From positions 4,836,001 to 4,900,000 of the forward strand of contig NZ_CP070499.1 of the NCBI RefSeq assembly GCF_016925615.1: DNA of 64,000 nt. Reading direction: 5' to 3'. The first letter of the stretch is position 1. Every line of letters starts with the position of its first letter. This document shows positions 1 to 64,000 of the stretch, one piece after another. The position numbers were made by a program, and so were the translations under genes. Source of the stretch: Natronosporangium hydrolyticum. Lineage in GTDB: Bacteria; Actinomycetota; Actinomycetes; Mycobacteriales; Micromonosporaceae. Under the pieces are notes generated by a model. That model did not search any database and was not told the DNA's origin. It was given only the letters and a program-made list of their open reading frames with translations.

Positions 1-288
1 CAGGCGGCGAAGGCCGGCCGGGGCCCGGCCACGCTGCTGGTGGTCTCCCACCGACGGGCAGCGTTGACCCGCGCCGACCAGGTGGTGGTGCTCGACCGGG
101 GCAGGGTGGTGGGCACCGGCCCGCTTCCGGAGTTGCTGCGCACCTGCCCTGAGATGCGCCGGCTGTGGCGCGAGGAGGGGGTAGCCGAGGCGGAGCAGGG
201 CGACGGCGGCGCCGGGGCGGGGGAAGGCGTGGCCGGGGCGGCGGATCCGGCACCGGAGCGAGTGTCGCGACCAGCGCCCACATCCTGA
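1..288 (+). CDS. ABC transporter ATP-binding protein, C-terminal fragment
   Basis: The reading frame is open from base 1, so only the last 95 residues are present. The text VVSHRRAALTRADQVVVLDR is the H-loop (switch His) region and following beta strand of an ABC ATPase; it is followed by GRVVGTGPLPELL, the usual 'keeps a cargo name, then G-x-H/L-x-E-L' tail of exporter-type nucleotide-binding domains. The last 45 residues are a Gly/Ala/Glu-rich extension without recognisable domain. This arrangement fits the end of a fused membrane-plus-ATPase exporter half-transporter, but the part that would show membrane segments, Walker A and the signature motif lies outside the window, so substrate and topology cannot be stated. 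Confidence 0.8.
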   Translation, partial: QAAKAGRGPATLLVVSHRRAALTRADQVVVLDRGRVVGTGPLPELLRTCPEMRRLWREEGVAEAEQGDGGAGAGEGVAGAADPAPERVSRPAPTS

Positions 289-400
289 GCGTTGTGGCCT
301 ACCAGGCGGTAGGGTGTGCCGCTCGGATGTGACCGCTGGGGTGATACCCAGCGTCCGCCCGGTCCGGCCCGGCGATCCCGGTCCGATCCTCGGAATCCGG

Positions 401-429
401 TTGCCGCGTCGCCGCCAGGCGGCTAGCGT
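401..429 (+). promoter_or_regulatory. Candidate sigma-70-type promoter for the leader/RNA at 436-735
   Basis: TTGCCG (401-406) and TAGCGT (424-429) are separated by 17 bases, a good match to vegetative actinobacterial -35/-10 spacing. Transcription would begin near 436 and run right, where no protein gene follows on this strand. Assigned by eye only. Confidence 0.4.
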
Positions 430-435
430 GCTAGG

Positions 436-735
436 TACACGAGAGAGGAGGTGGTCCTAAGTTGTATAGCTATCGGACTCGTGAGGTGACTGTCCGCTAG
501 TCGCCGTTCTCTCGGACTTCGTATGCCGAGGCCGCGTGACACTCACGTGTGACGGTGACGCGGCGAAACCCAGGCAGTTACCCGACCCCCGGGGCGCCGG
601 CCTAGTCCAGCCGGTGCTGCGCTCCACAGTGTGCGCAGAACCCCGGGGGTCGAACCATGTCTAGAGGGTGCCGGAGTGCGCGACCGCTGCACAGGGCGGG
701 GAGCATCACGGCCCCGCACTCCGGCCACCCCCGTA
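436..735 (+). ncRNA. Candidate structured RNA or leader (unidentified)
   Basis: No convincing protein gene lies on either strand between 289 and 885. The segment after the promoter contains an AGGAGG (446-451), followed by two tiny overlapping open frames: TTG 462-500 (12 codons) and GTG 451-489 (12 codons). It ends with a strong stem: 666-680 pairs with 715-730 with a single bulge. A weak long-range complementarity exists between CGAGAGAGGAGGTGG near 440-454 and the C-rich stretch just beyond 735. Size and stand-alone promoter fit a small RNA of a few hundred bases; a 6S-like/Ms1-type RNA is one possibility, a leader peptide with an attenuator is another. I cannot match it to a family from memory. 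Confidence 0.3.
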
Positions 736-885
736 CCCACCCACCCCAATCTCGCGCCGGCACTGGCGCGCAGCCGACCGGTGGAGGTCAACCGGCCGAA
801 GGGGGCTGACGGGTGGGCGGTGCGGCGGGCCCGAGGCTGGCGAAACGTCGGGCCGCCGCGAGTGGAGAGCTTCCCGGCGGCCCGG

Positions 886-1437
886 TCAGTCGAACAGGCC
901 GCCGTTGGTGCTACGCCCACCCTCCCCGGTTCGCCGGGCGGGCCGCTGCCGCGGCTGTGCGCCGGTTCGACGGCTCGGCTGCGCTCGCCAACCAGACTGC
1001 GACCGCGCTGGCTTGTTGCCGTTGCCGCCCTCGGCCGCCGGAGCCGCCACCGGTTTCGGCGTGGGTCTCGGCGTCGGCTTCGACGCGGGCTTCGGCACCG
1101 GCCCGGGCTTCGCTCCGGCGCCCGCCGGCCCGGCACCGGCCGGCGCACCCGCCGACCCGACGCCGTCCGGCGCCCCCGTTACCCCAGCTCCAGCCGGAGC
1201 TGACACCAGCACCGGCGCTGGCGCCAGCGGTGGCGAACTCATAGCTGGCGGTGGCCGGCGTGACGCCTGGTCCGCCCGCTGGGCGAGCTGGCGTGGTGGG
1301 CACGGCCAGTCGCCGCCGCACCACCGGCACTGTTCGTTCTCGTCCGGCTCGTCGTGTCTACCCAACATCTGCTGTGCGTCCCGCCACAGCAACCGGTCGA
1401 CCACGTCGGCCGGCTCAGAAGCCTCGTCCCGGCTCAT
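886..1437 (-). CDS. Hypothetical protein with N-terminal C-x2-C...WPC motif and Ala/Pro-rich tail
   Basis: The 183-residue product starts with ATG at 1437, preceded by GAGGGGG at a suitable distance; an upstream in-frame start would add 25 residues without a ribosome site. The first about 55 residues are ordered-looking and acidic and contain CRWCGGDWPCPPR, a short Cys motif common in uncharacterised Micromonosporaceae proteins (a second example is the gene at 40858-41214). Residues about 65-183 are low-complexity Ala/Pro/Gly/Lys sequence, including a Pro-Lys stretch (KPGPVPKPASKPTPRPTPKP), so the C-terminal half is probably disordered. No function can be assigned. It is transcribed away from the candidate RNA and stands alone between that RNA and cbs. 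Confidence 0.6.
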   Translation of the reverse strand: MSRDEASEPADVVDRLLWRDAQQMLGRHDEPDENEQCRWCGGDWPCPPRQLAQRADQASRRPPPAMSSPPLAPAPVLVSAPAGAGVTGAPDGVGSAGAPAGAGPAGAGAKPGPVPKPASKPTPRPTPKPVAAPAAEGGNGNKPARSQSGWRAQPSRRTGAQPRQRPARRTGEGGRSTNGGLFD

Positions 1438-1589
1438 ATGCACCCCCTCAACAGCGGATCGCGATAACTCGCCGCTGCCATCTCTGCACTCAGTGGAACC
1501 CGCCGAGGCCACCCCCGCGCCGGACAGGGTGTCCGATTCACCCGTTCGCGCGGGCCCGGGTGGCCCCGGCGAGCTCCCCTGTGCCGGCG

Positions 1590-2951
1590 CTACCGGGGGT
1601 AGTTGAGCAGATCCTGCCGGGTCAGCACCCCGGCCGGTTTCCCGTCCACCAGCACCATCGCCGCGTCGGCCTTCGCCAACAGCGCCACCGCCTCGGAGAC
1701 CGGCTGGCCGCCGCCGATCAACGGCAACGGCGGCCCCATGTGCCCCTCGATCATGTCGTAGAGCTGCGCCTGCCCGGAGAAGAGCGCGTCCAGCAGGTCC
1801 CGCTCGGCGATCGAACCGGCAACCTCACCGGTGACCACCGGCGGCTCGGCCTTCAACACCGGCAGCTGCGAAACGCCGTACTCGCGCATCACGTCGATCG
1901 CTTCCCGGATGGTTTCGGTGGGGTGGGTGTGCACCAGCGGCGGGATCACCTCACCCTTACCGGCGAGCACACCCGCGACGGTCTCCCCGATGCTGTCCAG
2001 GAACCCGTAGCTGGCCATCCAGTCGTCGTTGAAGATCTTCGACAGGTAGCCGCGGCCGCCGTCCGGGAGCAGCACCACGACGACGTCGTCCGGGCCGGCC
2101 CGGCGCGCCACCTCCAGCGCGGCCACCACCGCCATCCCGCAGGAGCCGCCCACCAGCAACGCCTCCTCCCGGGCGAGCCGGCGGGTCATGTCGAACGAGG
2201 CGTGGTCGGTCACCTCCACGATCTCGTCGCAGATCTCCCGGTCATACGTAGTCGGCCAGAAGTCCTCACCGACCCCCTCGACCAGGTACGGCCGGCCGGT
2301 GCCACCGGAGTAGACCGAGCCCTCCGGGTCGGCACCGATGATCCGTACCCGCCCGCCGGAGACCTCTTTGAGGTAGCGCCCCACGCCGCTGATGGTGCCG
2401 CCGGTGCCGACCCCGGCGACGAAGTGGGTGATCTCGCCGCCGGTCTGCTCCCACAGCTCCGGCCCGGTCGTTTCGTAGTGCGAGCGAGGGTTGTTGGGAT
2501 TGGCGTACTGGTCGGGCTTCCACGCCCCCGGCAGCTCCCGCGCCAGCCGATCCGAGACGCTGTAGTACGAGCGGGGGTCGTCCGGCGCCACCGCCGTCGG
2601 GCAGACCTCCACCTCCGCCCCGTACGCCCGCAGGACGTGCTGCTTGTCTTCGCTGACCTTGTCGGGACAGACGAAGACGCAGCGGTACCCCCGCATCTGC
2701 GCCACCATGGCCAGGCCGACCCCGGTGTTGCCGCTGGTCGGTTCGACGATGACACCACCGGGGCGGAGCTTGCCCTCCTGCTCGGCGGCCTCAACCATCC
2801 GCAGCGCGATCCGGTCCTTCACCGACCCGCCGGGATTCATGTACTCGATCTTCGCGAGCACCCTGGCGGGGATCCCCGCCGTAACTGTGTTCAGCCGCAC
2901 CAGCGGCGTGTCGCCGATCAGTTCGACCACGTTGTCGTAGTAGCGCACCAC
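1590..2951 (-). CDS. cbs: Cystathionine beta-synthase (PLP fold plus CBS pair)
   Basis: This 453-residue enzyme condenses serine with homocysteine to cystathionine, the first step of transsulfuration in the cytoplasm. The PLP-lysine is K45 in GGSVKDR, the phosphate/substrate loop PTSGNTG is at 71-77, and GTGGT near 180 binds the cofactor phosphate. The C-terminal about 120 residues form two CBS modules (THPTETIREAIDVMREYGVSQLPV... and ...QPVSEAVALLAKADAAMVLVDG), as in bacterial and eukaryotic CBS rather than plain O-acetylserine sulfhydrylase. The start could be the first or second of two consecutive GTG codons; the conserved family start (RYYDN) favours the second, at 2948. Synteny with SGNH hydrolases and a thiolase resembles the cbs neighbourhood of mycobacteria. 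Confidence 0.93.
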   Translation of the reverse strand: MVRYYDNVVELIGDTPLVRLNTVTAGIPARVLAKIEYMNPGGSVKDRIALRMVEAAEQEGKLRPGGVIVEPTSGNTGVGLAMVAQMRGYRCVFVCPDKVSEDKQHVLRAYGAEVEVCPTAVAPDDPRSYYSVSDRLARELPGAWKPDQYANPNNPRSHYETTGPELWEQTGGEITHFVAGVGTGGTISGVGRYLKEVSGGRVRIIGADPEGSVYSGGTGRPYLVEGVGEDFWPTTYDREICDEIVEVTDHASFDMTRRLAREEALLVGGSCGMAVVAALEVARRAGPDDVVVVLLPDGGRGYLSKIFNDDWMASYGFLDSIGETVAGVLAGKGEVIPPLVHTHPTETIREAIDVMREYGVSQLPVLKAEPPVVTGEVAGSIAERDLLDALFSGQAQLYDMIEGHMGPPLPLIGGGQPVSEAVALLAKADAAMVLVDGKPAGVLTRQDLLNYPR

Positions 2952-3056
2952 CGAAGCGTAGCCTCAAACCGAATCACAGTCGCCCGTCCCGCCTCAGGGT
3001 TAACCACGCCCGCAGGTCAGATGCGTAAGGACGGCGCCACCGGATAATCTTCGCGC

Positions 3057-4058
3057 GTGGGCGGCGTGAACGGGAACTGGATGCGCGGGGTTGGCTACGG
3101 GGCGGCCGCCGTGCTCGGCACCGCATTGGCCACCGTCGGGCTCCTGCTGGGCCAGGCCCAACAGGCCCGGCGCAACATCCCGCGGGCGCAGGCGCCGCCG
3201 CCGCGCGGCAGTGGCCGGTACGGCGGCCGCAGCGGCGAGCCGCTGACCGTGGTGATGCTCGGCGACTCGGTCGCGGCCGGGTACGGCGTTGCAAAACCGC
3301 GGCAGACCCCCGGCGCGCTGCTCGCCAAGGGTATCTCCCGGCGGTTGGGGCGACCGGTCCGGCTGCACCGGCTGGCGGTGGTCGGGGCGATCTCCGCCCG
3401 GTTGGCTCCCCAGGTCGAGGAGGCGCTGGAGCTGCGCCCCGACCTCGCGGTGATCGTGATCGGCGGCAACGACGTCACCCACGGCACTCCCCCGGCGGTC
3501 GCCGTCGCCCACCTGGTGGCGGCGGTCCGCGCGCTCCGCAACGCCGGCGCCGAGGTGGTGGTGGGCACCTGCCCCGACCTCGGCACCATCGTGCCGATCC
3601 GACCACCGCTGCGGTGGGTGGCCCGCCGGTGGAGCCGTCAGCTCGCCGCCGCCCAGACCGTCGCGGTGGTGGAGGCCGGCGGCTGGACCGTCTCGCTGGC
3701 CGACCTGATCGGGCCCCGGTTCGCCGCCGAGCCGCAGCGGATGTTCGGGGTCGACCGGTTCCACCCCTCGATCGAGGGGTACGCGGCCGCCGCCGCCGCG
3801 CTGCTACCCACCGCGCTGGCCGCGCTCGGGCGGGAAGACCCGACCAGCGAGCGGGGTATCCAGTCGCTGCCGCGGGCCGCGGCCGAGGCGTCTCGACACG
3901 GCGGGACCGAGGTCTCCGCCGCCTCGGTCGGTGGGCGCGAGCGCGGGCCCGCCGGCCGGTGGGCGTCGCTGCGACGCCGGGTCCGCGCCGCGGTCGGCCC
4001 GTCCGTCGGCTCCGCTGCTGTCAGCACCATTCCCGAGCCCAACCTGTTGGAGTCGTAA
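3057..4058 (+). CDS. SGNH/GDSL-family hydrolase, membrane-anchored
   Basis: 333 residues. An N-terminal hydrophobic segment (about residues 10-32) is a signal anchor or uncleaved signal peptide, putting the catalytic domain outside the membrane. The SGNH blocks are intact: GDS with nucleophile S71, block III GGND at 136-139 and the DRFH pair (D233, H236). The last about 80 residues are a basic Ala/Arg/Gly-rich tail. The family hydrolyses esters or acetyl groups on lipids or polysaccharides; the natural substrate is unknown. The GTG start at 3057 gives the complete signal segment. Its stop overlaps the start of the next gene by one base (TAATG), so the two paralogues are translationally coupled. 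Confidence 0.85.
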   Translation: MGGVNGNWMRGVGYGAAAVLGTALATVGLLLGQAQQARRNIPRAQAPPPRGSGRYGGRSGEPLTVVMLGDSVAAGYGVAKPRQTPGALLAKGISRRLGRPVRLHRLAVVGAISARLAPQVEEALELRPDLAVIVIGGNDVTHGTPPAVAVAHLVAAVRALRNAGAEVVVGTCPDLGTIVPIRPPLRWVARRWSRQLAAAQTVAVVEAGGWTVSLADLIGPRFAAEPQRMFGVDRFHPSIEGYAAAAAALLPTALAALGREDPTSERGIQSLPRAAAEASRHGGTEVSAASVGGRERGPAGRWASLRRRVRAAVGPSVGSAAVSTIPEPNLLES

Positions 4059-4858
4059 TGGCCACCCTTCCGCGTCGTGTCGGCCGCGCCGCCGCCACCA
4101 CCCTCGCCGCCGCCGGCTTCGGCGGAGCGCTGCTGCTACTCGCTGAGGTGATCGCCGCCCGCTCCCGCCGGTACGCGACGCCGTCGCTGAGCCTGGCGAT
4201 GCGGACCACTGTCGGCCCGGCGGAGGCGCCACCGTTGCGGCTGACCCTGCTCGGGGACGCGGGGGCGCTGGGGGTGGGGGTGGACACGGTCGACGCCACC
4301 CTCGGCGGCCAGCTGGCTGACCTGCTGACCACCGGCAGCGGGCCGGCGGGCGCACCACCTCGGCGGCGGGTCGAGCTGGCCAGCGTGGCCGTCGCCGGCT
4401 CCCGGTCCCGGGATCTGGCCACCCAGGTCTCCCGAGCGCTGGTGGGCAACATCCCGGACGTCGCGGTGATCCTGATCGGCGCGGGGGACGTCACCGGCCT
4501 GCACCGCTCCGGCGAGGCGGCGGCACACCTGGGCGCGGCGGTGCGCCGGCTGCGCGACACCGGCGTGGAAGTGGTCGTCGGCACCTGCCCGGACCTGGGC
4601 GCGGTCCGTGCCTTCGCGCCGCCCCTGCGGCAGCTTCTCGGTTGGCAGGGACGGCGGCTGGCGCGGGCACAGGCGGCGGCGGTCCACGCCGCCGGCGGCG
4701 ACGTGGTCGACCTGGCGGCGGAGACCGGCACGGTGTTCCGGACCGACCACGCCTCGCTCTGCTTCGACCGGTTCCACCCGTCGGCCGACGGCTACCGGGT
4801 CTGGGCTCACGCGCTCTACCCGGCGGTCGCCGCCGCCGTGGTGCCGCTGCAACGCTGA
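4058..4858 (+). CDS. Degenerate SGNH-hydrolase paralogue, probably catalytically inactive
   Basis: 266 residues, starting at the ATG overlapping the previous stop. Same layout as its neighbour: N-terminal hydrophobic segment (about 12-35) and SGNH domain sharing the landmarks VEVVVGTCPDLG and CFDRFHPSADGY. The nucleophile position reads GDA (A68) instead of GDS, and block III reads GAGD (140s) instead of GGND, so both the catalytic Ser and the oxyanion Asn are lost while the Asp/His pair remains. It therefore looks like a pseudoenzyme, perhaps a partner or carbohydrate/lipid-binding subunit of the active paralogue. Inference; an unusual nucleophile elsewhere is not excluded. Confidence 0.8.
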   Translation: MATLPRRVGRAAATTLAAAGFGGALLLLAEVIAARSRRYATPSLSLAMRTTVGPAEAPPLRLTLLGDAGALGVGVDTVDATLGGQLADLLTTGSGPAGAPPRRRVELASVAVAGSRSRDLATQVSRALVGNIPDVAVILIGAGDVTGLHRSGEAAAHLGAAVRRLRDTGVEVVVGTCPDLGAVRAFAPPLRQLLGWQGRRLARAQAAAVHAAGGDVVDLAAETGTVFRTDHASLCFDRFHPSADGYRVWAHALYPAVAAAVVPLQR

Positions 4859-4923
4859 CGCCGCTCGGCTGATCCGCCCACTTGATCAATCCGCGTCTCC
4901 GCAGGTCAAGTGGTTACTCCACC

Positions 4924-5105
4924 GCGTTTGCTCTGCACACGTATACGCCTACGCTGGCCGGGGCCACTGCGGCACCGGGTGCATTTCGGACATGGTTGGG
5001 CAGGGAGGGATCTTGCGTACGGAAAAGTCCGATATTACCGTACGCAAGATCCCTCCCTGCCCAACCATGTCGGGGTTTAGTCGTATGCGTAAGCAAAGCA
5101 AACGC
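4924..5105. repeat. Large nested inverted repeat in the 4859-5385 intergenic region
   Basis: The core is a perfect 33-base inverted repeat (4990-5022 and 5038-5070) with a 15-base loop. It is flanked by an imperfect outer pair, 4924-4947 and 5082-5105, in which GCGTTTGCT and ATACG are shared by both arms. The whole thing could fold into one long cruciform or hairpin. It lies between two same-direction genes and is too long for a simple terminator; a miniature inverted-repeat element or family-specific intergenic repeat is more likely. The remaining bases of 4859-5385 show no gene. Confidence 0.75.
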
Positions 5106-5385
5106 TCCCGCAGCACCACCTGAGCTGCGGCGATGCTTGATGATCAAAAGTGACCCGATTTAACCAGCAGGGTCCTATATGCCGGCACTAGCAGCGCTTG
5201 TGGATTGAGTGGCGCCACACCGCTCCCGTCTGCTCCGTCTGCGCTCGCAGCTCTCGTAGGCTGCGCAACCGCCCCCTACCCGCCACTGCTCGAAGTTGAT
5301 CAAGCGCCAGCCCACAAGGTACGGGCGACGGGCGGCCGCGCTGCCACAACGGCTGAGGCTACTGGCGAGTAGGAAGCGGTAGCCT

Positions 5386-6645
5386 GTGGAGATGGAGCAC
5401 TCGGAAGCTGTCATCGTCGCCACCGCCCGGTCTCCGATCGGCCGGGCGCACAAGGGCTCACTCAGCCAGGTCAGGCCGGACGACCTCACCGCCACCATCG
5501 TGCAGGCCGCGCTGGACAAGGTCCCCGAGCTGGACCCGGAGACCATCGACGACCTCTACCTCGGCTGCGGACTGCCCGGCGGTGAGCAGGGGTTCAACAT
5601 GGCCCGGGTGGTCTCGGTGCTGCTGGGACTGGATTCGGTCCCCGGCGCCACGATCACCCGGTACTGTTCGTCGTCGCTGCAGACCACCCGGATGGCGATG
5701 CACGCGATCCGGGCCGGCGAGGGCGAGGTCTTCGTCTCGGCTGGGGTGGAGTGCGTCTCCCGCTACGCCCGCGGCAACTCCGACATGCTGCCGCCGGAGG
5801 CGGCCGAGTTGGTCGGCGGCGGCTGGCACAACCCGCGCTTCGAGGCGGCCCGATCCCGGACCCAGTCCCGCGCCGAGGGCGGCGGTGAGAGCTGGCGGGA
5901 TCCGCGGGAAGCCGGGCAGCTGCCCGACATCTACATCGCCATGGGCCAGACTGCCGAGAACCTCGCCGAGGTCCACGGCGTGAGCCGGGACGAGATGGAC
6001 GACTTCGGGGTCCGGTCGCAGAACCTCGCGGAGAAGGGAATCGCGGACGGCTTCTGGGAGCGGGAGATCACACCGGTGACCACACCGGACGGTACGGTGG
6101 TGGCGCGGGACGACGGCCCCCGGCCCGGGGTGACCAAGGAGGCGGTGGCCGGCCTGAAGCCGGTGTTCCGGCCCGATGGCCGGGTCACCGCCGGCAACTG
6201 CTGCGCGCTGAACGACGGGGCGGCGGCGGTGATCGTGATGAGCGCCGGCAAAGCCCGGGAGTTGGGGATCACCCCGCTTGCCCGGATCGTCGCCACTGGA
6301 GTGTCGGCGCTCTCGCCGGAGATCATGGGGCTCGGTCCGGTGGCGGCGTCGCAGCAGGCGCTCGCCCGGGCCGGCATGAGCATCTCCGACGTCGACCTGG
6401 TCGAGATCAACGAAGCGTTCGCGGCCCAGGTGATCCCGTCGTACCAGCAGTTGGGGGTGCCGCTGGAGAAGCTGAACGTGGCGGGCGGCTCGATCGCGGT
6501 GGGGCATCCCTTCGGCATGACCGGCGCCCGGATCACCACCACCCTGCTGAACGCGCTGGACTGGCACGACCAGCAGATCGGCCTGGAGACCATGTGCGTC
6601 GGCGGCGGCCAGGGCATGGCGATGGTCCTCGAGCGGCTGAGCTGA
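5386..6645 (+). CDS. Thiolase family acetyl-CoA C-acetyltransferase
   Basis: 419-residue thiolase of lipid or ketone-body metabolism, carrying out CoA-dependent Claisen condensation or thiolytic cleavage of 3-ketoacyl-CoA in the cytoplasm. Nucleophilic Cys C94 sits in RYCSSSLQT, the NEAFA box is near residue 344, the GGSIAVGHPFGMTGAR box near 365 and the second catalytic Cys in CVGGGQGMAM near 406. Start is GTG 5386; an ATG two codons later (5392) is an equally good start. It resembles mycobacterial FadA3-type enzymes by context (close to cbs and GDSL hydrolase). Substrate chain length is not readable from sequence. Confidence 0.92.
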   Translation: MEMEHSEAVIVATARSPIGRAHKGSLSQVRPDDLTATIVQAALDKVPELDPETIDDLYLGCGLPGGEQGFNMARVVSVLLGLDSVPGATITRYCSSSLQTTRMAMHAIRAGEGEVFVSAGVECVSRYARGNSDMLPPEAAELVGGGWHNPRFEAARSRTQSRAEGGGESWRDPREAGQLPDIYIAMGQTAENLAEVHGVSRDEMDDFGVRSQNLAEKGIADGFWEREITPVTTPDGTVVARDDGPRPGVTKEAVAGLKPVFRPDGRVTAGNCCALNDGAAAVIVMSAGKARELGITPLARIVATGVSALSPEIMGLGPVAASQQALARAGMSISDVDLVEINEAFAAQVIPSYQQLGVPLEKLNVAGGSIAVGHPFGMTGARITTTLLNALDWHDQQIGLETMCVGGGQGMAMVLERLS

Positions 6646-6662
6646 CCAGGGTCCGATACGAA

Positions 6663-6694
6663 ACGACCCCGGGGCCGCCAGGCCTCGGGGTCGT
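6663..6694. terminator. Bidirectional hairpin terminator
   Basis: ACGACCCCGGGGCC pairs with GGCCTCGGGGTCGT around a short loop. It sits between the convergent thiolase and Bax-inhibitor genes. No clear T-run, as is usual in high-GC actinobacteria. Confidence 0.7.
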
Positions 6695-6713
6695 CGCGTC
6701 GTAACGGCGTCGG

Positions 6714-7532
6714 TCAGTCGCCCTGGAAGTAGCTGAGCAGGCGCAGCACCTCGATGTAGAGCCAGATCAGGCTGACCACGATGCCGAAGGCGCAGGCCCA
6801 GGCGTACTTCTGCGGGAGGCCGAGCCGGACCCCCTCTTCCACCTCGTGGAAGCTGAGGATGAAGCTCAGCGCCGCCAGCACGATGAAGACCAGGCTCACG
6901 ATGATCGCGATCGGGCCGCCGTCGCGAAGGATGGTCGGCTCACCGGTGAACAGCGTGATGCCCAGGTTGACCAGGATCACCGCGGCGGCCCCGACCAGCG
7001 CGGCGGTCATGAACTTGATGAACTTCGGGGTGGCCCGGATGGTGCCGCTCTTGTAGAGGATGCCCATCAGCAGGAAGACGCCGACCGTGGCGGCGACCGC
7101 CTGCAGCACGATGCCTTCGTACATCGCGTTGAAGTACTGGCTGATGGCGCCGAGGAAGACCCCCATCACCGCCGCGTACACGCTGATCAGGATCGGGTTG
7201 GTGACCCGGGCGAAGGCGATGATCAAGCCGAGCACCAGCCCGACGATCATCGCCGGGAAGGCGAAGACCAGGCCGTCGGCCGGCTCGGTGCCCAGCCAGA
7301 TCACGCCAGCGGCGACCGCGACCAGTGCGATCAGCCCGACCGTCCGGGTGACCACGTCGTCGATGGTCATCGGCCGGGTGTCGGGCGGCGCGGTGGCGGT
7401 CCCGTCCGGGCCGGTCGGGTAGGCGCCGGCCGACTGGCCGAAGACCTGCGGCTGGTGCCCGCCCGGCGCGGCGGTCCGCTCCCGCTCCGCGTCCTTGGCG
7501 AGCCGGGTCAACACCGGGTTACTCGTCCTCAC
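6714..7532 (-). CDS. Bax inhibitor-1/YccA family membrane protein
   Basis: 272 residues from the GTG at 7532 (VRTSNPVLTRLAKDAE...). A polar N-terminal region of about 75 residues is followed by seven closely spaced hydrophobic segments and the ending CAFGIVVSLIWLYIEVLRLLSYFQGD, where the terminal Asp-containing helix is typical of the family. Bacterial members are inner-membrane proteins, some acting as pH-sensitive calcium leak channels; in actinobacteria the role is untested. Longer starts upstream would add about 30 unlikely residues. Single gene, convergent with the thiolase. Confidence 0.88.
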   Translation of the reverse strand: MRTSNPVLTRLAKDAERERTAAPGGHQPQVFGQSAGAYPTGPDGTATAPPDTRPMTIDDVVTRTVGLIALVAVAAGVIWLGTEPADGLVFAFPAMIVGLVLGLIIAFARVTNPILISVYAAVMGVFLGAISQYFNAMYEGIVLQAVAATVGVFLLMGILYKSGTIRATPKFIKFMTAALVGAAAVILVNLGITLFTGEPTILRDGGPIAIIVSLVFIVLAALSFILSFHEVEEGVRLGLPQKYAWACAFGIVVSLIWLYIEVLRLLSYFQGD

Positions 7533-7649
7533 GTCACACGCTCCGTCGATATCGTTCTGGCCACGCCAGGGATCTTGCCAGGTGGGGTTATGACCACAGG
7601 GTATCCGGCCCCGCCACCCCGGCAAAACGAACCTGCAGAAACCGCTCGG

Positions 7650-8414
7650 CTACGGCACGGTGAGTAGTTCAGGGCCGGATTCGGTCACCGCGACGGTGTG
7701 CTCGGCGTGGGCGGCGCGGGTGCCGTCGGCGGTGCGCACCGTCCAGCCGTCCGGGTCGTGCCGGTATCGGCGACCACCTCTGGTCAGCATCGGTTCCAGC
7801 GCCAACACCAGCCCGGCCGACAGCCGCATCCCGCGCCCGGGCGGCCCGTCGTTCGCCACGTACGGCGCCTCGTGCATGGTCCGCCCGATGCCGTGTCCAC
7901 CGTGGTCGGCCAACCCCCGGTAACCGCTCTGCTGGGCGGAGCGGCCGATCGCGTGGGAGATGTCGCTGAGCCGGGCGCCGGCCGTCGCCGCCGCCACGCC
8001 CGCGGCGAGCGCCCGTTCGGTGGCCTCGATCAGCGCCTGGTCCGCCGGGTCCGGAGTGCCGACGATGAAGCTGATCGCGGCGTCGCCGCACCAGCCGTCG
8101 AGCCGGGCCCCGCAGTCGATGCTGACCAGGTCGCCGTCGGCGAGCCGCTGGTCGCCGGGGATGCCGTGGACCACGGCGTCGTTGACGCTGGCGCAGATCA
8201 CCCCGGGGAACGGGGTGGGCGCCCACTCCGGGTGGTAGCCGCGGAACAGTGGTTCGGCGCCGGCGTCGGCGACCACCTTGGCGGCGATCTCGTCCAGCTC
8301 CCGCAGCCGTACCCCGATCGCCGCCTGTTCCCGCACCGCCGCCAACGCCTGGCCCACCACCTGGCCGGCCCTGCGCAGCCCGTCGATCTCCGCCGGGGTC
8401 TTCAACTCCACCAT
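7650..8414 (-). CDS. map: Type I methionine aminopeptidase
   Basis: 254-residue cytoplasmic metalloprotease removing the initiator Met from nascent proteins. The pita-bread metal ligands are visible: the D of VSIDCGARLDGWCGD (two Asp, about residues 97 and 108), H in GHGIGRTMHEAP (about 172), E in LALEPML (about 204) and the final E in HAEHTVAV (about 235). ATG start at 8414. This copy is not next to adenylate kinase/secY as the housekeeping map often is, so it may be a second isozyme. It is divergent from the small HTH gene with about 56 bases between the starts. Confidence 0.92.
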   Translation of the reverse strand: MVELKTPAEIDGLRRAGQVVGQALAAVREQAAIGVRLRELDEIAAKVVADAGAEPLFRGYHPEWAPTPFPGVICASVNDAVVHGIPGDQRLADGDLVSIDCGARLDGWCGDAAISFIVGTPDPADQALIEATERALAAGVAAATAGARLSDISHAIGRSAQQSGYRGLADHGGHGIGRTMHEAPYVANDGPPGRGMRLSAGLVLALEPMLTRGGRRYRHDPDGWTVRTADGTRAAHAEHTVAVTESGPELLTVP

Positions 8415-8447
8415 GCCGCCGCTCCCACACGTCGTCCTCGGATAACT

Positions 8448-8457
8448 ATACCGGTAT
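8448..8457. promoter_or_regulatory. Palindrome ATACCGGTAT in the divergent map/HTH promoter region
   Basis: A perfect 10-base palindrome in an AT-rich stretch (TATACCGGTATTACTATCA) 14 bases before the HTH start. It could be the operator of the HTH protein or contain a -10 element (TATACC). Candidate only. Confidence 0.35.
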
Positions 8458-8470
8458 TACTATCACAGGA

Positions 8471-8740
8471 ATGGTGCGCGCTCCGCTGACCCCGCACGAA
8501 CGCGAACGCGGCGAACGACTCGGCCGGCTGCTTCGGCAGGCCCGCGGCGAGCAGAGCATGGCGCAGGTCGCCAGCGCCGCCGGGATCTCGGTCGAGACCC
8601 TCCGCAAGATCGAAACCGGCCGGATTCCGGCGCCCGCCTTCTTCACCGTCACCGCGGTGGCGCAGGCGCTGGGCATCTCGCTCGACCAGCTCGCCGCCAC
8701 CGTCGGCGACCCGATCCGACCAGCGCCCGCGCATGGCTGA
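8471..8740 (+). CDS. Small XRE-family helix-turn-helix regulator
   Basis: 89 residues, ATG at 8471. A single HTH_3 domain occupies residues about 14-70: LGRLLRQARGEQSMAQVASAAGISVETLRKIETG, where SMAQVASAAGIS is helix 2-turn-helix 3 and LRKIETGR the typical end. No effector domain follows. It overlaps the amine oxidase start by 8 bases, so both are one transcription unit, and it is divergent from map. The leader before the ATG is short and lacks a Shine-Dalgarno, so leaderless translation is possible. Likely autoregulator of this pair. Confidence 0.85.
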   Translation: MVRAPLTPHERERGERLGRLLRQARGEQSMAQVASAAGISVETLRKIETGRIPAPAFFTVTAVAQALGISLDQLAATVGDPIRPAPAHG

Positions 8741-9980
8741 CCCGGTCGACCTGCTCGTGATCGGCGGCGGCGCCGCCGGTCTCGCCGCCGCGGTCGCCGG
8801 CGAGCAGCGCGGCCTGACCTGCCAGGTGCTGGAGGCGCAGGCGAGGCTGGGCGGCCGGGTGCACACGGTCGAGACCGACACCGGCCCGGTCGACCTCGGC
8901 GCCCAGGAGATCAACGGCGACATGACCGCCGTGCTGGACCTCGCCGCCGACGCCGGCCGGCACCTCAGCCCGCTGCCGACCGGCGGGGCGGGGCTGACCG
9001 TGACCGGCGACGCCCAGCGCCGCCGGCCGGCCCACGAACGGCCCGACGCCTGGCTGGCGCTGCTTACCGACGGCGCGCCGCCGGCTCCGGGCAGCAGCGT
9101 GGCCGACCTGCTCAAGGCCGCCGACCTCCCCCAGGCCGAGGCGGACCTGGCCCAGACCGTGACCGCCGAGCTGTTCGGCCAGCCGGCGCACCGGCTCGAC
9201 GCCGAGGCGGTCCGGCGCGAGCTCGCCACCTACGAATCAGACCGCGACCCGGACGAGTTTCAGCTACGGGGCGGATTCGGCGAGGTGATCACGGCGCTCG
9301 CCGGGCAGCTACGCCGACCGCCGGTCATGGGCACGCCGGTGCAGACCGTCCGGGTGGTCGACGACGAGGTGGTGGTGCAGACCGCCACCGCCGCCTGGTC
9401 GGCGCGGTATGTGGTGATCACCGCCCCGCCGCCGGTGGCGCGCTGGATCGACTACCGCCTGCCGGCGCAGCAGGAGCTCAGCTCGCTGCTGGCCGGGTTC
9501 GTCGCCGGCGACCTGATCAAGTACACCGCCGTCTACGACCGCCCGTTCTGGCGGTACGACGGGCTGAGCGGTGCGGCGACCTACACCGACCCGGTCGGCC
9601 TGGTGGTAGCCGACGGCTCGGTCGACGACGGGCGGGCACCCCGGCTCACCGCCTTCCTGGGCGGCCCCACCGCGCGTACCTGGGCCGGGTTGCCGACCGA
9701 GCAGCGCGACCAGCAGCTGCGACATCAGTTGGCCCGGGCGTTCGGTCCGGCCGCAGCGCAGCCGCTGGCGATCCACGAGGCGGTGTGGGTCGACCACCCG
9801 TGGTCGGGCGGGGCCTACAACTCCCAGGTACGCGCCGGTGCCGCGGCGGACTCCGCGGACCGGCTCGCGGCCTGGGGTGACCGGGTGGTCTTCGCCGGCG
9901 CCGAGCTGGCACCCCGCTTCCGGGGCTTCGTCGAGGGGGCGATCAGCAGCGGCCGTGCCGCGGTGGCCCGGCTCGGGTAA
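8733..9980 (+). CDS. FAD-dependent amine oxidase-like flavoprotein
   Basis: 415 residues. The dinucleotide-binding motif GGGAAGLAAAVAGEQRGL with the following E of VLEAQ (residues about 9-36) and the GGR of LGGRVHT are the flavin amine oxidase signatures; the C-terminal FAD motif is VFAGAELAPRFRGFVEGAISSGRAAV. It is shorter than classical monoamine oxidases (about 450) but intact. The family oxidises primary or secondary amines, polyamines or desaturates carotenoids; the substrate is unknown. Coupled to the preceding HTH gene by an 8-base overlap. It ends 8 bases before the convergent anti-sigma gene. Confidence 0.85.
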   Translation: MADPVDLLVIGGGAAGLAAAVAGEQRGLTCQVLEAQARLGGRVHTVETDTGPVDLGAQEINGDMTAVLDLAADAGRHLSPLPTGGAGLTVTGDAQRRRPAHERPDAWLALLTDGAPPAPGSSVADLLKAADLPQAEADLAQTVTAELFGQPAHRLDAEAVRRELATYESDRDPDEFQLRGGFGEVITALAGQLRRPPVMGTPVQTVRVVDDEVVVQTATAAWSARYVVITAPPPVARWIDYRLPAQQELSSLLAGFVAGDLIKYTAVYDRPFWRYDGLSGAATYTDPVGLVVADGSVDDGRAPRLTAFLGGPTARTWAGLPTEQRDQQLRHQLARAFGPAAAQPLAIHEAVWVDHPWSGGAYNSQVRAGAAADSADRLAAWGDRVVFAGAELAPRFRGFVEGAISSGRAAVARLG

Positions 9981-9988
9981 CACCCAGG

Positions 9989-10744
9989 TCAGTCGCCGAG
10001 CACCCCTCGCACGATGCTGTTGCCGGAGTGGCTGGTGTCGCCGTCGTACTCCTCCAACGACACATCGACCAGCCGGTACGCCCCCAGGTCCACCGTCGGC
10101 GGCAGCGGCAACACCAGGTCGGGGCCCTCCCCCCACACCCCGATCGAGATCATCTCCATCGTGTCCGGGTTGATCAGCCACACCTCGTAGTAGCCTGCCT
10201 GCTGCTCCAGGCCGGTGACGTGCAGGTGCAGGGTGTGCCCGTCGAGCACCCGGGCCTCGCCGTGGGCGGCGACCGGCACCGTCTCCAGCGGCGTCAACGC
10301 TGCCTGCGCGGTGACCTCCTCGACCACCGCCGGCTCCTGGTCGAGCAGTTCGGTGACGCCGAGCGTGCCGCCGACCGCCAGCACCGCCGCGACCGCCGCC
10401 ACCAGCAGCAGCCGGGCCGACTCCGGCCAGCGGCGGGAGCGGACCGAGGCCCGGTGGGGCGGCGGCCGGTCCGGCGCTTCGGTGCTCGGCCCGGTGCGTG
10501 ATTCGGTGGCCGCCACCGTTGGCGCTTCGGTGACTTGGGCGAGGATGCCCTGCCACACCCGTTCCGGGGGCGCCGGCAGCTCCCGCAGCTGCCGGGCGTC
10601 CGCGGCGTGACCAGCGACCTCCCGCAGGTCGCCCAGCTCCGCGCGGCATTGCGGGCAGCCGTCGAGGTGGGCCGTCTCGCCACCGTCGCTTACCCCGTCA
10701 CCGATGGCGATGAGTACCAGCCGGTCTGGATCGAGGTGCGGCAC
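9989..10744 (-). CDS. Anti-sigma factor, RskA-like, zinc-finger type
   Basis: 251 residues. N-terminal anti-sigma domain with the H-x3-C-x2-C zinc motif (HLDGCPQC, about 27-34), one transmembrane helix (LLLVAAVAAVLAVGGTLGV, about 112-130) and an extracytoplasmic RskA C-terminal domain (VWLINPDTMEMISIGVW...). It would hold the ECF sigma factor encoded upstream at the membrane until regulated proteolysis. The GTG start at 10744 has GGGAGG six bases upstream and lies inside the sigma gene, a 47-base overlap that couples the pair stoichiometrically. Confidence 0.88.
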   Translation of the reverse strand: MPHLDPDRLVLIAIGDGVSDGGETAHLDGCPQCRAELGDLREVAGHAADARQLRELPAPPERVWQGILAQVTEAPTVAATESRTGPSTEAPDRPPPHRASVRSRRWPESARLLLVAAVAAVLAVGGTLGVTELLDQEPAVVEEVTAQAALTPLETVPVAAHGEARVLDGHTLHLHVTGLEQQAGYYEVWLINPDTMEMISIGVWGEGPDLVLPLPPTVDLGAYRLVDVSLEEYDGDTSHSGNSIVRGVLGD

Positions 10745-11309
10745 CGTCCACCTCCCATCTGCGTTTCAGGCTCGCCATGCCCCGCCGGATGTGGCTCTTC
10801 ACCGTGCCCAGCGGCAGCTCGGTCACGGCCGAGATCTGCTGGTGGGTCAGGTCGTCGTAGAAGGCCAGTTCCAGCACCCGCCGCTGCTCCGGCGGCAGCT
10901 GCGCCAACCCGTCGGCGACCACCAACCGGTCCACCACCCGGTCCGGGTCGGCCGGCGCCGACTGCGGCGCGGGCTGCGCCTGCACGGTCTCGGCCACCCG
11001 CCGCTCCCGGGACCGCACCCGGAGCCGGTCGATCGCCTGCCTACGCGCGATCCCGAGCAGCCAACCGAGCAGGCTGCCGCGGTCGGGGTCGAAGGTACCG
11101 CGGCCCAGCCAGGCGGCGACGAAGGTGGCCTGGGTGACATCTTCGGCGTCGGCCGCCGTCGGCAGCGCCCCGGTAGCCAGGTGGAACACGGCCGGGCCGT
11201 ACCGGTCGTAGACCTGCCGGAGAGCCTGCTCGTCGCCGTCCCGGAACCGGCCGGTCAGCTCGGCGTCCCGTTCGGCCCGGGAGTCAGGCGACTGATGGTT
11301 GTCGGTCAC
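10698..11309 (-). CDS. ECF-family RNA polymerase sigma factor
   Basis: 203 residues from GTG 11309. Region 2 (ALRQVYDRYGPAVFHLATGALPTAADAEDVTQATFVAAWLGRGTFDPDRGSLLGWLLGIARRQAIDRLR) and region 4 (LAQLPPEQRRVLELAFYDDLTHQQISAVTELPLGTVKSHIRRGMASLKRRW) are complete, with no sigma 1.1 or 3. The RskA-type anti-sigma partner suggests a SigK/SigL-like group. Likely regulon members may include the divergent DUF4397-sortase operon 230 bases away, but no matched promoter pair was identified by eye. Confidence 0.9.
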   Translation of the reverse strand: MTDNHQSPDSRAERDAELTGRFRDGDEQALRQVYDRYGPAVFHLATGALPTAADAEDVTQATFVAAWLGRGTFDPDRGSLLGWLLGIARRQAIDRLRVRSRERRVAETVQAQPAPQSAPADPDRVVDRLVVADGLAQLPPEQRRVLELAFYDDLTHQQISAVTELPLGTVKSHIRRGMASLKRRWEVDGAAPRSRPAGTHRHR

Positions 11310-11542
11310 CGGTCACCCGGTGCGAGTCGCCGCATCGTTACACCGTAGCGGCTCTGCGTACATAAAGTCTCCCCCATCGTTGCGGGCAGCGGAGTCATGC
11401 GATTGGGATTACGCCGCGAGGCCGCCGCCCGGATGCAGGCAGTGTCACATCGGCGAGAAATCCGCATCCGGCGCGGCGCGATCGGGCGTAACCCGCTGTG
11501 CAACCTGACCGACAGTGGTGAGGACCACAGCGAGGAGGAGAC

Positions 11543-12379
11543 ATGCGTACGTCGCAGATCCGCCGGCCGTTGGCGGTGACCGCGATCGCCGCGGTGACCG
11601 CCGGCGCGGGACTGGCGCTCGCCAGCCCGGCGCAGGCGCAGGAGACATCCCAGGTGTCGGTGGTGCACGGCATCCCCGGCCAGGATGTCGATGTCTACGT
11701 GGACGGGGACGCGCTGCTGGAGGGCTTCGCGCCGGGCGAGATCGCCGGCCCGTTGGACCTGCCGGCCGGTGCGTACGACATCGTGATCACCGCTCCGGGC
11801 GGCGACCCGGACAGTGAGGCGATCCTGGAGGTCGATGGGGCGGAGGTGCCGGGCGGGGCGAACCTGAGCCTGGTCGCGCACCTCTCGGAGGACGGGGAGC
11901 CGACGCTCACGCCGTTCGCCAACGACGTCAGCGAGGTGGCCGCCGGGGATGCCCGGCTGACCGTCCGGCACACCGCCGCCGCACCGGCGGTGGATGTGCG
12001 GGCCGGCGGCGAGCCGGTCTTCACCGACCTGACCAACCCGAACGAGGACGGGGCCGACCTGCCGGCCGGCACCGTCGACGCCGACGTGGTGCTCGCCGGC
12101 ACCGAGGACGTGGTGCTCGGCCCGGCCGACCTGGACCTGGCCGAAGGCACGGCGACCATCGTCTACGCCATCGGCTCGGCCGAGGACGACACGCTGGATC
12201 TGGTGGTGCAGACCATCGACGGGCTGCACTCGCCGCCGTCCGGCGTGCCGAGCGGCACCGGCGGCCAGGCCGCCACCGGGGTGGCGGCCGGCTGGTTCGC
12301 CGCCGCCGCGGCCGGGCTGATGCTCGTCATCGGCGGGGCCTTCGGGCTGCGGCACTACCGCCGGACCGCGCTGCGATGA
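11543..12379 (+). CDS. Secreted DUF4397 protein with C-terminal membrane anchor
   Basis: 278 residues. Sec signal peptide (MRTSQIRRPLAVTAIAAVTAGAG... cleavage near ASPAQA, about 31), then a DUF4397 beta-rich domain with the diagnostic VSVVHGIPGQDVDVYVDG and LPAGAYDIVIT, partly repeated in the second half (LPAGTVDADVVLAG). A transmembrane helix (about 250-270) and a short RHYRRTALR tail finish the protein. No LPxTG is seen despite the sortase next door. Strong ribosome site GAGGAGGAGAC before the ATG. The stop overlaps the sortase start (ATGA). Function of DUF4397 proteins is unknown; surface location is supported. Confidence 0.85.
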   Translation: MRTSQIRRPLAVTAIAAVTAGAGLALASPAQAQETSQVSVVHGIPGQDVDVYVDGDALLEGFAPGEIAGPLDLPAGAYDIVITAPGGDPDSEAILEVDGAEVPGGANLSLVAHLSEDGEPTLTPFANDVSEVAAGDARLTVRHTAAAPAVDVRAGGEPVFTDLTNPNEDGADLPAGTVDADVVLAGTEDVVLGPADLDLAEGTATIVYAIGSAEDDTLDLVVQTIDGLHSPPSGVPSGTGGQAATGVAAGWFAAAAAGLMLVIGGAFGLRHYRRTALR

Positions 12380-13074
12380 GGGGGCACCGGGGCCGGCGCC
12401 GATCTGGGGGGATCGGCGCCGGCCGCGGTCGGCCGCTGGTGGTCGCCGCGCTGGTGCTCGGGGTGACCCTGGTCGCCGCCAGCAGCGTCGCCGTCTGGCG
12501 GGGGCAGGGCGTGTCCGAGGTGGGCACCGACGCGGCGGCGGAGCTGACCGCACCGCCGCCGACCGAGGCGGGCGACCCGCCAGTGCCGATCACCGACGGC
12601 CGCGGCGGGTCGGAGCGGACGGTACGGCCGCCGGTGACGCTGTCGATCCCGGCGCTGGGGCTCGCCGCCCAGGTCAACCAGGTGGGGATCACCCCGGAGA
12701 CCGGCGAGTTCGACGTCCCGCCGAGCGTGGACCAGGTGGGGTGGTACGAGTACGGTCCGGGGCTGGAGGCTGAGGCCGGCTCAATCGTGGTCGCCGGCCA
12801 TGTCGACAGCGCCGACCAGGGCCACGGCGCCTTCTATGCGCTCGGCGAGCTGGCCCCCGGTGACCTGGTGGAGGCCGCCGACGAGGCTGGCGAGGTGCAC
12901 CAGTTCGAGGTGGTCGCCCGCGAGGTCTACGACAAGGAGGAGATCCCGCTGGCGCGCTACTTCGCCCGGGACGGCGAGCTCCGCCTGACGTTGATCACCT
13001 GCGGCGGCGAGTTCGATCCGGCCGCCGGCCGCTACCAGGACAATGTGGTGGTCACGGCGGTGCCGGCGCCGTAG
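12376..13074 (+). CDS. Class F sortase
   Basis: 232 residues: an N-terminal transmembrane anchor (about 21-41), a Pro/Glu linker, then the sortase barrel with catalytic His in VVAGHVDS (about 140) and catalytic Cys in TLITCGG (about 213), plus a downstream Arg (AGRYQDN). Class F enzymes are common in actinobacteria and usually are not paired with one LPxTG substrate. It is translationally coupled to the DUF4397 protein, a repeated pairing in actinobacteria that suggests a common surface job, although the neighbour has no sorting motif. Confidence 0.9.
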   Translation: MRGHRGRRRSGGIGAGRGRPLVVAALVLGVTLVAASSVAVWRGQGVSEVGTDAAAELTAPPPTEAGDPPVPITDGRGGSERTVRPPVTLSIPALGLAAQVNQVGITPETGEFDVPPSVDQVGWYEYGPGLEAEAGSIVVAGHVDSADQGHGAFYALGELAPGDLVEAADEAGEVHQFEVVAREVYDKEEIPLARYFARDGELRLTLITCGGEFDPAAGRYQDNVVVTAVPAP

Positions 13075-13118
13075 CCACGGGGGTGGCGGCGCGGGACCGG
13101 ACCTACTGCGGCTGCGCG

Positions 13119-13173
13119 GATCATGGACTTTGGTCACTGATCGGACGCCGACCATGGACCAAAGTCCATGATC
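13119..13173. repeat. Intergenic inverted repeat
   Basis: GATCATGGACTTTGGTC (13119-13135) is perfectly repeated in inverse at 13157-13173 with a 21-base loop. It lies between the sortase gene and tRNA-Leu, and may serve as a terminator. Palindromes of this kind recur in intergenic regions of Micromonosporaceae. Confidence 0.75.
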
Positions 13174-13197
13174 AACGCGTGGGCCTTTTCCACGCCG

Positions 13198-13279
13198 TGC
13201 CCGGGGCGGGACTCGAACCCGCACGCCTTTCGGCAGCCGCTTTTAAGGCAGCCGTGTCTACCGGTTCCACCACCCGGGC
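13198..13279 (-). tRNA. tRNA-Leu (UAA)
   Basis: On the minus strand the acceptor GCCCGGG pairs with CCCGGGC, followed by discriminator A. The anticodon loop reads CTTAAAA (anticodon TAA) on a GCTGC/GCGGC stem. There is a long variable arm and a T-loop GGTTCGAGTCC. CCA is not encoded. Confidence 0.93.
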
Positions 13280-13323
13280 GGCTCTGCCACCGTAACCCGT
13301 ACCCAGCGGTTAAGGTCAGACCG

Positions 13324-15129
13324 ATGCGTACGACCCCGACCAGCCGGCCGGCTGACCCCGCCCTCCCCACCACGTCAGGCCGCGCGATGTTTCAGCTGCG
13401 TACGTGGGCGCGACGGCCAGCGGTGGTCGACCTCGGCGTGGCGTTGCTGTTTCTCGCCGCCGCGGTCTGGGTCGGGCAGGGCCTGTGGCCGGACCCGACC
13501 ACCCGGGAGCTGATCCTCAACCCGGAAGATCAGATCCTGATCGAGTGGTTCTTCGCCGTCGATGTGCAGGTGCTCTTCGGCGACCAGGGGTTGGTCACCG
13601 ACCGGCTGAACGCGCCGGACGGCATGAACATGCTGGCCAACGCCACCTCGTTGACGCTGGGGCTGCTGCTGGCGCCGGTCACGTTGACCGCGGGGGCGCC
13701 GGTTTCGTTCGCCATTGCCACGATCGGCAACCTCGCCGCCACCGCCATCGCGTGGTACCTGCTGTTCAGCCGTACCCTGGGGGCCCACCGGCTGGCGGCG
13801 GCGGTCGCCGCCGGCTTCTGTGGGTTCGCGCCGGCGATGATCTCCCACTCGAACAGTCACTGGCACATGTCCTCGCAGTGGCTGGTGCCCGCGATCGCCT
13901 GGAGTGTGATTCGCCTCACACGCGCGGCCGAGCAGCGTGATCACCGACGGATCCTCACCTCCGCACTGTGGCTCGCCGGCCTGGTCATCGCCCAGTACTT
14001 CCTCGGTGCCGAGGTGCTCTACCTCGCCGCGGTCGCCTTCGCCCTATTCAGCATCGGGTACGCAGTGCTGCGGCTCGGCTGGGCCCGGAAGATCCTGCCC
14101 GGGTTCCTCACCGGCATGGCGGTCGCCACCGGCCTCGCCACCGCGGCGCTCGCCTACCCGATCTGGGTCCAGCTCGCCGGCCCGGTCAGCGTCGCCGACG
14201 GGCCGTTCGACCCGTACTACTACTCCGCCGACCTAGCCAGCTGGACCAACTTCTCGCCACTGAGCATCGCCGGCAGCGACAGCGCCGCCGCGCTCGCCAC
14301 CGGACCCGCCGAGTACAACGCCTTCCTCGGCTGGCCACTGCTGCTCGCCGCAGTCGCCGGGGTGATCTGGCTCCGGGACAACCCGCTGGTGCTCGCCGCC
14401 GCCGGCGCCAGCGCGATCCTGGCAGTGCTCTCGCTCGGCCCGGAGCTGATCATGTATCAGACCCGGATGCAGATCCCGCTGCCCTACGTCGCACTGGTCG
14501 ACACTCCGGTCATCGACGGCGCACTGCCGCAGCGGTACGCGGTGGCGGTGGTGCCGCTGCTCGCCCTGATCCTGCTGGTCGGGCTCGAACGGGCCCGCCG
14601 CCAGACCGACTGGCAGCGCTACGCCGTACCGGTGGTGGCGGCAGCGGTGCTGCTGCCGCTGCTGCCCACCCCGCTGCCGGCCGGCGACCGCGACCCGGTG
14701 CCCCAGTTCATCAGCGAAGGCCACTGGCGGGAATGCGTCTCCCCCGGTGGGGTCCTGGTGCCGGTCCCGCTGCCCACGCCACCCGAGCCGGAGCCGATGC
14801 GCTGGGCGGCCGCGGCCAACGCCGAATTCGGCCTCCCGGAGGGCTTCTTCATCGGCCCCTACGGCGCTGGCGGCACCGCCTCCATGGGCACCGCGAAACG
14901 AACCACCTCGGCGCTGCTCGCGGAGGTGGCCGCCACCGGAGCCGCCCCCGAGATCGGCCGGGAGCAGCGGGCGCACGCCCAAGCCGACCTGGCGTACTGG
15001 AACGCCGAGTGCGTGGTACTCGGCCCGGGCCAGCAACACGAGACGGCGCTGCGGGACACGCTGGCGGCGCTGCTCAACGCCCCCGGGCAACGGATCGCCG
15101 ACGCCTGGGTGTGGCCGGTCGCCCGCTGA
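13324..15129 (+). CDS. Polytopic membrane protein, probable GT-C-type glycosyltransferase
   Basis: 601 residues with about eleven hydrophobic segments between residues 35 and 450 and a soluble C-terminal domain of about 140 residues. The first extracytoplasmic loop carries acidic residues (LNPEDQ...) as in GT-C enzymes that use lipid-phosphate sugars, and the topology (many helices followed by an outside domain) agrees, but no diagnostic motif is certain. ATG start at 13324 immediately after the tRNA gene on the other strand. A role in glycosylating envelope polymers is inference; it could be a membrane protein of unknown kind. Confidence 0.6.
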   Translation: MRTTPTSRPADPALPTTSGRAMFQLRTWARRPAVVDLGVALLFLAAAVWVGQGLWPDPTTRELILNPEDQILIEWFFAVDVQVLFGDQGLVTDRLNAPDGMNMLANATSLTLGLLLAPVTLTAGAPVSFAIATIGNLAATAIAWYLLFSRTLGAHRLAAAVAAGFCGFAPAMISHSNSHWHMSSQWLVPAIAWSVIRLTRAAEQRDHRRILTSALWLAGLVIAQYFLGAEVLYLAAVAFALFSIGYAVLRLGWARKILPGFLTGMAVATGLATAALAYPIWVQLAGPVSVADGPFDPYYYSADLASWTNFSPLSIAGSDSAAALATGPAEYNAFLGWPLLLAAVAGVIWLRDNPLVLAAAGASAILAVLSLGPELIMYQTRMQIPLPYVALVDTPVIDGALPQRYAVAVVPLLALILLVGLERARRQTDWQRYAVPVVAAAVLLPLLPTPLPAGDRDPVPQFISEGHWRECVSPGGVLVPVPLPTPPEPEPMRWAAAANAEFGLPEGFFIGPYGAGGTASMGTAKRTTSALLAEVAATGAAPEIGREQRAHAQADLAYWNAECVVLGPGQQHETALRDTLAALLNAPGQRIADAWVWPVAR

Positions 15130-15167
15130 ACCGGCGGCGCCGGCATCACCGGCACGACCCCGCCGAC

Positions 15168-16499
15168 CTACTGGCGAGGTGGCGTCGACGGAGTGACGTC
15201 GGTAAACGGCAGCCGGGGATCGTGCAGCTGCCCCAACGCCACCACCTCCCGGCGCAGAAACAGCGCCAGCGTCCAGTCGGCCAGCACCCGAACCTTGCCG
15301 GCGAAGGTGGGGATCCGGCTCATGTGGTACGTGCGGTGCATGAACCAGGCCGGGAACCCGCGGATCTTGATGCCATACACGTGGGCGACGCCCTTGTAGA
15401 GGCCGAGGCTAGCGACGCTGCCGGCATGCTTGTGCCGGTAGGCGAGCGGGGCCCGGCCCTTCACCGCCCGGACGATGTTGTCGGCGAGCCGATCCGCCTG
15501 CCGGACCGCGTGCTGCGCGCTCGGCGAGCAGAGCGTGCCCGGCTCGGCGGCGGTCAGGTCGGGCACGGCGGCACAGTCGCCCGCGCTCCACGCACCCGGC
15601 ACCACCGTCTCCCCGTCGACCACCTGCAGCGTCGGCAGGCAGGTGATCCGGCCCTTGTCGTCACGGGGCAGATCGGTGGCAGCGACCAGCGGATGGGCCC
15701 GCACCCCAGCGGTCCACACAATGGTGTCCGCCTCGAAGGTGTCACCGTCGGAGAGCTCCACCTTGCCGTCGACACAGGAGTCGAGCCGGGTGTCCAGCCG
15801 GATGTCCAGCCCCCGCTCCCGCAGCTGGGTGACCGTGTAGGCGCCCAGCTCCGGCCCCACCTCCGGCAACACCCGCTGGGTCGCCTCCACCAGCACCCAG
15901 TGCATGTCGGCGTCGGTGAGCTCCGGATAGTAGCGAAGCGCCACCCGGGCCATGTCCTCCAGCTCGGCCAGCGCCTCGATCCCGGCATAGCCCGCGCCCA
16001 CCACCACAAAGGTCAGCGCCCGCTGCCGCAGCAGCGGATCGTCGGTGGCGGCGGCCACATCCAGCCGCTCCAGCACCCGGTTACGGGCCCAGATCGCCTC
16101 CCCCAACGTCTTGAACCCCACCGCGTGCTCGCGCAGCCCAGGGATCGGCAGGGTGCGGGAGACGCTGCCCGGGGCGAGCACCAGATCGTCGTAGCGCAAC
16201 TGACGGGTCGGGCCGTCGGCCATCTGCACGGTGGCGGTGCGCTGCGCATGATCCACGCCCGCCACCGCCCCGGTGACGATGGTGCAGCGCCGCAGCGTCT
16301 GCCGCAGCGGCACCACCGAGTGCCGCGGCTCGATGCTCCCCGCCGCCGCCTCGGGAAGGAAAGGCTGGTAGGTCAGGTGCGGCTGGGGGTCGACCACGAC
16401 GACCTCGACCTCCCGCGCGGAGAGCCGGTGACTCAGCCGGTGCGCGGTGTAGTAACCGACGTGCCCGGCACCGACGATGAGGACGCGGTGAGGTGCCAC
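15168..16499 (-). CDS. Type II NADH dehydrogenase (NDH-2-like) FAD oxidoreductase
   Basis: About 443 residues. Two Rossmann motifs: HRVLIVGAGHVGYYTAHRL at the N-terminus (FAD) and FVVVGAGYAGIEALAEL near 160 (NADH). Further landmarks are LTYQPFLPEAAAGSIEPRH (membrane-associated NDH-2 signature), TIVWTAGV and WSAGDCAA, followed by the amphipathic C-terminal region that binds the membrane face. It would pass electrons from NADH to menaquinone without proton pumping. The start is uncertain: GTG 16499 fits the usual N-terminus, while a TTG at 16547 would add 16 residues. Convergent with the membrane protein to the left. Confidence 0.85.
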   Translation of the reverse strand: MAPHRVLIVGAGHVGYYTAHRLSHRLSAREVEVVVVDPQPHLTYQPFLPEAAAGSIEPRHSVVPLRQTLRRCTIVTGAVAGVDHAQRTATVQMADGPTRQLRYDDLVLAPGSVSRTLPIPGLREHAVGFKTLGEAIWARNRVLERLDVAAATDDPLLRQRALTFVVVGAGYAGIEALAELEDMARVALRYYPELTDADMHWVLVEATQRVLPEVGPELGAYTVTQLRERGLDIRLDTRLDSCVDGKVELSDGDTFEADTIVWTAGVRAHPLVAATDLPRDDKGRITCLPTLQVVDGETVVPGAWSAGDCAAVPDLTAAEPGTLCSPSAQHAVRQADRLADNIVRAVKGRAPLAYRHKHAGSVASLGLYKGVAHVYGIKIRGFPAWFMHRTYHMSRIPTFAGKVRVLADWTLALFLRREVVALGQLHDPRLPFTDVTPSTPPRQ

Positions 16500-16576
16500 G
16501 CCTCCATCATGCTCCGTTACCGGGCGGCACGGAAGTCCTCGCGACAAATGTGAGCGTCGTGACGCTTACCGGTTAA

Positions 16577-17146
16577 TCATCCTCGCTGCGAACTCCGCAA
16601 CGCCCGCAACAGGTAGGTGAGCAGCACCGCCAGCGCCACCCCGACCACCGTCGCCGCCACATGCCGCGCCGCCACCACCCCAGCGGCCTCCGCCAGATAC
16701 GGCACCCCCAGCAGCACCAACCCCACCAGCCCCGCCGAGGCGGCGATCACCGCCGCCGCCCGCAGCAGCCAGGCGACCACCGCGTCCGGCGCCACCACCG
16801 CGTCGAACGGCAACGCCACCACCAGCGCACTCACGGTATGGACCAGGTAAAGCAGCCCGGCCAGGGCCGCCGCCTGGGCGGCGAACCCGACCGTGGCGCT
16901 CGGGCTGGCCGAGGCTACCCAACCGCCGGCCGCGACCAACACCAGCAGCAGCGGGGCGACGCCGCTCGGCAAGCAGGCCGGCACGATCGCCACCGCCGCG
17001 AGCAACACCCACCCCACCGGCAACGTCCACACCAGATCCGGAGCGGCCAGCGCCAACGCGCCGAACCCCGCCGTCGCGATCACCGCCCGCAACAACAGCG
17101 GGGTAACGCTGATCCGCGCCGCCGCGGTCACCACCCGGGCGATCAC
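16577..17146 (-). CDS. Small integral membrane protein of the MoxR/DUF58 operon
   Basis: 189 residues, almost entirely hydrophobic with about six helices separated by short loops, ending in LLRALRSSQRG. No known domain was recognised. The GTG start (17146) overlaps the stop of the DUF58 gene (GTGA), making it the last gene of the operon starting with the DUF4129 gene. Presumably a membrane partner of the MoxR system. Confidence 0.75.
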   Translation of the reverse strand: MIARVVTAAARISVTPLLLRAVIATAGFGALALAAPDLVWTLPVGWVLLAAVAIVPACLPSGVAPLLLVLVAAGGWVASASPSATVGFAAQAAALAGLLYLVHTVSALVVALPFDAVVAPDAVVAWLLRAAAVIAASAGLVGLVLLGVPYLAEAAGVVAARHVAATVVGVALAVLLTYLLRALRSSQRG

Positions 17147-18450
17147 GGCGCCGCCCGCCCGCCAGCGCCGACCGGGCCACCGGGCAGCCGGCCAACCCGG
17201 CGCAGCACCGGATCCAGCGTCCCGGCACCGGCCCACGGCACGACCGGCACCCCATGCTCGCCGAGTGCGCCGACGGTGTTGCGCCGCTCCAGCTGCCACA
17301 TCCGGTACGCCAGTGCCGACTGCGGCCCCAGGTCGGGCACCGGCAGATCCGGCGGCAAGGTGTCGACCGCCACCACGAACCGGCCGGAACGGGCCAACCG
17401 CGCCAGCATCTCCACCGCCCCGGTCGCCACCAACGGAGTCAAGACCACCACCAGCGCGTCGCCGGAGAGCAGATGCGGGCCGAAGACCCGCTCATACGGT
17501 GCGCTGTGACCGGTGCCCGGGGTCACGTCGAGCAGCCACTCCAGCACCGTCAAATACTGCCGGCGACCGCTGGCCGGCCGCAGCCGCCGGGCCGCCTTGC
17601 CGTACTCCACCAGCGACACCCGGTCCCCCTGGTGCAGGTAGTGCTCGGCGATCGCGGCGGCGGCGCGGACGGTGACATCCAGCACCGAGGCCTGCCCGTC
17701 CACCCCGCCCGACACCCCCACCTCGGTGAGCACATCGAGCACGAGCACCACCTCGGCGTCCCGGTCGGAGAGGGTGGCGGCCACATGCGGGTGCCCGGTG
17801 CGCAGCGACGCCCGCCAGTCGACCCGGCGCAGCCGGTCACCCGGCAGGAACTGCCGCACCCCGGCGAGCTCACCGCCGGCGCCCGGCTGCCGGGAACGGT
17901 GACTACCGACCAGCCCGGCCGAGCGGGGCATCGTCTCTCCGGCCTGGAACCGGGCCGCGGCCGGGTAGGCGGTCAACATCGCCGGGCCGGCGCGTCTCGA
18001 CTCGGTCAGCAGCAGCCCGTCGGCGGCGTAGCCGAGCGCCTGCGCGGGCCCGAGTAGCTGCCGCCCCCACCGCCGCACCGGCCCGACCAGCGACAACTCG
18101 GCCACCTGCCCCCCGGGCACGGTCACCGCGTACGGGCGGTCCACCCCCTGGTACGCCAGCCACCGGCTGGCCCGGGTCCGCACCACCACCAGGTCGTAGC
18201 TGGCCGGGTCCGGGTTGCCTACGCTGATCGTGCCGGCGCTCTGGTCGCCCTCGACCTGCCGCTCCTCCGAAACGGCGACGGTGAGCCGCGGCGGCTGCTG
18301 CGGCCGTCGCAGCAGCGCCCAGATCGTGCCGAACGCGAACGGGGCCGCCAGCAGCACCACATCCGGCCGGCTCAGCAGCACCCCGCCGAGCGCCAGCACG
18401 CCGGTGAGCAGCACCGCCCGCCGCAACGCTGGCGTGGGCCGCCACGGCAT
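17143..18450 (-). CDS. DUF58 domain-containing protein
   Basis: 435 residues. Two N-terminal hydrophobic helices (about 10-47), a beta-rich region, then the DUF58 landmark GELAGVRQFLPGDRLRRVDWRASLR (about 205-230) and a von Willebrand A-like fold (VVLVLDVLTEVG... with the DxxxE rather than strict DxSxS MIDAS). DUF58 proteins are usual partners of MoxR AAA ATPases in a chaperone-like or envelope-related system. ATG 18450 is two bases after the MoxR stop. Confidence 0.88.
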   Translation of the reverse strand: MPWRPTPALRRAVLLTGVLALGGVLLSRPDVVLLAAPFAFGTIWALLRRPQQPPRLTVAVSEERQVEGDQSAGTISVGNPDPASYDLVVVRTRASRWLAYQGVDRPYAVTVPGGQVAELSLVGPVRRWGRQLLGPAQALGYAADGLLLTESRRAGPAMLTAYPAAARFQAGETMPRSAGLVGSHRSRQPGAGGELAGVRQFLPGDRLRRVDWRASLRTGHPHVAATLSDRDAEVVLVLDVLTEVGVSGGVDGQASVLDVTVRAAAAIAEHYLHQGDRVSLVEYGKAARRLRPASGRRQYLTVLEWLLDVTPGTGHSAPYERVFGPHLLSGDALVVVLTPLVATGAVEMLARLARSGRFVVAVDTLPPDLPVPDLGPQSALAYRMWQLERRNTVGALGEHGVPVVPWAGAGTLDPVLRRVGRLPGGPVGAGGRAAP

Positions 18451-18452
18451 CG

Positions 18453-19499
18453 TCAAAACCGCCCCGCGTCCACCGGCTCCGGCGGGGCGGCACCGTCCGG
18501 GCCGGCGTGCCGGGGCAGCGCACCGGTCGCCGGCGCCGGGGTGTTGGCCAGCGCGTCCGTGACCACCACCGCTGGGTCGGCGTTGCGGAGCCACAACTCC
18601 GGACGCAGCGTGATCCGGTGCGCCAACGCCGGCACCGCCACCGCCTTCACATCCTCCGGCACGACGAAATCCCGCCCAGCCATCACCGCCCGCGCCCGAG
18701 CCAACAACAGCAACGCCAACGACCCCCGCGGGGAGGCGCCTACCAGCGCCGAGGCGTGCGACCGGGTCGCGCCGGTCAACGCCACCAGGTAGTGGCCGAT
18801 CGATTCCTCCACCGTCACCCGCTCCAGCGCGGCCTGCATCGCCAGCAGGGTCGGCGGGTCCACCACCGGCGCCAGCCGGCTCTCCTCCTGCTGACGGACC
18901 ATCCGCCGGCGCAGCACGTCCCACTCCTCCTCCGCCGCCGGGTATCCGAACGAGACCCGCAGCAGGAACCGGTCCAGCTGCGCCTCCGGCAACGGGTAGG
19001 TGCCCTCGTACTCGATCGGGTTGGCGGTCGCCAGCACATGGAACGGCGCCGGCAGCGGATAGGTGACCCCCTCCACCGACACCTGCCGCTCCTGCATCGC
19101 CTCCAGCAGCGCCGCCTGCGTCTTCGGTGGGGTGCGGTTGATCTCGTCGGCGAGTAGCAGGTTGGTGAAGACCGGGCCGGAACGGAAGGTGAACTCGTGG
19201 TCGCGCTGGTTGTAGAGGAACGATCCGGTGACGTCGGCCGGCAGCAGGTCCGGTGTGAACTGCAGCCGCCGGAACTCCAACCCCAGCACCTGCGCGAACG
19301 AACGGGCGGTCAGCGTCTTACCCAACCCCGGCAGGTCCTCCAGCAGCACGTGGCCACCGGCGAGAATCCCGGCCAGCACCAGCTCCAGGGCGTCCCGCTT
19401 GCCCACCACCACGGTCCCGACCTGGTCAAGCACCGCCTGCGCCAGCCGGCCCACCTCGGCCACCGGCAACGTCGGCACGGGTTGGTTCTGCTCACTCAT
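18453..19499 (-). CDS. MoxR-family AAA+ ATPase
   Basis: 348 residues. Walker A GLGKT (in LLEDLPGLGKTLTARSFAQVLG), Walker B LLADEINRTPPKTQAALLEAMQERQV, sensor 1 FHVLATANPIEYEGTYPLPEAQLDRFLL and the C-terminal lid are all present. MoxR ATPases act with VWA-fold proteins (here DUF58) in maturation of extracytoplasmic or metal-dependent enzymes. Start chosen at ATG 19499 (MSEQNQ), whose bases overlap the stop of the preceding gene; longer frames upstream belong to that gene's DNA. Confidence 0.92.
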   Translation of the reverse strand: MSEQNQPVPTLPVAEVGRLAQAVLDQVGTVVVGKRDALELVLAGILAGGHVLLEDLPGLGKTLTARSFAQVLGLEFRRLQFTPDLLPADVTGSFLYNQRDHEFTFRSGPVFTNLLLADEINRTPPKTQAALLEAMQERQVSVEGVTYPLPAPFHVLATANPIEYEGTYPLPEAQLDRFLLRVSFGYPAAEEEWDVLRRRMVRQQEESRLAPVVDPPTLLAMQAALERVTVEESIGHYLVALTGATRSHASALVGASPRGSLALLLLARARAVMAGRDFVVPEDVKAVAVPALAHRITLRPELWLRNADPAVVVTDALANTPAPATGALPRHAGPDGAAPPEPVDAGRF

Positions 19500-20116
19500 A
19501 GTTCCTCCACAGTGGTAACCATCGCCGCCAGCTCCCTCGGTGACGGATTGCGAGGCGACGGCTCCGAGACATAGCGCCACACCCGCTCACCCAGCAACTG
19601 CCGCGCCCGCTCCGGATCGCCCGCCACCGTAGCGCCGTACCGCTGCCGCAGCCGCTCATCAACCAGCTCAACGAAGTGGGGGTGCAGGGCGCGGCTGCCC
19701 CGCCACAACCCGGCGCGGTCCCACCGTAGCCGCGACTCCCAGCGGTACACCGCCGGCACCAACCCATCCGGATCGGCCGCGTCGCCCCGCGGAGGACGCT
19801 GCCCCAACTCCGCCACCGGAGCGGGGGCGTTGGCTGCGCCCGTCCAGTAGTCGGCGAGCATCCGCCCCCCGGCGGCCGGACCGGCCGACGCCTCCGGCCC
19901 CAACCCCTGCTGTGCCCGCCGCAGCAACAGCACCGCGAAGATCGCCACCGGCGCCACCGGATACCAGAACTCCACCCCGAGCGCGTACAACACCACCGCC
20001 AGCCCGGCACCGAGCAGCACCGCCGCCAACGCGCTCGCCCCCAACCAGCGGAGAATCTCCCCGGTACGCGACGAGCGGCGCTCGTCACCGCGGTCGAACA
20101 ACTCGTCGAGGCTCAC
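19496..20116 (-). CDS. MoxR-operon membrane protein of unknown function
   Basis: 206 residues with two adjacent transmembrane helices (about 28-46 and 50-66) and a cytoplasmic C-terminal part rich in Arg/Trp (YRWESRLRWDRAGLWRG, LRQRYGATVAGDPERARQLLGERVWRYV). No named domain was recognised. ATG start at 20116 overlaps the upstream stop, and its stop overlaps the MoxR start, so it is translated within the block. Confidence 0.75.
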   Translation of the reverse strand: MSLDELFDRGDERRSSRTGEILRWLGASALAAVLLGAGLAVVLYALGVEFWYPVAPVAIFAVLLLRRAQQGLGPEASAGPAAGGRMLADYWTGAANAPAPVAELGQRPPRGDAADPDGLVPAVYRWESRLRWDRAGLWRGSRALHPHFVELVDERLRQRYGATVAGDPERARQLLGERVWRYVSEPSPRNPSPRELAAMVTTVEEL

Positions 20117-20853
20117 CCGGACACCCCCACCCGCGCCGCCAACTCGCCCTGCAGCCGCGCCAACGCGTCGCGCGCCTCCTGGCGCATCCGCTCATCCACC
20201 GGATGGCTGGCGAACCTTGCCCGCCGGTACACCTCCGCGAACTCCCCCAATACCGACTCGCTCACCTGCTGCCCCCGCAACAGCCGAACCACCAGATCGG
20301 TGGCGGTGTCCGAACGGTGCCGGGGCACCCCCGCCTGCTCCGCCGCCTCGGTCAACCGCACCCAGCAACCGATCACCGCCCGGCGCGGATCCTGGTCATC
20401 CTCGGAACGGAGCACGGCCTCGCTCACCGCCTCGAAGAGCTCGTGCTCATCCGCGGCGGCCTCGGCCAACGCGGCGTCATGGAGCGCGCTCGTGGCCGCC
20501 CCCCGCAAACCCCGCACCCGCAGCCAGCGCGGCTTGAACGTGATCCGGCGCAGGTACCGCCACAGCGCCCGCGCCAGCAGCGCCGCGACCGCCGCGAATA
20601 GGGCGATCAACAACCCCCGGAACGCGGTCGCCAGCCACGGGATCGTCGACTCCTCCGCCTCCACCGGTTCCGCCAGCGGCGGCGGCTCCGGGACGAACGG
20701 CGTCGGCGGCGCCGCCGGCGCCTGCCAGCCGGTATCCCGCGCCGAAATCTCCACGGTGCCGAACCCGGCCGCCACCGCGACGCCCACCAGCACCACCCCG
20801 GTCAACGCCAGCAGCCAGAACGACCGGCGCCGACCACCCCCGCCGCCGCTCAC
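20113..20853 (-). CDS. DUF4129 domain-containing membrane protein
   Basis: 246 residues. First helix near the N-terminus ([21 protein letters not shown]), a Pro-rich extracytoplasmic stretch, a second helix (about 85-110), then the cytoplasmic DUF4129 region ([34 protein letters not shown]) near the C-terminus. DUF4129 proteins occur with MoxR/DUF58/transglutaminase genes. GTG 20853 overlaps the stop of the uracil-DNA glycosylase gene (GTGA), so all six genes 21599-16577 may be cotranscribed. Confidence 0.82.
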
Positions 20854-21599
20854 CGCAGGCCCGCCAGCTGCTTCGCCCGCCCCAACACGTCGTCCAACAT
20901 GGTCGGGGTCAACCGGCCGGTGAAGGTGTTCTGCTGGCTGACGTGATAGCAACCCAGCACCCGTGGCCCGCCGCCGGCGAACCACAACACCCCATGCCCG
21001 AACTTCGGCCGCGGCACCGGCGGCGGCAAACCATACGCCGCAGTGAGCGCCGGAAACCAAGCCCCCCACGCGAACGCGCCGAACGCCACCACCACCCGCA
21101 GCGTGGGCCGCAGCAACGCAATCTCCCGATGCAGCCACGGCGCGCAGGTATCCCGCTCGACCGGGGTGGGCTTGTTCGCCGGCGGCGCGCAGCGAACCGC
21201 CGCGAAGACCCGGGTATGGAACAGCTTCAGCCCGTCGTCCAGGCCGGTACTCACCGGCTGATTCGCCAGCCCAGCGCGGTGCAGCGCAGCGAAGAGGACA
21301 TCACCGGACCGGTCCCCGGTGAAGATCCGGCCAGTCCGGTTGCCGCCGTGCGCGGCCGGCGCCAACCCCAACAAACCGATCTCCGCGTCGGCGGCGCCGA
21401 AGCCAGCCACCGGCCGGCCCCAATACTCCTGGTCAGCGAAGGCGGCCCGCTTCGTCGCCGCCACCTCCTCCCGCCAGGCCACCAGCCGCGGGCAGGCGCG
21501 GCACCGGATCACCGCCCGGTCAAGGTCGGCCAACGTCCCGGAACGGGCCGCGGCGCTCGCCACCCCCCGGACGGTCTTGGCCCCCACTGAACTGGGCAA
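20850..21599 (-). CDS. Family 5 uracil-DNA glycosylase (UdgB-like)
   Basis: 249 residues. Removes uracil and some deaminated purines from DNA. Iron-sulfur cysteines are seen in CRACPRL (two), RCAPP and TCAPW; the motif [22 protein letters not shown] holds the catalytic region and [13 protein letters not shown] carries the active-site His. The start may be TTG 21599 or the GTG four codons later (21587). The gene lies three bases after the dienelactone hydrolase gene and overlaps the DUF4129 gene. Confidence 0.9.
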
Positions 21600-21602
21600 C
21601 GC

Positions 21603-22295
21603 TCACCCGAGCCTGGTCCGGAGCGCGTCGAGGGTACGCGCCCACGCGCTGGCCGCCGCCTCCGGATCGAAGACCTCCGGCCGGTCATCGTTGAAGAACG
21701 CGTGCTTGGTGCCGGGGTAGTCGTAGAGGTCGCACTCCCCGCCGGCCTGCACGATCGCCCCCCGGGCGGTCTGGATCCCGGGCGCCTGACTGGAACCATC
21801 CGCCTCCGAGCAGTGGATCACCGCGGTCTTGCCCGCGAACTCCGGCCACTCCGGCCGCATCCGCTCCCACGGAATCGTCGGATAGAAGCCAACCGCGAGC
21901 TGTACCCGATCCGACAGGGTCGCCGACCACAACGCCAGACTGCCGCCCATGCAGAAACCGACCGCGGCCACCCCGGTGTGCGGCTGCGCCTGCGGCAACC
22001 CGGCGAGGTAGTCCGCGGCTGCGCCGATGTCCCGGGCCGCGGTGTCCATCGCCAACCCCATCAGCAAGGTACGCGCCTCATCCGGCTCGGTGGTGGTGGC
22101 GCCGTGGAACAGATCCGGCGCCAACGCTACATACCCGGCGTCGGCGAACCGGTCCGCCACCGTGGTTATATGGCTGACCAGCCCCCACCACTCCTGGATC
22201 ACGATCACCCCGGGAGCTGCCGCCGCCGACCGCGGCAACGCCAGATAGCCCTCACTGGTGGCACCGTCGCTCGGGTAGCTCACCATCTCGCCCAT
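21603..22295 (-). CDS. Dienelactone hydrolase family protein
   Basis: 230-residue alpha/beta hydrolase. The nucleophile elbow is GFCMGG (Cys, about 119), the catalytic His is in PGTKHAF (about 199) and an acid is likely the D/E around HCSEADGSS. The Cys nucleophile is diagnostic of dienelactone hydrolases, which open lactones in aromatic degradation; genome copies of this general kind also act on other esters. No aromatic pathway genes are adjacent, so the substrate is unknown. Confidence 0.88.
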   Translation of the reverse strand: MGEMVSYPSDGATSEGYLALPRSAAAAPGVIVIQEWWGLVSHITTVADRFADAGYVALAPDLFHGATTTEPDEARTLLMGLAMDTAARDIGAAADYLAGLPQAQPHTGVAAVGFCMGGSLALWSATLSDRVQLAVGFYPTIPWERMRPEWPEFAGKTAVIHCSEADGSSQAPGIQTARGAIVQAGGECDLYDYPGTKHAFFNDDRPEVFDPEAAASAWARTLDALRTRLG

Positions 22296-22420
22296 CGGCT
22301 GCTCCTCCTACCGTCATCAACGTCGACTACTCACCCAATCACGTCGCTGCCACTGGCGCGAAGCGTGGGGTGTCGTGGCGTGGCGGCACCGTCACTTTGC
22401 GAACAAACACCGCGGTCAGG

Positions 22421-23080
22421 CTAGTCGCTGTCCTGCGCGTCATCAGGCGTTCCGGCGACCGGCTCCAGGCACACCACCTCGCCCTCGGACTCGGCGCCGA
22501 CGGTACGCTCGCTGGTGATCCACAACGCCTGCTGGGTGGTGGGGTGCTCCGCACACACCTCACCAGCCTGGGCAGCCTCGAACTCGCCGTACTGCCAGGT
22601 ACCGTCGGCGCCCACCACCGACCAGTACGCGTCGCCGCCCTCGCAGTCGACCACGCTCATATCGTCTGCGGTGGCCGCCTCGGTGAGGCAGTCACCCACC
22701 ACCGGCGTCTCCTCGCTGAAGAACTGGAGCGCGGCGAAGCCGGCGGCGGCGACCACCAGCGCCCCGATCACCGCACTGCCAGCGATCAACGCGGTCAGCC
22801 GTACGCCGCGGCGTACCGGTGATTCTGCGGGCTCCGGATCGGCGTGGCCGGCGTCGGGCTCGGCGGAGTCGGGCTCGGCGGAGTCGGGCTCGGCGGAGTC
22901 GGGCTCGGCGGAGTCGGGCTCGGGGGGCGCTTCTTCGACCGCGGGAGGGGTGTCCGCGGGCAACGCCTCCGGCGGCGCCGCATCCGGCGGCGGGCCCTCC
23001 GGTTGCGGGTCGTCCGGTGTCGGTTCGTCCGGTGTCGGTTCGGGTGATGTTGGCGGCGGCGGGTCAGTGGGCTGACTCAT
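22421..23080 (-). CDS. Pro/Glu-rich single-pass membrane protein, LppU-like C-terminal domain
   Basis: 219 residues from ATG 23080 (GGAAGG upstream). The first about 85 residues are a charged Pro/Asp/Glu linker in the cytoplasm, with the pentapeptide EPDSA repeated. One transmembrane helix (ALIAGSAVIGALVVAAAGFAA) leads to an extracytoplasmic domain with four Cys (DCLTEA, VVDCEGGDAYWSVV, EVCAEH, VVCLEPV), probably two disulfides. The spacing resembles LppU/SCO3897-type lipoprotein domains, a weak assignment. Confidence 0.7.
   Translation of the reverse strand: MSQPTDPPPPTSPEPTPDEPTPDDPQPEGPPPDAAPPEALPADTPPAVEEAPPEPDSAEPDSAEPDSAEPDSAEPDAGHADPEPAESPVRRGVRLTALIAGSAVIGALVVAAAGFAALQFFSEETPVVGDCLTEAATADDMSVVDCEGGDAYWSVVGADGTWQYGEFEAAQAGEVCAEHPTTQQALWITSERTVGAESEGEVVCLEPVAGTPDDAQDSD
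22861..22920. repeat. Four perfect 15-base tandem repeats inside a coding region
   Basis: CGGCGGAGTCGGGCT is repeated four times without change, with a partial copy before it. Translated on the minus strand it gives repeated SAEPD units in the disordered linker of the gene at 22421-23080. Copy number is expected to vary. Confidence 0.9.
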
Positions 23081-23119
23081 CGCAGGATGTCCTTCCATCG
23101 AGGGGTGATGGCGGTCACC

Positions 23120-24061
23120 CTACGGCGTCGGCTCCCCTAGCGACCACGCGATCCCATCAAGGATGTCGTGCTCGCTCGCGACCACGCTATGTACCTCCGC
23201 CCGGGCCATCACCGTCCGCAAGATCAACGCACCGGCCCCGATCACATCCGCCCGGCCCGGGTGCATCACCGGCAACCGCAACCGCTGCTCCCGGCCCATC
23301 GTCAGGAGTTCGCCCGTCACCTTGGCGACCTCGTCGTAGCTCACCCGGGCCTGATGGATCCGCTCCGGCAGATACTCCGGCAGGCCCAGCGCCAGCCCGG
23401 TCACCGTGGTAACCGAACCGGCGAGCCCGATCAGCGACGAGTGCCCGCCGCGGCCGACAACGGCCAGCGCCTGATCGACCACCGCCGTAATGTCCGCTTC
23501 GGCCGCCTCGACCTCCGCCGGCGTCGGCGGGTCGCCGCGCAGATACCGCTCGGTCATCCGGACACAGCCGATGTCGACCGAGACCGCCCGCTGATGAACC
23601 TCCGGGCTCTCGCCCACCACAAACTCGGTCGAGCCGCCGCCGATATCCACCACCAGGTACGGCGGCGACACCTGCACCGGCAGGCCACGGACCGCACCAA
23701 GGTACGACAACTGCGCCTCTTCCGCCCCGGTGACCACCTCGGGGACCACCCCGAGCGTCTCGACCACCATGGCGACGAAGGCCTCCGAGTTGCCCGCATC
23801 TCGGGTCGCCGACGTCGCGACCATCCGCACCCGCGACGCGCCCCACCGGCGGATCTCCACCGCGAAGTTGCTCAACGCCACCTGCGTACGCTGCAACGCC
23901 TCCACCGAGAGCCGGCCCGTCCGGTCGACCCCCTCCCCCAACCGGACAACCTCGTTGCGACGAGTCAACGTCTGCAACGGCTGCTCGGCGGCGGAGGGCA
24001 GATCCGCCACTAGCAACCGCACCGAATTGGTTCCGCAGTCGATCGCTGCCACCCTGGTCAC
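23120..24061 (-). CDS. Ppx/GppA phosphatase family protein (exopolyphosphatase-like)
   Basis: 313 residues of the ASKHA fold: phosphate-1 loop AAIDCGTNSVRLLVAD at the N-terminus, MVATSATRDAGNSEAF near 75-95, catalytic E in GAEEAQLSYLG near 118, and the DIGGGSTEFVVG loop near 140-151. This is the short, domain-I/II-only form usual in actinobacteria (Ppx1-type), which hydrolyses polyphosphate or pppGpp. Start ATG 24061. Confidence 0.9.
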   Translation of the reverse strand: MTRVAAIDCGTNSVRLLVADLPSAAEQPLQTLTRRNEVVRLGEGVDRTGRLSVEALQRTQVALSNFAVEIRRWGASRVRMVATSATRDAGNSEAFVAMVVETLGVVPEVVTGAEEAQLSYLGAVRGLPVQVSPPYLVVDIGGGSTEFVVGESPEVHQRAVSVDIGCVRMTERYLRGDPPTPAEVEAAEADITAVVDQALAVVGRGGHSSLIGLAGSVTTVTGLALGLPEYLPERIHQARVSYDEVAKVTGELLTMGREQRLRLPVMHPGRADVIGAGALILRTVMARAEVHSVVASEHDILDGIAWSLGEPTP

Positions 24062-24104
24062 CCCGCAACTCTACTCAGGCGGGCAGCGACCGGGCGTAGC
24101 GTGA

Positions 24105-25403
24105 TCAGTCAGAATCGAGCCCGATTCGGGAAACCGCCACCGCCGGGTCCGACCCGGCTGGGTCCGGCGCGCCGGCCCGCTGGCCGACGACCGGCGCCGG
24201 GACGTGGTGGGTCGGCATCGGCTCCGACGACCCGGGCCTGGCAACTTCGTCCTGAAGGCGGCGACGACGACGCACCGACAGGACGATCGCCAGCAACCCG
24301 GCGACCGACAACACCGGCACCCCGATCGCCACCGTCAACCGGGCATGCCACCCCGCGTCCGGCAGCAGCCACGCCGCCAGATCGATCGCGAACGCGGCCG
24401 CTACCACCACCGTCAGACCGGCCGCCACCCGGTTCAGTCGGGAATCGAGCTGCTGGCTGCGGCGCGACGACTCGGCCAGCAACGACTTGCCGACATAGTC
24501 GAGCAGCTCGCCGGCGCGCCGATGCGCCTGATCCAGGCCGATCACCTCCCGGGTCGCCAGATAGTTCGCCCGGTGCTGCTGCGCCGACTCCAGTCGATAG
24601 GTGTCCAGCCGATGGTAGGAGGCCCACACCCGGTCAAGGAACCGGCGCAGATCATCGGCGCGCAGCCGGCCCAACTGCGAACGGGCCAGCTCGTCGAGGA
24701 TCCGGCGGCCACCGATACTGGCGCTGAACACTATGGAAAGCTGGGCGGTGGCGATGTCGGCCGGCTCCAACATCGTCAACAGGTCGTCCAGGTCACTGTG
24801 CGGGTCAGCCGCCCAGGCGTACGTGTAGGGCAACAGCACCTGGCAACACGGCCCCATCGACAGCACCGGCACCCGGGGGTCCGGTGTCCACGACGGCTCG
24901 ACGGCGACAAAGTGGCAGTTGTACCTCACCGCCCGCCGATCGACCGACGTCAACCCAAACTCCGGATCGTGCCCCGGCCGCAGCACCAGATCCCGCAGCA
25001 CGCCAACGGCTGCCGCCGCGTACAAGGCCTCCCCGATCACCTCGCTGTCGGCGTCCCGCAGCTCCCGGTTGACCCGGGCGTCGAACTCCGCCAACCGGTA
25101 GGCGTCCATGCTTCGCAGGTCGACGTCGTGTCGCAGCGCGTACGTCAGGAAGACCACCCCGGAGCTCATGATCCGGGCCCGGCAACTGACGATCTCGGTG
25201 CCGGGCAGGCTCACCGCACCGCGTACCAGGGCGGTGAGCTCTGCCTCGATCGTCGCCTCAGAGTTGTAGGCGTTGGAGCCGAGCTCCGCGGCGCGCAACG
25301 GCACCTCGCCCCGACCCGGCACCACCACCGAACCGGCGGTGAACTCGATCGCTCCATGCTGGAGCGGATAGGCCCGGGTCTGCAGGTGCAGAATGTCGCT
25401 CAA
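24105..25403 (-). CDS. Hypothetical membrane protein with two C-terminal helices
   Basis: 432 residues, not recognised. The first about 290 residues are soluble alpha/beta, with helices rich in charged residues (LARSQLGRLRADDLRRFLDRVWASYHRLDTYRL, then LDQAHRRAGELLDYVGKSLLAESSRRSQQ) leading into two transmembrane helices (about 330-350 and 360-380) and a basic RRRRR stop. The overall plan, a long helix running into two C-terminal membrane spans, resembles CorA-like topology, but no GMN motif exists. Its start overlaps the stop of the methyltransferase gene by 4 bases, so the two are coupled. Confidence 0.65.
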   Translation of the reverse strand: MSDILHLQTRAYPLQHGAIEFTAGSVVVPGRGEVPLRAAELGSNAYNSEATIEAELTALVRGAVSLPGTEIVSCRARIMSSGVVFLTYALRHDVDLRSMDAYRLAEFDARVNRELRDADSEVIGEALYAAAAVGVLRDLVLRPGHDPEFGLTSVDRRAVRYNCHFVAVEPSWTPDPRVPVLSMGPCCQVLLPYTYAWAADPHSDLDDLLTMLEPADIATAQLSIVFSASIGGRRILDELARSQLGRLRADDLRRFLDRVWASYHRLDTYRLESAQQHRANYLATREVIGLDQAHRRAGELLDYVGKSLLAESSRRSQQLDSRLNRVAAGLTVVVAAAFAIDLAAWLLPDAGWHARLTVAIGVPVLSVAGLLAIVLSVRRRRRLQDEVARPGSSEPMPTHHVPAPVVGQRAGAPDPAGSDPAVAVSRIGLDSD

Positions 25404-26218
25404 GATCGGGCCACGGCGATGTGCTCAGGGATCAGACCCCACTCCGCGACGCTGACCTCACCGAGGTAGCGCTGCTGCAGCTGCTCCGGGCTCTCGTTGT
25501 CGACCTTGGCGTCGGCGGCGGCGGCGATGTCATCGACGGTCAGGTAACTGGCAGACTCCGGGACACCGCGGCGCCGAAACCAACCTCGCTGCGCAGCCAG
25601 CACCGGATTGTCGGCGGCCGCCACCGGCCAATAACTCACCGCGCTGACCGTGCCCGGCCCGAACTGGGCGCCGAGCCCGGCCACCGCCCGCGCCTCGGCA
25701 TCGGGCAGGTAGAAGATGACCCCCTCCACCACATACACCACCGGCCGGCCCGCGGCGACCGTCCGGACATGGTCGACGAGCCGCCGCCGGGCAGCCGGAT
25801 CAGCCAGGTCCACGGCCCGGTGCTCCACCGGCCGGTCATCCACGACCCCTGCCGCGACCAGCTCAGCCAGCCGGCGCTGCTTCGCCTCGATGATCCGCGG
25901 CAGATCAGCCTCGATCGCCACCGGAAACCGCCGCAACCACGGGTACGAAGTGAAGCCGGCGCCGCAGACCAGCAGCACGGTCTCGGGGTTGCGCTCCAAC
26001 GCTTCGCTGAGTAGGTCCACGATGCACCGACCCCGCAGCGACACCACCAGGTCATCGTGGGGGTACACCTCGTCGGCATATTCGTCCCACAGCTGCCGCA
26101 CCTGATCGCGCTGCGCGTCGGGGATCCAGTGCGCGGCCAGCGGATCCTGCGCCAACTCGGGCCGACGGGCGCGGGACTCGTTCACCAGAAACGCGGTCAG
26201 CTCTACTCCACCATCCAT
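25400..26218 (-). CDS. Class I SAM-dependent methyltransferase, leucine-carboxyl-methyltransferase-like
   Basis: 272 residues. The SAM motif I is VLLVCGAGFTSYPWLRRF, with post-I acidic IEADLPRIIEAKQRRL, and YVVEGVIFYLPDAEA corresponds to the conserved strand 4 region of the LCM/PPM1-like family, whose actinobacterial members methylate carboxylates or polyketide-type substrates. ATG start at 26218. Coupled to the downstream membrane protein. Substrate unknown. Confidence 0.75.
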   Translation of the reverse strand: MDGGVELTAFLVNESRARRPELAQDPLAAHWIPDAQRDQVRQLWDEYADEVYPHDDLVVSLRGRCIVDLLSEALERNPETVLLVCGAGFTSYPWLRRFPVAIEADLPRIIEAKQRRLAELVAAGVVDDRPVEHRAVDLADPAARRRLVDHVRTVAAGRPVVYVVEGVIFYLPDAEARAVAGLGAQFGPGTVSAVSYWPVAAADNPVLAAQRGWFRRRGVPESASYLTVDDIAAAADAKVDNESPEQLQQRYLGEVSVAEWGLIPEHIAVARS

Positions 26219-26276
26219 GCCGCCAGTATCGCCGACCGAGTCACGTGGGCCGCGTCACGCCGGCTGTACGGTCACC

Positions 26277-26771
26277 TCAGCGGTAGTTGGTGAACTGGAG
26301 CGCCACCTCGAAATCGGCGCCCTTGAGCAGCGCGATGACAGCCTGCAGGTCGTCCTTCTTCTTGCCGGTCACCCGCAGCTGGTCACCCTGGATCTGGGCC
26401 TGGACCCCCTTCGGCCCCTCATCGCGGATCTTCTTGCTGATCTGCTTGGCCTTATCCTGGCTGATCCCCTGCAGAATCTTGCAGTCGATCTTGTAGATCT
26501 TGCCGGAGGAGCGAGGCTCCCCTGCCTCCAGCGACTTGAGCGAGATATCCCGCTTGATCAACTTGTCCTTGAAGACGTCGAGCGCGGCCTTCACCCGATC
26601 CTCGGTCTCGGCCTGGACGGTGACCGCCTCCTCCCCGGCCCACGAGATCTCGGCGCCGGTGCCCCGAAAGTCGAACCGGGTACCGATCTCCCGGGACGCC
26701 TGCTGCAGGGCGTTATCGACCTCCTGCCGGTCGACCTTGCTGACGATGTCGAAGGACGGGTTCGCTGCCAT
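26277..26771 (-). CDS. YajQ family nucleotide-binding protein
   Basis: 164 residues matching the family along its whole length: [30 protein letters not shown] at the N-terminus, [12 protein letters not shown] in the middle and [19 protein letters not shown] at the end. YajQ proteins of some proteobacteria bind cyclic di-GMP; the actinobacterial role is unproven. Start ATG 26771 is the canonical family start; longer frames into the leader are not supported. Confidence 0.93.
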
Positions 26772-26890
26772 GATCCGATTCTCCCGATATGTGCCGTGGG
26801 TTACCGCCACGGTTGACCCTACCCACTTGCCAACCTGCCCAACGCGCCAGCTATCCTTGCTGACGCCACCGCGCCGCGCGCGGAGGTCCT

Positions 26891-26974
26891 GGCGGGTTGC
26901 CCGAGCGGCCAAAGGGAGCGGTCTGTAAAACCGTCGCGAAAGCTACACTGGTTCGAATCCAGTACCCGCCACCA
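26891..26974 (+). tRNA. tRNA-Tyr (GUA), integration target
   Basis: Acceptor GGCGGGT pairs with ACCCGCC, discriminator A at 26971 and CCA encoded at 26972-26974. The anticodon loop reads CTGTAAA (anticodon GTA), with a long variable arm and GGTTCGAATCC T-arm. The 3' half from the anticodon onward is duplicated at 40195-40243, so an element has integrated here and supplied the present 3' half. Confidence 0.94.
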
Positions 26975-26979
26975 CCAGC
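26931..26979 (+). repeat. attL (49-base direct repeat)
   Basis: Identical to 40195-40243. It starts inside the anticodon arm (GTCTGTAAAACCG) and runs through the tRNA 3' end and CCA to ACCACCAGC. The sequences diverge on both sides of the repeat. Confidence 0.95.
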
Positions 26980-26983
26980 AAAA

Positions 26984-27020
26984 ACAGCCCCTGACCAGGC
27001 GAAACCTGGCCAGGGGCTGT
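26984..27020. terminator. Hairpin terminator between tRNA-Tyr and integrase
   Basis: ACAGCCCCTG-A-CCAGG pairs with CCTGG-C-CAGGGGCTGT around CGAAA. It would end transcription of the integrase gene from the right and of the tRNA from the left. Confidence 0.75.
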
Positions 27021-27111
27021 CGTGTTGCGGTCCGGCTATCACCGGCCGGCGGCGGCCCGATCCGGACGTCTGTGGAACATCCGTGGAACGAACTTTCATC
27101 GGCAGGTGTCG

Positions 27112-28494
27112 CTAAGACTCCACATCCGGTCGCAGCGCTTCAGCGATCCGTCGCCGCGCAACCCGGTCCCGGCCGACCACGCACCGGGCGTACACCCTGA
27201 GGAGTACGTTCACGCTGTTGCCGGCCCACTCGGCGACCTGGGTGGGGTCTACCCCTGCGTTCAGCCAGCTCGACACTGCCGCATGTCGAAGGTCATACGG
27301 TCGACCGGCCAGGGGTGAGGCCACCTCGGCAGGTGAGAGCGCGAGCCCTCGTGCCTGCTCCCAGACCCGCGAGTAGACGCTGTCCGGCACCGGGCCACCT
27401 CGCGTCCCTCGGAACAGCCGGCCGTCCGGAGCGACGCCGAACGTCTCTAGGTGAGCCCGCAGAAGCTCCCACAACTCAGGCACGCAGGGCACCACGCGCG
27501 TGGTCTTCACACTCCGGTGCTTCAGCTGCCGTTTCCCCCGGCGGCCTGAATCAGTCCACCCCGCCGCAACCGCTGGGTTAGACCCGTTGAGGACAAGCTC
27601 GGCAAGTTCCCCTTCGCGCGGCGGTACGAGGTCAGTCTCCCGCAGCGCGATCACCTCGGCCGGACGCATCGCCGCGTAGTACATGCAACCGAAGAACGCA
27701 ACCAACGGCGGGTACGTCAAAGCAACCGCTGTCAGTAGGGCGCGAGCCTGGTCGTGGTTCACCACTACTCGCCGATCGACCGCCTCGTCTTTGGCCGGTG
27801 GCTGCCAGGTAAAGCGCTGAAGTGGGTTACTGGTGAAGTAGCCCAATTCCACGCCGTACTGGAGATACCCGAAGAACACCGCCCGGCGACGCGCTACGGT
27901 GGTCGCCCCTGCTGCTCCCCCGTCGAGCTTGACCGTCAGTGAATCGAGTATTCGCCGAGCCGCACCGGTGTCGTCGAAAACGTCAACGCCCGGGGCGTGC
28001 CGCTCCAGCCATGCCAGCTCCCTCGTCCAATCGGCGGGGGGCGTCTCCGCTTCGCCTCGGCGCCGGACGTTGAACACCCACCCCCGGAGCGCCTGACGTA
28101 GCGCCTTGGGCGATGGCGAATCCGCCCGACGCGGCAGGACCGCCAGCATGACGGCGGCAAGGCCGTCAGCAACCGACTCGCGCGACTTAGGGGCCAACCG
28201 CGGCCACTTCATATCGACGAAGGCCCGAGCGTGCGCGAGACAAGTAGGAGTGGGGCTCGTCGGAAGCATGCTAGCCGGCAGCCCGGTGTCGACATCGAAC
28301 GGTTGTCCCTGCCGGGACGCTGTCATCAGTTCAGCGCGGAACGATTCGGCCAGAGCGCGGGTCGTAAACGTCCGGTGCTGCCGCTCCCCGGCGACTCCCC
28401 ACCTCACCCCGTAGGTTCGGCCACGCTTGCGGTCGTAAGGACGCACAGCCCATATTCGGACATCGTAAGAGGTAGACCGCTTCTCCTCAGTCAT
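27112..28494 (-). CDS. int: Tyrosine-recombinase integrase of the AICE
   Basis: 460 residues. An SAM-like N-terminal core-binding domain (about 60-200) precedes the catalytic domain: first Arg in YYAAMRPAEVIAL (about 285), the YDLRHAAVSSWLNAGVDPTQVAEWAGNS segment with R and H, and the nucleophile Tyr in LLRVYARCV (about 440). The second His position reads AGNSVNVL, with Asn where His/Trp is usual. It would recombine attP with tRNA-Tyr attB. ATG 28494 overlaps the excisionase stop (ATGA), as usual for xis-int pairs. Confidence 0.93.
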   Translation of the reverse strand: MTEEKRSTSYDVRIWAVRPYDRKRGRTYGVRWGVAGERQHRTFTTRALAESFRAELMTASRQGQPFDVDTGLPASMLPTSPTPTCLAHARAFVDMKWPRLAPKSRESVADGLAAVMLAVLPRRADSPSPKALRQALRGWVFNVRRRGEAETPPADWTRELAWLERHAPGVDVFDDTGAARRILDSLTVKLDGGAAGATTVARRRAVFFGYLQYGVELGYFTSNPLQRFTWQPPAKDEAVDRRVVVNHDQARALLTAVALTYPPLVAFFGCMYYAAMRPAEVIALRETDLVPPREGELAELVLNGSNPAVAAGWTDSGRRGKRQLKHRSVKTTRVVPCVPELWELLRAHLETFGVAPDGRLFRGTRGGPVPDSVYSRVWEQARGLALSPAEVASPLAGRPYDLRHAAVSSWLNAGVDPTQVAEWAGNSVNVLLRVYARCVVGRDRVARRRIAEALRPDVES

Positions 28495-28754
28495 CAGTGA
28501 CCCACCTCCTCAAGTGCATTCAGCCAGCGGTCTAGCTCGCCCTGACGGATTCGAAGATCACCGTTCGGAAGCCTGAAACACTTGGGGGCTTTCCGCTTCG
28601 CTCGCCAGTCGTAGAAGGTCGATCGAGAGATTTTGAGGACGCGGCAGACATCCGCGATCGTTAGGTGATCTGACGCTCGGCGGTCCGGCTGCTTCGGCAG
28701 AGCGCTGCTCCTTTCGGCTCTCCTGGATGGGGTTTGGCGGACGCTGTTCGGCAT
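28494..28754 (-). CDS. xis: Excisionase (MerR/helix-turn-helix type)
   Basis: 86 residues from ATG 28754 (GAAAGG eight bases upstream; a GTG two codons earlier is possible). The winged HTH is HLTIADVCRVLKISRSTFYDWRAKRKAPKCFRLPNGDLRIRQGELDRWL, typical of the DNA-binding excisionases that sit directly before AICE integrases. It directs the integrase towards excision. Translationally coupled to int. Confidence 0.88.
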   Translation of the reverse strand: MPNSVRQTPSRRAERSSALPKQPDRRASDHLTIADVCRVLKISRSTFYDWRAKRKAPKCFRLPNGDLRIRQGELDRWLNALEEVGH

Positions 28755-28944
28755 GCTCACGGCCTTTCTGGTGTGGAGGGTTTCCGGGGCAGGCTGCGAG
28801 GTTGGGTCGCTGAGGCGGGCTCCTGGCGGCCTGCTGAGTTGGCCGTAGCGGCAAGATCACGGCCTTTCGAGGGGTACCGGGTGGGTCGGATGCTCTACGG
28901 GGCTCTGAGCGGTCCGCCGTGGCGCTGCGATCGTGGGAGTGCGT

Positions 28945-29053
28945 GACAGCGTTGACACGTTGACAGTTAGCCGTCCGGAGTCCGTTTGCCCTGGTCACCG
29001 GGCAGCGGTTGCTGTCAACAGGGTTGCAGACAGGGCGTTGACAGCCGTTGACA
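28945..29053. repeat. Cluster of TTGACA/TGTCAA repeats, candidate replication origin or transfer locus
   Basis: Five copies of the hexamer occur in about 100 bases: direct at 28952, 28960, 29038 and 29048, inverted at 29013. They are spaced 8-10 bases within pairs, like iterons. It lies in the only sizeable gap (28755-29057) between xis and the replication gene, where AICE origins or clt sites are expected. The first 22 bases (28945-28966) recur inverted at 39279-39300. The hexamer equals the -35 consensus, so tandem promoters are the alternative. Confidence 0.5.
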
Positions 29054-29057
29054 CCGC

Positions 29058-30626
29058 TCACCGATGACCCCCCGGAATGGTCCCGAATGCTTGGTTCACC
29101 GCGGTGGTGGTGGTTTCGGCGTGGTCGGCGAGGTCGGCCGCTCGGGGGTGGAGTTCGTAGCGGCCGCCGTCGCCGGCGCGCACCCATCCGAGGTAGGTGA
29201 GGGTGTCGAGGGCGGCGGTTACGTCGGCTGCTTTGGGCAGGCGTCGGATCACCTTCCGGTGAAGTTCCCGGCGGGTGAAGTTGCTCATGTCGTTGGCTAT
29301 GAGGACATGGAGTGCGTGGCGGGCGGCGGTGGTGGCGGGGTCGGCGGCGATGGTGGAGGTTGCGGTTCGGTAGTGGGCGGTGAAGAACTCGGCGAGCTTC
29401 ACGGCGCCGGTCATGGTGGCGGCGTCGACGGGCTTTCGCCACGCGTCGGTGGGGTGGTGGGCGGTGTGGAGCAGGCCGGCTAGCCGGATGGTGGCGCCGC
29501 CGAGCTTGTTCGACCATTCGCGCATGTCGTGCAGCGCCCCGCCGGGGCGTAGCTGCTCTTCGACAGCGGCGGCGGTGTGGCTGCGCAGTTCGGCGGCCTG
29601 GTCGGTGAGGGTGACCACGGCGGGGTCGGTCCATTCGGCGAGGGCGGCGGCCAGGTCGTGGATGTGTCCGGCGTAGGTGTCGGCGACCTCGGCGGGGACC
29701 GGGTCGGGGTCGACTTCGCGCCAGCCGGCGAGGCTGGTCGGTAGGGCGAACAGGAACCGGGCGACCAGCCCTCGGCCGACCATGTCGGCGTCGGCGCCGA
29801 ACTTGCGCAGTACGCGGGGTTGGATCATCACGCCGACCGTGAGCGAGGGTTTGGGGACGTACTCGGGTTCGCGGCCTTTGCGGTCGACCCGCAGCGGGAG
29901 GGTTCCGGAGTGGCCTTTTAGGTAGGGGTCGAGGTTCGGGGTTGAGGAGTACCGGCCGGCGAGGGTGTCGAAGATGCCGCCCTCGTCGGAGATCACGGCC
30001 ATGCGGCCGCCGTTGCTGGCCATGAGCGAGGTGAGCGCTTCGGGGGTGGCGTCGTCGGCGAACAGCCGAGGTAGGCCGGGAACTGTCACTGTTTCAGCTG
30101 CTAGGGCGGCGGCGATGGCCTCGGCGGTGAGTTCGTCGCGGCGGGCGGCGTCGGCGCGGGCGGCGGTGGCCTTGGCCTGCTCGGCGGTGCGGGCGGCGAT
30201 GTCTTTCAGCGCGGCCTGCTCGGCGATCAGGGGTTCGGTGCGGTCGGCCAGGGTCCGTTCGGCGTCGAGCAGCGGCCGGGTAAGCAGGCCGTGCACGGGG
30301 CTCTTGCGTTCGCCGGGGTCGGCGACCACTGCCACGAACAGGTTGACCGGTTCGCGCCAGCCGGGGCGGGCTTCGACTTCCAGCCGGCCACCGGCGCAGG
30401 CCGAGAGCACGGCCAGGGCGACGGTGCCGGCCATGGCCGGATCGGTTTGGGTGAACCGGGCGGTGGCGGTGACCATGTCGGTCAGCCAGCCCGGTAGCGC
30501 GTCGACGGGGAACGGTGGCGGCGGTGTGGTGTGGGTCAGCGGTACCGGCACTTCCCAGGGCATGCCGCCGCCGCTGCTGGTGGGGGTGGTGAGGTCTGGC
30601 CGGTGTCCGTTGAGTGTGGTGGTCAT
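29058..30626 (-). CDS. DUF3987-type replication/helicase-like protein
   Basis: 522 residues from ATG 30626. The domain begins PGWLTDMVTATARFTQTDPAMAGTVALAVLSACAGGRLEVEARPGWREPVNLFVAVVADPGERKSPV, where ADPGERKS is the degenerate P-loop of DUF3987 (YfjI-like) proteins, followed by a long helical insertion and SDEGGIFDTLAGRYS. A winged-helix end (FTRRELHRKVIRRLPKAADVTAALDTLTYLGWVR) probably binds DNA. With the upstream prim-pol it forms the autonomous replication module of the AICE. The prim-pol stop overlaps its start (ATGA). Confidence 0.85.
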   Translation of the reverse strand: MTTTLNGHRPDLTTPTSSGGGMPWEVPVPLTHTTPPPPFPVDALPGWLTDMVTATARFTQTDPAMAGTVALAVLSACAGGRLEVEARPGWREPVNLFVAVVADPGERKSPVHGLLTRPLLDAERTLADRTEPLIAEQAALKDIAARTAEQAKATAARADAARRDELTAEAIAAALAAETVTVPGLPRLFADDATPEALTSLMASNGGRMAVISDEGGIFDTLAGRYSSTPNLDPYLKGHSGTLPLRVDRKGREPEYVPKPSLTVGVMIQPRVLRKFGADADMVGRGLVARFLFALPTSLAGWREVDPDPVPAEVADTYAGHIHDLAAALAEWTDPAVVTLTDQAAELRSHTAAAVEEQLRPGGALHDMREWSNKLGGATIRLAGLLHTAHHPTDAWRKPVDAATMTGAVKLAEFFTAHYRTATSTIAADPATTAARHALHVLIANDMSNFTRRELHRKVIRRLPKAADVTAALDTLTYLGWVRAGDGGRYELHPRAADLADHAETTTTAVNQAFGTIPGGHR

Positions 30627-31486
30627 GCCGCGACGCTCCTGGGGCGGTGGTGGCCGGCGCGTAGGCCAGATGCGATGGTGCGGGCGGTTTCCCGGGCGCC
30701 GAGCCCGGCGGCTTGCCCGGCGCCGGTGAGGGCGGCGGTCACGTCCGGTTGGGTGAGTTCCCCACCGGCGACCAGCTGGCCGAGTGCCACCGCGGAGCGG
30801 TAGAGGGCTTGGTTGCGTTGGCCTTCGGGTGCGGTGGTGACGTGGTCGACCTGGCGGGCGATGGCGGTGGCGAGGTAGGCACCGCGGCGGTTGGTGGGCA
30901 GGTCGACCACGACCGGGCGGACTGGTGGCGGCGGGGCGGGGGTGAGTAGTTCGGCCAGCCATGCCGGCAGTGGGGCGGGGTCGGATAGCCACGTTTCGAG
31001 GTAGGGGCGGCCGGCGACGGTGCTGCCCGCGGCCACGACGTAGCCGCCGTGTGCGCGGGTGTCGACCAGCCAACCGAGCTGGCGGGCGGTGTTGCGTAGC
31101 TGCTGCCCGGCGGGGTGTTGGTAGTAGAGGTGGGTACCGCCGCGTCCGGTGGTGACGGTGTAGGTGTCGACCGGTAGCGGCTGCTGGTGCTGTTCGGCCA
31201 GGGCGGCGAGCACGTCGGCGCCGTTGTGGATACCTTCGCGTGCCCACGCTGGTGGGGGTGTCTGGTCGGGCTTGGGGGTGTCGAGGTCGAGCACGACCAG
31301 CCGGGAAGGGCCGCAGGCGATCCCGACGCCGTAGGGGCCGGTGGTCCAGCAGCGTTGGATGCGGGAGGGGTCGAGGGTTGCCCGGGGTTCCCAGTCGCGG
31401 ATGGCGGGTCGCTTGTCGTCGGGGCGTAGCGGGAACACTCGCCAGCCGCGGTCGGCGGCGGCCAGGGCCGCGGTCAGCAGCTCCAT
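30623..31486 (-). CDS. Bifunctional DNA primase/polymerase domain protein
   Basis: 287 residues from ATG 31486, preceded by GGAGG. The prim-pol fold is shown by RGWRVFPLRPDDKRPAIRDWEPRAT, GVGIACGPSRLVVLDLDTPK (acidic D-x-D metal site), and GRGGTHLYYQHPAG. The C-terminal about 90 residues (GAYLATAIARQVDHVTTAPEGQRNQALYRSAVALGQLV) are the helical tail found with these primases in AICEs and plasmids. It would prime replication of the excised element. Confidence 0.88.
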   Translation of the reverse strand: MELLTAALAAADRGWRVFPLRPDDKRPAIRDWEPRATLDPSRIQRCWTTGPYGVGIACGPSRLVVLDLDTPKPDQTPPPAWAREGIHNGADVLAALAEQHQQPLPVDTYTVTTGRGGTHLYYQHPAGQQLRNTARQLGWLVDTRAHGGYVVAAGSTVAGRPYLETWLSDPAPLPAWLAELLTPAPPPPVRPVVVDLPTNRRGAYLATAIARQVDHVTTAPEGQRNQALYRSAVALGQLVAGGELTQPDVTAALTGAGQAAGLGARETARTIASGLRAGHHRPRSVAA

Positions 31487-31521
31487 TGTGGGTCCTCCGT
31501 TCGGGTTGGGGTGGCGGTGGG

Positions 31522-31689
31522 TTAGGGGATCTCGCCGCATAGGCAGGCCAGCGCCATGAGCGCCAGGGCGGCGAGGACCATCAGGCGGTACTTGGCCAGG
31601 GTCTTCAAGGCCCAGCCGAAGGCGACCACGGCGGCGACGATCAGCACGCCGGTCACGAGGGCGGTTTCGAAGTCGGGGGCGGTCTCCAT
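31522..31689 (-). CDS. Small two-helix membrane protein
   Basis: 55 residues, ATG at 31689 with GGAGG upstream and stop at 31522. The translation has an acidic start (METAPDFE), two hydrophobic helices (TGVLIVAAVVAFGWAL and LMVLAALALMALACL) separated by KTLAKYR, and the end CGEIP. It lies between the FtsK-like gene and the primase and belongs to the same leftward series. Small membrane proteins of this kind are common in the transfer regions of AICEs; the role is unknown. Confidence 0.6.
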   Translation of the reverse strand: METAPDFETALVTGVLIVAAVVAFGWALKTLAKYRLMVLAALALMALACLCGEIP

Positions 31690-31800
31690 CGGTACCTCCG
31701 GGGTTACGGGCCAGCGGTGGCGGTAACGGCGGCGTCGCGGCTGCTGTAACCGGTCTGGCCTGCGGCAACGGGTGCGGGTAACGGGGTAACGGCCGGTGGC

Positions 31801-33975
31801 TCAGCCGGCCGGCGGGGTGTCTGAGGGGCCGTGTGCGGGGTCGGTGGCGGTGTTGCCGTTACCGGCGAGCTGCCGCTGGTGGGTGGCCTGCTCGACGTGC
31901 TCACGTCGCACGCCGCGGGCCGCTCGGCCGTCGACCTTGACCACCGGTGAGGGCACCTCGAAAGTGCGCAGCAGCGCGGAGATCTCTTCGGCGGTGGCGT
32001 CGGCGTACTTGTCGGGCATGTGCTCGGCCAGCAGTTCGGCCAGCTGCGACCAGTGCAGGGCGGGCCGGTCGATGAACGACCACACCCGGATGACGTCGGC
32101 CAGCGGGTCACGCACCGTGCGGGCGGTGGTCTCGCCCGCGGCCATCCCGGTCAGGGTGCCGGCGGCCTCGCGCATCCGGCGGGCGGTGGTCAGGATCCGC
32201 TCGGTGTCCTGCCCGTCGGCGAGGTAGGTCCGCACGGTGGGGGTGTCGTCCCCGGCGCCGCGCAGGATCCCCACACCCTTGTAGGTGGGCAGCAGCGCCG
32301 AGGAGTCGTGCCCTTCGGAGTAGGCACCGGCGCCCAGCACGACGTCGGAGACCTGCCACGACGACGTACGCAGGCTGAACCGGACTTGGTGGTTGTCGCG
32401 GAACGAGGTGAACGCGCGGCCTACCTCGCCGGACCCGACGCCGCCGGGCTTCTGCGTGGCGCACAGCACGATCACTCCGGCGGCCGGGGCCACCTTCACC
32501 AGGAACACCAGCAGCGAGGCGATCTCTTTCTCTTTGGCGGAGTCGCCCAGGTCGAAGTACTCCTGAACCTCGTCGACGACCACCAGCCGCACCGGCATCC
32601 GGTAGCGGGGGTTGCGGGCGATCTCGCGGGTCAGCTTGCCTTCGGGGCACACCTCGGCCGGCAGTTCCGACAGCCGCTGGTAACGGTCTTGCACATCGGC
32701 GCGTAGCTCCCGCAACGCGTCGATGAACCCTTCGACCGGGTCGCCGTCGCGGGTCATCGCCAACCCGAACCCGCACCGGTCGGCGACCAGCGCGAACTTG
32801 CGCCAGTCCGGCGAGCCCTTGCCGTCGAACACCGTCAGCTTGCAGTACGGGTCGAGGGCGGCGTAGAGGGCCAGCAACCGTGCCGACCACGACTTGCCCT
32901 GCCGGGGCACCGCACCGACCAGTACCGAGTTCCACATCAGGGTCAGCTCGACCCGCTGGCCGCGCTGGTCGAGCCCCAGCGGGGCGGGCTTCCACACGTC
33001 GGTGGGTTGCAGCTTGAGCAGCGGCGTCCGGCCGGCCGGGATCGCCAGCGGGTCGCGGTCGGCCACCCACAGCTGATGCCGCCGGTTGCTTGACGGGTCG
33101 CGGGACAGGAACACCTGCGACACCGCCACGTCAAGACCGCTGGCGATCGCTTCGCGGGCTTTGACCGCGTCGCTGAACCCCTTGCCGTAGGGAAGGTCGA
33201 TAAGGACGGTCGACCCTTCACCGTCGCGGGCCATCGGCGACCCGAACGTGATCTGCTGACTCGGCTTGTCCGGGTCGCCGAGCTTCGCCGCGTAGTAGGC
33301 ACGCAACACGATGTCGGCGTTCAGGCGCCGGAACCTCGGTGCGACCACCGCAGGCGACACGATCCGCTGCCCCACCGGGCGACCCACGCGGGCCAGCAGC
33401 GGCACCAACACCACCACGGTGACCAGCTGCACCCACCGCGGCGCCCAGAACCACCACGCCCCGACCAGGCAGGGCAGGGCGGCCATAGCCAGCAGGAACA
33501 CCGGTAGCCGGTTGCGGCGGTGCTGGTCGGCCTCCCGCATCAGCTTCATGTAGCCCTCGACGTCGTCGCGGTCGGCGGCGCGGACCCGTTCGCCGTGCTG
33601 CTCCAAGTCGTAGGCCCAGCGCCAGAACCGCCACCCCAGCCGGAACATGCCCACCACCGACCAGAACACCGCCAGCGCAACGTATTTCGGCGACCGAACC
33701 GCGTGATACGCCGCCGCATGTGCTGCGTGACCGGCGATCCGGCGAACGTTGCTGCGCACATTTCCCCACGTGCGCCAACCGGCCGGGATCACCGGCTGTT
33801 CGGTGTGCTCCCGAACCGTCGTGTCCACATACACCGGGCCGCGCCGCGCCGCCGGCTCCTCATCGACCCGCTGCGGCTGCTGCGGGATGGCCGGTTCCGG
33901 GTCAAGCCGCACCTCGTAGTGGGTGGCGCCTTCCTCCGCTACCTCAGCGGGGGGTGGCTGCTCACGGTTGTCCAT
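31801..33975 (-). CDS. FtsK/SpoIIIE-type DNA translocase (TraB/TraSA-like)
   Basis: 724 residues. Transmembrane segments near 90-125 and 155-200, then the motor domain: Walker A LVGAVPRQGKSWSARLL (about 365) and Walker B VRLVVVDEVQEYFDLGD (about 475), followed by VIVLCATQKPGGVGSGEVG. The C-terminal part (LADVIRVWSFIDRPALHWSQLAELLAEHMPDKYADATAEEISALLRTF) is a winged-helix DNA-recognition domain, expected to bind clt repeats. Such proteins alone transfer double-stranded DNA between mycelia. Start ATG 33975 has GGGAGG upstream. Confidence 0.92.
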   Translation of the reverse strand: MDNREQPPPAEVAEEGATHYEVRLDPEPAIPQQPQRVDEEPAARRGPVYVDTTVREHTEQPVIPAGWRTWGNVRSNVRRIAGHAAHAAAYHAVRSPKYVALAVFWSVVGMFRLGWRFWRWAYDLEQHGERVRAADRDDVEGYMKLMREADQHRRNRLPVFLLAMAALPCLVGAWWFWAPRWVQLVTVVVLVPLLARVGRPVGQRIVSPAVVAPRFRRLNADIVLRAYYAAKLGDPDKPSQQITFGSPMARDGEGSTVLIDLPYGKGFSDAVKAREAIASGLDVAVSQVFLSRDPSSNRRHQLWVADRDPLAIPAGRTPLLKLQPTDVWKPAPLGLDQRGQRVELTLMWNSVLVGAVPRQGKSWSARLLALYAALDPYCKLTVFDGKGSPDWRKFALVADRCGFGLAMTRDGDPVEGFIDALRELRADVQDRYQRLSELPAEVCPEGKLTREIARNPRYRMPVRLVVVDEVQEYFDLGDSAKEKEIASLLVFLVKVAPAAGVIVLCATQKPGGVGSGEVGRAFTSFRDNHQVRFSLRTSSWQVSDVVLGAGAYSEGHDSSALLPTYKGVGILRGAGDDTPTVRTYLADGQDTERILTTARRMREAAGTLTGMAAGETTARTVRDPLADVIRVWSFIDRPALHWSQLAELLAEHMPDKYADATAEEISALLRTFEVPSPVVKVDGRAARGVRREHVEQATHQRQLAGNGNTATDPAHGPSDTPPAG

Positions 33976-34085
33976 AGTTCCCTCCCTTTAGGTTGGTTGA
34001 TGGATGGTCGGCGGGTAGCCGACCGGTCAAGGCCCGACCCCGACACCCCGGCCGTGGCTGGCGGGGTCGGACATTCACCGGCCGG

Positions 34086-34265
34086 CTACTGGCCGATCCG
34101 CCAGTAGTGGCGCCGCTCGGCCGCCAGCACCCGATCCCGCTCGACCGGGTCCATCTGGTCAAGCAGCCAGTTCCGCCAGCCCGGCTTGTCGTTAAGCCGA
34201 CGCATGATCGACCAGACCGCCGCGTCGTCCCACCGTTGGATCTCCTCCGGCGTCTCCCGCGTCAT
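34086..34265 (-). CDS. Small hypothetical protein of the AICE
   Basis: 59 residues, from ATG 34265 to the stop at 34086. Soluble and highly charged (TPEEIQRWDDAAVWSIMRRLNDKPGWRNWLLDQMDPVERDRVLAAERRHYWRIGQ), predicted helical. It begins 5 bases after the preceding gene, which argues that it is real. Function unknown. Confidence 0.6.
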   Translation of the reverse strand: MTRETPEEIQRWDDAAVWSIMRRLNDKPGWRNWLLDQMDPVERDRVLAAERRHYWRIGQ

Positions 34266-34270
34266 GACGG

Positions 34271-34627
34271 CTACCGCCCCGACCCGCTCGCGGCCAGCCG
34301 GCGGGGTGTGCCCACCTCGGCCCGAACCCGAATCGGCCCACCGGCAGCCGTGACAGCGGCGCGGCGGCGGGTCACCGCCGCGGTAGCCACCAGCACCCCA
34401 CCGGCCACCGCCAGAACAGCGGCGGTAACCGCCGGCTGCCACAGCAGCGCCGCCGCGACAACGGTCAGCAGCCAGTTCCCGGTGGCGCGCACTCGCCGGG
34501 TGACATACCGCCGCCGGGGCCGGTGCGACCACGTACGGCCGGTGAACCACACGAACGCCGACCACGCCACCACCACGGACACAAACCCAACCGACCGCGC
34601 CAGAACCACCAGCAGCGCCTTACCCAT
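34271..34627 (-). CDS. Small membrane protein of the AICE transfer region
   Basis: 118 residues. Three hydrophobic segments (ALLVVLARSVGFVSVVVAWSAFVWF, then LLTVVAAALLWQPAVTAAVLAVAGGVLVATAAV) separated by a basic RPRRRYVTRRVR loop. Start ATG 34627 (a GTG one codon earlier is equal). Overlaps the upstream gene by 8 bases. Unknown; a spread (Spd) role is plausible by position only. Confidence 0.6.
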   Translation of the reverse strand: MGKALLVVLARSVGFVSVVVAWSAFVWFTGRTWSHRPRRRYVTRRVRATGNWLLTVVAAALLWQPAVTAAVLAVAGGVLVATAAVTRRRAAVTAAGGPIRVRAEVGTPRRLAASGSGR

Positions 34628-34832
34628 CACTGCTCACCCCCTGCCGGTCACGCAGGGCCGCGATCAGGCGCCGCAACGCGTGCCGGCGACGCCGTTGTGC
34701 TCGCCACAGCCGCTCCACCTCCGGCTGGTCCGAGCTGAAGATGGCGGCGGTCAGCCAATCGCTGTGTGCCCACTGGTACCGGTCGACCATCTGGTCAACC
34801 GCATCCGCGAGCCGGAAAAGATCAGGCAGCAT
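34620..34832 (-). CDS. Small hypothetical protein of the AICE
   Basis: 70 residues, acidic-to-basic helical protein (MLPDLFRLADAVDQMVDRYQWAHSDWLTAAIF... RLWRAQRRRRHALRRLIAALRDRQ). ATG 34832, or GTG 34835, overlapping the upstream SpdB-like gene by about 11 bases. No domain recognised. Confidence 0.6.
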   Translation of the reverse strand: MLPDLFRLADAVDQMVDRYQWAHSDWLTAAIFSSDQPEVERLWRAQRRRRHALRRLIAALRDRQGVSSDG

Positions 34833-36018
34833 CACGGATCACCTCGACCCCGTTCGGCGCTACCGCAGCCGCGACCAGGTCGCCGCCGGTGGCAGGCTTC
34901 GGCCAATACCGCTGAACGGTGCGCAGCGACACCGACAGCCGCCCGGCCACATCCACCGGGGCCGCGTTGGGGGTACGGGCGACAGCCGCCGCGACACGCT
35001 CCGCTGTGCTCTGTCGCTTGCCCTGGCGCCGCCGCTGACGCGGCCGTGGCGCCACCGGGGACGGGTCGCCGTCGCTGTCCTGGCGCGACCCTGTCGCCTG
35101 CCCTGTCGTCGGCTCTGGCGTGCCGCTGTCGCCAGCGATACCCAACCGGTCAGCCAGCTTGGCGCGCCACCAGTCGTAGTCGGCTGACGCTTCCAAGTCG
35201 CGGGCGATCCGGTCAAGGTCGAGCGTCAGCGCCGCCGCTTTCGCGTCGCGGCGGTGCTGGTGCTCGCTGCGCACCACCACCCGAACGGCGCGGGCGATCC
35301 GCCGACGCCGCCGAGCGGCGACCCGCTCGGCCTGCTCGGCCGCCAGCGCGTCACGGGCAGCGGCAAGCGACGCGCCCAGATCGAAACCATGCTCTGCCGC
35401 CAACTGGCGAGCCCTGGCGGTGACGACCGGCTGGCGCAGCCACCGCCACCCGTAGGCCGGGGGGATCTGCTCCAACATGCCCTGCTCCCGTAGAGCATCA
35501 CGGCGCCGGGCCGCGCTGTGGAGCAGATACAACAGGTACGCCGACACGCTCAGCGTGCCGAACACCGCCACCGGATACAGCTCGCCCCAATGCCCGACCA
35601 CGATCACCCCAGTGGCCAGGATCGCCACCACCAGCGAGAACACACGCCACCCGGTGGCACGCTCACCCAACCGGCGCCGCTGGTCAGCGATCGCCGCGAC
35701 CACCACCGCCAGCGTCTCCAGGCACGCGGCCAGCAGCACCACCGCCGCCACCCGCGCCACCATGGGCAGACCGTCCGGGAACGGCAAGTGCGTCAGCCCG
35801 ACCCAAACCTGCCCGATAGCGGCCCCGGCCACCGCCAGGCCGTAGTACGGGGCCGCCAGACGCTCGGCGCTGATGCTCACCCGGAACCGGCGAGGCGGCC
35901 GGCTATCGCGGGTCGCCGCAGCGGTCGCCCTCGCCACCGCCGCGTCATAGGCGTCCTGCGACGGCAGACCCCGGTCTATCACCTGCTGCAACACCGCAGG
36001 TTCCATACGCCCACTCAT
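34822..36018 (-). CDS. SpdB-like (DUF2637-type) membrane protein with C-terminal HTH
   Basis: 398 residues. Four hydrophobic helices between residues about 55 and 175 form a DUF2637-like membrane module, followed by a long charged coiled region (ARDALAAEQAERVAARRRRRIARAVRVVVRSEHQHRRDAKA) and a C-terminal HTH (RVAAAVARTPNAAPVDVAGRLSVSLRTVQRYWP). This is the architecture of proteins called SpdB/transfer-spread in AICEs, thought to help intramycelial spread. ATG 36018 overlaps the upstream stop. Confidence 0.75.
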   Translation of the reverse strand: MSGRMEPAVLQQVIDRGLPSQDAYDAAVARATAAATRDSRPPRRFRVSISAERLAAPYYGLAVAGAAIGQVWVGLTHLPFPDGLPMVARVAAVVLLAACLETLAVVVAAIADQRRRLGERATGWRVFSLVVAILATGVIVVGHWGELYPVAVFGTLSVSAYLLYLLHSAARRRDALREQGMLEQIPPAYGWRWLRQPVVTARARQLAAEHGFDLGASLAAARDALAAEQAERVAARRRRRIARAVRVVVRSEHQHRRDAKAAALTLDLDRIARDLEASADYDWWRAKLADRLGIAGDSGTPEPTTGQATGSRQDSDGDPSPVAPRPRQRRRQGKRQSTAERVAAAVARTPNAAPVDVAGRLSVSLRTVQRYWPKPATGGDLVAAAVAPNGVEVIRDAA

Positions 36019-36473
36019 GCGATCACCACCGCGGCAACAAACAGCCAGCCGATGTGCCAGGACTGATCGAGCGCGTACGCCCCGGTACCAAGCGACGGGT
36101 TGTCATCGCGACCGGGTCGCGGAACCCCCAGCAGGTAGAACCGGGCCGACCCGGTCGCCTCAGCCAACCGCCGCAGCGGCGTACGCCGGTCGGCGATGTA
36201 GTGGGTCACTGCCGAGATCGCCAGCCCTGCCGCGACCCGCCACGGGTCCAACGTCAGCCCGGTACCCAGCACCAGCACCAGCAGCGCCACCACCCCGGTA
36301 GCGGTGTAGGACACCACGTGCCCCAGGCAGGCGACCCGACCACGCCACCCCGGCAAACCCTTGTGATCTGCCTGGTGCTGAGTCTGAACGAAGTGGTCAC
36401 CCACCATGTGAGCCGCATACAAGGCAGCGAATACCGCCCCGACCACCGCGGCTGCCTCATACCCGGCGCTCAT
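36015..36473 (-). CDS. DUF3307-like membrane protein
   Basis: 152 residues with three to four hydrophobic helices and paired histidine motifs: HMVGDHFVQTQHQADHKG near the start and ISAVTHYIADRRTPL near residue 95. The H-x3-D-x-x-x-Q pattern is the hallmark of DUF3307-type proteins, commonly found on phage and integrative elements. Overlaps both neighbours by ATGA junctions. Biochemical role unknown. Confidence 0.7.
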   Translation of the reverse strand: MSAGYEAAAVVGAVFAALYAAHMVGDHFVQTQHQADHKGLPGWRGRVACLGHVVSYTATGVVALLVLVLGTGLTLDPWRVAAGLAISAVTHYIADRRTPLRRLAEATGSARFYLLGVPRPGRDDNPSLGTGAYALDQSWHIGWLFVAAVVIA

Positions 36474-37066
36474 CGGGCCACCTCCGCACGCCCGGCCGCC
36501 GTCAGCGCCGCCGCCACCGCATCAACAGCCCGCGAAGGCAATGCAACGGTGATGTGCTCACCGCTGCCCAGCTCCACCGTCAGCCCGGTATGACCGGTAC
36601 GGCCGATGTCCTCCGTGACGACCACCCGCACCCGCGGCGAGACCTCGATGGTGGTCCGCCAGCCGCCGGTCTCCAGCTCGACCACCTCTGGCGACGGGCC
36701 GCGGTCACCCGGGTCCGCGCCGGAGAAGCGGGCGGCCACCTCGGCCACCTGCTCCGGGGTGAGCTGGTCGGCACGGCGCCAGGAGCGCAGCAGGGTGGCG
36801 GCGCTGTCCGGGGCAAGGTCGACCCCCCACGCGGACAGGGCCTTGATCGCGTCCGCGACGATCGGGCGCTCGGTGTCGCCCTCCTCGGCCGCCACCTCGG
36901 CGGCGTATTCCGACACGTAATCCGCCCACTCGGCGGCGGCATCCTCAACGACCGCCGTCTTCTCGGCATCGCCCCGGTAGTCGTACTCAGACGGTGCCGG
37001 GCCAGCCGCTGAGGCCAGCTCGGGCCGCACAGCGGCCGAGGTGACCTCGTCGTATCGTGGATTCAC
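36470..37066 (-). CDS. Hypothetical acidic protein of the AICE
   Basis: 198 residues from GTG 37066, chosen because GGAGG lies about 10 bases before it; longer frames to 37171 overlap the next gene. Acidic N-terminal half (WADYVSEYAAEVAAEEGDTE), a helical middle (VADAIKALSAWGVDLAPDSAATLLRSWRRADQLTPEQVAEVAARF) and a beta-rich end (GWRTTIEVSPRVRVVVTEDIGRTGHTGLTVELGSGEHITVALPSRAVDAVAAAL). No family recognised. Confidence 0.65.
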   Translation of the reverse strand: MNPRYDEVTSAAVRPELASAAGPAPSEYDYRGDAEKTAVVEDAAAEWADYVSEYAAEVAAEEGDTERPIVADAIKALSAWGVDLAPDSAATLLRSWRRADQLTPEQVAEVAARFSGADPGDRGPSPEVVELETGGWRTTIEVSPRVRVVVTEDIGRTGHTGLTVELGSGEHITVALPSRAVDAVAAALTAAGRAEVAR

Positions 37067-37139
37067 GATCAGGAGCCTCCAAACTTCTTGATCCAGGCCC
37101 CGGACGGCGTTGCAGTCGCCAACCGGGGCCACCTTCACT

Positions 37140-37541
37140 TCAGGCCGCATCGGCAAGACCAGCCGAAACACTCGGACGGCGGCGGAACTCGACCACCACC
37201 CCTGACCGCGGCTGCCGCAGTCGACGCCGGATCTCCCACGCGCTGACTCCCCGCCCCGCCAGCACGCGCGCCGCTTCAGCCCGCTCGGCCGCCGTCAGCT
37301 CCACCGGCTCGCCCCGGCACGCCAGCCGAACCGCCACCTCATCGACGTGGTCCGGGTCCGGCACCAGCTCGCGTGGCAGCCCGTGCTCCACCACGACCCG
37401 CTCGTCATCACGAATCGCCAGCTCCCAACACGCCCCGCAGGCGACCCCGCCCACCAGCAGCGGCACCGGCACACCATGCCGGCAGTGACGCGAAGCCACC
37501 ACCGCCAGCGGGTGCGACTGACCCAGATGTCCCTGTGTCAC
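37140..37541 (-). CDS. Hypothetical Cys-motif protein, first gene of the AICE transfer operon
   Basis: 133 residues from one of two consecutive GTG codons (37544/37541) after AAAGGAG. Four Cys/His residues near the start (RHCRHGVPVPLLVGGVACGACWE) look like a small zinc ribbon; the C-terminal part (LTAAERAEAARVLAGRGVSAWEIRRRLRQPRSG) is a helix-turn-helix resembling a resolvase- or sigma-type recognition helix. Its promoter region holds the GntR operators, so it is the first gene of the leftward operon that is expected to be repressed. May be a transfer-region activator. Confidence 0.65.
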   Translation of the reverse strand: MTQGHLGQSHPLAVVASRHCRHGVPVPLLVGGVACGACWELAIRDDERVVVEHGLPRELVPDPDHVDEVAVRLACRGEPVELTAAERAEAARVLAGRGVSAWEIRRRLRQPRSGVVVEFRRRPSVSAGLADAA

Positions 37542-37581
37542 CACGTATCTCCTTTCGGTGGTCTGTTGCGATGCATGCGAA

Positions 37582-37683
37582 CCTAACAGTTGGCTGGTTT
37601 GCCAGTCAACTGTTAGGTACAACTTTTCGCTGACGTGGGCCGTGCAGCAGTGGTGACCTCGGGAGACACAGCCAACTGTTAGG
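37582..37683. promoter_or_regulatory. Three CAACTGTTAGG operators in the divergent AICE promoter region
   Basis: Copies lie at 37582-37592 (inverted), 37607-37617 and 37673-37683. The first two form a hyphenated palindrome over 37582-37617, with CTGG/CCAG inner arms; the first and third share the extended CAGCCAACTGTTAGG. They sit between the leftward transfer operon and the rightward GntR gene, the expected place for a KorSA-type transfer repressor to act on both promoters, including its own. Confidence 0.8.
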
Positions 37684-37742
37684 CGCTGGTATCGTCGGCA
37701 CGATCCGTCGCCACGCTCAGCAGGCCGCTCGGGAGGGTGTCC

Positions 37743-38606
37743 ATGTCGTCGCCTCGACCACCGCTCGAACCATCGGAGTCACGCACCCGCCAGGTAGCGC
37801 GCAACATCCGAACCGACATCGAGGCCGGGGTACTCCGTCACGGTGACGTGCTGCCATCCACGCGCGAGCTGGCCACCGAGTGGGGCGTCAGCCCGTTCAC
37901 GATCAGCGAGGCGATGAAGCTTCTGGCCGCGGATGGGCTGGTCCTCAGCCGTTCACGAGCCAAGCGGGTAGTCAACGCACCCGCCCAGGCGCGCCGCACC
38001 GAGATCAGAGGCTCGACCCCGCACGTCATCGTGATCGGCGGTTACGCCGGTAGCGGCAAGACAGAGCTTGGCCGGATCCTGGTACGGGAGACAGGCTGGC
38101 CGCTGCTCGACAAGGACACACTCACCCGGCCGGTGGTCGAGACAGCCCTAGAGTCAGTCGGACGATCCCCGCACGATCGAGACTCCGACTACTACATGAA
38201 AGAGATCAGGCCGCGTGAGTACGAAGCACTCGCCGCCGCCACCAAAGAGAACGTCGAGTGCGGCAATAGCGCAATCGTCACGGCACCGTTCATCCGGGAG
38301 TTCAGCGACGACGCTTGGGTGAAGCGAATCCAGGCCGTTCATAGCGCGATGAACGCAACTACCACCTTTGTCTGGGTCTACTGCGACCCAGAGACAATGC
38401 ATACATACCTACGGCGTCGAGGCGCCGCTAGGGACTCCGGCAAGCTGTCGGACTGGCCAGGCTATTTGTCGGTGATCGACGTCGACTTCAGGCCGTCAGT
38501 TCCGTACCACCTCATCGACAATTCGGAGGCTGCGGCACCACTCCATGACCAGGCCCGGGAGCTAGTTCGAACAGTCATGGCCGACAACATCGGCTCTACC
38601 AAATGA
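37743..38606 (+). CDS. GntR-type HTH fused to a P-loop kinase-like domain
   Basis: 287 residues from ATG 37743 (GGGAGG six bases upstream; GTG 37737 possible). Residues about 14-75 are a GntR winged helix (VARNIRTDIEAGVLRHGDVLPSTRELATEWGVSPFTISEAMKLLAADGLV). Instead of a UTRA/FCD ligand domain, a nucleoside-triphosphate-binding domain follows: HVIVIGGYAGSGKTELGRILVRETGWPLLDKDTLTR, with Walker A at about 99-107, then IVTAPF, VWVYCDPETMHTYLRRRG (lid-like Arg) and a C-terminal helix. The second part resembles gluconate/zeta-toxin-like small kinases. By position it is the AICE's KorSA-like repressor; the kinase may sense or modify a metabolite. Coupled to the aldolase by ATGA. Confidence 0.85.
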   Translation: MSSPRPPLEPSESRTRQVARNIRTDIEAGVLRHGDVLPSTRELATEWGVSPFTISEAMKLLAADGLVLSRSRAKRVVNAPAQARRTEIRGSTPHVIVIGGYAGSGKTELGRILVRETGWPLLDKDTLTRPVVETALESVGRSPHDRDSDYYMKEIRPREYEALAAATKENVECGNSAIVTAPFIREFSDDAWVKRIQAVHSAMNATTTFVWVYCDPETMHTYLRRRGAARDSGKLSDWPGYLSVIDVDFRPSVPYHLIDNSEAAAPLHDQARELVRTVMADNIGSTK

Positions 38607-39241
38607 CCGCGGAGGCGCTGCCATTCAGACAGCAACGAGTGATGGTCATCCTTCGTGGCCTGCCATCACCCACTGCGGCGGTGGCGGCAGCGAGCCGAGC
38701 GTGGGATTCAGGCGTCGAGCTGGTCGAGGTCCCGGTCGAACGGCCTGAGCTGGTCTCGTCGCTCGCGGCAGTGGTGGCAGCTGGAGCGGAGCGCGGCAAG
38801 GGTGTAGGAGCTGGCACGGTGATAACCGGCGACCAGGTCCGGGCGGCGGCCGCCGCTGGTGCCCAGTACACGGTGGCGCCTGGTCTTGACCTTGCGGTAA
38901 TGGCCGCGAGTCGAGCGGCCGGTATACCGCACCTGCCGGGCGCAGCCACCGCCACCGAGGTTCAGCACGCTAAGGCCGCCGGCTGCGATTGGGTCAAGGT
39001 CTTCCCGGCCGGAACCCTCGGGACTGCCTGGTTCCGCGCGATGCAAGGCCCGTTCCACACCATGAATTTCCTAGCTACGGGCGGGGTATCGCTCGCCGCC
39101 GCGCCCGACTACCTTGCCGCTGGCGTCCGGGTGGTGGCCTTCGGCGCTGCCGCAACCGATGCAGAACACCGGCAACACCTCCGGGACCTGGTCACGGCAC
39201 CAATGAGAGCAGCTGTCAACGGGTGTCAGCGCGCCCGTTGA
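38603..39241 (+). CDS. KDPG/KHG aldolase-like protein
   Basis: 212 residues of the Eda-type TIM barrel. Landmarks: VMVILRGL at the start, VELVEVPVERPE with catalytic E42, GAGTVITGDQVRAAAAAGAQYTVAPG (69-93), the Schiff-base Lys K132 in WVKVFPAGTLG and the phosphate loop FLATGGVS. All key residues are present, so it should cleave 2-keto-3-deoxy-6-phosphogluconate or a related 2-keto-4-hydroxy acid. Presence on an integrative element next to a kinase-domain regulator is unusual. Its stop lies in the second TGTCAA-rich region. Confidence 0.85.
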   Translation: MTAEALPFRQQRVMVILRGLPSPTAAVAAASRAWDSGVELVEVPVERPELVSSLAAVVAAGAERGKGVGAGTVITGDQVRAAAAAGAQYTVAPGLDLAVMAASRAAGIPHLPGAATATEVQHAKAAGCDWVKVFPAGTLGTAWFRAMQGPFHTMNFLATGGVSLAAAPDYLAAGVRVVAFGAAATDAEHRQHLRDLVTAPMRAAVNGCQRAR

Positions 39242-39300
39242 CGCTCCGTCTGGCCTCCTGAACAGCGCAAACACCAGACTGTCAACGTGTCAACGCTGTC
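39214..39300. repeat. TGTCAA-rich region with inverted 22-base copy of the xis-rep motif
   Basis: 39279-39300 is the exact reverse complement of 28945-28966 and contains CTGTCAACGTGTCAACG. A further TGTCAA is at 39214 and near-copies at 39224 and 39238. The region overlaps the last bases of the aldolase gene and the gap before the membrane-protein gene. Confidence 0.85.
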
Positions 39301-39320
39301 TCCCGAGAGCCGCAAGGCTC

Positions 39321-39995
39321 CTACCCGGCCCGCTCCGGCTGAGACTGCGTTTCCTCCTTCTTGCCGATACTCTCGTCCAAGTCGTTGATGAACATCTTCA
39401 AAATCTGGTGATCATCTAGAGATTTGTCTTTGTGCCCCAAATCTCGGCGCATAGCAAGAATCAATTTTTCCCACTCGAACAGTAACTGCTTACCTCTGCC
39501 CTTGTCTCCAGCCGATCCTTGCACCGTCAGCTGACGAAATGCTATCCACTGATTCAAGACTTGAGCTGAAGCCCACGGCATCGCTTTAGCTGAGAAGTTT
39601 GCGAAGTACTCCACTACAGCACTGTCATCGACCTTCTCTACACGCTTCTCCTTGGGTATATTGAGCTGCATTATCTTCAACCATTCTCGAATGAATTCCT
39701 CATACAACTTAGCCCATTGGGTACGCTGCTCGGCCTCAATTGCCTTCTTCCGCTCAAAGACCCGACCTCCCACAACCGTGAGAGTTGCAACGATCACGGT
39801 GGCACTTGCCCCCATCATGGCTGCCACTACAGTCGGATCAGCCCTGACGAAGAATCTTAAAGCACTAAACAGAAAGGCGCCTATCAGCAGCAGCAGGGCT
39901 ACCACGATCAGAACTGCTACAGTCAACTGCGCCTTCGACGTCTCTTTCTTCGCTTTCATCAGACAATCGTAGGTCTGATGCGAAGGCTCCACCAT
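39321..39995 (-). CDS. AT-richer two-helix membrane protein, AICE cargo
   Basis: About 224 residues; the start is uncertain (ATG 39995 or ATG 39959, neither with a clear ribosome site). Two transmembrane helices (LTVAVLIVVALLLLIGAFLFSALRFF and TVVAAMMGASATVIVATLTVVGG) are followed by a long cytoplasmic helical domain rich in Lys/Glu (VFERKKAIEAEQRTQWAKLYEEFIREWLKIMQLNIPKEKRVEKVDD). Codon use is much more AT-rich than that of its neighbours, indicating separate acquisition. It lies right next to attR, where cargo is often found. No family recognised; the organisation resembles membrane effectors of defence systems but that is only a possibility. Confidence 0.6.
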   Translation of the reverse strand: MVEPSHQTYDCLMKAKKETSKAQLTVAVLIVVALLLLIGAFLFSALRFFVRADPTVVAAMMGASATVIVATLTVVGGRVFERKKAIEAEQRTQWAKLYEEFIREWLKIMQLNIPKEKRVEKVDDSAVVEYFANFSAKAMPWASAQVLNQWIAFRQLTVQGSAGDKGRGKQLLFEWEKLILAMRRDLGHKDKSLDDHQILKMFINDLDESIGKKEETQSQPERAG

Positions 39996-40194
39996 GTCCA
40001 AACTGTCGACTTCTCGACAGTGGATGGCTAAGGCGCAGGCCGGAAGCTAGGACCCTGACCGGCTACCCTCGTCACGGCACTACCGCTGCCGCCGACCAAC
40101 ATTCATGAAATGATCTAGAATGCGCCCGAGTCACGGCACAAGTTTTCCCAGCTCATCGTGGGTGCTTGACGGCGAAACTCGGCCGTCTGTAAAA

Positions 40195-40243
40195 CCGTCG
40201 CGAAAGCTACACTGGTTCGAATCCAGTACCCGCCACCACCAGC
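40195..40243 (+). repeat. attR (49-base direct repeat of tRNA-Tyr 3' half)
   Basis: Identical to attL over 49 bases and containing the T-arm and acceptor 3' strand but no 5' half, so it is a tRNA remnant, not a gene. 40002-40194 to its left shows no coding region and would carry the attP arm. Confidence 0.95.
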
Positions 40244-40621
40244 GAAAGCGCCCGACGACCAGCACGAACACCAAGACCCTCTAGCGGCGTATGTCCGGCC
40301 GTCGGTCCGGTTCAGTCCCGCCATATCCGGCCCTCTACGGCCATCCACGGACACATAGCGGACAGAATGATCATGGTCCCCGGCTGACATCGGACCGCGG
40401 GTCCACCGATGCCAGGGGCCGCGGTGGTCATGGAGAGCGCCCACGACATAGCGATCTTGCCGCGGTTGGCCGGCAGCGAAAGGGCTTACCTCCACCTTTC
40501 CCTAGCGAGGCTGGCCCGTCGTGAACCGAGTCTCCTACCGAGTGCCCGCCTGTCGCACGTGCGAACCCGCGCCCACCTGGCGGCTGCGGCTGCCCGCCGG
40601 TTCATCCCAGCCCAGTCCACA
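40244..40621. other. Chromosomal DNA to the right of attR, no gene seen
   Basis: 378 bases with short open frames on both strands but no start/ribosome-site combination or recognisable protein. GC falls a little compared with neighbouring genes. It should once have continued from the tRNA-Tyr 3' end. Confidence 0.4.
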
Positions 40622-40879
40622 TCACACATATCGGCCGGGCAGACCCCCTAGACCCGACTCGATCTCGGCAACGGCCCTCGCCCGGGAACAGAGCCGATGA
40701 TGCACCAGCCCATCCTCCACCCGGAAGTAGGCCGGCCCACCCGGACGCGGCCCGTCCGCATACGGCAGCGCCACCGCGGCAAGATCCATCCCCGCACTGG
40801 GGTTGTCACGGGCCGCCTCCTTGTCACCAACCCACGGGCGTGGGCGAGCTGGTAGGCTCAAGGCCGGTCGGGTGCGCAT
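40622..40879 (-). CDS. Small hypothetical protein
   Basis: 85 residues from ATG 40879, or 55 from ATG 40789; no good ribosome site at either. The second half, FRVEDGLVHHRLCSRARAVAEIESGL, looks protein-like. It overlaps the end of the upstream gene by 22 bases when the longer start is used and is the last gene of a four-gene leftward series. Confidence 0.4.
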   Translation of the reverse strand: MRTRPALSLPARPRPWVGDKEAARDNPSAGMDLAAVALPYADGPRPGGPAYFRVEDGLVHHRLCSRARAVAEIESGLGGLPGRYV

Positions 40880-41214
40880 CGAGGCGGCCACGACCCGCGG
40901 CAAGGCCGAGTGCCCCCGCCAGGATCATGCTGCCGGCACAGCGCCGGCTCCGGCGGCAGCGTCCACGCGATGAACCGGTCGTAGAGCTGCGACACCGACA
41001 GGTGCGGTAGGTCCCGCACCGCCTGCTCCAGCAGCTCGAACGCCAACTCGCCGAGTCTGCGTCCATACCCGTACCGGATCAGCAGCCGTCGACGGGCCGC
41101 CGCGCATGGCCACGGGTCACCACACCGGCACTGCCACAGCCGATCGCCACCGCGCAGGCGGGGCTTGTGCTTGCCGACTCCCCGCAGGTCCCACCGCCGT
41201 TGCGTGATCATCAC
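40858..41214 (-). CDS. Hypothetical protein with CxC...WPC motif
   Basis: 118 residues. The N-terminal part has WDLRGVGKHKPRL and then WQCRCGDPWPCAAARRRLL, the same kind of C...WPC motif as in the protein at 886-1437. A helical stretch follows (RLGELAFELLEQAVRDLPHLSVSQLYDRFIAW) and then a His/Cys-containing tail. GTG 41214 (or ATG 41211) overlaps the upstream stop, so it is coupled. Such proteins recur in Micromonosporaceae near regulators; function unknown. Confidence 0.6.
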   Translation of the reverse strand: MMITQRRWDLRGVGKHKPRLRGGDRLWQCRCGDPWPCAAARRRLLIRYGYGRRLGELAFELLEQAVRDLPHLSVSQLYDRFIAWTLPPEPALCRQHDPGGGTRPCRGSWPPRCAPDRP

Positions 41215-41657
41215 GGCCGCCCCCGCTCACTGACAGACAGCGCTAGCACCGCGCGGGCTGCCAGTTGCGCCCCGTGCTCTTCCCACAGTGAATAGGTGCG
41301 GGTCATGTGGGCCACCAGCTCCGCCGGGCCTGATCCATCAGCCAGCCGCCGGCGGCACAGCGCTACCTGCGCCTCCACCACCCCATCGCCCCGCTCAAAC
41401 TGCCGTTGCGACTCGAGCAGATCCTCCTCATCCCACTCCCGGGGCTGCCCGGCCATCATCGCTACCGCGTCGCTCAGCAGCGCCGCAAGCATCTCGGCAT
41501 CCCGGCCGGCCAGCGAACGCTCTACCGCGCCCTGGCCGCTGTGGCGGGCCAGCCGCACCAACGCGGCCACCTGGTGCCCACGCCGTTCCATGACGCCGCC
41601 CAATGCGGCCGGGCCGGTGGTCTTAAGGGCAGGGACGCTACCCCCCGGACTAGGCAT
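41211..41657 (-). CDS. Hypothetical helical protein
   Basis: 148 residues from ATG 41657, six bases after a perfect AGGAGG. Helix-rich: VMERRGHQVAALVRLARHSGQGAVERSLAGRDAEMLAALLSDAVAMMAG... ESQRQFERGDGVVEAQVALCRRRLADG...HMTRTYSLWEEHGAQLAARAVLAL. No family recognised. Overlaps both neighbours (8 bases upstream, 4 downstream). Confidence 0.6.
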   Translation of the reverse strand: MPSPGGSVPALKTTGPAALGGVMERRGHQVAALVRLARHSGQGAVERSLAGRDAEMLAALLSDAVAMMAGQPREWDEEDLLESQRQFERGDGVVEAQVALCRRRLADGSGPAELVAHMTRTYSLWEEHGAQLAARAVLALSVSERGRP

Positions 41658-41916
41658 TGCTTTCCTCCTGCTCAAACTCCCGCCACGCCGCCGCGAGGTC
41701 GGCGCGCAGGCAATCCTTGGCCCCTAAGTGGGCCTGCGCTAGGTTCAGCACCCGCTGCGCCTCGCGCCGATGGCCCTCGGCAGCCAGCCCTCGGGCCGCT
41801 GCCAGCAACACCCGGCAGCAGCGGTCGGCGTCGCCGGCCTCGACCGCGGCCTGCAACGCCACCAGCAACAACATTCGCGGCTGCCCGGACCCCGCCCCGG
41901 CCGCCACCTCCGCCAC
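41650..41916 (-). CDS. Small helical (tetratricopeptide-like) hypothetical protein
   Basis: 88 residues, GTG 41916 with no clear ribosome site. Two helical hairpins: LLVALQAAVEAGDADRCCRVLLAAARGLAAEGHRREAQRVLNLAQAHLGAKDCLRADLAAAWREFEQEE; the A-E-G-H/D-x-x-A-x-R pattern resembles one TPR. Overlaps the following gene by 8 bases. Function unknown. Confidence 0.5.
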   Translation of the reverse strand: MAEVAAGAGSGQPRMLLLVALQAAVEAGDADRCCRVLLAAARGLAAEGHRREAQRVLNLAQAHLGAKDCLRADLAAAWREFEQEESNA

Positions 41917-42359
41917 AGTCGCCTGCCGCGGCTGGTCTGGCTGCGTCCCGACTCACGCCCGCGTTCGAGGACGTCTCCGGTCCTGCCGACCCCGGGGATT
42001 GGATGAACGTCACCGTCAGGTAGCGGTCCCGGCGTCTGGCCGGGGTCTGCCGCCGGCGGCTCTTGTCGACGTCGACGCTGTAGCACTGTGTCACCTGCCT
42101 TGTCGCCTTAGGAGGTAGTCGGACAGCGCAGCGGCGAGATTCCCGACTCCGCCACGCCGCACCGAGCACAACGCTCCCTCCCCCAGAAGGTGCGTCGAAC
42201 CAATCCGCTGTGCCTTGTGGGCAGCGAGCGGCTGTCACTGACAGTCAGCTTCGTCCCCATCACCGATCGACGGAAGGCCTTGCCTGTCCATCCCGTGTCC
42301 ATTCTTGATGGTACGGGTGTCCAACACCGTCACCAGAGCTGCTCGCCTAGGCTCGTGGC
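41917..42359. other. 443-base intergenic region without a recognised gene
   Basis: Lies between the leftward hypothetical operon and the rightward CutA-like gene, so promoters of both should be here; TTGATGGTACGG... and TTGTCG-type hexamers exist but none is convincing. Short frames lack ribosome sites. Confidence 0.4.
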
Positions 42360-42683
42360 ATGACGGATCTGTGGAACGTGTCGACAGCAGTGGAAGATCG
42401 GCAGGCGGCGGAGGTTCTTGCCGAATCAGCGCTCATGGCAAAGCTCGCCGCCAGCGCTCAGCTTGTCGGGCCGGTTGGCTCGATGTTCTGGCACCACGGC
42501 GAGTTCGGAAGCGCGCAGGAGTACCAGGTGATCTTCAGGACTACCGCTTCTTGCTACCAAGCGCTCCAACAGCACCTGATCGACAACCACCCTTGGAAGA
42601 ATCCGGAGGTCACCGCCGTGTCCCTGGCTGCAGCGTCACCGCAGTACGCCCGGTGGGTGGAGCAGACAGTTGCCGAAGATTGA
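42360..42683 (+). CDS. CutA-like divalent-cation tolerance family protein
   Basis: 107 residues. The pattern follows CutA1: VEDRQAAEVLAESALMAKLAASAQLVGPVGSMFWHHGEFGSAQEYQVIFRTTASCYQALQQHLIDNHPWKNPEVTAVSLAAASPQYARWVEQTV, with the trimeric ferredoxin-like fold's E-Y-Q-V-I-F-R-T strand, the NHPWKNPEV turn (HPYEVPEI in CutA) and the SPQYARWV end. The CutA Cys near SxYxW is not conserved. The role of CutA is unclear. The last 74 bases overlap the convergent regulator gene. Confidence 0.7.
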   Translation: MTDLWNVSTAVEDRQAAEVLAESALMAKLAASAQLVGPVGSMFWHHGEFGSAQEYQVIFRTTASCYQALQQHLIDNHPWKNPEVTAVSLAAASPQYARWVEQTVAED

Positions 42684-43893
42684 ACACTTGCTCAGCCCTC
42701 GTGCGCAGGTCGGCCACAGCAGGCTGTACCGGTTCCATGCGACCGATGAGGTTCCTAATCCGCTCGTGTGGCCGTACCGAACCCACGCCTGCGCACAGAT
42801 CCATGGCCTTGGACGCAACCGCACACGCCTGCTCGATCTCGTTAGCCTCCAGGTAGGCGTCGGCGAGGAACGACAGGTACAACCCCTTGTCACGTCCATG
42901 GGTGTCGTCGTAGCAATCCAGGGCGTCCTCCAGTGCTTTGATCGCCCGTAGCGGCCGACGCAGCGCTGCCCAGCAACGCCCGGTCATGATGTCGTGTTCC
43001 AGGCCGTCGACCCAGTACACCCAGTCCGGCTCGGCCGCCTGAGCGGAGACGGTGAGGGCGTCAGCTGCGATGTCAAGGTGCCGCTGGGTCTGCGAGGCGT
43101 CGCCGATGTTGGCGTGCGCCCATGCCCGCCTGCAGTGCAACAACGTCCTCACTTTCGGAGGGCTACCGCGCTCGGCCCACTCACATGCCGCAGTAAGGTC
43201 CTCGATCGGAGGCTCGCCTACCGTGAGCCTCTGATACCCCAGGAACGCGAACGCGTTCCCGGTAAGCGAGGGGTCGCCCGCCTCCTGGGCAGCTTGAAGG
43301 CTCAGCTCGTACATGTGCCGCGCCTGTGGCTGCCAGCCAGCGTCGAAGGCAGCCCATCCCGCGAGCTGGGCTTGCTCGGATAGCAAAGCCAACAGCTGCC
43401 TGCCCGTGGCTTCGGGATAGCTTCCCTCGTGCAGCAGGAGTGCGGTGGCCTCGACTTCCTCAGCGAACAGTTCGTAGGTGTCGGCGCCGCCAAAGTAGTC
43501 GTCAAGACGCCGCAGGCGTGCGGTGTTCATCAGCAGCTGCCGAACTAGGTTTCCGCCCAGCTGGCGACCCGCCTTCAAATGATCCATCAACGGTGCCAGG
43601 GCCACCGCTGATGCTGCGACGCCCAGGAACTCCCGCCGCGGCAACAACGGTGCGGGCTGCCCTTCCTGCCCTAGCTGGGCGAGTCTAGCTAGATCGCCAC
43701 AGGCGTTGAGGGCGTTGTCGATCAGCTGGGCGGTTTCCGCGTCAGGGACGACCCGCCCGGTCTCGATCTGGTAGAGCTTCGACTTGCTGGCCAGTGTGAG
43801 CCGAGCAAGATCACGAAAGGAGATGTTGCGCTGCTTCCGTAGCTCGCGCATATGGCTGCCGAAGCCAGAGTCGACAGTAGAGCGGCGTGGCAT
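42610..43893 (-). CDS. XRE-family regulator with tetratricopeptide-like C-terminal region (left flank of FxLD cluster)
   Basis: 427 residues from ATG 43893 (MPRRST). HTH at about 10-68: MRELRKQRNISFRDLARLTLASKSKLYQIETGRVVPDAETAQLIDNAL. After a short PRREFLGVAASAVAL motif, the remainder is helical repeats (e.g. QARHMYELSLQAAQEAGDPSLTGNAFAFLGYQ, RRPLRAIKALEDALDCYDD), as in peptide-sensing TPR regulators. A close paralogue lies at 53711-54871; both share the RLTLASKSKL-x-x-IETG core. It faces away from the methyltransferase gene, so it is a likely cluster regulator. Confidence 0.88.
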   Translation of the reverse strand: MPRRSTVDSGFGSHMRELRKQRNISFRDLARLTLASKSKLYQIETGRVVPDAETAQLIDNALNACGDLARLAQLGQEGQPAPLLPRREFLGVAASAVALAPLMDHLKAGRQLGGNLVRQLLMNTARLRRLDDYFGGADTYELFAEEVEATALLLHEGSYPEATGRQLLALLSEQAQLAGWAAFDAGWQPQARHMYELSLQAAQEAGDPSLTGNAFAFLGYQRLTVGEPPIEDLTAACEWAERGSPPKVRTLLHCRRAWAHANIGDASQTQRHLDIAADALTVSAQAAEPDWVYWVDGLEHDIMTGRCWAALRRPLRAIKALEDALDCYDDTHGRDKGLYLSFLADAYLEANEIEQACAVASKAMDLCAGVGSVRPHERIRNLIGRMEPVQPAVADLRTRAEQVFNLRQLSAPPTGRTAVTLQPGTRR

Positions 43894-43900
43894 CGTAACC

Positions 43901-43918
43901 CCCAGGTGGAGGACTGGG
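43901..43918. promoter_or_regulatory. CCCAG-N8-CTGGG element before the left regulator
   Basis: CCCAGGTGGAGGACTGGG, 7 bases upstream of the regulator's ATG. It differs in one base from the element at 54883-54900 before the paralogous regulator. The hyphenated dyad suits a dimeric HTH operator, probably for autoregulation. Confidence 0.6.
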
Positions 43919-44146
43919 AAGGCTGCCGGCCTCCACACCGGCGGCCGAAACAGATCCTACCGGCCACCCGTCCACAACCGCCAGCGGTTCAACGGCGTCC
44001 ACCCAGCGATGGACAGCCGTCGCGATGGTGGACAACGGGTGGACAGCTCGTCCGTTGACCCCAGTCATCCAACGTCCATAGGCTCTACTGCACACGGAAG
44101 CCGACTCGCTCCCGTGTGGGACAGCCAAGCGGGTTAGGGGTGTTGT

Positions 44147-45373
44147 GTGACCGACGACAAGACAGCAAGATCGCGAGACACTCTCACGGACCGCCTTAAG
44201 GCCGATGACATGATCCGCTCGGAGGCGGTCGAAGCGGCGTTTCGACGGGTTCCACGGCACCTGTTCGTCCCCGCTGGCACATCGATCGAGGAGGCCTACA
44301 GCGCCGATGCTGCCCCACCAACCAAAAAGGATGTCGAAGGCCAGATCATCTCGTCGGTGAGTGCACCGTTCTTGCAGGCGCAGATGCTGGAGCAGGCGCA
44401 GCTGCATCCCGGCGCGAGCGTGCTGGAGATCGGCTCCGGAGGCTACAACGCCGCGCTGATCGCTGAGGTTGTCGGCCCGGCTGGTCGAGTGGTCAGCGTC
44501 GACATCGACCCGGACGTCACCGCCTGGGCGCGCGAAGCCCTCGATGCCAGCGGCTACGGCAACCGCGTCGAGACGGTGTGCGCTGATGCTGAGCACGGTC
44601 TAGCCGGATCGTCGGTTTTTGATGCGATCATTGTCACCGTGGGGGCGTGGGACATCCCCCCGGCCTGGCTGACGCAACTGGATCATGACGGGACGCTTTC
44701 GGTGCCGCTGCGAATGAACGGGGTCACCCGCTCGATAGCCTTCGCCAGGCAGGCCGATCATCTGGCGAGCACCTCGGCGGAGGTTTGCGGGTTCGTGCCT
44801 ATGCAGGGTCTGGGCGAACGGCGCGAGCGGGTGCTGCAGCTTCCCGACGGACACGGGCGGTACGTGAGGCTGCGCTTCGACACCGGCGCGCCGGAGGATC
44901 CCAATTTGCTGGACGGTGTACTCGCCGACATGAAGGTCCGGGTGTGGTCCGGGGTGGAGTTTCCGAACGGCGTCTCGTTCGCTGACCTGCACCTGTGGAA
45001 TGCGTGTTTCCTTCCCGGTTTCTGCAAGGTGGCTGCTGATGAGGGCACAGAACTGGCCCAGGACCGCAAGAGCTGGTTTCCGTTCGGGTGCGTTTTCATC
45101 GACTCGTTCGCTTACCTCGCGGTGCGCCCGGCCATGGACGGAGCCGGGATTGAGTTCGGGGCCGGCGCCTACGGCCCCAACGGCGAGCAGGCCGCTGCGG
45201 CGATGGTGGAGCAGATTCAGGCGTGGGACCGGCGGGCACGCCGCGGTCCAGTGCCCACGTTCGGGTTCTGGCCCGACGGCAGCGACCGGAGCCACATCCC
45301 GGATCACGTGGCACTGCTGGAGAAGCACCATGGCCTGGTCACAGTCTCGTGGCCGCGGGCTAGCCGGCCGTAG
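44147..45373 (+). CDS. FxLD-system methyltransferase 1 (protein L-isoaspartate O-methyltransferase-like)
   Basis: 408 residues. The first about 220 residues are PIMT-like: RRVPRHLFVPAG, then SAPFLQAQMLEQAQLHPGASVLEIGSGGYNAALIAEVVGPAGRVVSVDIDPDVTAWAREAL (SAM motif I with the shortened GSGGY loop), VETVCADAEHG and FDAIIVTVGAWDIPPAWLTQL. The C-terminal about 180 residues are the extra domain of the FxLD-associated enzymes. Related lanthipeptide methyltransferases methylate an Asp to make an aspartimide/isoAsp. GTG start, and the gene is 54 bases before the precursor gene. Confidence 0.9.
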   Translation: MTDDKTARSRDTLTDRLKADDMIRSEAVEAAFRRVPRHLFVPAGTSIEEAYSADAAPPTKKDVEGQIISSVSAPFLQAQMLEQAQLHPGASVLEIGSGGYNAALIAEVVGPAGRVVSVDIDPDVTAWAREALDASGYGNRVETVCADAEHGLAGSSVFDAIIVTVGAWDIPPAWLTQLDHDGTLSVPLRMNGVTRSIAFARQADHLASTSAEVCGFVPMQGLGERRERVLQLPDGHGRYVRLRFDTGAPEDPNLLDGVLADMKVRVWSGVEFPNGVSFADLHLWNACFLPGFCKVAADEGTELAQDRKSWFPFGCVFIDSFAYLAVRPAMDGAGIEFGAGAYGPNGEQAAAAMVEQIQAWDRRARRGPVPTFGFWPDGSDRSHIPDHVALLEKHHGLVTVSWPRASRP

Positions 45374-45427
45374 GCCGAAACGTCCAGAAGAAGAAACAAC
45401 CCCTACCTTCTGTAAGGAGTCGTATTC

Positions 45428-45616
45428 ATGCCACCAGTGTTGATGCTTGACGAGGCCGACACCTCCACGCCGATCCCGGATGAAGAGTTCGAGCTAGACC
45501 TGCGGGTGGTACAAACAACCGCCGCGGTGACCTCGATGAGGTGCGACACCAGCGACAACTGCGGCGCCACCTGCGGCACCAGTGCGTGCAACAGCGGCTC
45601 GCTCGACCCCTCCTAG
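45428..45616 (+). CDS. FxLD-class lanthipeptide precursor
   Basis: 62 residues. The leader contains the class motif FELD (F21-D24) in DEEFELDLRVVQ. The probable core after it (about 30-62) is rich in Thr/Ser and has Cys39, Cys45, Cys49 and Cys54 (MRCDTSDNCGATCGTSACNSG), giving up to four lanthionine-type rings, plus Asp40, Asp43 and Asp60 as candidates for methylation. Strong ribosome site (AAGGAG) before the ATG. Located between the methyltransferase and LanB genes. The leader cleavage point is not certain. Confidence 0.9.
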   Translation: MPPVLMLDEADTSTPIPDEEFELDLRVVQTTAAVTSMRCDTSDNCGATCGTSACNSGSLDPS

Positions 45617-45629
45617 ATCCGGTGTCCGG

Positions 45630-45660
45630 CCGGGGGTCCGCGCGATCGGCGGACCCCCGG
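45630..45660 (+). terminator. Intercistronic hairpin after the precursor gene (attenuator)
   Basis: CCGGGGGTCCGC (45630-45641) pairs perfectly with 45649-45660 around a 7-base loop, 14 bases after the precursor stop. Downstream bases are not T-rich, so partial termination or mRNA stabilisation is likely, giving more precursor than enzyme. Confidence 0.75.
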
Positions 45661-45697
45661 CGTCCCTCTTGCCGCCACCCCGTTGAGGAGGGTGACC

Positions 45698-48600
45698 GTG
45701 GCGACCACCCCCGTGCGCTACCAGCACCAAAACGTGATGATTGTGCGCGCCAGCACCGACCCGGGTGACCTGGACCGGCTGGGCATTGACCTTGACGATC
45801 CGGCCGCGGTGGCCACCGAGGGCCGGGTATGGCTGACGAAGCTGTGGTCCCGCACCGACGTTCGCGAGGCGCTTTCGCTGGCCAGCCCCACCCTCGCGGC
45901 ACGCGTAGAGCAACTGCTCGACCGCGACCCCGCCGTGACCGCCTCAGCGGACCTACGCCGAGCGGTGCTGTCGGCGGCGGGCTACTTGATGCGCTGGCAG
46001 CGGCGAGCGACACCGTTCGGGTTGTTCGCCGGAGTCACTGCCGCTGCGGTCGGGCCCGCCGCAGCGAGCGTCGGCCAGGACCATCGGGCGGTGGTGCGCG
46101 TCGACGCGGACTGGCTCACCGCTTTGGTCGACCAACTAGAGCAGCACCCGCCGCTGCTGCAGCGGCTAACGGTGGTGGCCGACACCGCGGGAATGGTCCG
46201 CGACGGCCGGTTCGTCGTCGCCGGACGCGCTGATGCCAGCGCGGGGACGCCGGGCCCGCTGCGGGAAGTGTCCGTGCGCTACACCCGGCCAGTCCAGGCG
46301 GTACTGGCCGCCGCTGCCGCGCCGGTGCGTGTGGAGTCCCTGGTGCCGCGGGTCGCAGCCGCGTTCCCGACCACACCGCCGGCCAAGGTCGCGGCGTTGG
46401 TGGATGCCCTGATCGCCCAGCGCATTCTGCTCACAAGCCTGCGGGCCCCCATGACGGCCGTTGATGGGCTCGCGCACCTGGTCGAGGTGCTGCGGGCCGT
46501 CGACGCCGCCGAACTGGCCGACATCGCCCCGATGCTGTCCCAGCTAGAGAAGATCCGCGAACAGCTTGCCGACCACAACACCTGCCCGGACCAAAGGCAG
46601 GCTGCCGCCTTTCGGGCCTCGGCCGCCGCGCACATGGACAGCCTCGCCACCACCGCCGGGCATGTCCTGGCCGCCGACGTGCGCCTTGGCAGCCACATCA
46701 CCCTGCCAGAAAACGTGGTGGAGGAGGCGCAACAGGCCGCCTCGGTGCTGCTTCGGTTGACCACGAAACCGTTCGGAACCCAAGCGTGGCTGGACTACCA
46801 CGCCCGATTCCGCGTCCGCTACGGCCCGGGAGCCCTCGTTCCGGTACGGGATCTGGTGGCCGGCTCAGGGCTCGGCTACCCAGCCGGCTATCTGGGTGGG
46901 CCACGGACCCGGCCGACGTGGCGTGCGCTGACCGAACGCGACGCGGCGCTGCTGGCGATGATCCAGCAGGCCGCCGCCGACCAGGCCGACGAGATTGATC
47001 TCAGCGACGCCGACGTGGACACGCTGACCGTCGGGGAGCACACCGACCTGGTTGCGCCCCAGCGTGTGGAGCTCGGCGTGGTGCTGGACGCGGCATCGAC
47101 CGGTGAGATCGATCGTGGCCGGTTCCGGCTGTGGGTTACGGCTGTGCCGCGCGCCTACACCAGCATGGCCGGACGGTTCACATACCTGCTCGATCCAACC
47201 GACCGGCGGCGGCTTGCCGCCACTTACGCGGCACCAGGAGGGGATGATGTGGTGGCGGTGCAGCTGTCATACCCACCGCGGCGACCCCACAACGAAAACG
47301 TCGTGCGGATTCCCCGACTGCTGCCCGATGTCGTCTGCCTGTCCGAACATCACGACGGTGACACGATCCGCCTGGACGACCTCGCCGTGACCGCCGACGC
47401 CGAGCAGATGTACTTGATTCAGAGCTCCACCGGGCGACGGGTGGTACCGCGGATCCCGCACGCACTGGACACCTCGGTGCAGAGCCCGCCGCTGGCCAGG
47501 TTCCTGGCCGAGGTCGCCGACGCACGCAGCGCCGTGTTCGGCCCATTCGACTTCGGTGCAGCCCGCACCCTGCCGCACACCCCGCGAATCCGCTACCGGC
47601 GTACCGTGCTGGCCGCCGCCCGCTGGATCCTCACCGCCGCCGACGTGGCAACCGATGCCGGTTGGCAGGCCGGGCTGGAGTCGTGGCGGCGACGGTGGCG
47701 CGTGCCGGCGCGGGTGGTGTTGCGCGACGGGGAGCTGCGGCTACCCCTTGAACTCGACCAGCGCCTAGACCGCACACTGCTACGCGGGCGGCTGGAGAAG
47801 TCCGGGCGGCTGGAGCTGCAGGAAGACGTTCCCTCGCAGGCACCTGGCTGGATTGGCCGGCCTGCCGAACTGCTGATCCCGATGACCACCGCCGCCCCGC
47901 AACCCCGGCCGGTACCGACAACCGCGCCGCCAGGGCCGGTGCATCGACCGGGCAGCTCCCGCCTGCTGCACGCCAGGCTCACCGGCGACCCGGCACACTT
48001 CGACGACCTGTTGGTCTGCCACCTGCCCGCACTCGTTGACGAGCTATCCAGACTCGGATTGCGTCGCTGGTGGGCGCACCGGCACCGCGACCACCCCGAC
48101 GGCGACCAACACCTCGCCATCGTTGTCGACCTCACTACACCGGACCGGTACGCCCCGACGGCCGCTAAAGTGGCTACCTTCGCCGCCGGCCTCCACCAGC
48201 GGGGCCTGCCCGCCGACATCGCGCTCGTGCCGTATGCGCAGCAGCCGGGCCGCTACGGCGAAGGGCCCGCCCTAGCCGCCGCTGAACTGGTGTTCGCCGC
48301 GGACACGCAGGCAGCCATAGCCCAGATCGCTACGGCGCGAGCCTGCGGCGTTCCGGCCCAGGCGCTCGCCGCGGCGTCGATGGCGCAGCTCGCCGCCGCG
48401 TTCGCGCCGGACCCGGCCACCGGCTACCGGGCACTGTTGGCATGCCTGCCGCAGCAGACCGGGCCGCTGGACCGGTCCACAGCTGCTCTCGCCCGACACC
48501 TTTCCGACCCCGCTGGCGGATTCAGCAGGCTCCGCGGTCTACCAGGCGGGCAGCGGATAGTCGAAGCCTGGCACGAACGAGACGCGGCCCTCGCCGCCTA

Positions 48601-48766
48601 CCACCACAACCTGACCGGTCAGCGCGATCCATCCACCGTGCTGCGCAGCCTGCTGCACGGACACCACCGCCGAGCCCTCGACCTCGCCCCGGAGACCGAG
48701 AAGACGACCGGCCGGCTCGCCCGCGCGGCCGCCCTGCGCCGCCTAGCCCCCTCCGCAGCACAATGA
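45698..48766 (+). CDS. lanB: Class I lanthipeptide dehydratase LanB (full length)
   Basis: 1022 residues from GTG 45698, six bases after GAGGAGG. It uses glutamyl-tRNA to glutamylate Ser/Thr and then eliminates to Dha/Dhb. The N-terminal two thirds are the lantibiotic dehydratase domain (RRATPFGLFAGVTAAAVG near 105 is diagnostic; ENVVRIPRLLPDVVCL). The last about 270 residues (SSRLLHARLTGDPAHFDDLLVCHLPALVDELSRLGLRRWWAHRHRD) are the SpaB_C/thiopeptide-type elimination domain. Its stop overlaps the LanC start by ATGA. Confidence 0.93.
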   Translation: MATTPVRYQHQNVMIVRASTDPGDLDRLGIDLDDPAAVATEGRVWLTKLWSRTDVREALSLASPTLAARVEQLLDRDPAVTASADLRRAVLSAAGYLMRWQRRATPFGLFAGVTAAAVGPAAASVGQDHRAVVRVDADWLTALVDQLEQHPPLLQRLTVVADTAGMVRDGRFVVAGRADASAGTPGPLREVSVRYTRPVQAVLAAAAAPVRVESLVPRVAAAFPTTPPAKVAALVDALIAQRILLTSLRAPMTAVDGLAHLVEVLRAVDAAELADIAPMLSQLEKIREQLADHNTCPDQRQAAAFRASAAAHMDSLATTAGHVLAADVRLGSHITLPENVVEEAQQAASVLLRLTTKPFGTQAWLDYHARFRVRYGPGALVPVRDLVAGSGLGYPAGYLGGPRTRPTWRALTERDAALLAMIQQAAADQADEIDLSDADVDTLTVGEHTDLVAPQRVELGVVLDAASTGEIDRGRFRLWVTAVPRAYTSMAGRFTYLLDPTDRRRLAATYAAPGGDDVVAVQLSYPPRRPHNENVVRIPRLLPDVVCLSEHHDGDTIRLDDLAVTADAEQMYLIQSSTGRRVVPRIPHALDTSVQSPPLARFLAEVADARSAVFGPFDFGAARTLPHTPRIRYRRTVLAAARWILTAADVATDAGWQAGLESWRRRWRVPARVVLRDGELRLPLELDQRLDRTLLRGRLEKSGRLELQEDVPSQAPGWIGRPAELLIPMTTAAPQPRPVPTTAPPGPVHRPGSSRLLHARLTGDPAHFDDLLVCHLPALVDELSRLGLRRWWAHRHRDHPDGDQHLAIVVDLTTPDRYAPTAAKVATFAAGLHQRGLPADIALVPYAQQPGRYGEGPALAAAELVFAADTQAAIAQIATARACGVPAQALAAASMAQLAAAFAPDPATGYRALLACLPQQTGPLDRSTAALARHLSDPAGGFSRLRGLPGGQRIVEAWHERDAALAAYHHNLTGQRDPSTVLRSLLHGHHRRALDLAPETEKTTGRLARAAALRRLAPSAAQ

Positions 48767-49923
48767 CCACACCACCACAGTCCCTCACCGCCGCCGAAGC
48801 ATCCGCACAGTCTTTGGCCTCCGGTGCAGCAGGACCCGCGTTGTTGCACATCGAACTGGCCATGACCGGCACCGGAGGCTGGGCCACAGCCCACGAGCAC
48901 ATCCGCCAGGTCACCGCAGGCCCCGTCGACGCCGCCGCCCACACCGGACTGTTCTACGGCGCCCCGACAGTCGCCTTCCTCCTGCACACCGCCGGCGCGG
49001 ACGGGAAACCACGCTACCGGCAAGCAGCCGCGACACTCGACCGGCACATCCTCCACCTGACCCGGCAGCGGGTAGCCGACGCCAACGAGCGGATAGACCA
49101 CGGCGAAAACACTCGGTTCAGCGAGTACGACCTGCTCTACGGCCTAACCGGAATCGGGGCGCTCCTGCTGCGACACCTACCCGGCAGCGACACCCTCGCC
49201 GACCTGCTGCACTACCTCGTCCGGCTGACCGGACCGCACCCCGCCGACGAGCGTCTCCCGGGCTGGTGGGTGGCCCACGACCCGGACCCGCTGTTGCCGA
49301 CCCCCGGCGGGCACGCCAACCTCGGCATGGCCCACGGCGCGGCCGGCCTGCTCGCCCTGCTGGCCCTCGCCACCCGCAGCGGTGTCCTGGTCGACGGCCA
49401 ACGCGAGGCGATCGACCGGCTCCTTGCCTGGTTCGACACCTGGCGCCAAGACGGACCCGAAGGACCCTGGTGGCCACAATGGCTCACCCGGGACGAGTTG
49501 CGCACCGGCCGCGCAGCCCAACCCGGCCCCGGCCGCCCCAGCTGGTGCTACGGCACCCCCGGCATCGCCCGCGCACTTCAACTCGCCGCGATCGCCACCG
49601 GCGACCAGCTACGCCAGCGAGCAGCCGAGGACGCCCTCGCCGGCTCTATAAGCGCACCGCGTCTCCAACTGATCACCGAGCCAGGGTTATGCCACGGCGC
49701 GGCCGGTCTCTACCAGACCATCAGCCGCGCCGCCCACGACGCCGCCAACCCGACCCTCCGCCGACAGCTGCCCGCACTGGCCGACCGGCTGGCGCAGCAC
49801 AGCAGCAGCGCCCACGGCGACGGGCTTCTCACCGGTTCAGCCGGTCTCACCCTGGCTCTGGAGACCGCACGAAATAGACAACCGCCACGATCAGGATGGG
49901 ACGCATGCCTACTGATCAGCTGA
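48763..49923 (+). CDS. lanC: Lanthionine synthetase cyclase LanC
   Basis: 386 residues from ATG 48763. It catalyses addition of Cys thiols to dehydro-residues. The alpha/alpha barrel repeats show GAAG/HGAAGLLALLALA and GLTGIGALLLRH. Zinc ligands: Cys in SWCYGTPGIARAL (about 265) and Cys-His in GLCHGAAGLYQTI (about 310). Size and motifs are typical. Coupled to LanB upstream, overlapping the next gene by 28 bases. Confidence 0.93.
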   Translation: MTTPPQSLTAAEASAQSLASGAAGPALLHIELAMTGTGGWATAHEHIRQVTAGPVDAAAHTGLFYGAPTVAFLLHTAGADGKPRYRQAAATLDRHILHLTRQRVADANERIDHGENTRFSEYDLLYGLTGIGALLLRHLPGSDTLADLLHYLVRLTGPHPADERLPGWWVAHDPDPLLPTPGGHANLGMAHGAAGLLALLALATRSGVLVDGQREAIDRLLAWFDTWRQDGPEGPWWPQWLTRDELRTGRAAQPGPGRPSWCYGTPGIARALQLAAIATGDQLRQRAAEDALAGSISAPRLQLITEPGLCHGAAGLYQTISRAAHDAANPTLRRQLPALADRLAQHSSSAHGDGLLTGSAGLTLALETARNRQPPRSGWDACLLIS

Positions 49924-50879
49924 TACCCGCCCTGCCCGACGACCTCGCCCGCGGCGTGCTCGCAGTACTCGCCGGTTCTGATCCGTCCACCACCGCCGCA
50001 GACCTTGGCATCACCTCGGACGACCTGACCGACGCCGTACAGCTGTATCAAGCCGCCGGACTGGCGGCACTGGAGCAACGAGCCGAGCACGAATGGTACG
50101 ACCTGCGGCTACGGTTCCCCGACTGGCATACCGCTGAAGCAGCGGCGGCCAACCGACTCGCCCCCGCCCTGGACCAACTCCTGCAGGAGGGGGAGACAGC
50201 CGGCTGGTGGTTCCTACGTAAGCACCCCTTCTGGCGGCTGCGCCTCCACCACGCCGACACCACGGCCGTGGCGCGCCTACTCGAACAGCTGACCAGACAA
50301 GGCATCCTCACCGGCTGGCACCAGACCATCTATGAACCAGAAACGGCCGCCTTCGGTGGCCCAGCGGCTATCGACGCCGTTCACGCATTGTCTTGCGCCG
50401 ACAGCCGCGGCCTGCTCAACTACGTCCGACAACCATCGCCCGCCTTAGGGCGCCGAGAAATGTCGATGCTGCTGTTCACCGCGTTCCAGCACGCGGCAGG
50501 ACTCGACTGGTTCGAACAAGGCGACGTGTTCGACCGAGTCGCGCGGCTGCGCCCCACGCCCACCGGCTCGGATGACCAGCGTGTCGAAACGCTCTCCGCC
50601 GACCTCTCCAGCATCCTGACCGCGAACGCCAACGCCCACACCCCGCTGTTCGCGCCCGGCGGCCCGGCAGCTTTCGCGAGCCGCTGGCGGACCGCGTTCA
50701 TCCAGACTGGCCACATGCTCGGCGAGGCGGCGGCACGAGGTCGACTCGACCGCGGACTCCGCGCGGTTATCGCACAAATAGCCATCTTCCACTGGAATCG
50801 ACTCGGCCTACCCGCCCGAACGCAAGGGATCCTCGCCCACAGCGCAGCAACCGCGCTATTGGGCACCCGGCTTGGCTGA
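49896..50879 (+). CDS. Stand-alone thiopeptide-type bacteriocin biosynthesis (SpaB_C-like) protein
   Basis: 327 residues. The SpaB_C/TIGR03891-like fold is indicated by EWYDLRLRFPDWHTAEAAAANRLAPALDQLLQEGETAGWWFLRKHPFWRLRLHH and GWHQTIYEPETAAFGGPAAIDAVHALSCADSRGLLNYV. Such proteins act as elimination subunits or, in other systems, as C-terminal modifying enzymes. LanB already has its own copy, so a distinct or auxiliary role is likely. ATG 49896 or 49905; overlaps LanC. Confidence 0.85.
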   Translation: MGRMPTDQLIPALPDDLARGVLAVLAGSDPSTTAADLGITSDDLTDAVQLYQAAGLAALEQRAEHEWYDLRLRFPDWHTAEAAAANRLAPALDQLLQEGETAGWWFLRKHPFWRLRLHHADTTAVARLLEQLTRQGILTGWHQTIYEPETAAFGGPAAIDAVHALSCADSRGLLNYVRQPSPALGRREMSMLLFTAFQHAAGLDWFEQGDVFDRVARLRPTPTGSDDQRVETLSADLSSILTANANAHTPLFAPGGPAAFASRWRTAFIQTGHMLGEAAARGRLDRGLRAVIAQIAIFHWNRLGLPARTQGILAHSAATALLGTRLG

Positions 50880-50989
50880 TTCTCCGCCCAGCAGCGCCCC
50901 TCCCGGCCGCCTCCACACGACAATCCAAACAACAGCCACTGGTCTCACACGCCGAGGCTCGCCAGTCGCAAAGTCGAAAGGAAAAGACG

Positions 50990-52216
50990 ATTACCACCGT
51001 AAGACAACCACCAACCAGCCCGACCGGCGACGCCGAGCTGCGCCGGGCCCTCGTCGAACGAATCAGCGCCCGTCGTCAGCTATCAGACGCCGTTGCTGCT
51101 GCGATGTACAAGGTCCCGCGGCACGTCTTTGTGCCCACCGCCTCTCTTGAGGAGGCGTACGCAAACGACACCGTGGTCACTCGGCGCGACGACACCGGCA
51201 TCGCTACAAGCTCGGCCTCGGCCCCCTGGCTAGTGGGACAAATGCTTGACCAACTCCAGCTCCAGCCAGGTATGCGAGTTTTGGAGATCGGGGCCGGAAC
51301 CGGCTACAACGCGGCGTTGATCGCCGAGCTGGTCGGCCCGACCGGTCACGTGACCGCCGTGGAGATCACCCCGGACGTGGCGGCCGACGCCCGCAAAGCG
51401 CTGGCGACCATCGGCGCGACCAACGTCGAGATCGTCTGTGGCGACGGCGAGTACGGCCACCCGCAGGCCGCGGCGCATGACCGAATCATCTCCACCGCCG
51501 GAGTATGGGAGATCCCAGATGCGTGGGCGGAGCAGCTGTCCCCGGAAGGGGTTCTGGTCGCTCCGCTGCGGATGCGGGGTCTGACCCGATCAGTGGCCAT
51601 GACACGCGAGGCCGGCGTGTGGCGCAGCCACAGCACTGTCACCTGCGGATTTATGCCGATCCGCGGCAAAGGCGAAATGCCCGAGCGCAACATCCGCCCG
51701 GCGGAGGATCTGTTCGTCCGCTTCGATGACGGGCAGGACGCGGATGCGCTGGCTCTCGCGCAGGCGGCCGCCAGCCCTGGCCGGGTGGACTGGTCAGGAG
51801 TGCTCATCGACAGGTCGCTGGAACTGCTGGATTTCTACCTGGCCGAGTTGGATGGGTTCTGCCGCGTGCTGGCTTCGCCCTCGATCACCGAACGGGGCCT
51901 GGCCGAACCCGTCAACGACTGGGGAAGCATGGGCGCGGCCACAGACGAGGCGCTCGGCTACCTGACCAAACGCACCTGCCTTGACAACCCCTACCTGTAT
52001 GAGCTTGGCGTGTGCGCCTACGGGCCGCGCGCAGCGGCGATGCTCGCCGACCTGACCGAACGGGTTCACCGCTGGGACCGCGACCGCGAGTCGATCACCG
52101 GGGTCCGCATCGAGATCCACCCACCCGGGCAGGGCGAGATGGCCGACGCGCTAATGATCGCGGATAAGCGACGCTCGCGGGTGGTCGTCCGGCCGGTCCG
52201 GCAGGAATCCAAGTAG
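50990..52216 (+). CDS. FxLD-system methyltransferase 2 (PIMT-like), probable non-canonical start
   Basis: PIMT core: VFVPTASLEEAYANDTVVT, SAPWLVGQMLDQLQLQPGMRVLEIGAGTGYNAALIAELVGPTGHVTAVEITPDVAADARKAL (canonical motif I, one residue longer than in enzyme 1), VEIVCGDGEYGHP, and a C-terminal extension like enzyme 1. No in-frame ATG, GTG or TTG occurs between the upstream stop and 51104. A start at 51104 would cut off the helix before VPRHVFVP. ATT at 50990 follows AAAGGAAAAGACG and gives 408 residues, exactly the length of enzyme 1, so I use it; the fallback start is ATG 51104. Confidence 0.75.
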   Translation: MTTVRQPPTSPTGDAELRRALVERISARRQLSDAVAAAMYKVPRHVFVPTASLEEAYANDTVVTRRDDTGIATSSASAPWLVGQMLDQLQLQPGMRVLEIGAGTGYNAALIAELVGPTGHVTAVEITPDVAADARKALATIGATNVEIVCGDGEYGHPQAAAHDRIISTAGVWEIPDAWAEQLSPEGVLVAPLRMRGLTRSVAMTREAGVWRSHSTVTCGFMPIRGKGEMPERNIRPAEDLFVRFDDGQDADALALAQAAASPGRVDWSGVLIDRSLELLDFYLAELDGFCRVLASPSITERGLAEPVNDWGSMGAATDEALGYLTKRTCLDNPYLYELGVCAYGPRAAAMLADLTERVHRWDRDRESITGVRIEIHPPGQGEMADALMIADKRRSRVVVRPVRQESK

Positions 52217-52633
52217 CCAAGCCCTCCCACCTTGAAAGACCGCGACGCCGGCCGACCGGAACGTCTTAAAGAAACTGCGGCACGACGTAGGCGACAGTGC
52301 CAAACCGGCGCAGGCCCGCCTCCTCGACCTAGTACCGCGACCCCGACAAGCAACATGAAAGTTCGTCCACCCGATTCACGGTGCGGCGCTCCACCGACCA
52401 CGGCGACGCGGCGGTGATGGAGTCTGGGCCGAGAGGATCCCCGGCCTGACCAAACTGCGGTCCCCGGCCGCTGGCGACCGGGCCAGGGTAGTCGGTGTAC
52501 GTCGGCGGCCGACCGGTACTCCCGCCGACCGCTGGCCGGCGGCGGCCTCGGGGCCCGCGCCTGTGTTCGCTAACTCGCGATAGTCGGCTCCGACGAAACG
52601 CTCATGTCGACGGTCCGTCATCCGTGGCTGACG
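52217..52633. other. Intergenic region without recognised gene
   Basis: 417 bases between the end of the second methyltransferase gene and the end of a convergent small gene. Open frames here are short and have no ribosome site. Probable terminators were not obvious. Confidence 0.4.
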
Positions 52634-52903
52634 CTAATCGGAGAGGCGATCGAGATCCCGACGCATTTGCTCCCGGCACACCTCCGACGCCTCGAACGTG
52701 CCATCGGACAGCGTTCCGTCCTCCAAAGCACCGATAAACTCGTCGGACCAGCTTTCGCAGTCGACTCCGCTGCGGTCCCACAGCACTCCTACCGCGACCA
52801 CTACGGCGACGAGCAGGATTGCCGCCGCTATGGTGCAGTGCAGGAGCCAACGGGTGCGGCGCTGGGGAGCTTGCAGGTCGTGACCGGAGCCCGGAAGACT
52901 CAT
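52634..52903 (-). CDS. Small single-pass membrane protein
   Basis: 89 residues from ATG 52903, nine bases after GGGGAGG. A basic N-terminal stretch (LQAPQRRTRWLL) precedes one transmembrane helix (HCTIAAAILLVAVVVAVGVLW) and an acidic extracytoplasmic tail with two Cys (VDCESWSDEF... EVCREQMRRDLDRLSD). Not recognised; could be an immunity or accessory factor by position next to the FxLD cluster, but nothing in the sequence shows that. Confidence 0.6.
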   Translation of the reverse strand: MSLPGSGHDLQAPQRRTRWLLHCTIAAAILLVAVVVAVGVLWDRSGVDCESWSDEFIGALEDGTLSDGTFEASEVCREQMRRDLDRLSD

Positions 52904-52997
52904 GCAAGGCACCCTCCCCGGCCCCGCTCGGTTTTCACACGATCCGGATCGGCGTCTCCTCGGCCGCGAACCGAGCCACGAACCCAGCCAGCGATGA

Positions 52998-53708
52998 TCA
53001 ACGAGGGTCGAGCAGTCGCAGGGAACTCCTGAACGAGGCGATAAGGCTCTCCAAGAGTGCCCTACCTTTCGCCGGGCTGGCGGCGGACGGCCGGCCCACC
53101 ACCCCGGAAGCGGTGTACGCCTGCATTCCCAGCGTCAGCAGGTGGGGCCGGTGCGGGGCGTCGTAGTCCGCGTCGGCGTAGCTGCCCCGCACCAGGGTGG
53201 GATGCAGGTGCAGCAGCAGCGACGTTTCGAGCTCACCGGCGTGCATGTCGTCGTGGCTGGTGGTTTCCAGACCTGCGTCAACGCGGGCACGGTTCCAGTC
53301 ATCCCGGCCTGGGTACAGCGCCATGACCGGCCCGGCCACCGTCGCCTCCTGGACGACGTTCGAGAGCACGTAGTTGCCGCCGTGCCCATTCACGATCACT
53401 AGCCGGTCAATCCCGCTCGCATGCAGCGACTCGGCCACATCCTTGATCACCGTAGCCAGCGTCGTGGCACGGATGCTTACGGTACCCGGCCACGCCCAGT
53501 GCTCATGCGAGCAGGAGATCGTCAGCGGAGGCAACAGCAGCAGTCGGTACCGCTCGGCCAGCACCGCCGCGATTGACGAGGCGATGATCGTGTCCGTGGC
53601 AAGCGGCAGGTGGTCGCCGTGCTGTTCGTGGCTGCCGACCGGCAGCAGTGCGACACTGGCCCCGAGGGCGCCCACCTCCGGCGATGTCGCGGTCGTAATC
53701 ACATCCAC
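52998..53708 (-). CDS. Creatininase-family amidohydrolase (MftE-like)
   Basis: 236 residues. Metal ligands of the family are present: PVGSHEQHGDHLPLATDT (Glu, His and Asp, about 23-40), VNGHGGNY (His, about 110) and HDDMHAGELETSLLL (Glu, about 160). Members include creatininase and MftE, which trims the mycofactocin peptide. The next upstream gene is a lanthipeptide-type regulator; the two are 2 bases apart, so this enzyme is likely coregulated and may take part in peptide processing, an inference. Confidence 0.85.
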   Translation of the reverse strand: MDVITTATSPEVGALGASVALLPVGSHEQHGDHLPLATDTIIASSIAAVLAERYRLLLLPPLTISCSHEHWAWPGTVSIRATTLATVIKDVAESLHASGIDRLVIVNGHGGNYVLSNVVQEATVAGPVMALYPGRDDWNRARVDAGLETTSHDDMHAGELETSLLLHLHPTLVRGSYADADYDAPHRPHLLTLGMQAYTASGVVGRPSAASPAKGRALLESLIASFRSSLRLLDPR

Positions 53709-53710
53709 TC

Positions 53711-54871
53711 CTACACCCTGCCGTGTTCCCCGGACCCGGCCACCACCCGGGTGGCTGGATGGCCGCCGACGGGCACCGTTGCGGTACGGTCCGCGGCCAC
53801 CTCAGTCACCAGCGACAGGGTGCGTTGCGACCCGGTTTGGAGTCCCAGTTCTCGGGCGGCGGCGGCGTGATCTCGGGCGGCGTCCACGTCACCGGCCAGG
53901 TGCAGCGCGACGGCGAAGTGCGCACGGAAGAACCCCTCGTCCAGGCGCTGGTGGTGCGGCCAGTCGGCCAGCACCGTCTCGAAGTCATGGATCGCCGCCG
54001 CCGGTTCGCCCAGCAGCAGCCGACAGCATGCCTCATACGCGCGTACGTAGACGCTGGTGCAGTGGCTCACCAGCGACGCTGTCTGCGGGTCCTCCGCTGC
54101 CGACTGGTCAACGAGACGGAATGCGGTGCCGATGCTGCGCCGGGTGCCGGTGGCGTCGCCGTGGTGGGCATGTGCCTGTGCCAGGCGTACGGCCGCCAGC
54201 GCTCGCACTCGCGGGGGAAGACCACCGGCCCCCAGCACTGGTTGGACCAGCGCCTCCGCTGCCCCGACCTGCCCTTTCTCGACGGCACGCTGAGCACGTC
54301 GCATGCCCACGTAGGCAGTCAGGGTGACGTCACCGGCTTCACGTGCCATCGACCCGGCGGCTTCGAGCCAACGCCCGGCCTGTTGGTCGTGGCCCTCGTT
54401 GTCGCAGATCCAACTCCCGAACTCGCGCCAGCGTGCAGCGACCACGGTGAGGTCGGTCCGGGCCGGTCTGGCGGCGGTCTCGCGTTGGCTGTCTATGAGC
54501 TGCAGTTCGGTGCTGACGAGGTTGAGTAGTCCGTGTCCTCCCAGCGCGTTATCGGCCGCGGTCAGCACCCTGAGCATGTCGCGCCAGTGCGCGGCGAGAT
54601 CCACGGCCGGTGTTGGCGTCACCGTGTCCTGCGGCAGCTGGACGGCGGCTGGCCGTACCATCGCCGTCAACTCTCCGCCGGCGCCGAGCGCGTCGTCGAG
54701 CCTCGTGGCGGTCTCCGCGTCCGCGGCGACCATCCCGGTTTCGATCTTGTGGAGCTTGGACTTACTCGCCAACGTAAGCCGGCCGAGCTCTCGGAAAGAC
54801 AGGGCGTGCTGCTCCCGCAGGGTACGCATCCGCTGTCCGAAACGGGGGTCAGGCGGCGTGCGACGCGGCAT
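53711..54871 (-). CDS. XRE-family regulator with tetratricopeptide-like C-terminal region (right flank of FxLD cluster)
   Basis: 386 residues from ATG 54871 (MPRRTP). HTH: MRTLREQHALSFRELGRLTLASKSKLHKIETGMVAADAETATRLDDAL. Helical repeats follow (RLAQAHAHHGDATGTRRSIGTAFRLVDQSAAEDP, ACCRLLLGEPAAAIHDFETVLADWPHHQRLDEGFFRAHFAVALHLAGDVDAARDHA). A clear paralogue of the left-flank regulator, with its own copy of the shared upstream element. It probably is cotranscribed with the creatininase-family gene. Confidence 0.88.
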   Translation of the reverse strand: MPRRTPPDPRFGQRMRTLREQHALSFRELGRLTLASKSKLHKIETGMVAADAETATRLDDALGAGGELTAMVRPAAVQLPQDTVTPTPAVDLAAHWRDMLRVLTAADNALGGHGLLNLVSTELQLIDSQRETAARPARTDLTVVAARWREFGSWICDNEGHDQQAGRWLEAAGSMAREAGDVTLTAYVGMRRAQRAVEKGQVGAAEALVQPVLGAGGLPPRVRALAAVRLAQAHAHHGDATGTRRSIGTAFRLVDQSAAEDPQTASLVSHCTSVYVRAYEACCRLLLGEPAAAIHDFETVLADWPHHQRLDEGFFRAHFAVALHLAGDVDAARDHAAAARELGLQTGSQRTLSLVTEVAADRTATVPVGGHPATRVVAGSGEHGRV

Positions 54872-54882
54872 GGTGGGAAGCT

Positions 54883-54900
54883 CCCAGGTGGAGGGCTGGG
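54883..54900. promoter_or_regulatory. CCCAG-N8-CTGGG element before the right regulator
   Basis: CCCAGGTGGAGGGCTGGG, 11 bases upstream of the regulator's ATG, 17 of 18 bases identical to 43901-43918. Same orientation relative to the gene. Candidate operator. Confidence 0.6.
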
Positions 54901-55170
54901 TGGCCGGTCGTATCCGCCGGTCCGATCCACAGCATATCGATATGGTCGGCTGCCGGGCGACCCAGCCAACGGGTGACCCGACTAACGTCGCAATGCCGCA
55001 CAGTGTCCACGCCCAACGCCGACGGCAAGTTGGGCGCTTGTTAGGGGGCGGTGCTCGCGGCGTTCCTGAGAGTCGCCGCGGTGGGGACTGCGGCATGAGA
55101 GCGGTCCGATCTTGGAGGTTAAAGGGGCCTGGCCCGTTGAGGGAGTGTCAGGGCCTCGACCGGCGGCTGC

Positions 55171-55476
55171 GTGGGGCGCCCGCAGAGCGACTACGAGTAC
55201 AGGACGGTCCGGATTGCCGCTGGCCAGTACGCAGGCCGAGGGCACCTCGCCCGTCTCCGTGACCGTGAGCTGGAAGCCATCGAGGCTGACGGGTGGGAGA
55301 TCGTGACGATCGCCCCGCGTCGGCTCGGCACGGGCAAGGACGAGGTCATCTGTCGCCGGTCGAGAGGCTATCGCCCACCCCAGCCGACCCGCGCACCGTC
55401 ATGGTGGGAGCAGGTCCTGGAGGACCTGTCGACTCCGGTGTGGCTGCGGCGCCTACGCCGCCGGCTACGCGACTAA
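55171..55476 (+). CDS. Small protein with DUF4177-like fold
   Basis: 101 residues. SDYEYRTVRIAAGQ and ARLRDRELEAIEADGWEIVTIAPRRLGTGKDEVICRR fit the short alpha/beta pattern (Y-E-Y-K-V...LN-x-LG-x-x-GWE) of DUF4177-type proteins. A basic, Trp-containing tail (WWEQVLEDLSTPVWLRRLRRRLRD) follows. The start is uncertain: GTG 55171 lacks a ribosome site. Divergent from the right regulator; function unknown. Confidence 0.6.
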   Translation: MGRPQSDYEYRTVRIAAGQYAGRGHLARLRDRELEAIEADGWEIVTIAPRRLGTGKDEVICRRSRGYRPPQPTRAPSWWEQVLEDLSTPVWLRRLRRRLRD

Positions 55477-55723
55477 ACCCCTACCTCTGGGCACCTTCCG
55501 GACAGCGGCCGTGTGGATCCGGAACGGGGCGTCGGCGGGTGTCACGGTCCTCCCCGGCTGGCCACACGAGCAGCGTCTACCCGACTGCCCACCCTCGATC
55601 TGCGCGGGCGGTGCTTGCCGCGAGCACCAGGGATCGTCGAGGCACGTCAGCGGGTGGTCACGGAACTCGCTCGTTCGGTGGAGTGTACGTTCAGCCGATA
55701 AACGGCCGGCCGCGAGGGATATT

Positions 55724-56263
55724 GTGGTATACGACCTGGCTCGGGTTGCCGAGTTACTCCACCAACGCAACACGATCGATGAACAGATCACACAGATCAT
55801 CAAACGCCCGGTGGCAAGCGGGCACCTCGGCGAGTGGATTGCCGCCTGGGTCTTCGACATCGAGCTGGAGACCTCGGCCAGCACCGCCGCCGTCGACGGC
55901 CGGTTCCTGACTGGCAAGCTGCAAGGCCGGACCGTCAACATCAAGTGGTATCTCAAGCGCGAGGGCCTGCTCGACATGACCACTGCTGATGTGCCGGATT
56001 ACTACCTGGTCATGACCGGACCAGCCGGCCCTGCCGCATCCTCTCGGGGAGGCAGTCGGCTGTGGCGCATCGACAACGTTTACCTGTTCGACGCGCGGCA
56101 GTTGCTCTCCGACCAGCTTGCCCGCGGCGTTAAGGTGGGGGTCGCGTCAAGCGTCCCACAGAGCTGGTGGAAGGCCGCCGAGATTTACCCGACCGCCAAC
56201 GACGCCGTCCTGGCCGTATCCCGGGAGCAAGCAGCAATGCTGGCGTTATTCCGTCCACGGTAG
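55724..56263 (+). CDS. Hypothetical protein, possible PD-(D/E)XK-type fold
   Basis: 179 residues from GTG 55724, which has GAGG six bases upstream. VASGHLGEWIAAWVFDIELE, AAVDGRF and GRTVNIKWYLKR place an E...D...IKW-x-x-K series as in restriction-endonuclease-like folds; the rest is ADVPDYYLVMTGP and an aromatic-rich middle (WRIDNVYLFDARQLL). No family name is certain. The DUF6308-type gene next door is convergent and could be functionally linked, but there is no proof. Confidence 0.5.
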   Translation: MVYDLARVAELLHQRNTIDEQITQIIKRPVASGHLGEWIAAWVFDIELETSASTAAVDGRFLTGKLQGRTVNIKWYLKREGLLDMTTADVPDYYLVMTGPAGPAASSRGGSRLWRIDNVYLFDARQLLSDQLARGVKVGVASSVPQSWWKAAEIYPTANDAVLAVSREQAAMLALFRPR

Positions 56264-56396
56264 CCTTCGGCGATCCTGCCAGGGACAGCCATAGGACAGC
56301 GGCTCGGGCGGGCGCTCATCTGCCGCGACCTGCACGGCGAAACGCAATGATCTAACTGGGTTGTGCGAGCGTGGGTCTGGAATGAGCTGATCTCAC

Positions 56397-57080
56397 TCAC
56401 GCTGTGTTGCGTCGGCGGAAGTCGTCGGCGCCCTGGCGGTGGCGCATCCAGACGGCGACATCCAGGATACGGATTGGGCTGACCGGGTCCGGCAGTCCGG
56501 CATCTCCCTTCAGCTGGACGAGCTGGCGGTGAAGCGCCGAGTCGTCTTGCTGGAGCACACGGCGTAGGCAGGTCCAGTAGCAGCCCACCCGGTAACCGGC
56601 TCCGCCGGCGACGACGCTGTCGTATATCGGCAGGAGTCGCGGCCGCTTGCGGGCGAGGAGCTTGCTGGCCTTGACCCACCTAACGTTCGGTTGGTTGATC
56701 AGCAGTTGCCACGCCCGGTCTGCGGGCCCGCCGTCGGCGACTGGGTCTGGTTGGAGGTTGCCTGAGCTGGCCAGGTCAACCTGCCGCGGGACCTCAGCGA
56801 GCAGGGCGGAGAGCTGCACACCAAGGTCGCCGACGAGGAGCCACAGGGCGACCTTCGCTGGGTACTGGACGCCCAGCATCTCCACGGCCATCAGGTCCTC
56901 GGCAGTGATCCGATTCGCGGTGTCCGGCCGGTCGCCACCACCACCCAGCTGGTCGAACCAACCCCCCGTGAACAGAGGAGGGGTCGCCGAACGCGGCTCG
57001 CCGACGTGGTAGTAGGTGAGTAGATCCTTCACAGAGTCCTGCAGGAGAGCGCTGAGGCGGTCTCCATTGAGCTCACACAC
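56397..57080 (-). CDS. DUF6308-like hypothetical protein
   Basis: 227 residues from GTG 57080. NRITAEDLMAVEMLGVQYPAKVALWLLVGD is followed by WQLLINQPNVRWVKASKLLARKRPRLLPIYDSVVAGG, a pattern of DUF6308 proteins in actinobacteria. Soluble and probably helical; the RKRPRLLPIYDS motif may bind nucleic acid or nucleotide. Function unknown. Confidence 0.65.
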   Translation of the reverse strand: MCELNGDRLSALLQDSVKDLLTYYHVGEPRSATPPLFTGGWFDQLGGGGDRPDTANRITAEDLMAVEMLGVQYPAKVALWLLVGDLGVQLSALLAEVPRQVDLASSGNLQPDPVADGGPADRAWQLLINQPNVRWVKASKLLARKRPRLLPIYDSVVAGGAGYRVGCYWTCLRRVLQQDDSALHRQLVQLKGDAGLPDPVSPIRILDVAVWMRHRQGADDFRRRNTA

Positions 57081-57662
57081 AAGTCCTCCTGCCTGCCGTA
57101 CCAGTGCACTTGGATTCCCACCGAGGCCAGTCTGACTGATCGCCGGGGGTCCGCGGGGCCGCGCTCACCGGAGGTGATCGCGGCACCTACCTGCGCACAG
57201 AGGAACAGGCGGATTGCTTCGCGGGGCAGGTGTCTTGCGTGACCGCGGCGGGCCTGGATGGGCCGCCGCCCTCGCCTAGCATGCACTGGCGCTCCGTAGT
57301 GACCACCTGTGGCGACAATGTCGGACTAGGCCGACGCCTGCAAACGGCTTCTCGGGGCAGTGGACGGGCTGGCGCACACCGAACGGACCCGCCCGGGGGT
57401 CCTGTGCCAGCTCCAGCTTACCGTCTACACGCCACAACGGTGACCCTGACCAAGCCGCAGCCTGTGCAGCCGACGCCAAAGACGCCCGCGAACCGCTCGC
57501 TTCAGCCGCTCGCCAGGGAGCTTGGGCTCGACCTTCGCGGCGACGCGGCCGGCGAAACGCGCATGACCCTCACATCGTTCGATCAAACATGTTGTGCCCT
57601 GTCGGACGCGGACGGTAGTGTGCGGCTTCTCGTAGAGCCAGGACAACATGGAGGTGGCGCCC
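57081..57662. other. Intergenic region upstream of the HprK-like operon
   Basis: 582 bases holding only short frames. A minus-strand open frame (57029-57286) reads like protein in part (VGIQVHWYGRQEDLCV) and may be a remnant. No precursor-peptide-like gene was found here. Confidence 0.4.
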
Positions 57663-58646
57663 GTGATCGTGGGGCTGGGCGGTGTGGCCGTGGCGGTCGA
57701 ATCCGATTGTACGCTGGTGCATCAGCTGATTGCCGAGTTCTATCCGGTGGAGTCGGGCCCCAGTGAGCCGATGTGGACGATTGTCGCCTATGCGCAGGCA
57801 CCGCCTCGCGGCGTTGCCGTGAACCGCTTCGGGGTGGGCTACCAGCCGGACCTAGCCGGCCGCTCGCTCATCCTGTGGGCCACACGGGAGACGGATCTGG
57901 CGATCACGACCCGCAAGTGTGTGCGGGAGATCTTCCTCGATGCCTGTGAGCGGGCAGGCTACGGGATGCTGCACGCGTCGGCTGTCTACCACGACGACCA
58001 GGCCATCGTGTTCGCCGCGGACAAGCGTGGTGGGAAGACGACGCTTGCGTTGCGCGCGGTACTCGATCACGGGTGGCGGTGGCTGTCCAACGACCACCTG
58101 ATCGTCTGGCGTGGCGAGGCTGGGCTGGTGGCCACCTCCTTGCCTACCCCGATCCCACTGAAGGTGGGTACGTACGTCGACCTGATCGACCGCCTGCCGC
58201 CGCCCTGGGACTCCAACGGGATCAACGCGGAGATGTGGCGAGCAGCCACGCCCGTCGCCCGGTACGCCTCCGACGCGGCGGTCTACTACACCTTCGGCCG
58301 GCTCGGACAGGCGAACCCGGTGCTGGTCGAGCTGGCCGGTCGGCGGCTGACGGTGGTGTTCCCCTCCTACGCCGGGCCGGGGCAGCGGGAAGGCGTGGTG
58401 GAGATGGTGCCGGCTCAGGCCGCTGCGTCGGAGCTGGCTGGGCATGGGCGTACCGACTGGATAGAGGATCAGCGGCTCCACCAGCGGCACCTTCCCTTCC
58501 CACACCGCGATGTCGCCGCCTTCGGCCGGGATAGCGTGGTCCTGGCCGCGCAGGTCGCCGCCGCAGGGGCCGAGGTTGTCCGGTTCACGCATCGGGGCGA
58601 CCCTTCCCCGTTGCTCGTCAACGTTGCCGAGGCGGTGCCCCGATGA
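57663..58646 (+). CDS. HprK-like serine kinase-related protein
   Basis: 327 residues from GTG 57663 (GGAGG eight bases upstream; ATG 57648 possible). The central motif GYGMLHASAVYHDDQAIVFAADKRGGKTTLALRAVLDHGWRWLSNDHLIVW has a HPr-kinase-type P-loop (ADKRGGKTT, about 119-127) and the following Asp. Such HprK-related proteins occur in ribosomal-peptide and cell-surface clusters and may phosphorylate Ser of a small partner. No partner gene seen. Coupled to the glycosyltransferase gene by ATGA. Confidence 0.75.
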   Translation: MIVGLGGVAVAVESDCTLVHQLIAEFYPVESGPSEPMWTIVAYAQAPPRGVAVNRFGVGYQPDLAGRSLILWATRETDLAITTRKCVREIFLDACERAGYGMLHASAVYHDDQAIVFAADKRGGKTTLALRAVLDHGWRWLSNDHLIVWRGEAGLVATSLPTPIPLKVGTYVDLIDRLPPPWDSNGINAEMWRAATPVARYASDAAVYYTFGRLGQANPVLVELAGRRLTVVFPSYAGPGQREGVVEMVPAQAAASELAGHGRTDWIEDQRLHQRHLPFPHRDVAAFGRDSVVLAAQVAAAGAEVVRFTHRGDPSPLLVNVAEAVPR

Positions 58647-59605
58647 GGCGGCGTCCGCTGGTCAGCGTGGTGGTGTGCACCTACGCGCGTCCCGAGCCGC
58701 TACGCGCGGCGCTGGCGAGCATCTGCGTACAGGGCGTGGACGGGGTGGAGGCGGTGGTCGTCAACGATGGCGGGCCGGACGTTGCCGGTGTGGTGGCTGA
58801 GTTCGGCGACCGGCTCCCGGTGCGGCTAATCACCCTGCCTACGAACAAGGGCCTGACGGCGGCTCGCCGCAGCGGCATAGGTGCTGCTCGTGGCCGGTTC
58901 GTCGCGTTCCTTGACGACGATGACCTGTGGCTCCCCGATCATCTCTCCGTGGCCTTGGACGGTCTCGACAGCGGGTTGGACCTGGTGTACACGACCTGCC
59001 TAGTCGCCGACCGCGTGCATCACCTCGGCTCCGAAGAACCCGTTTCGGCACGGTACCGGTTCGACTACCCGTTCGACGCCGCACTGTTCGACGTGACGAA
59101 CATGATCCCGGTGACCTCAGTCGTCGCGCGCAGGTTCGACCCCGCGATGCTTCATCGGCATGACGGGGTGCAGGACGACTGGGCGATGTGGCTCGACCTG
59201 GTACGCGGTGCCGGGTGGCGTCTCCTTCACCTGCCGGCGGCCACGACGGTGTATCACCGCATCCCGCAGGCGGCGTCGATGACCGGGCAAGCAGCGAGCA
59301 CCCTGGCCGGGTTGCGGCGGTTCGCCGCCGGGCATCGGCGGATACATCAGCGGTGGCCGGTGCCAAACGGTAGCCGGGCCGGACAGGCACGCCGGTTGCC
59401 GTTCTGGATGTATCGGCTGGTGGAGCAGCGTCACAGCGCCGGGCATGGGGTGTCCCACTACTACTATGAGCGGTGCCTGCCGCTGGTCGCCGCAGCCGTG
59501 ACCGGGCGGATGACCATTAACGCGGCGGTCGACGCGATGGACGTGGCCGTCGCACCTGATGCGGTCGAGGAGAGGGAGCAGGCGGCATGGCGAGTGCTGG
59601 CGTGA
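58643..59605 (+). CDS. Family 2 glycosyltransferase
   Basis: 320 residues. GT-A fold: PLVSVVVCTYARPEPLRAALASICVQG at the N-terminus, EAVVVNDGG, GLTAARRSGIGAARGRFVAFLDDDDLWLPDHL with the DDDD metal motif (about 90-93) and VQDDWAMWLDLVRGAGWRLLHLP (acceptor-side Asp). No transmembrane segments, so a cytoplasmic nucleotide-sugar enzyme. The next frame overlaps by 19 bases. Confidence 0.88.
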   Translation: MRRRPLVSVVVCTYARPEPLRAALASICVQGVDGVEAVVVNDGGPDVAGVVAEFGDRLPVRLITLPTNKGLTAARRSGIGAARGRFVAFLDDDDLWLPDHLSVALDGLDSGLDLVYTTCLVADRVHHLGSEEPVSARYRFDYPFDAALFDVTNMIPVTSVVARRFDPAMLHRHDGVQDDWAMWLDLVRGAGWRLLHLPAATTVYHRIPQAASMTGQAASTLAGLRRFAAGHRRIHQRWPVPNGSRAGQARRLPFWMYRLVEQRHSAGHGVSHYYYERCLPLVAAAVTGRMTINAAVDAMDVAVAPDAVEEREQAAWRVLA

Positions 59606-59880
59606 TCGACCCACCGCTGCGCGCCCGGATACGGGCCGCCCTGCCTGACGCCCAGGTGGACACGGTGCTGCACGACAACGGCAAAGCACTAGTGTTGTCC
59701 GGCACGGTCGCCGGCCAGCGTGCGGTGGTGAAGGTCCTTGTGGACCCGGACCCGTTCTGGGCGGGCAAGTTCCCCGCTGAGATAACGATCTACCGGGCGT
59801 TCGAGGTAGCGCCACCGCCGGCACCGGTGCCGAAGCTGCAACACCAACCGCGCCACGTCGGCCCACTCCGCACGGCAGTA
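59587..59880 (+). pseudogene. Truncated aminoglycoside-phosphotransferase-like kinase
   Basis: The first about 80 residues match the N-lobe of APH/choline-kinase-type proteins: ARIRAALPDAQVDTVLHDNGKALVLSGTVAGQRAVVKVLVDPDPFWAGKFPAEITIYRAFEVAPPPAPVPKL, with the ATP-Lys in VVKVL. After about 59835 the reading frame no longer resembles a kinase and ends in IS256-related DNA. The C-lobe with the catalytic Asp is missing, so the gene is inactive. It was once the third gene of the HprK-glycosyltransferase operon. Confidence 0.75.
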
Positions 59881-60609
59881 CTTCGCCCCTTCGCCGGGCC
59901 CACAGCCCGAGGATCTCCCGCCCACCGTCGGCGGTAACCGCCAGCGCCACGTAGACGGGCCGGTTGGCGACCTGCCCGTCGCGGATCTTCACGTGGATAC
60001 AGTCGATGAAAATCACCGGGTAGATCGGATCCAGCGGCCGGTTCTGCCACTCGCCCATGATCCCCAGCACCCGGTCGGTGATCGTCGAGATGTGATCACG
60101 CGACACCGTCGCGCCGTACACCTCGGCCAGATGCGCGCACACCTCACCAGTGGTCAACCCTTTGGCGGTCAGGCTGATCACCAGATCGTCGATGCCGCCC
60201 ATCCGCCGCTGCCGCTTGGCCACGATCTGCGGGGTGAAACTGGCGTCCCGGTCGCGTGGCACGCCCACCCTGACCGGGCCGACCTCGGTCAGCAACGTCT
60301 TGGACCGGCAGCCGTTACGGCTGTTGGCGCCATCACGACCGGCCGGCTCGTGCTTGCCGTAGCCGAGATGCTCGTCCATCTCCGCTGCCAGCGTGGCCTC
60401 CAGGAACCGTTTGGTCAGCTGCTGCAGCAGCCCGTCGCGGCCCAGCAGCGACACGCCCTGCGCCCGGCCAGCCGGGCCACCAGCTGCGGGTCCAACGCCG
60501 CCGCAGCCGCCTCACCTTTAGGTCCTTCCGGCTGGTGCAGCACCGCCGGCGCCCAGGCGAGGCCGTGGCCCTCGCCCGCCGTCATCGCGGTCCTGGTCTT
60601 GGTCGTCAC
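59877..60609 (-). pseudogene. IS256-family transposase fragment with frameshift
   Basis: The N-terminus reads MTTKTRTAMTAGEGHGLA... ALDPQLVARLAG from ATG 60609, and then a one- or two-base deletion near 60470 shifts to the frame of GVSLLGRDGLLQQLTKRFLEATLAAEMDEHLGYGKHEPAGRDGANSRNG and on to PVIFIDCIHVKIRDGQVANRPVYVALAVTADG (first catalytic Asp). A further frame change occurs near 59890 and the match stops at about 59877, losing the rest of the DDE domain. Dead remnant; terminal inverted repeats were not found. Confidence 0.85.
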
Positions 60610-61012
60610 CGGGTGTCTCCTTGTCCTATATTTCGGACTTACACCCTCCTAATGACAGTCCCCGAACCGGCAAAGCCCGGCCCACGGTAGAGCTCGACGC
60701 CCGGCGCGAGCCGTCCGCGTACAGCAACTGGCGGTGGATCGCCGCGCACCACTCGCGTGCGGCGCTGGTGCTCGGCATCGATCCGTATGCAAAACGCCGA
60801 CCATGCGGAGGTACGCCTGCGACTCGACCAATGCGAAGAGGCCGATTGGTCAGTTGGTACATCTGCCACCGACCATGCCCACGGAGCGTCCCTGATCGTG
60901 GATCAAGACGACGTCCGGTCGCATCGTACTCCCGTCCGGTCGTATCTAGATCCGCAGCCCGCTGGTACTGTGATCTGGCGATGTCGGTCGCTGCTCTGGA
61001 TAGGCAGGCCCC
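60610..61012. other. Region between IS256 remnant and RelA/SpoT gene
   Basis: 403 bases with short frames only (e.g. plus 60621-61139, minus 60626-60862), none with a ribosome site or domain. Probably partly IS-derived on the left; the promoter of the gene at 61013 must be near the right end, where GC falls. Confidence 0.4.
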
Positions 61013-62275
61013 GTGGGATTTATCGAGGATTTCGTTGATCGATACACCAAGGAATACGACTTCTATGCCCAGGCAGCGCGTCTCGGAGCTCAGGAGCTTG
61101 AATCAGCATTACATGCGGCCGGCATCCGTTGCATCGTGACCTCACGAGCGAAATCAATCCCGCGCCTGCGAGAGAAGTGTCGACAACGAGAACGGCAGAA
61201 CGGGGGCTACGCGTCCGTCGCCCACATTGTTGAGGACATCGTCGATCTAGCAGGGGTGCGGGTAGCCCTCTACTTCCCTGCAGAGCGAGAGCAGGTTCAC
61301 TCGGCGATTCACAAGCTGTTCCATGTCCACCTGAAGAAGGAATTCCCGGAGCTTGGAAAGCTACGACCCGATAAGCGCTTCACCGGCTACTCGGCTGCCC
61401 ATTATCGTGTGCAGCTTAGGGAGCAAGAACTAGGCGACTCGGAGAAGCGATACGCGACAGCTAGGATCGAGATCCAAGTTGCGTCCGTTCTGATGCATGC
61501 TTGGGCAGAGGTCGAACACGATCTAGCCTATAAGCCACTAACAGAATACCTATCCGATGCGGAAAGCGCCATTTTGGACCAACTCAACGGCTTAGTTATT
61601 GCTGGCGAGATCGCACTTGAGCAACTCCAGAAGGCTGGCGAGGGTAGGGTCGCAACCAGTGGGAGGATCTTCGCCAATCATTTTGAACTGGCCGCCCACC
61701 TAATAGGCCGCATGGAGGCAAAGACTCAGGAGCCGATCAGCGAGGCAGGGCTAGGGCGAGTCGACTTTCTCTTCGATTTCATAACCGATCTTGGCCTCAA
61801 CACTCCGGAGCACCTTGCCCCCCACTTGGACTCATTGCACGGAAACGTTGAGTTGCGCCCTCTGGCGGAGCAAATAGTTGACGTCCTGCTAGCGGAAGAT
61901 GCTGCCCGATATCGAGTGTACAATTCACTTCACATCGACCGGGTTGCGGTCGAATCTGGAACGGCCGAAGAAGAATCCGCCGCTTTGGGGATCTTCATGG
62001 CTCGCTGGATTGAGCTCGAGAAGTTGATTAGAGAGCTGGCAGTTGCGAAGGGGGCCGAGCGGCCGCTCCTTCAAGCCGGCCGACAGCTAAAAGACCTTGG
62101 CGTAATTCCTCCTGAGCTCATAGTGGAGTTTGACCAACTGCGACGGCTGAGGAACCAAGTAATCCACGCAGTGGAGCGACCCGGCGCCGACTACCTGGTC
62201 CAGGTTTCGCGACGTGTCGACACCATCATTGGTGAAATCCAGCGTAGGATCTCAGAATCCGACGACAAGGAGTGA
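61013..62275 (+). CDS. RelA/SpoT-domain protein with C-terminal helical domain
   Basis: 420 residues, GTG start. N-terminal synthetase-type domain: SRAKSIPRLREKCRQRERQNG, VEDIVDLAGVRVALYFPAE, LRPDKRFTGYSAAHYRVQL and ARIEIQVASVLMHAWAEVEHDLAYK, all typical of (p)ppGpp synthetase folds. No hydrolase, TGS or ACT domains. The C-terminal about 130 residues are helical (MARWIELEKLIRELAVAKG... LRRLRNQVIHAVERPG) and include a HEPN-like R-N-x-x-x-H motif (RNQVIH). Codon use is clearly AT-richer than neighbours. A stress alarmone synthetase or a toxin-type (toxSAS/CapRel-like) defence protein are the options. Confidence 0.75.
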   Translation: MGFIEDFVDRYTKEYDFYAQAARLGAQELESALHAAGIRCIVTSRAKSIPRLREKCRQRERQNGGYASVAHIVEDIVDLAGVRVALYFPAEREQVHSAIHKLFHVHLKKEFPELGKLRPDKRFTGYSAAHYRVQLREQELGDSEKRYATARIEIQVASVLMHAWAEVEHDLAYKPLTEYLSDAESAILDQLNGLVIAGEIALEQLQKAGEGRVATSGRIFANHFELAAHLIGRMEAKTQEPISEAGLGRVDFLFDFITDLGLNTPEHLAPHLDSLHGNVELRPLAEQIVDVLLAEDAARYRVYNSLHIDRVAVESGTAEEESAALGIFMARWIELEKLIRELAVAKGAERPLLQAGRQLKDLGVIPPELIVEFDQLRRLRNQVIHAVERPGADYLVQVSRRVDTIIGEIQRRISESDDKE

Positions 62276-62295
62276 TGCGCAGTCGGCCGACCACC

Positions 62296-63632
62296 CAGGG
62301 CCCCGGCAAAGTCGCGCGGTGTCCGGGTTGATGGGGTTGGCGTAGACGCGCCCGTGCCGGTGGTAGCAGGGCGGGCATGACCGGTTCAGAAGATCATCGA
62401 GGTTCTCGAAGCCTTGCTGATCTACCTGAAGTGAGCCATGCCCGCACTCCCATCATCACTGATCTGTTCGCTGTCTCAGCAACCGCCTGCCACCGTCTCG
62501 CAGACCGCGGTCGGGTTGCCCGCCGCGTTGGGCTATCTGCCCGACCCTCGCGCCCGTCGCGGTGTGCGGCACCGGCTGACGGTGGTGGTCAGCGCGGCGG
62601 TCTGCGCCGTGGTGGCCGGCTGCCGCTCCTATGTGGCGATCGCCGAGTGGGTCGCCGACGCGCCAGCGGCCACGGTGGCGGCGTTGGGCATGGACCCTGA
62701 TCGGCGCCCGTCGGAGGCGATGATCCGCCGGCTACTGCAATCGTTGGACCCGAACCTGCTAACGGCCGCGGTCAGCGGCTGGCTGGCCAACCGGCTCGCC
62801 ACGGCAGCGCCGCCGACCAGGCGGGCGGTCGCGGTCGACGGCAAAACCTTACGAGGCTCCCGCAGCCGCGATGCTCCTGCCCGGCACGTGATGGCCGCGC
62901 TCGACCAGGCCACCGGCGTCGCACTGGCCAGCACCGACGTCAACGGCAAGACCAACGAAATCACCCGGTTCCAGCCTCTGCTGGACCAGATCAGTGACCT
63001 GCGCGAGACCATCGTGACCCTCGATGCCCTGCACTGCCAACGTGACCACGTCGCCTACCTCGCCGAACGTGGCGCGCACTGGATCCTCACCGTCAAGGCC
63101 AACCAGCCCAGCCTGCACACCCAGCTGGCTGCCCTACCGTGGCGAGCCGTTCCACAGGCCACCCGCGACGAGGGCCGTGGCCACGGCCGCCGCGAGATCC
63201 GCACCCTCAAGGCCCTCACCGTACAAACCCCTGGCGGGCTGGGGTTCCCGCACGCCGCCCAGGCGTTGCAGATCCGCCGCCGCAGACGCCGCCTCGACCA
63301 GCCGAAACGGTTCACCACCGAGACCGTCTACGCGATCACCAGCCTGAACGTGCACCAGGCCAGACCGGCCCAGTTGGCCGCCTGGATACGCGGCCACTGG
63401 TCGATCGAGAACAAACTGCACTGGGTACGCGATGTCACCTACGACGAGGACCGATCCCAGATCCGCACCCGAACCGGACCACAGGTCATGGCCGCCCTAC
63501 GAAACGCCGCCATCGGCATCCTGCGCATCACCGGCGTCACCAACATTGCCGCCGCCAACCGCCACCACGCCCGCGACAGCACCCGCCCACTTGCGCTACT
63601 CGGCATCACCTAACGACTTTGCCGGGGCCCTG
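62296..63632. mobile_element. ISAs1-family insertion sequence, intact
   Basis: Perfect 19-base terminal inverted repeats: CAGGGCCCCGGCAAAGTCG at 62296-62314 and its reverse complement at 63614-63632. Total length 1337 bases with one transposase gene. No clear target-site duplication was found in the flanks, so the neighbouring DNA may have been rearranged after insertion. Confidence 0.92.
62438..63613 (+). CDS. ISAs1-family transposase
   Basis: 391 residues. Landmarks: LPDPRARRGVRHRLTVVVSAAVCAVVAG, RRAVAVDGKTLRGSRSRDAPARHVMAALD, VTLDALHCQRDHVAYLAERGAHWILTVKANQP and YAITSLNVHQARPAQLAAWIRGHWSIENKLHWVRDVTYDEDRSQIRTRTGPQVMAALRN, i.e. DDE residues in DGK, DAL and the W-S-I-E-N box. Full length and open, so it may be active. 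Confidence 0.93.
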   Translation: MPALPSSLICSLSQQPPATVSQTAVGLPAALGYLPDPRARRGVRHRLTVVVSAAVCAVVAGCRSYVAIAEWVADAPAATVAALGMDPDRRPSEAMIRRLLQSLDPNLLTAAVSGWLANRLATAAPPTRRAVAVDGKTLRGSRSRDAPARHVMAALDQATGVALASTDVNGKTNEITRFQPLLDQISDLRETIVTLDALHCQRDHVAYLAERGAHWILTVKANQPSLHTQLAALPWRAVPQATRDEGRGHGRREIRTLKALTVQTPGGLGFPHAAQALQIRRRRRRLDQPKRFTTETVYAITSLNVHQARPAQLAAWIRGHWSIENKLHWVRDVTYDEDRSQIRTRTGPQVMAALRNAAIGILRITGVTNIAAANRHHARDSTRPLALLGIT

Positions 63633-63878
63633 ATGTACCTCCGGGATGGTGTTTCCAAGTTGTTGGTCTGGCCGCGTGGAGTTACTCCGGTGCTTGAGAA
63701 CGACGAGCGCGGCGTCAACTTCCCTAACTACGGAACGATTTTGCACGGCAGAGACATTAGAGTGAGCTATCTCTTCATTCCCGAGGAGCAGCTTCATACG
63801 CTCGAAGGCTGGGAGACTATCCAAGGATGCCCACCAGAGGATGGTGAGGTCGTCTTCATCGACAACGTACACGACTAA
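63633..63878 (+). CDS. Probable 3' remnant of an unknown gene cut by the insertion sequence
   Basis: 81 residues (MYLRDGVSKLLVWPRGVTPVLENDERGVNFPNYGTILHGRDIRVSYLFIPEEQLHTLEGWETIQGCPPEDGEVVFIDNVHD, given here only by segment) begin at an ATG directly touching the right inverted repeat. No ribosome site of its own exists outside the insertion sequence, so this is more likely the tail of a longer protein. AT-richer like the RelA/SpoT gene. The rest of the window (63879-64000) shows nothing clear. Confidence 0.45.
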   Translation: MYLRDGVSKLLVWPRGVTPVLENDERGVNFPNYGTILHGRDIRVSYLFIPEEQLHTLEGWETIQGCPPEDGEVVFIDNVHD

Positions 63879-64000
63879 ACCGGCTCATCAACACGAAGCG
63901 TGATGGAGGTCAGCGACATGCCGGTCAACCCTGAGGGTCGGGTAGGGCCTGGAACAGGCCCGATGATCCGAACAGGAGTCATACAAGAGCATCAGCAGGA

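Follow-up and report, generated by a model that had tools for sequence, protein, structure and literature searches.

The window analyzed here is a stretch of 64,000 nucleotides from Natronosporangium hydrolyticum, and by sequence comparison it contains a class I lanthipeptide cluster of the FxLD family, a putative 'lanthimiditide' cluster, with two FxLD-system methyltransferases from separate lineages (Table 1). Such a two-methyltransferase cluster appears to be a variant of a known cluster type, with predicted catalytic activity. All parts named in the initial annotation were recovered, i.e., an FxLD precursor, LanB, LanC, a lone SpaB_C protein and two PIMT-like enzymes; its range, which ran to 54871, stops inside REG2. 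The precursor scores over the curated TIGR04363 cut-off and combines an FxLD leader with a Cys-rich core, which places it in the FxLD lanthipeptide family. It has the FELD leader, the four Cys and the three Asp (40, 43 and 60) previously claimed for it, with the Cys at 39, 45, 49 and 54. Matches to Lant_dehydr_N and Lant_dehydr_C, the glutamylation and elimination domains of LanB, and to LANC_like are all over cut-off, as defines a class I lanthipeptide cluster. Translation of LanB probably starts at GTG 45698, the longest ORF beginning at 45683, and that of LanC probably at ATG 48763. The SWCYG and LCHG motifs of LanC presumably provide the zinc ligands.

Table 1. Features of the FxLD cluster and its borders, in window positions.
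Feature	Position	Strand	Evidence
REG1, NsdA-family HTH/TPR regulator, divergent from cluster	42610..43938	-	NF053720 235 bits (cut-off 75); HTH_31
MT1 (enzyme 1), FxLD-system PIMT homologue, 408 aa, GSGGY loop	44147..45373	+	TIGR04364 484 bits; PF01135 125.8 bits; groups with short-loop enzymes whose genes precede LanB
Precursor peptide, 62 aa, FELD leader, core region ...RCDTSDNCGATCGTSACNSGSLDPS	45428..45616	+	TIGR04363 54.0 bits (cut-off 30)
Hairpin in precursor/LanB gap	45629..45661	+	13-bp stem
LanB dehydratase, full length	45698..48766	+	Lant_dehydr_N 695.7 bits; Lant_dehydr_C 75.4 bits
LanC cyclase	48763..49923	+	LANC_like 133 bits; SWCYG and LCHG motifs
Lone SpaB_C / thiopeptide-type protein	49896..50879	+	TIGR03891 180 bits (cut-off 48.45); Lant_dehydr_C 92.5 bits
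MT2 (enzyme 2), FxLD-system PIMT homologue, 408 aa, GAGTGY loop, probable ATT start	50990..52216	+	TIGR04364 405 bits; N-terminal homology and ATT/ATC start as in L065 and L082
Creatininase/MftE-like amidohydrolase, candidate peptidase; cluster membership uncertain	52998..53708	-	PF02633 227 bits
REG2, NsdA-family regulator adjoining creatininase gene	53711..55096	-	NF053720 103 bits (cut-off 75)

Both MT1 (484 bits) and MT2 (405 bits, read from 50990) exceed the curated cut-off of 320 bits for TIGR04364 ('methyltransferase, FxLD system'), a model with no match over cut-off in any of 14 named control genomes. Neither reaches the housekeeping PIMT equivalog cut-offs of TIGR00080 (159 bits; MT1 106.2, MT2 132.8), PRK00312 (188 bits; 129.8 and 153.3) and PRK13942 (282 bits; 113.6 and 155.5), nor that of the graspetide methyltransferases, TIGR04188 (380 bits; 119.8 and 149). 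Because MT2 lies above the FxLD cut-off and below those of the housekeeping PIMTs, by sequence it is RiPP-dedicated, as the initial annotation had assumed, and not a housekeeping repair PIMT. Both proteins have the architecture that defines the PAMT / LanSA enzymes, in which more than 100 aa follow the PIMT domain as a C-terminal extension, the PF01135 match ending at residue 220 of 408 in MT1 and 226 of 408 in MT2. MT2 scores nearer to canonical PIMTs than MT1 (1DL5 109.9 vs 78.9 bits; TIGR00080 132.8 vs 106.2 bits), and the two fall in different lineages.

The two loops, GSGGY in enzyme 1 and GAGTGY in enzyme 2, read as first described. The former is indeed shortened, but it is not unusual, being typical of enzymes encoded before LanB. 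In 39 of 53 one-enzyme clusters the sole FxLD methyltransferase carries a short loop, so GSGGY is not a sign of decay or lost activity. Motif I is retained in both enzymes, as is the SxSAP region, which we take to have a role in substrate binding. This argues against MT1 and MT2 forming one heteromeric enzyme with one catalytic and one peptide-recognising subunit, as does the occurrence, in each lineage, of members with no other FxLD methyltransferase in their cluster. Although tandem or bracketing pairs recur, we regard such a heteromer as extremely unlikely.

MT2 might also act on another peptide, either the second FxLD precursor of the genome or an unlinked one, or moonlight in protein repair. 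The genome has six PF01135 matches above 100 bits, all RiPP-type: four exceed the FxLD cut-off, and two resemble TIGR04188 (295-311 bits, under the cut-off of 380). No clear housekeeping PIMT is among these six, which would leave room for a repair function. FxLD methyltransferases are also common in regions lacking a LanB match above 300 bits (18 of 51 places in the complete sample, some of them at the end of a contig or on a short one; all 18 are excluded from the counts of one- and two-enzyme clusters below). However, MT2 lies 110 bp behind the SpaB_C gene on the same strand, a position also used in other FxLD clusters, in some of which PIMT-SpaB_C fusions are described (PMC7268733), and a relaxed pattern search of the window cluster turned up no FxLD-type precursor besides the one described. 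A separate substrate or a repair role for MT2 is thus very unlikely.

The start of enzyme 2 had been placed at ATG 51104, but its N-terminus lies farther upstream. Homology extends to 51032 and coding constraint begins at ATT 50990, behind a ribosome-binding site, which makes ATG 51104 an internal codon and ATT 50990 the probable start. All three close members of the MT2 clade (MT2, L065 and L082) have ATT or ATC at this position, and because this start is conserved among them, it suggests limited MT2 expression, perhaps dependent on IF3. A profile search of genome contigs with the enzyme 2 alignment gave one match, an unrelated Prevotella locus.

A survey of FxLD loci for one versus two methyltransferases had been proposed along with the initial annotation. 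Two-enzyme clusters do recur, with 5 among the 33 LanB clusters of the complete sample, and this genome holds two of the five. The core has a single Asp in 11 of 27 two-enzyme clusters. The value of 5/33 is a frequency, whereas 27 two-enzyme clusters among 80 overall is not, as most pairs beyond the complete sample were chosen for being pairs. One-enzyme calls are based on regions of at most 20 kb and would overlook an enzyme encoded at a greater distance from LanB. Among 27 regions taken as pair-bearing, five were not counted as two-enzyme clusters, namely L105, L116 and L124, which lack a LanB match, and L110 and L118, where the second enzyme is encoded on the opposite strand (L110 also has a second LanB match). 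L150 was left out, as it has two enzymes and a LanB match of just 75 bits. L064 has LanB at a contig end where the precursor was not found, L114 and L113 are nearly identical, and the LanB match of L157 is split across two frames. The strict precursor pattern demands an Asp 1-2 residues before a Cys, so that a ring Asp in all cores is partly built in. A relaxed pattern without this Asp was applied to 31 loci, and only this pattern recovered the core of L109. Two of the candidate lists behind the survey were limited in length, with no more than five and no more than four scored candidates per genome, respectively. L112 has three enzymes and three precursors, and each enzyme could serve its own peptide there, a point against a shared Asp.

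From the three Asp in the window core, the initial annotation had raised two possible site-specific rearrangements; in that case one enzyme (MT1 or MT2) would take Asp43 and the other Asp40 or Asp60. The different lineages of MT1 and MT2 would suit such a division, and among 21 one-enzyme relatives in the MT1 clade only L147 has an equivalent of Asp40, which is part of the CDTSD of the window. Asp40 is formally possible as a second site, and could be a new one. The wider comparison nevertheless speaks against two sites. The single core Asp in 11 of the 27 two-enzyme clusters shows that a separate Asp for each enzyme is not the general pattern, and CDT[NS]D is found with one enzyme in L147 and L083. 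A C-terminal Asp like Asp60 is present in 19 of the 21 one-enzyme relatives. The Thr-x-Asp-x-Cys of the window core is common to relatives, and its Asp is found in 21/21 of these clusters, the search for precursors having itself demanded an Asp closely preceding a Cys.

The relatives of MT2 are found with cores that have one Asp, at Thr-x-Asp-x-Cys. These are L065, the closest relative and in the same genome (73% identity; core YMTNDQCGTTCQSACTNTCPS), and L082 (66% identity; core CNPTNDGCSNSCTSVGCSANC), whose region holds no second enzyme, i.e., the MT2-clade member is alone there. MT1-clade members are found with one-Asp cores in the two-enzyme clusters L104, L107 and L109. Among the 21 one-enzyme relatives, the sole one-Asp clusters are L144 and L145, and because both carry a further, distant PIMT-like gene (PF01135 97 bits in L144), they are not a clean case of the MT1 clade alone on one Asp. 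L067 and L099 also carry a distant PIMT-like gene. Finally, cores identical over the last 15 residues occur with one or with two enzymes depending on the genome; those ending in ADTDDGCDTVKGSDC have one in L052, L055 and L157 and two in L099, L103 and L106, and those ending in EDSCGSTCESACTSC have one in L059 and two in L104. A division of MT1 and MT2 over two sites is therefore rather unlikely, and it is more likely that the two enzymes serve the same Asp, a specificity we infer across 66-73% identity.

Our preferred reading, to which we give a probability of roughly 0.55, is that both enzymes act on Asp43 in an FxLD lanthimiditide cluster, with MT1 as the main and MT2 as an auxiliary enzyme. 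By analogy with the relatives and the published OlvSA biochemistry, LanB and LanC would form a methyllanthionine between Thr41 and Cys45, and Asp43 within this ring would be esterified by a methyltransferase. The ester would close to an aspartimide, which would open to isoAsp or Asp. In the cyclised peptide, OlvSA is described as acting on the Asp and as methylating the isoAsp product too, faster than Asp (PMC13001092). MT1 would be the main enzyme at Asp43, and MT2 may re-methylate the hydrolysis products (isoAsp or Asp) and so drive the peptide to the aspartimide, its ATT start probably keeping synthesis low or IF3-dependent. What points to this split between a main and a recycling enzyme is limited to weak score differences, and the split is tentative. 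A more far-reaching version, in which the second lineage works the ring Asp from an AUU/AUC start under IF3 and translation fidelity sets the balance of aspartimide, isoAsp and Asp as a single-residue switch, is decidedly improbable.

MT2 could instead be redundant, gained from another FxLD cluster and catalyzing the same reaction as MT1 with no separate role. Its nearest relative does lie in another cluster of the same genome, and matching cores are found with one or two enzymes. Purifying selection between the paralogues (pN 0.164, pS 0.483), the recurrence of two-enzyme clusters in the complete sample and the conserved, unusual MT2 start codon argue against this, and we consider redundancy unlikely.

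Between precursor and LanB, the segment 45614-45682 around the hairpin folds at -36.8 kcal/mol (z -1.84), with 10 of 200 shuffles equally good. This lends modest support to a possible control of precursor-to-LanB stoichiometry. The cluster had been described as lacking a transporter and a dedicated protease. The first part held in that none of 12 flanking ORFs tested (about 37.7-42.2 kb and 55.5-63.6 kb; a subset of the ORFs there) matched a transporter, but the amidohydrolase gene at 52998-53708 could encode a peptidase. Its product scores 141.5 bits on TIGR03964 (MftE), under the cut-off of 172, i.e., it is MftE-like and not assigned as a mycofactocin peptidase. A creatininase-type gene lies beside a regulator also at L066, L085, L102 and L146, and partially at L060.

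The window precursor and the two methyltransferases score above the curated cut-offs of the NCBIfam FxLD system (TIGR04363, TIGR04364), whose family name and cut-off separate neither the short-loop and long-loop lineages nor two-enzyme clusters. The PAMT-containing lanthipeptide clusters, 1305 of which have been counted (PMC10787088), and the PIMT-SpaB_C fusions (PMC7268733) involve the same enzyme class with its long C-terminal extension, and SpaB_C is known there as a neighbor or fusion partner. The accessible text of these two reports makes no mention of two such enzymes per cluster, and no description of two-enzyme FxLD clusters was found in the literature searched. In sigR (GTC) and infC (ATC) of Streptomyces, a rare start codon is reported to limit translation through IF3 (PMC5472188), whereas the probable MT2 start is ATT/ATC, lies in a RiPP tailoring gene and comes from comparison. 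If true, translation of a tailoring gene from a conserved AUU/AUC codon would be a rare instance of a natural-product cluster with expression probably limited by IF3. RiPP PIMTs are treated in the accessible literature as one enzyme per Asp. Recurrent pairs on apparently the same Asp offer a natural way to ask which form the cell wants, aspartimide, isoAsp or Asp, and the genome sets with matched cores (L059 / L104; L052, L055, L157 / L099, L103, L106) make this question directly testable. Also among the closest known systems is OlvA/OlvSA of Streptomyces olivaceus, the first lanthimiditide, which likewise is class I and pairs a PIMT homologue (LanSA) with a conserved core Asp that lies inside a methyllanthionine ring (PMC13001092, PMC11285071, PMC7268733). 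In those accounts, however, the cluster is described with one methyltransferase, OlvSA, whereas the window cluster has two.

Family tests uphold the FxLD lanthipeptide cluster with two methyltransferases that the initial annotation had proposed (see table). These enzymes are MT1, with the GSGGY loop, encoded before LanB, and MT2, with the GAGTGY loop, encoded after the lone SpaB_C gene. TIGR04364, the FxLD methyltransferase model, is over its cut-off in 0 of 14 control genomes. The closest solved relatives of both enzymes are PIMTs. Both fail all three housekeeping PIMT equivalogs compared, and a housekeeping identity was rejected for MT2. The window's genome has six PF01135 matches above 100 bits, all of RiPP type: four exceed the cut-off of the FxLD model, and the other two are TIGR04188-like but score below that model's cut-off. 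No clear housekeeping PIMT is among the six. In two same-genus genomes, both drafts, no FxLD enzyme was seen at E 1e-80 or better among the matches listed. Twelve flanking ORFs were tested, and none gave a transporter match. A GC-rich hairpin separates the precursor gene from LanB; its region folds at -36.8 kcal/mol (z -1.84). Two transposase genes are found near the window's right end, and the cluster may be located in a mobile region.

Features of the window cluster and distant PIMT-like genes at other FxLD loci
Feature	Position	Strand	Remark
NsdA-type regulator	42610-43938	-	left edge of cluster
MT1	44147-45373	+	passes TIGR04364
Precursor	45428-45616	+	passes TIGR04363
Hairpin	45629-45661		
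LanB, LanC, SpaB_C, then MT2	after precursor, up to 52216	+	LanB and LanC over Pfam cut-offs; MT2 over TIGR04364
Creatininase/MftE-like gene and second NsdA-type regulator	52998-55096	- (opposite cluster genes)	downstream of MT2
Transposase gene	59117-60454		
Transposase gene	62438-63613		
Distant PIMT-like gene	L067:8986-10389		
Distant PIMT-like gene	L099:14896-16140		
Distant PIMT-like gene	L144:17204-18286		below each NCBIfam cut-off listed
Distant PIMT-like gene	L145:17211-18275		

The complete sample took in the window's genome together with 100 relatives (101 in total), and TIGR04364 is over cut-off in 35 of them (56 matches in 51 places). All 51 places were examined, 50 as fetched regions plus the window, and 33 have a LanB match above 300 bits. 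The survey of one versus two enzymes that had been suggested at the outset gives two in 5 of these 33, where a pair means two FxLD methyltransferases above 200 bits in a custom search, both on the LanB strand. The five are the window, L054, L060, L067 and L065, a second FxLD cluster of the window's genome (3222500-3242400) with a one-Asp core and two tandem methyltransferases, one of them a 73% relative of MT2. The remaining 18 places (within L046-L095) hold an FxLD methyltransferase over cut-off and no such LanB match in the region, some at contig ends; these enzymes possibly belong to another cluster kind or work in trans. Wider searches found TIGR04364 over cut-off in at least 164 of 354 family genomes and at least 80 of 394 class genomes, and gained further pairs. 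From these and further searches we added 27 pair regions and 34 others (MT1's clade, strong matches, or a relative of MT2), with the last region added, L161, outside the counts. Of the 80 LanB loci in this enlarged set, which selection had enriched for pairs, 53 have one enzyme and 27 at least two. A further distant PIMT-like gene with a GTG[ST]GY loop, scoring 71-88 bits to FxLD enzymes, lies downstream of some clusters.

That two enzymes might mean two Asp sites had been suggested, which the cores do not bear out. When Asp is counted over the stretch that starts about five residues ahead of the conserved Thr-x-Asp-x-Cys Asp and ends with the C-terminus, exactly one is present in 11 of 27 two-enzyme clusters and, among one-enzyme clusters for which a core is available, in 11 of 52. 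Two-enzyme clusters are thus no richer in Asp; as the loci share descent, no p-value is claimed. Cores identical in their last 15 residues also occur with one enzyme and with two. Among the 21 one-enzyme relatives in MT1's clade, the ring Asp (Asp43 in the window) is present in all 21, a position the search pattern favours, and a C-terminal Asp like Asp60 in 19. The same clade occurs in two-enzyme clusters, three of which have one-Asp cores (L104, L107 and L109). Besides the window, the genomes searched gave two close members of MT2's clade, L065 and L082 (66%), followed at 51% by a relative in G488. The cores of L065 and L082 have a single Asp, which occupies the ring position, and the region around L082 yielded no such enzyme besides the MT2 homologue. 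The simplest reading of these sequences is that MT1 and MT2 both act on Asp43. It is possible that they instead serve different Asp residues of the window core. Three observations speak against a shared site. Asp40 is almost unique to the window, with only L147 sharing it among the 21 relatives. In the sole one-Asp loci of that group, L144 and L145, another distant PIMT-like gene accompanies the cluster. Finally, L112 combines three precursors with three enzymes, which may therefore have different substrates.

The known PIMT homologue OlvSA is reported to methylate the conserved Asp only in peptide already processed by LanB and LanC; the resulting ester cyclises to an aspartimide, which opens mainly to isoAsp, and isoAsp is itself methylated, faster than Asp (PMC13001092; PMC11285071). 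By homology, the same steps are predicted for the window. With both enzymes acting on Asp43, MT2 could recycle hydrolysis products at the residue used by MT1, a role we tentatively prefer because MT2 scores nearer canonical PIMTs.

In a quick-method tree of 144 enzymes (midpoint root for drawing only), 68 of 71 before-LanB enzymes group together, and the opposite side holds 30 of 39 after-LanB enzymes; the other 34 rows are without LanB, so their position is not assignable. The before-LanB enzymes have 63 short GSGG[YLFM] loops, 3 long and 5 not read by the pattern, and the after-LanB enzymes 28 long and 11 short. The window pair combines one before-LanB short-loop and one after-LanB long-loop enzyme. 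The short loop was rejected as a sign of decay because the sole enzyme has it in 39 of 53 one-enzyme clusters (long in 14).

MT2 had been assigned a start at ATG 51104, the earliest ATG/GTG/TTG in its open frame, but homology already begins upstream, from 51032. The frame opens before the previous gene ends, and of 138 enzymes anchored at the N-terminus, only the window's MT2 has no canonical start in the interval 20-75 codons upstream of that anchor. AAAGGA lies 7 nt before an ATT at 50990, with counterparts in L065 (AAAGG, 9 nt, ATC at L065:7583) and L082 (AAGGGGA, 6 nt, ATT at L082:8850), and in all three the next codons read [Thr/Ser]-Thr-Val. Between the window and L065, pN/pS is 0.241/0.449 over the first 38 codons and 0.156/0.486 over the remainder, versus 0.696/0.792 over the 19 codons before; coding constraint sets in at about ATT 50990. 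An ATT/ATC start with a ribosome-binding site, kept in the three close members of MT2's clade, is therefore probable, although L065 and L082 also hold internal ATG codons. The 51% relative (L159/L161) probably starts at GTG.

The creatininase/MftE-like gene is one of two in the window's genome, and similar pairs with an NsdA-type regulator are found near FxLD clusters L066, L085, L102 and L146, with a partial match at L060. In L102 and L146 the pair is on the same strand, immediately upstream of methyltransferase-precursor-LanB. Its product is a candidate peptidase.

FxLD clusters with a PIMT homologue, SpaB_C fusions and the chemistry are known (PMC7268733; PMC10787088; PMC13001092). No description of a lanthipeptide cluster with two such enzymes turned up in the openly available main texts and literature listings consulted, and the two-enzyme cluster appears new on this one-PIMT background. 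The window shares the PIMT homologue with the FxLD clusters of PMC7268733 and PMC10787088, but differs in its two enzymes from the mentions found in these papers. The chemistry is known for OlvSA, and the window is likened to it by homology. Similarly, the predicted ATT/ATC start of MT2 resembles in sequence the non-canonical starts of Streptomyces infC (ATC) and sigR (GTC), reported to be under IF3 repression (PMC5472188), and IF3 control of MT2 is possible.
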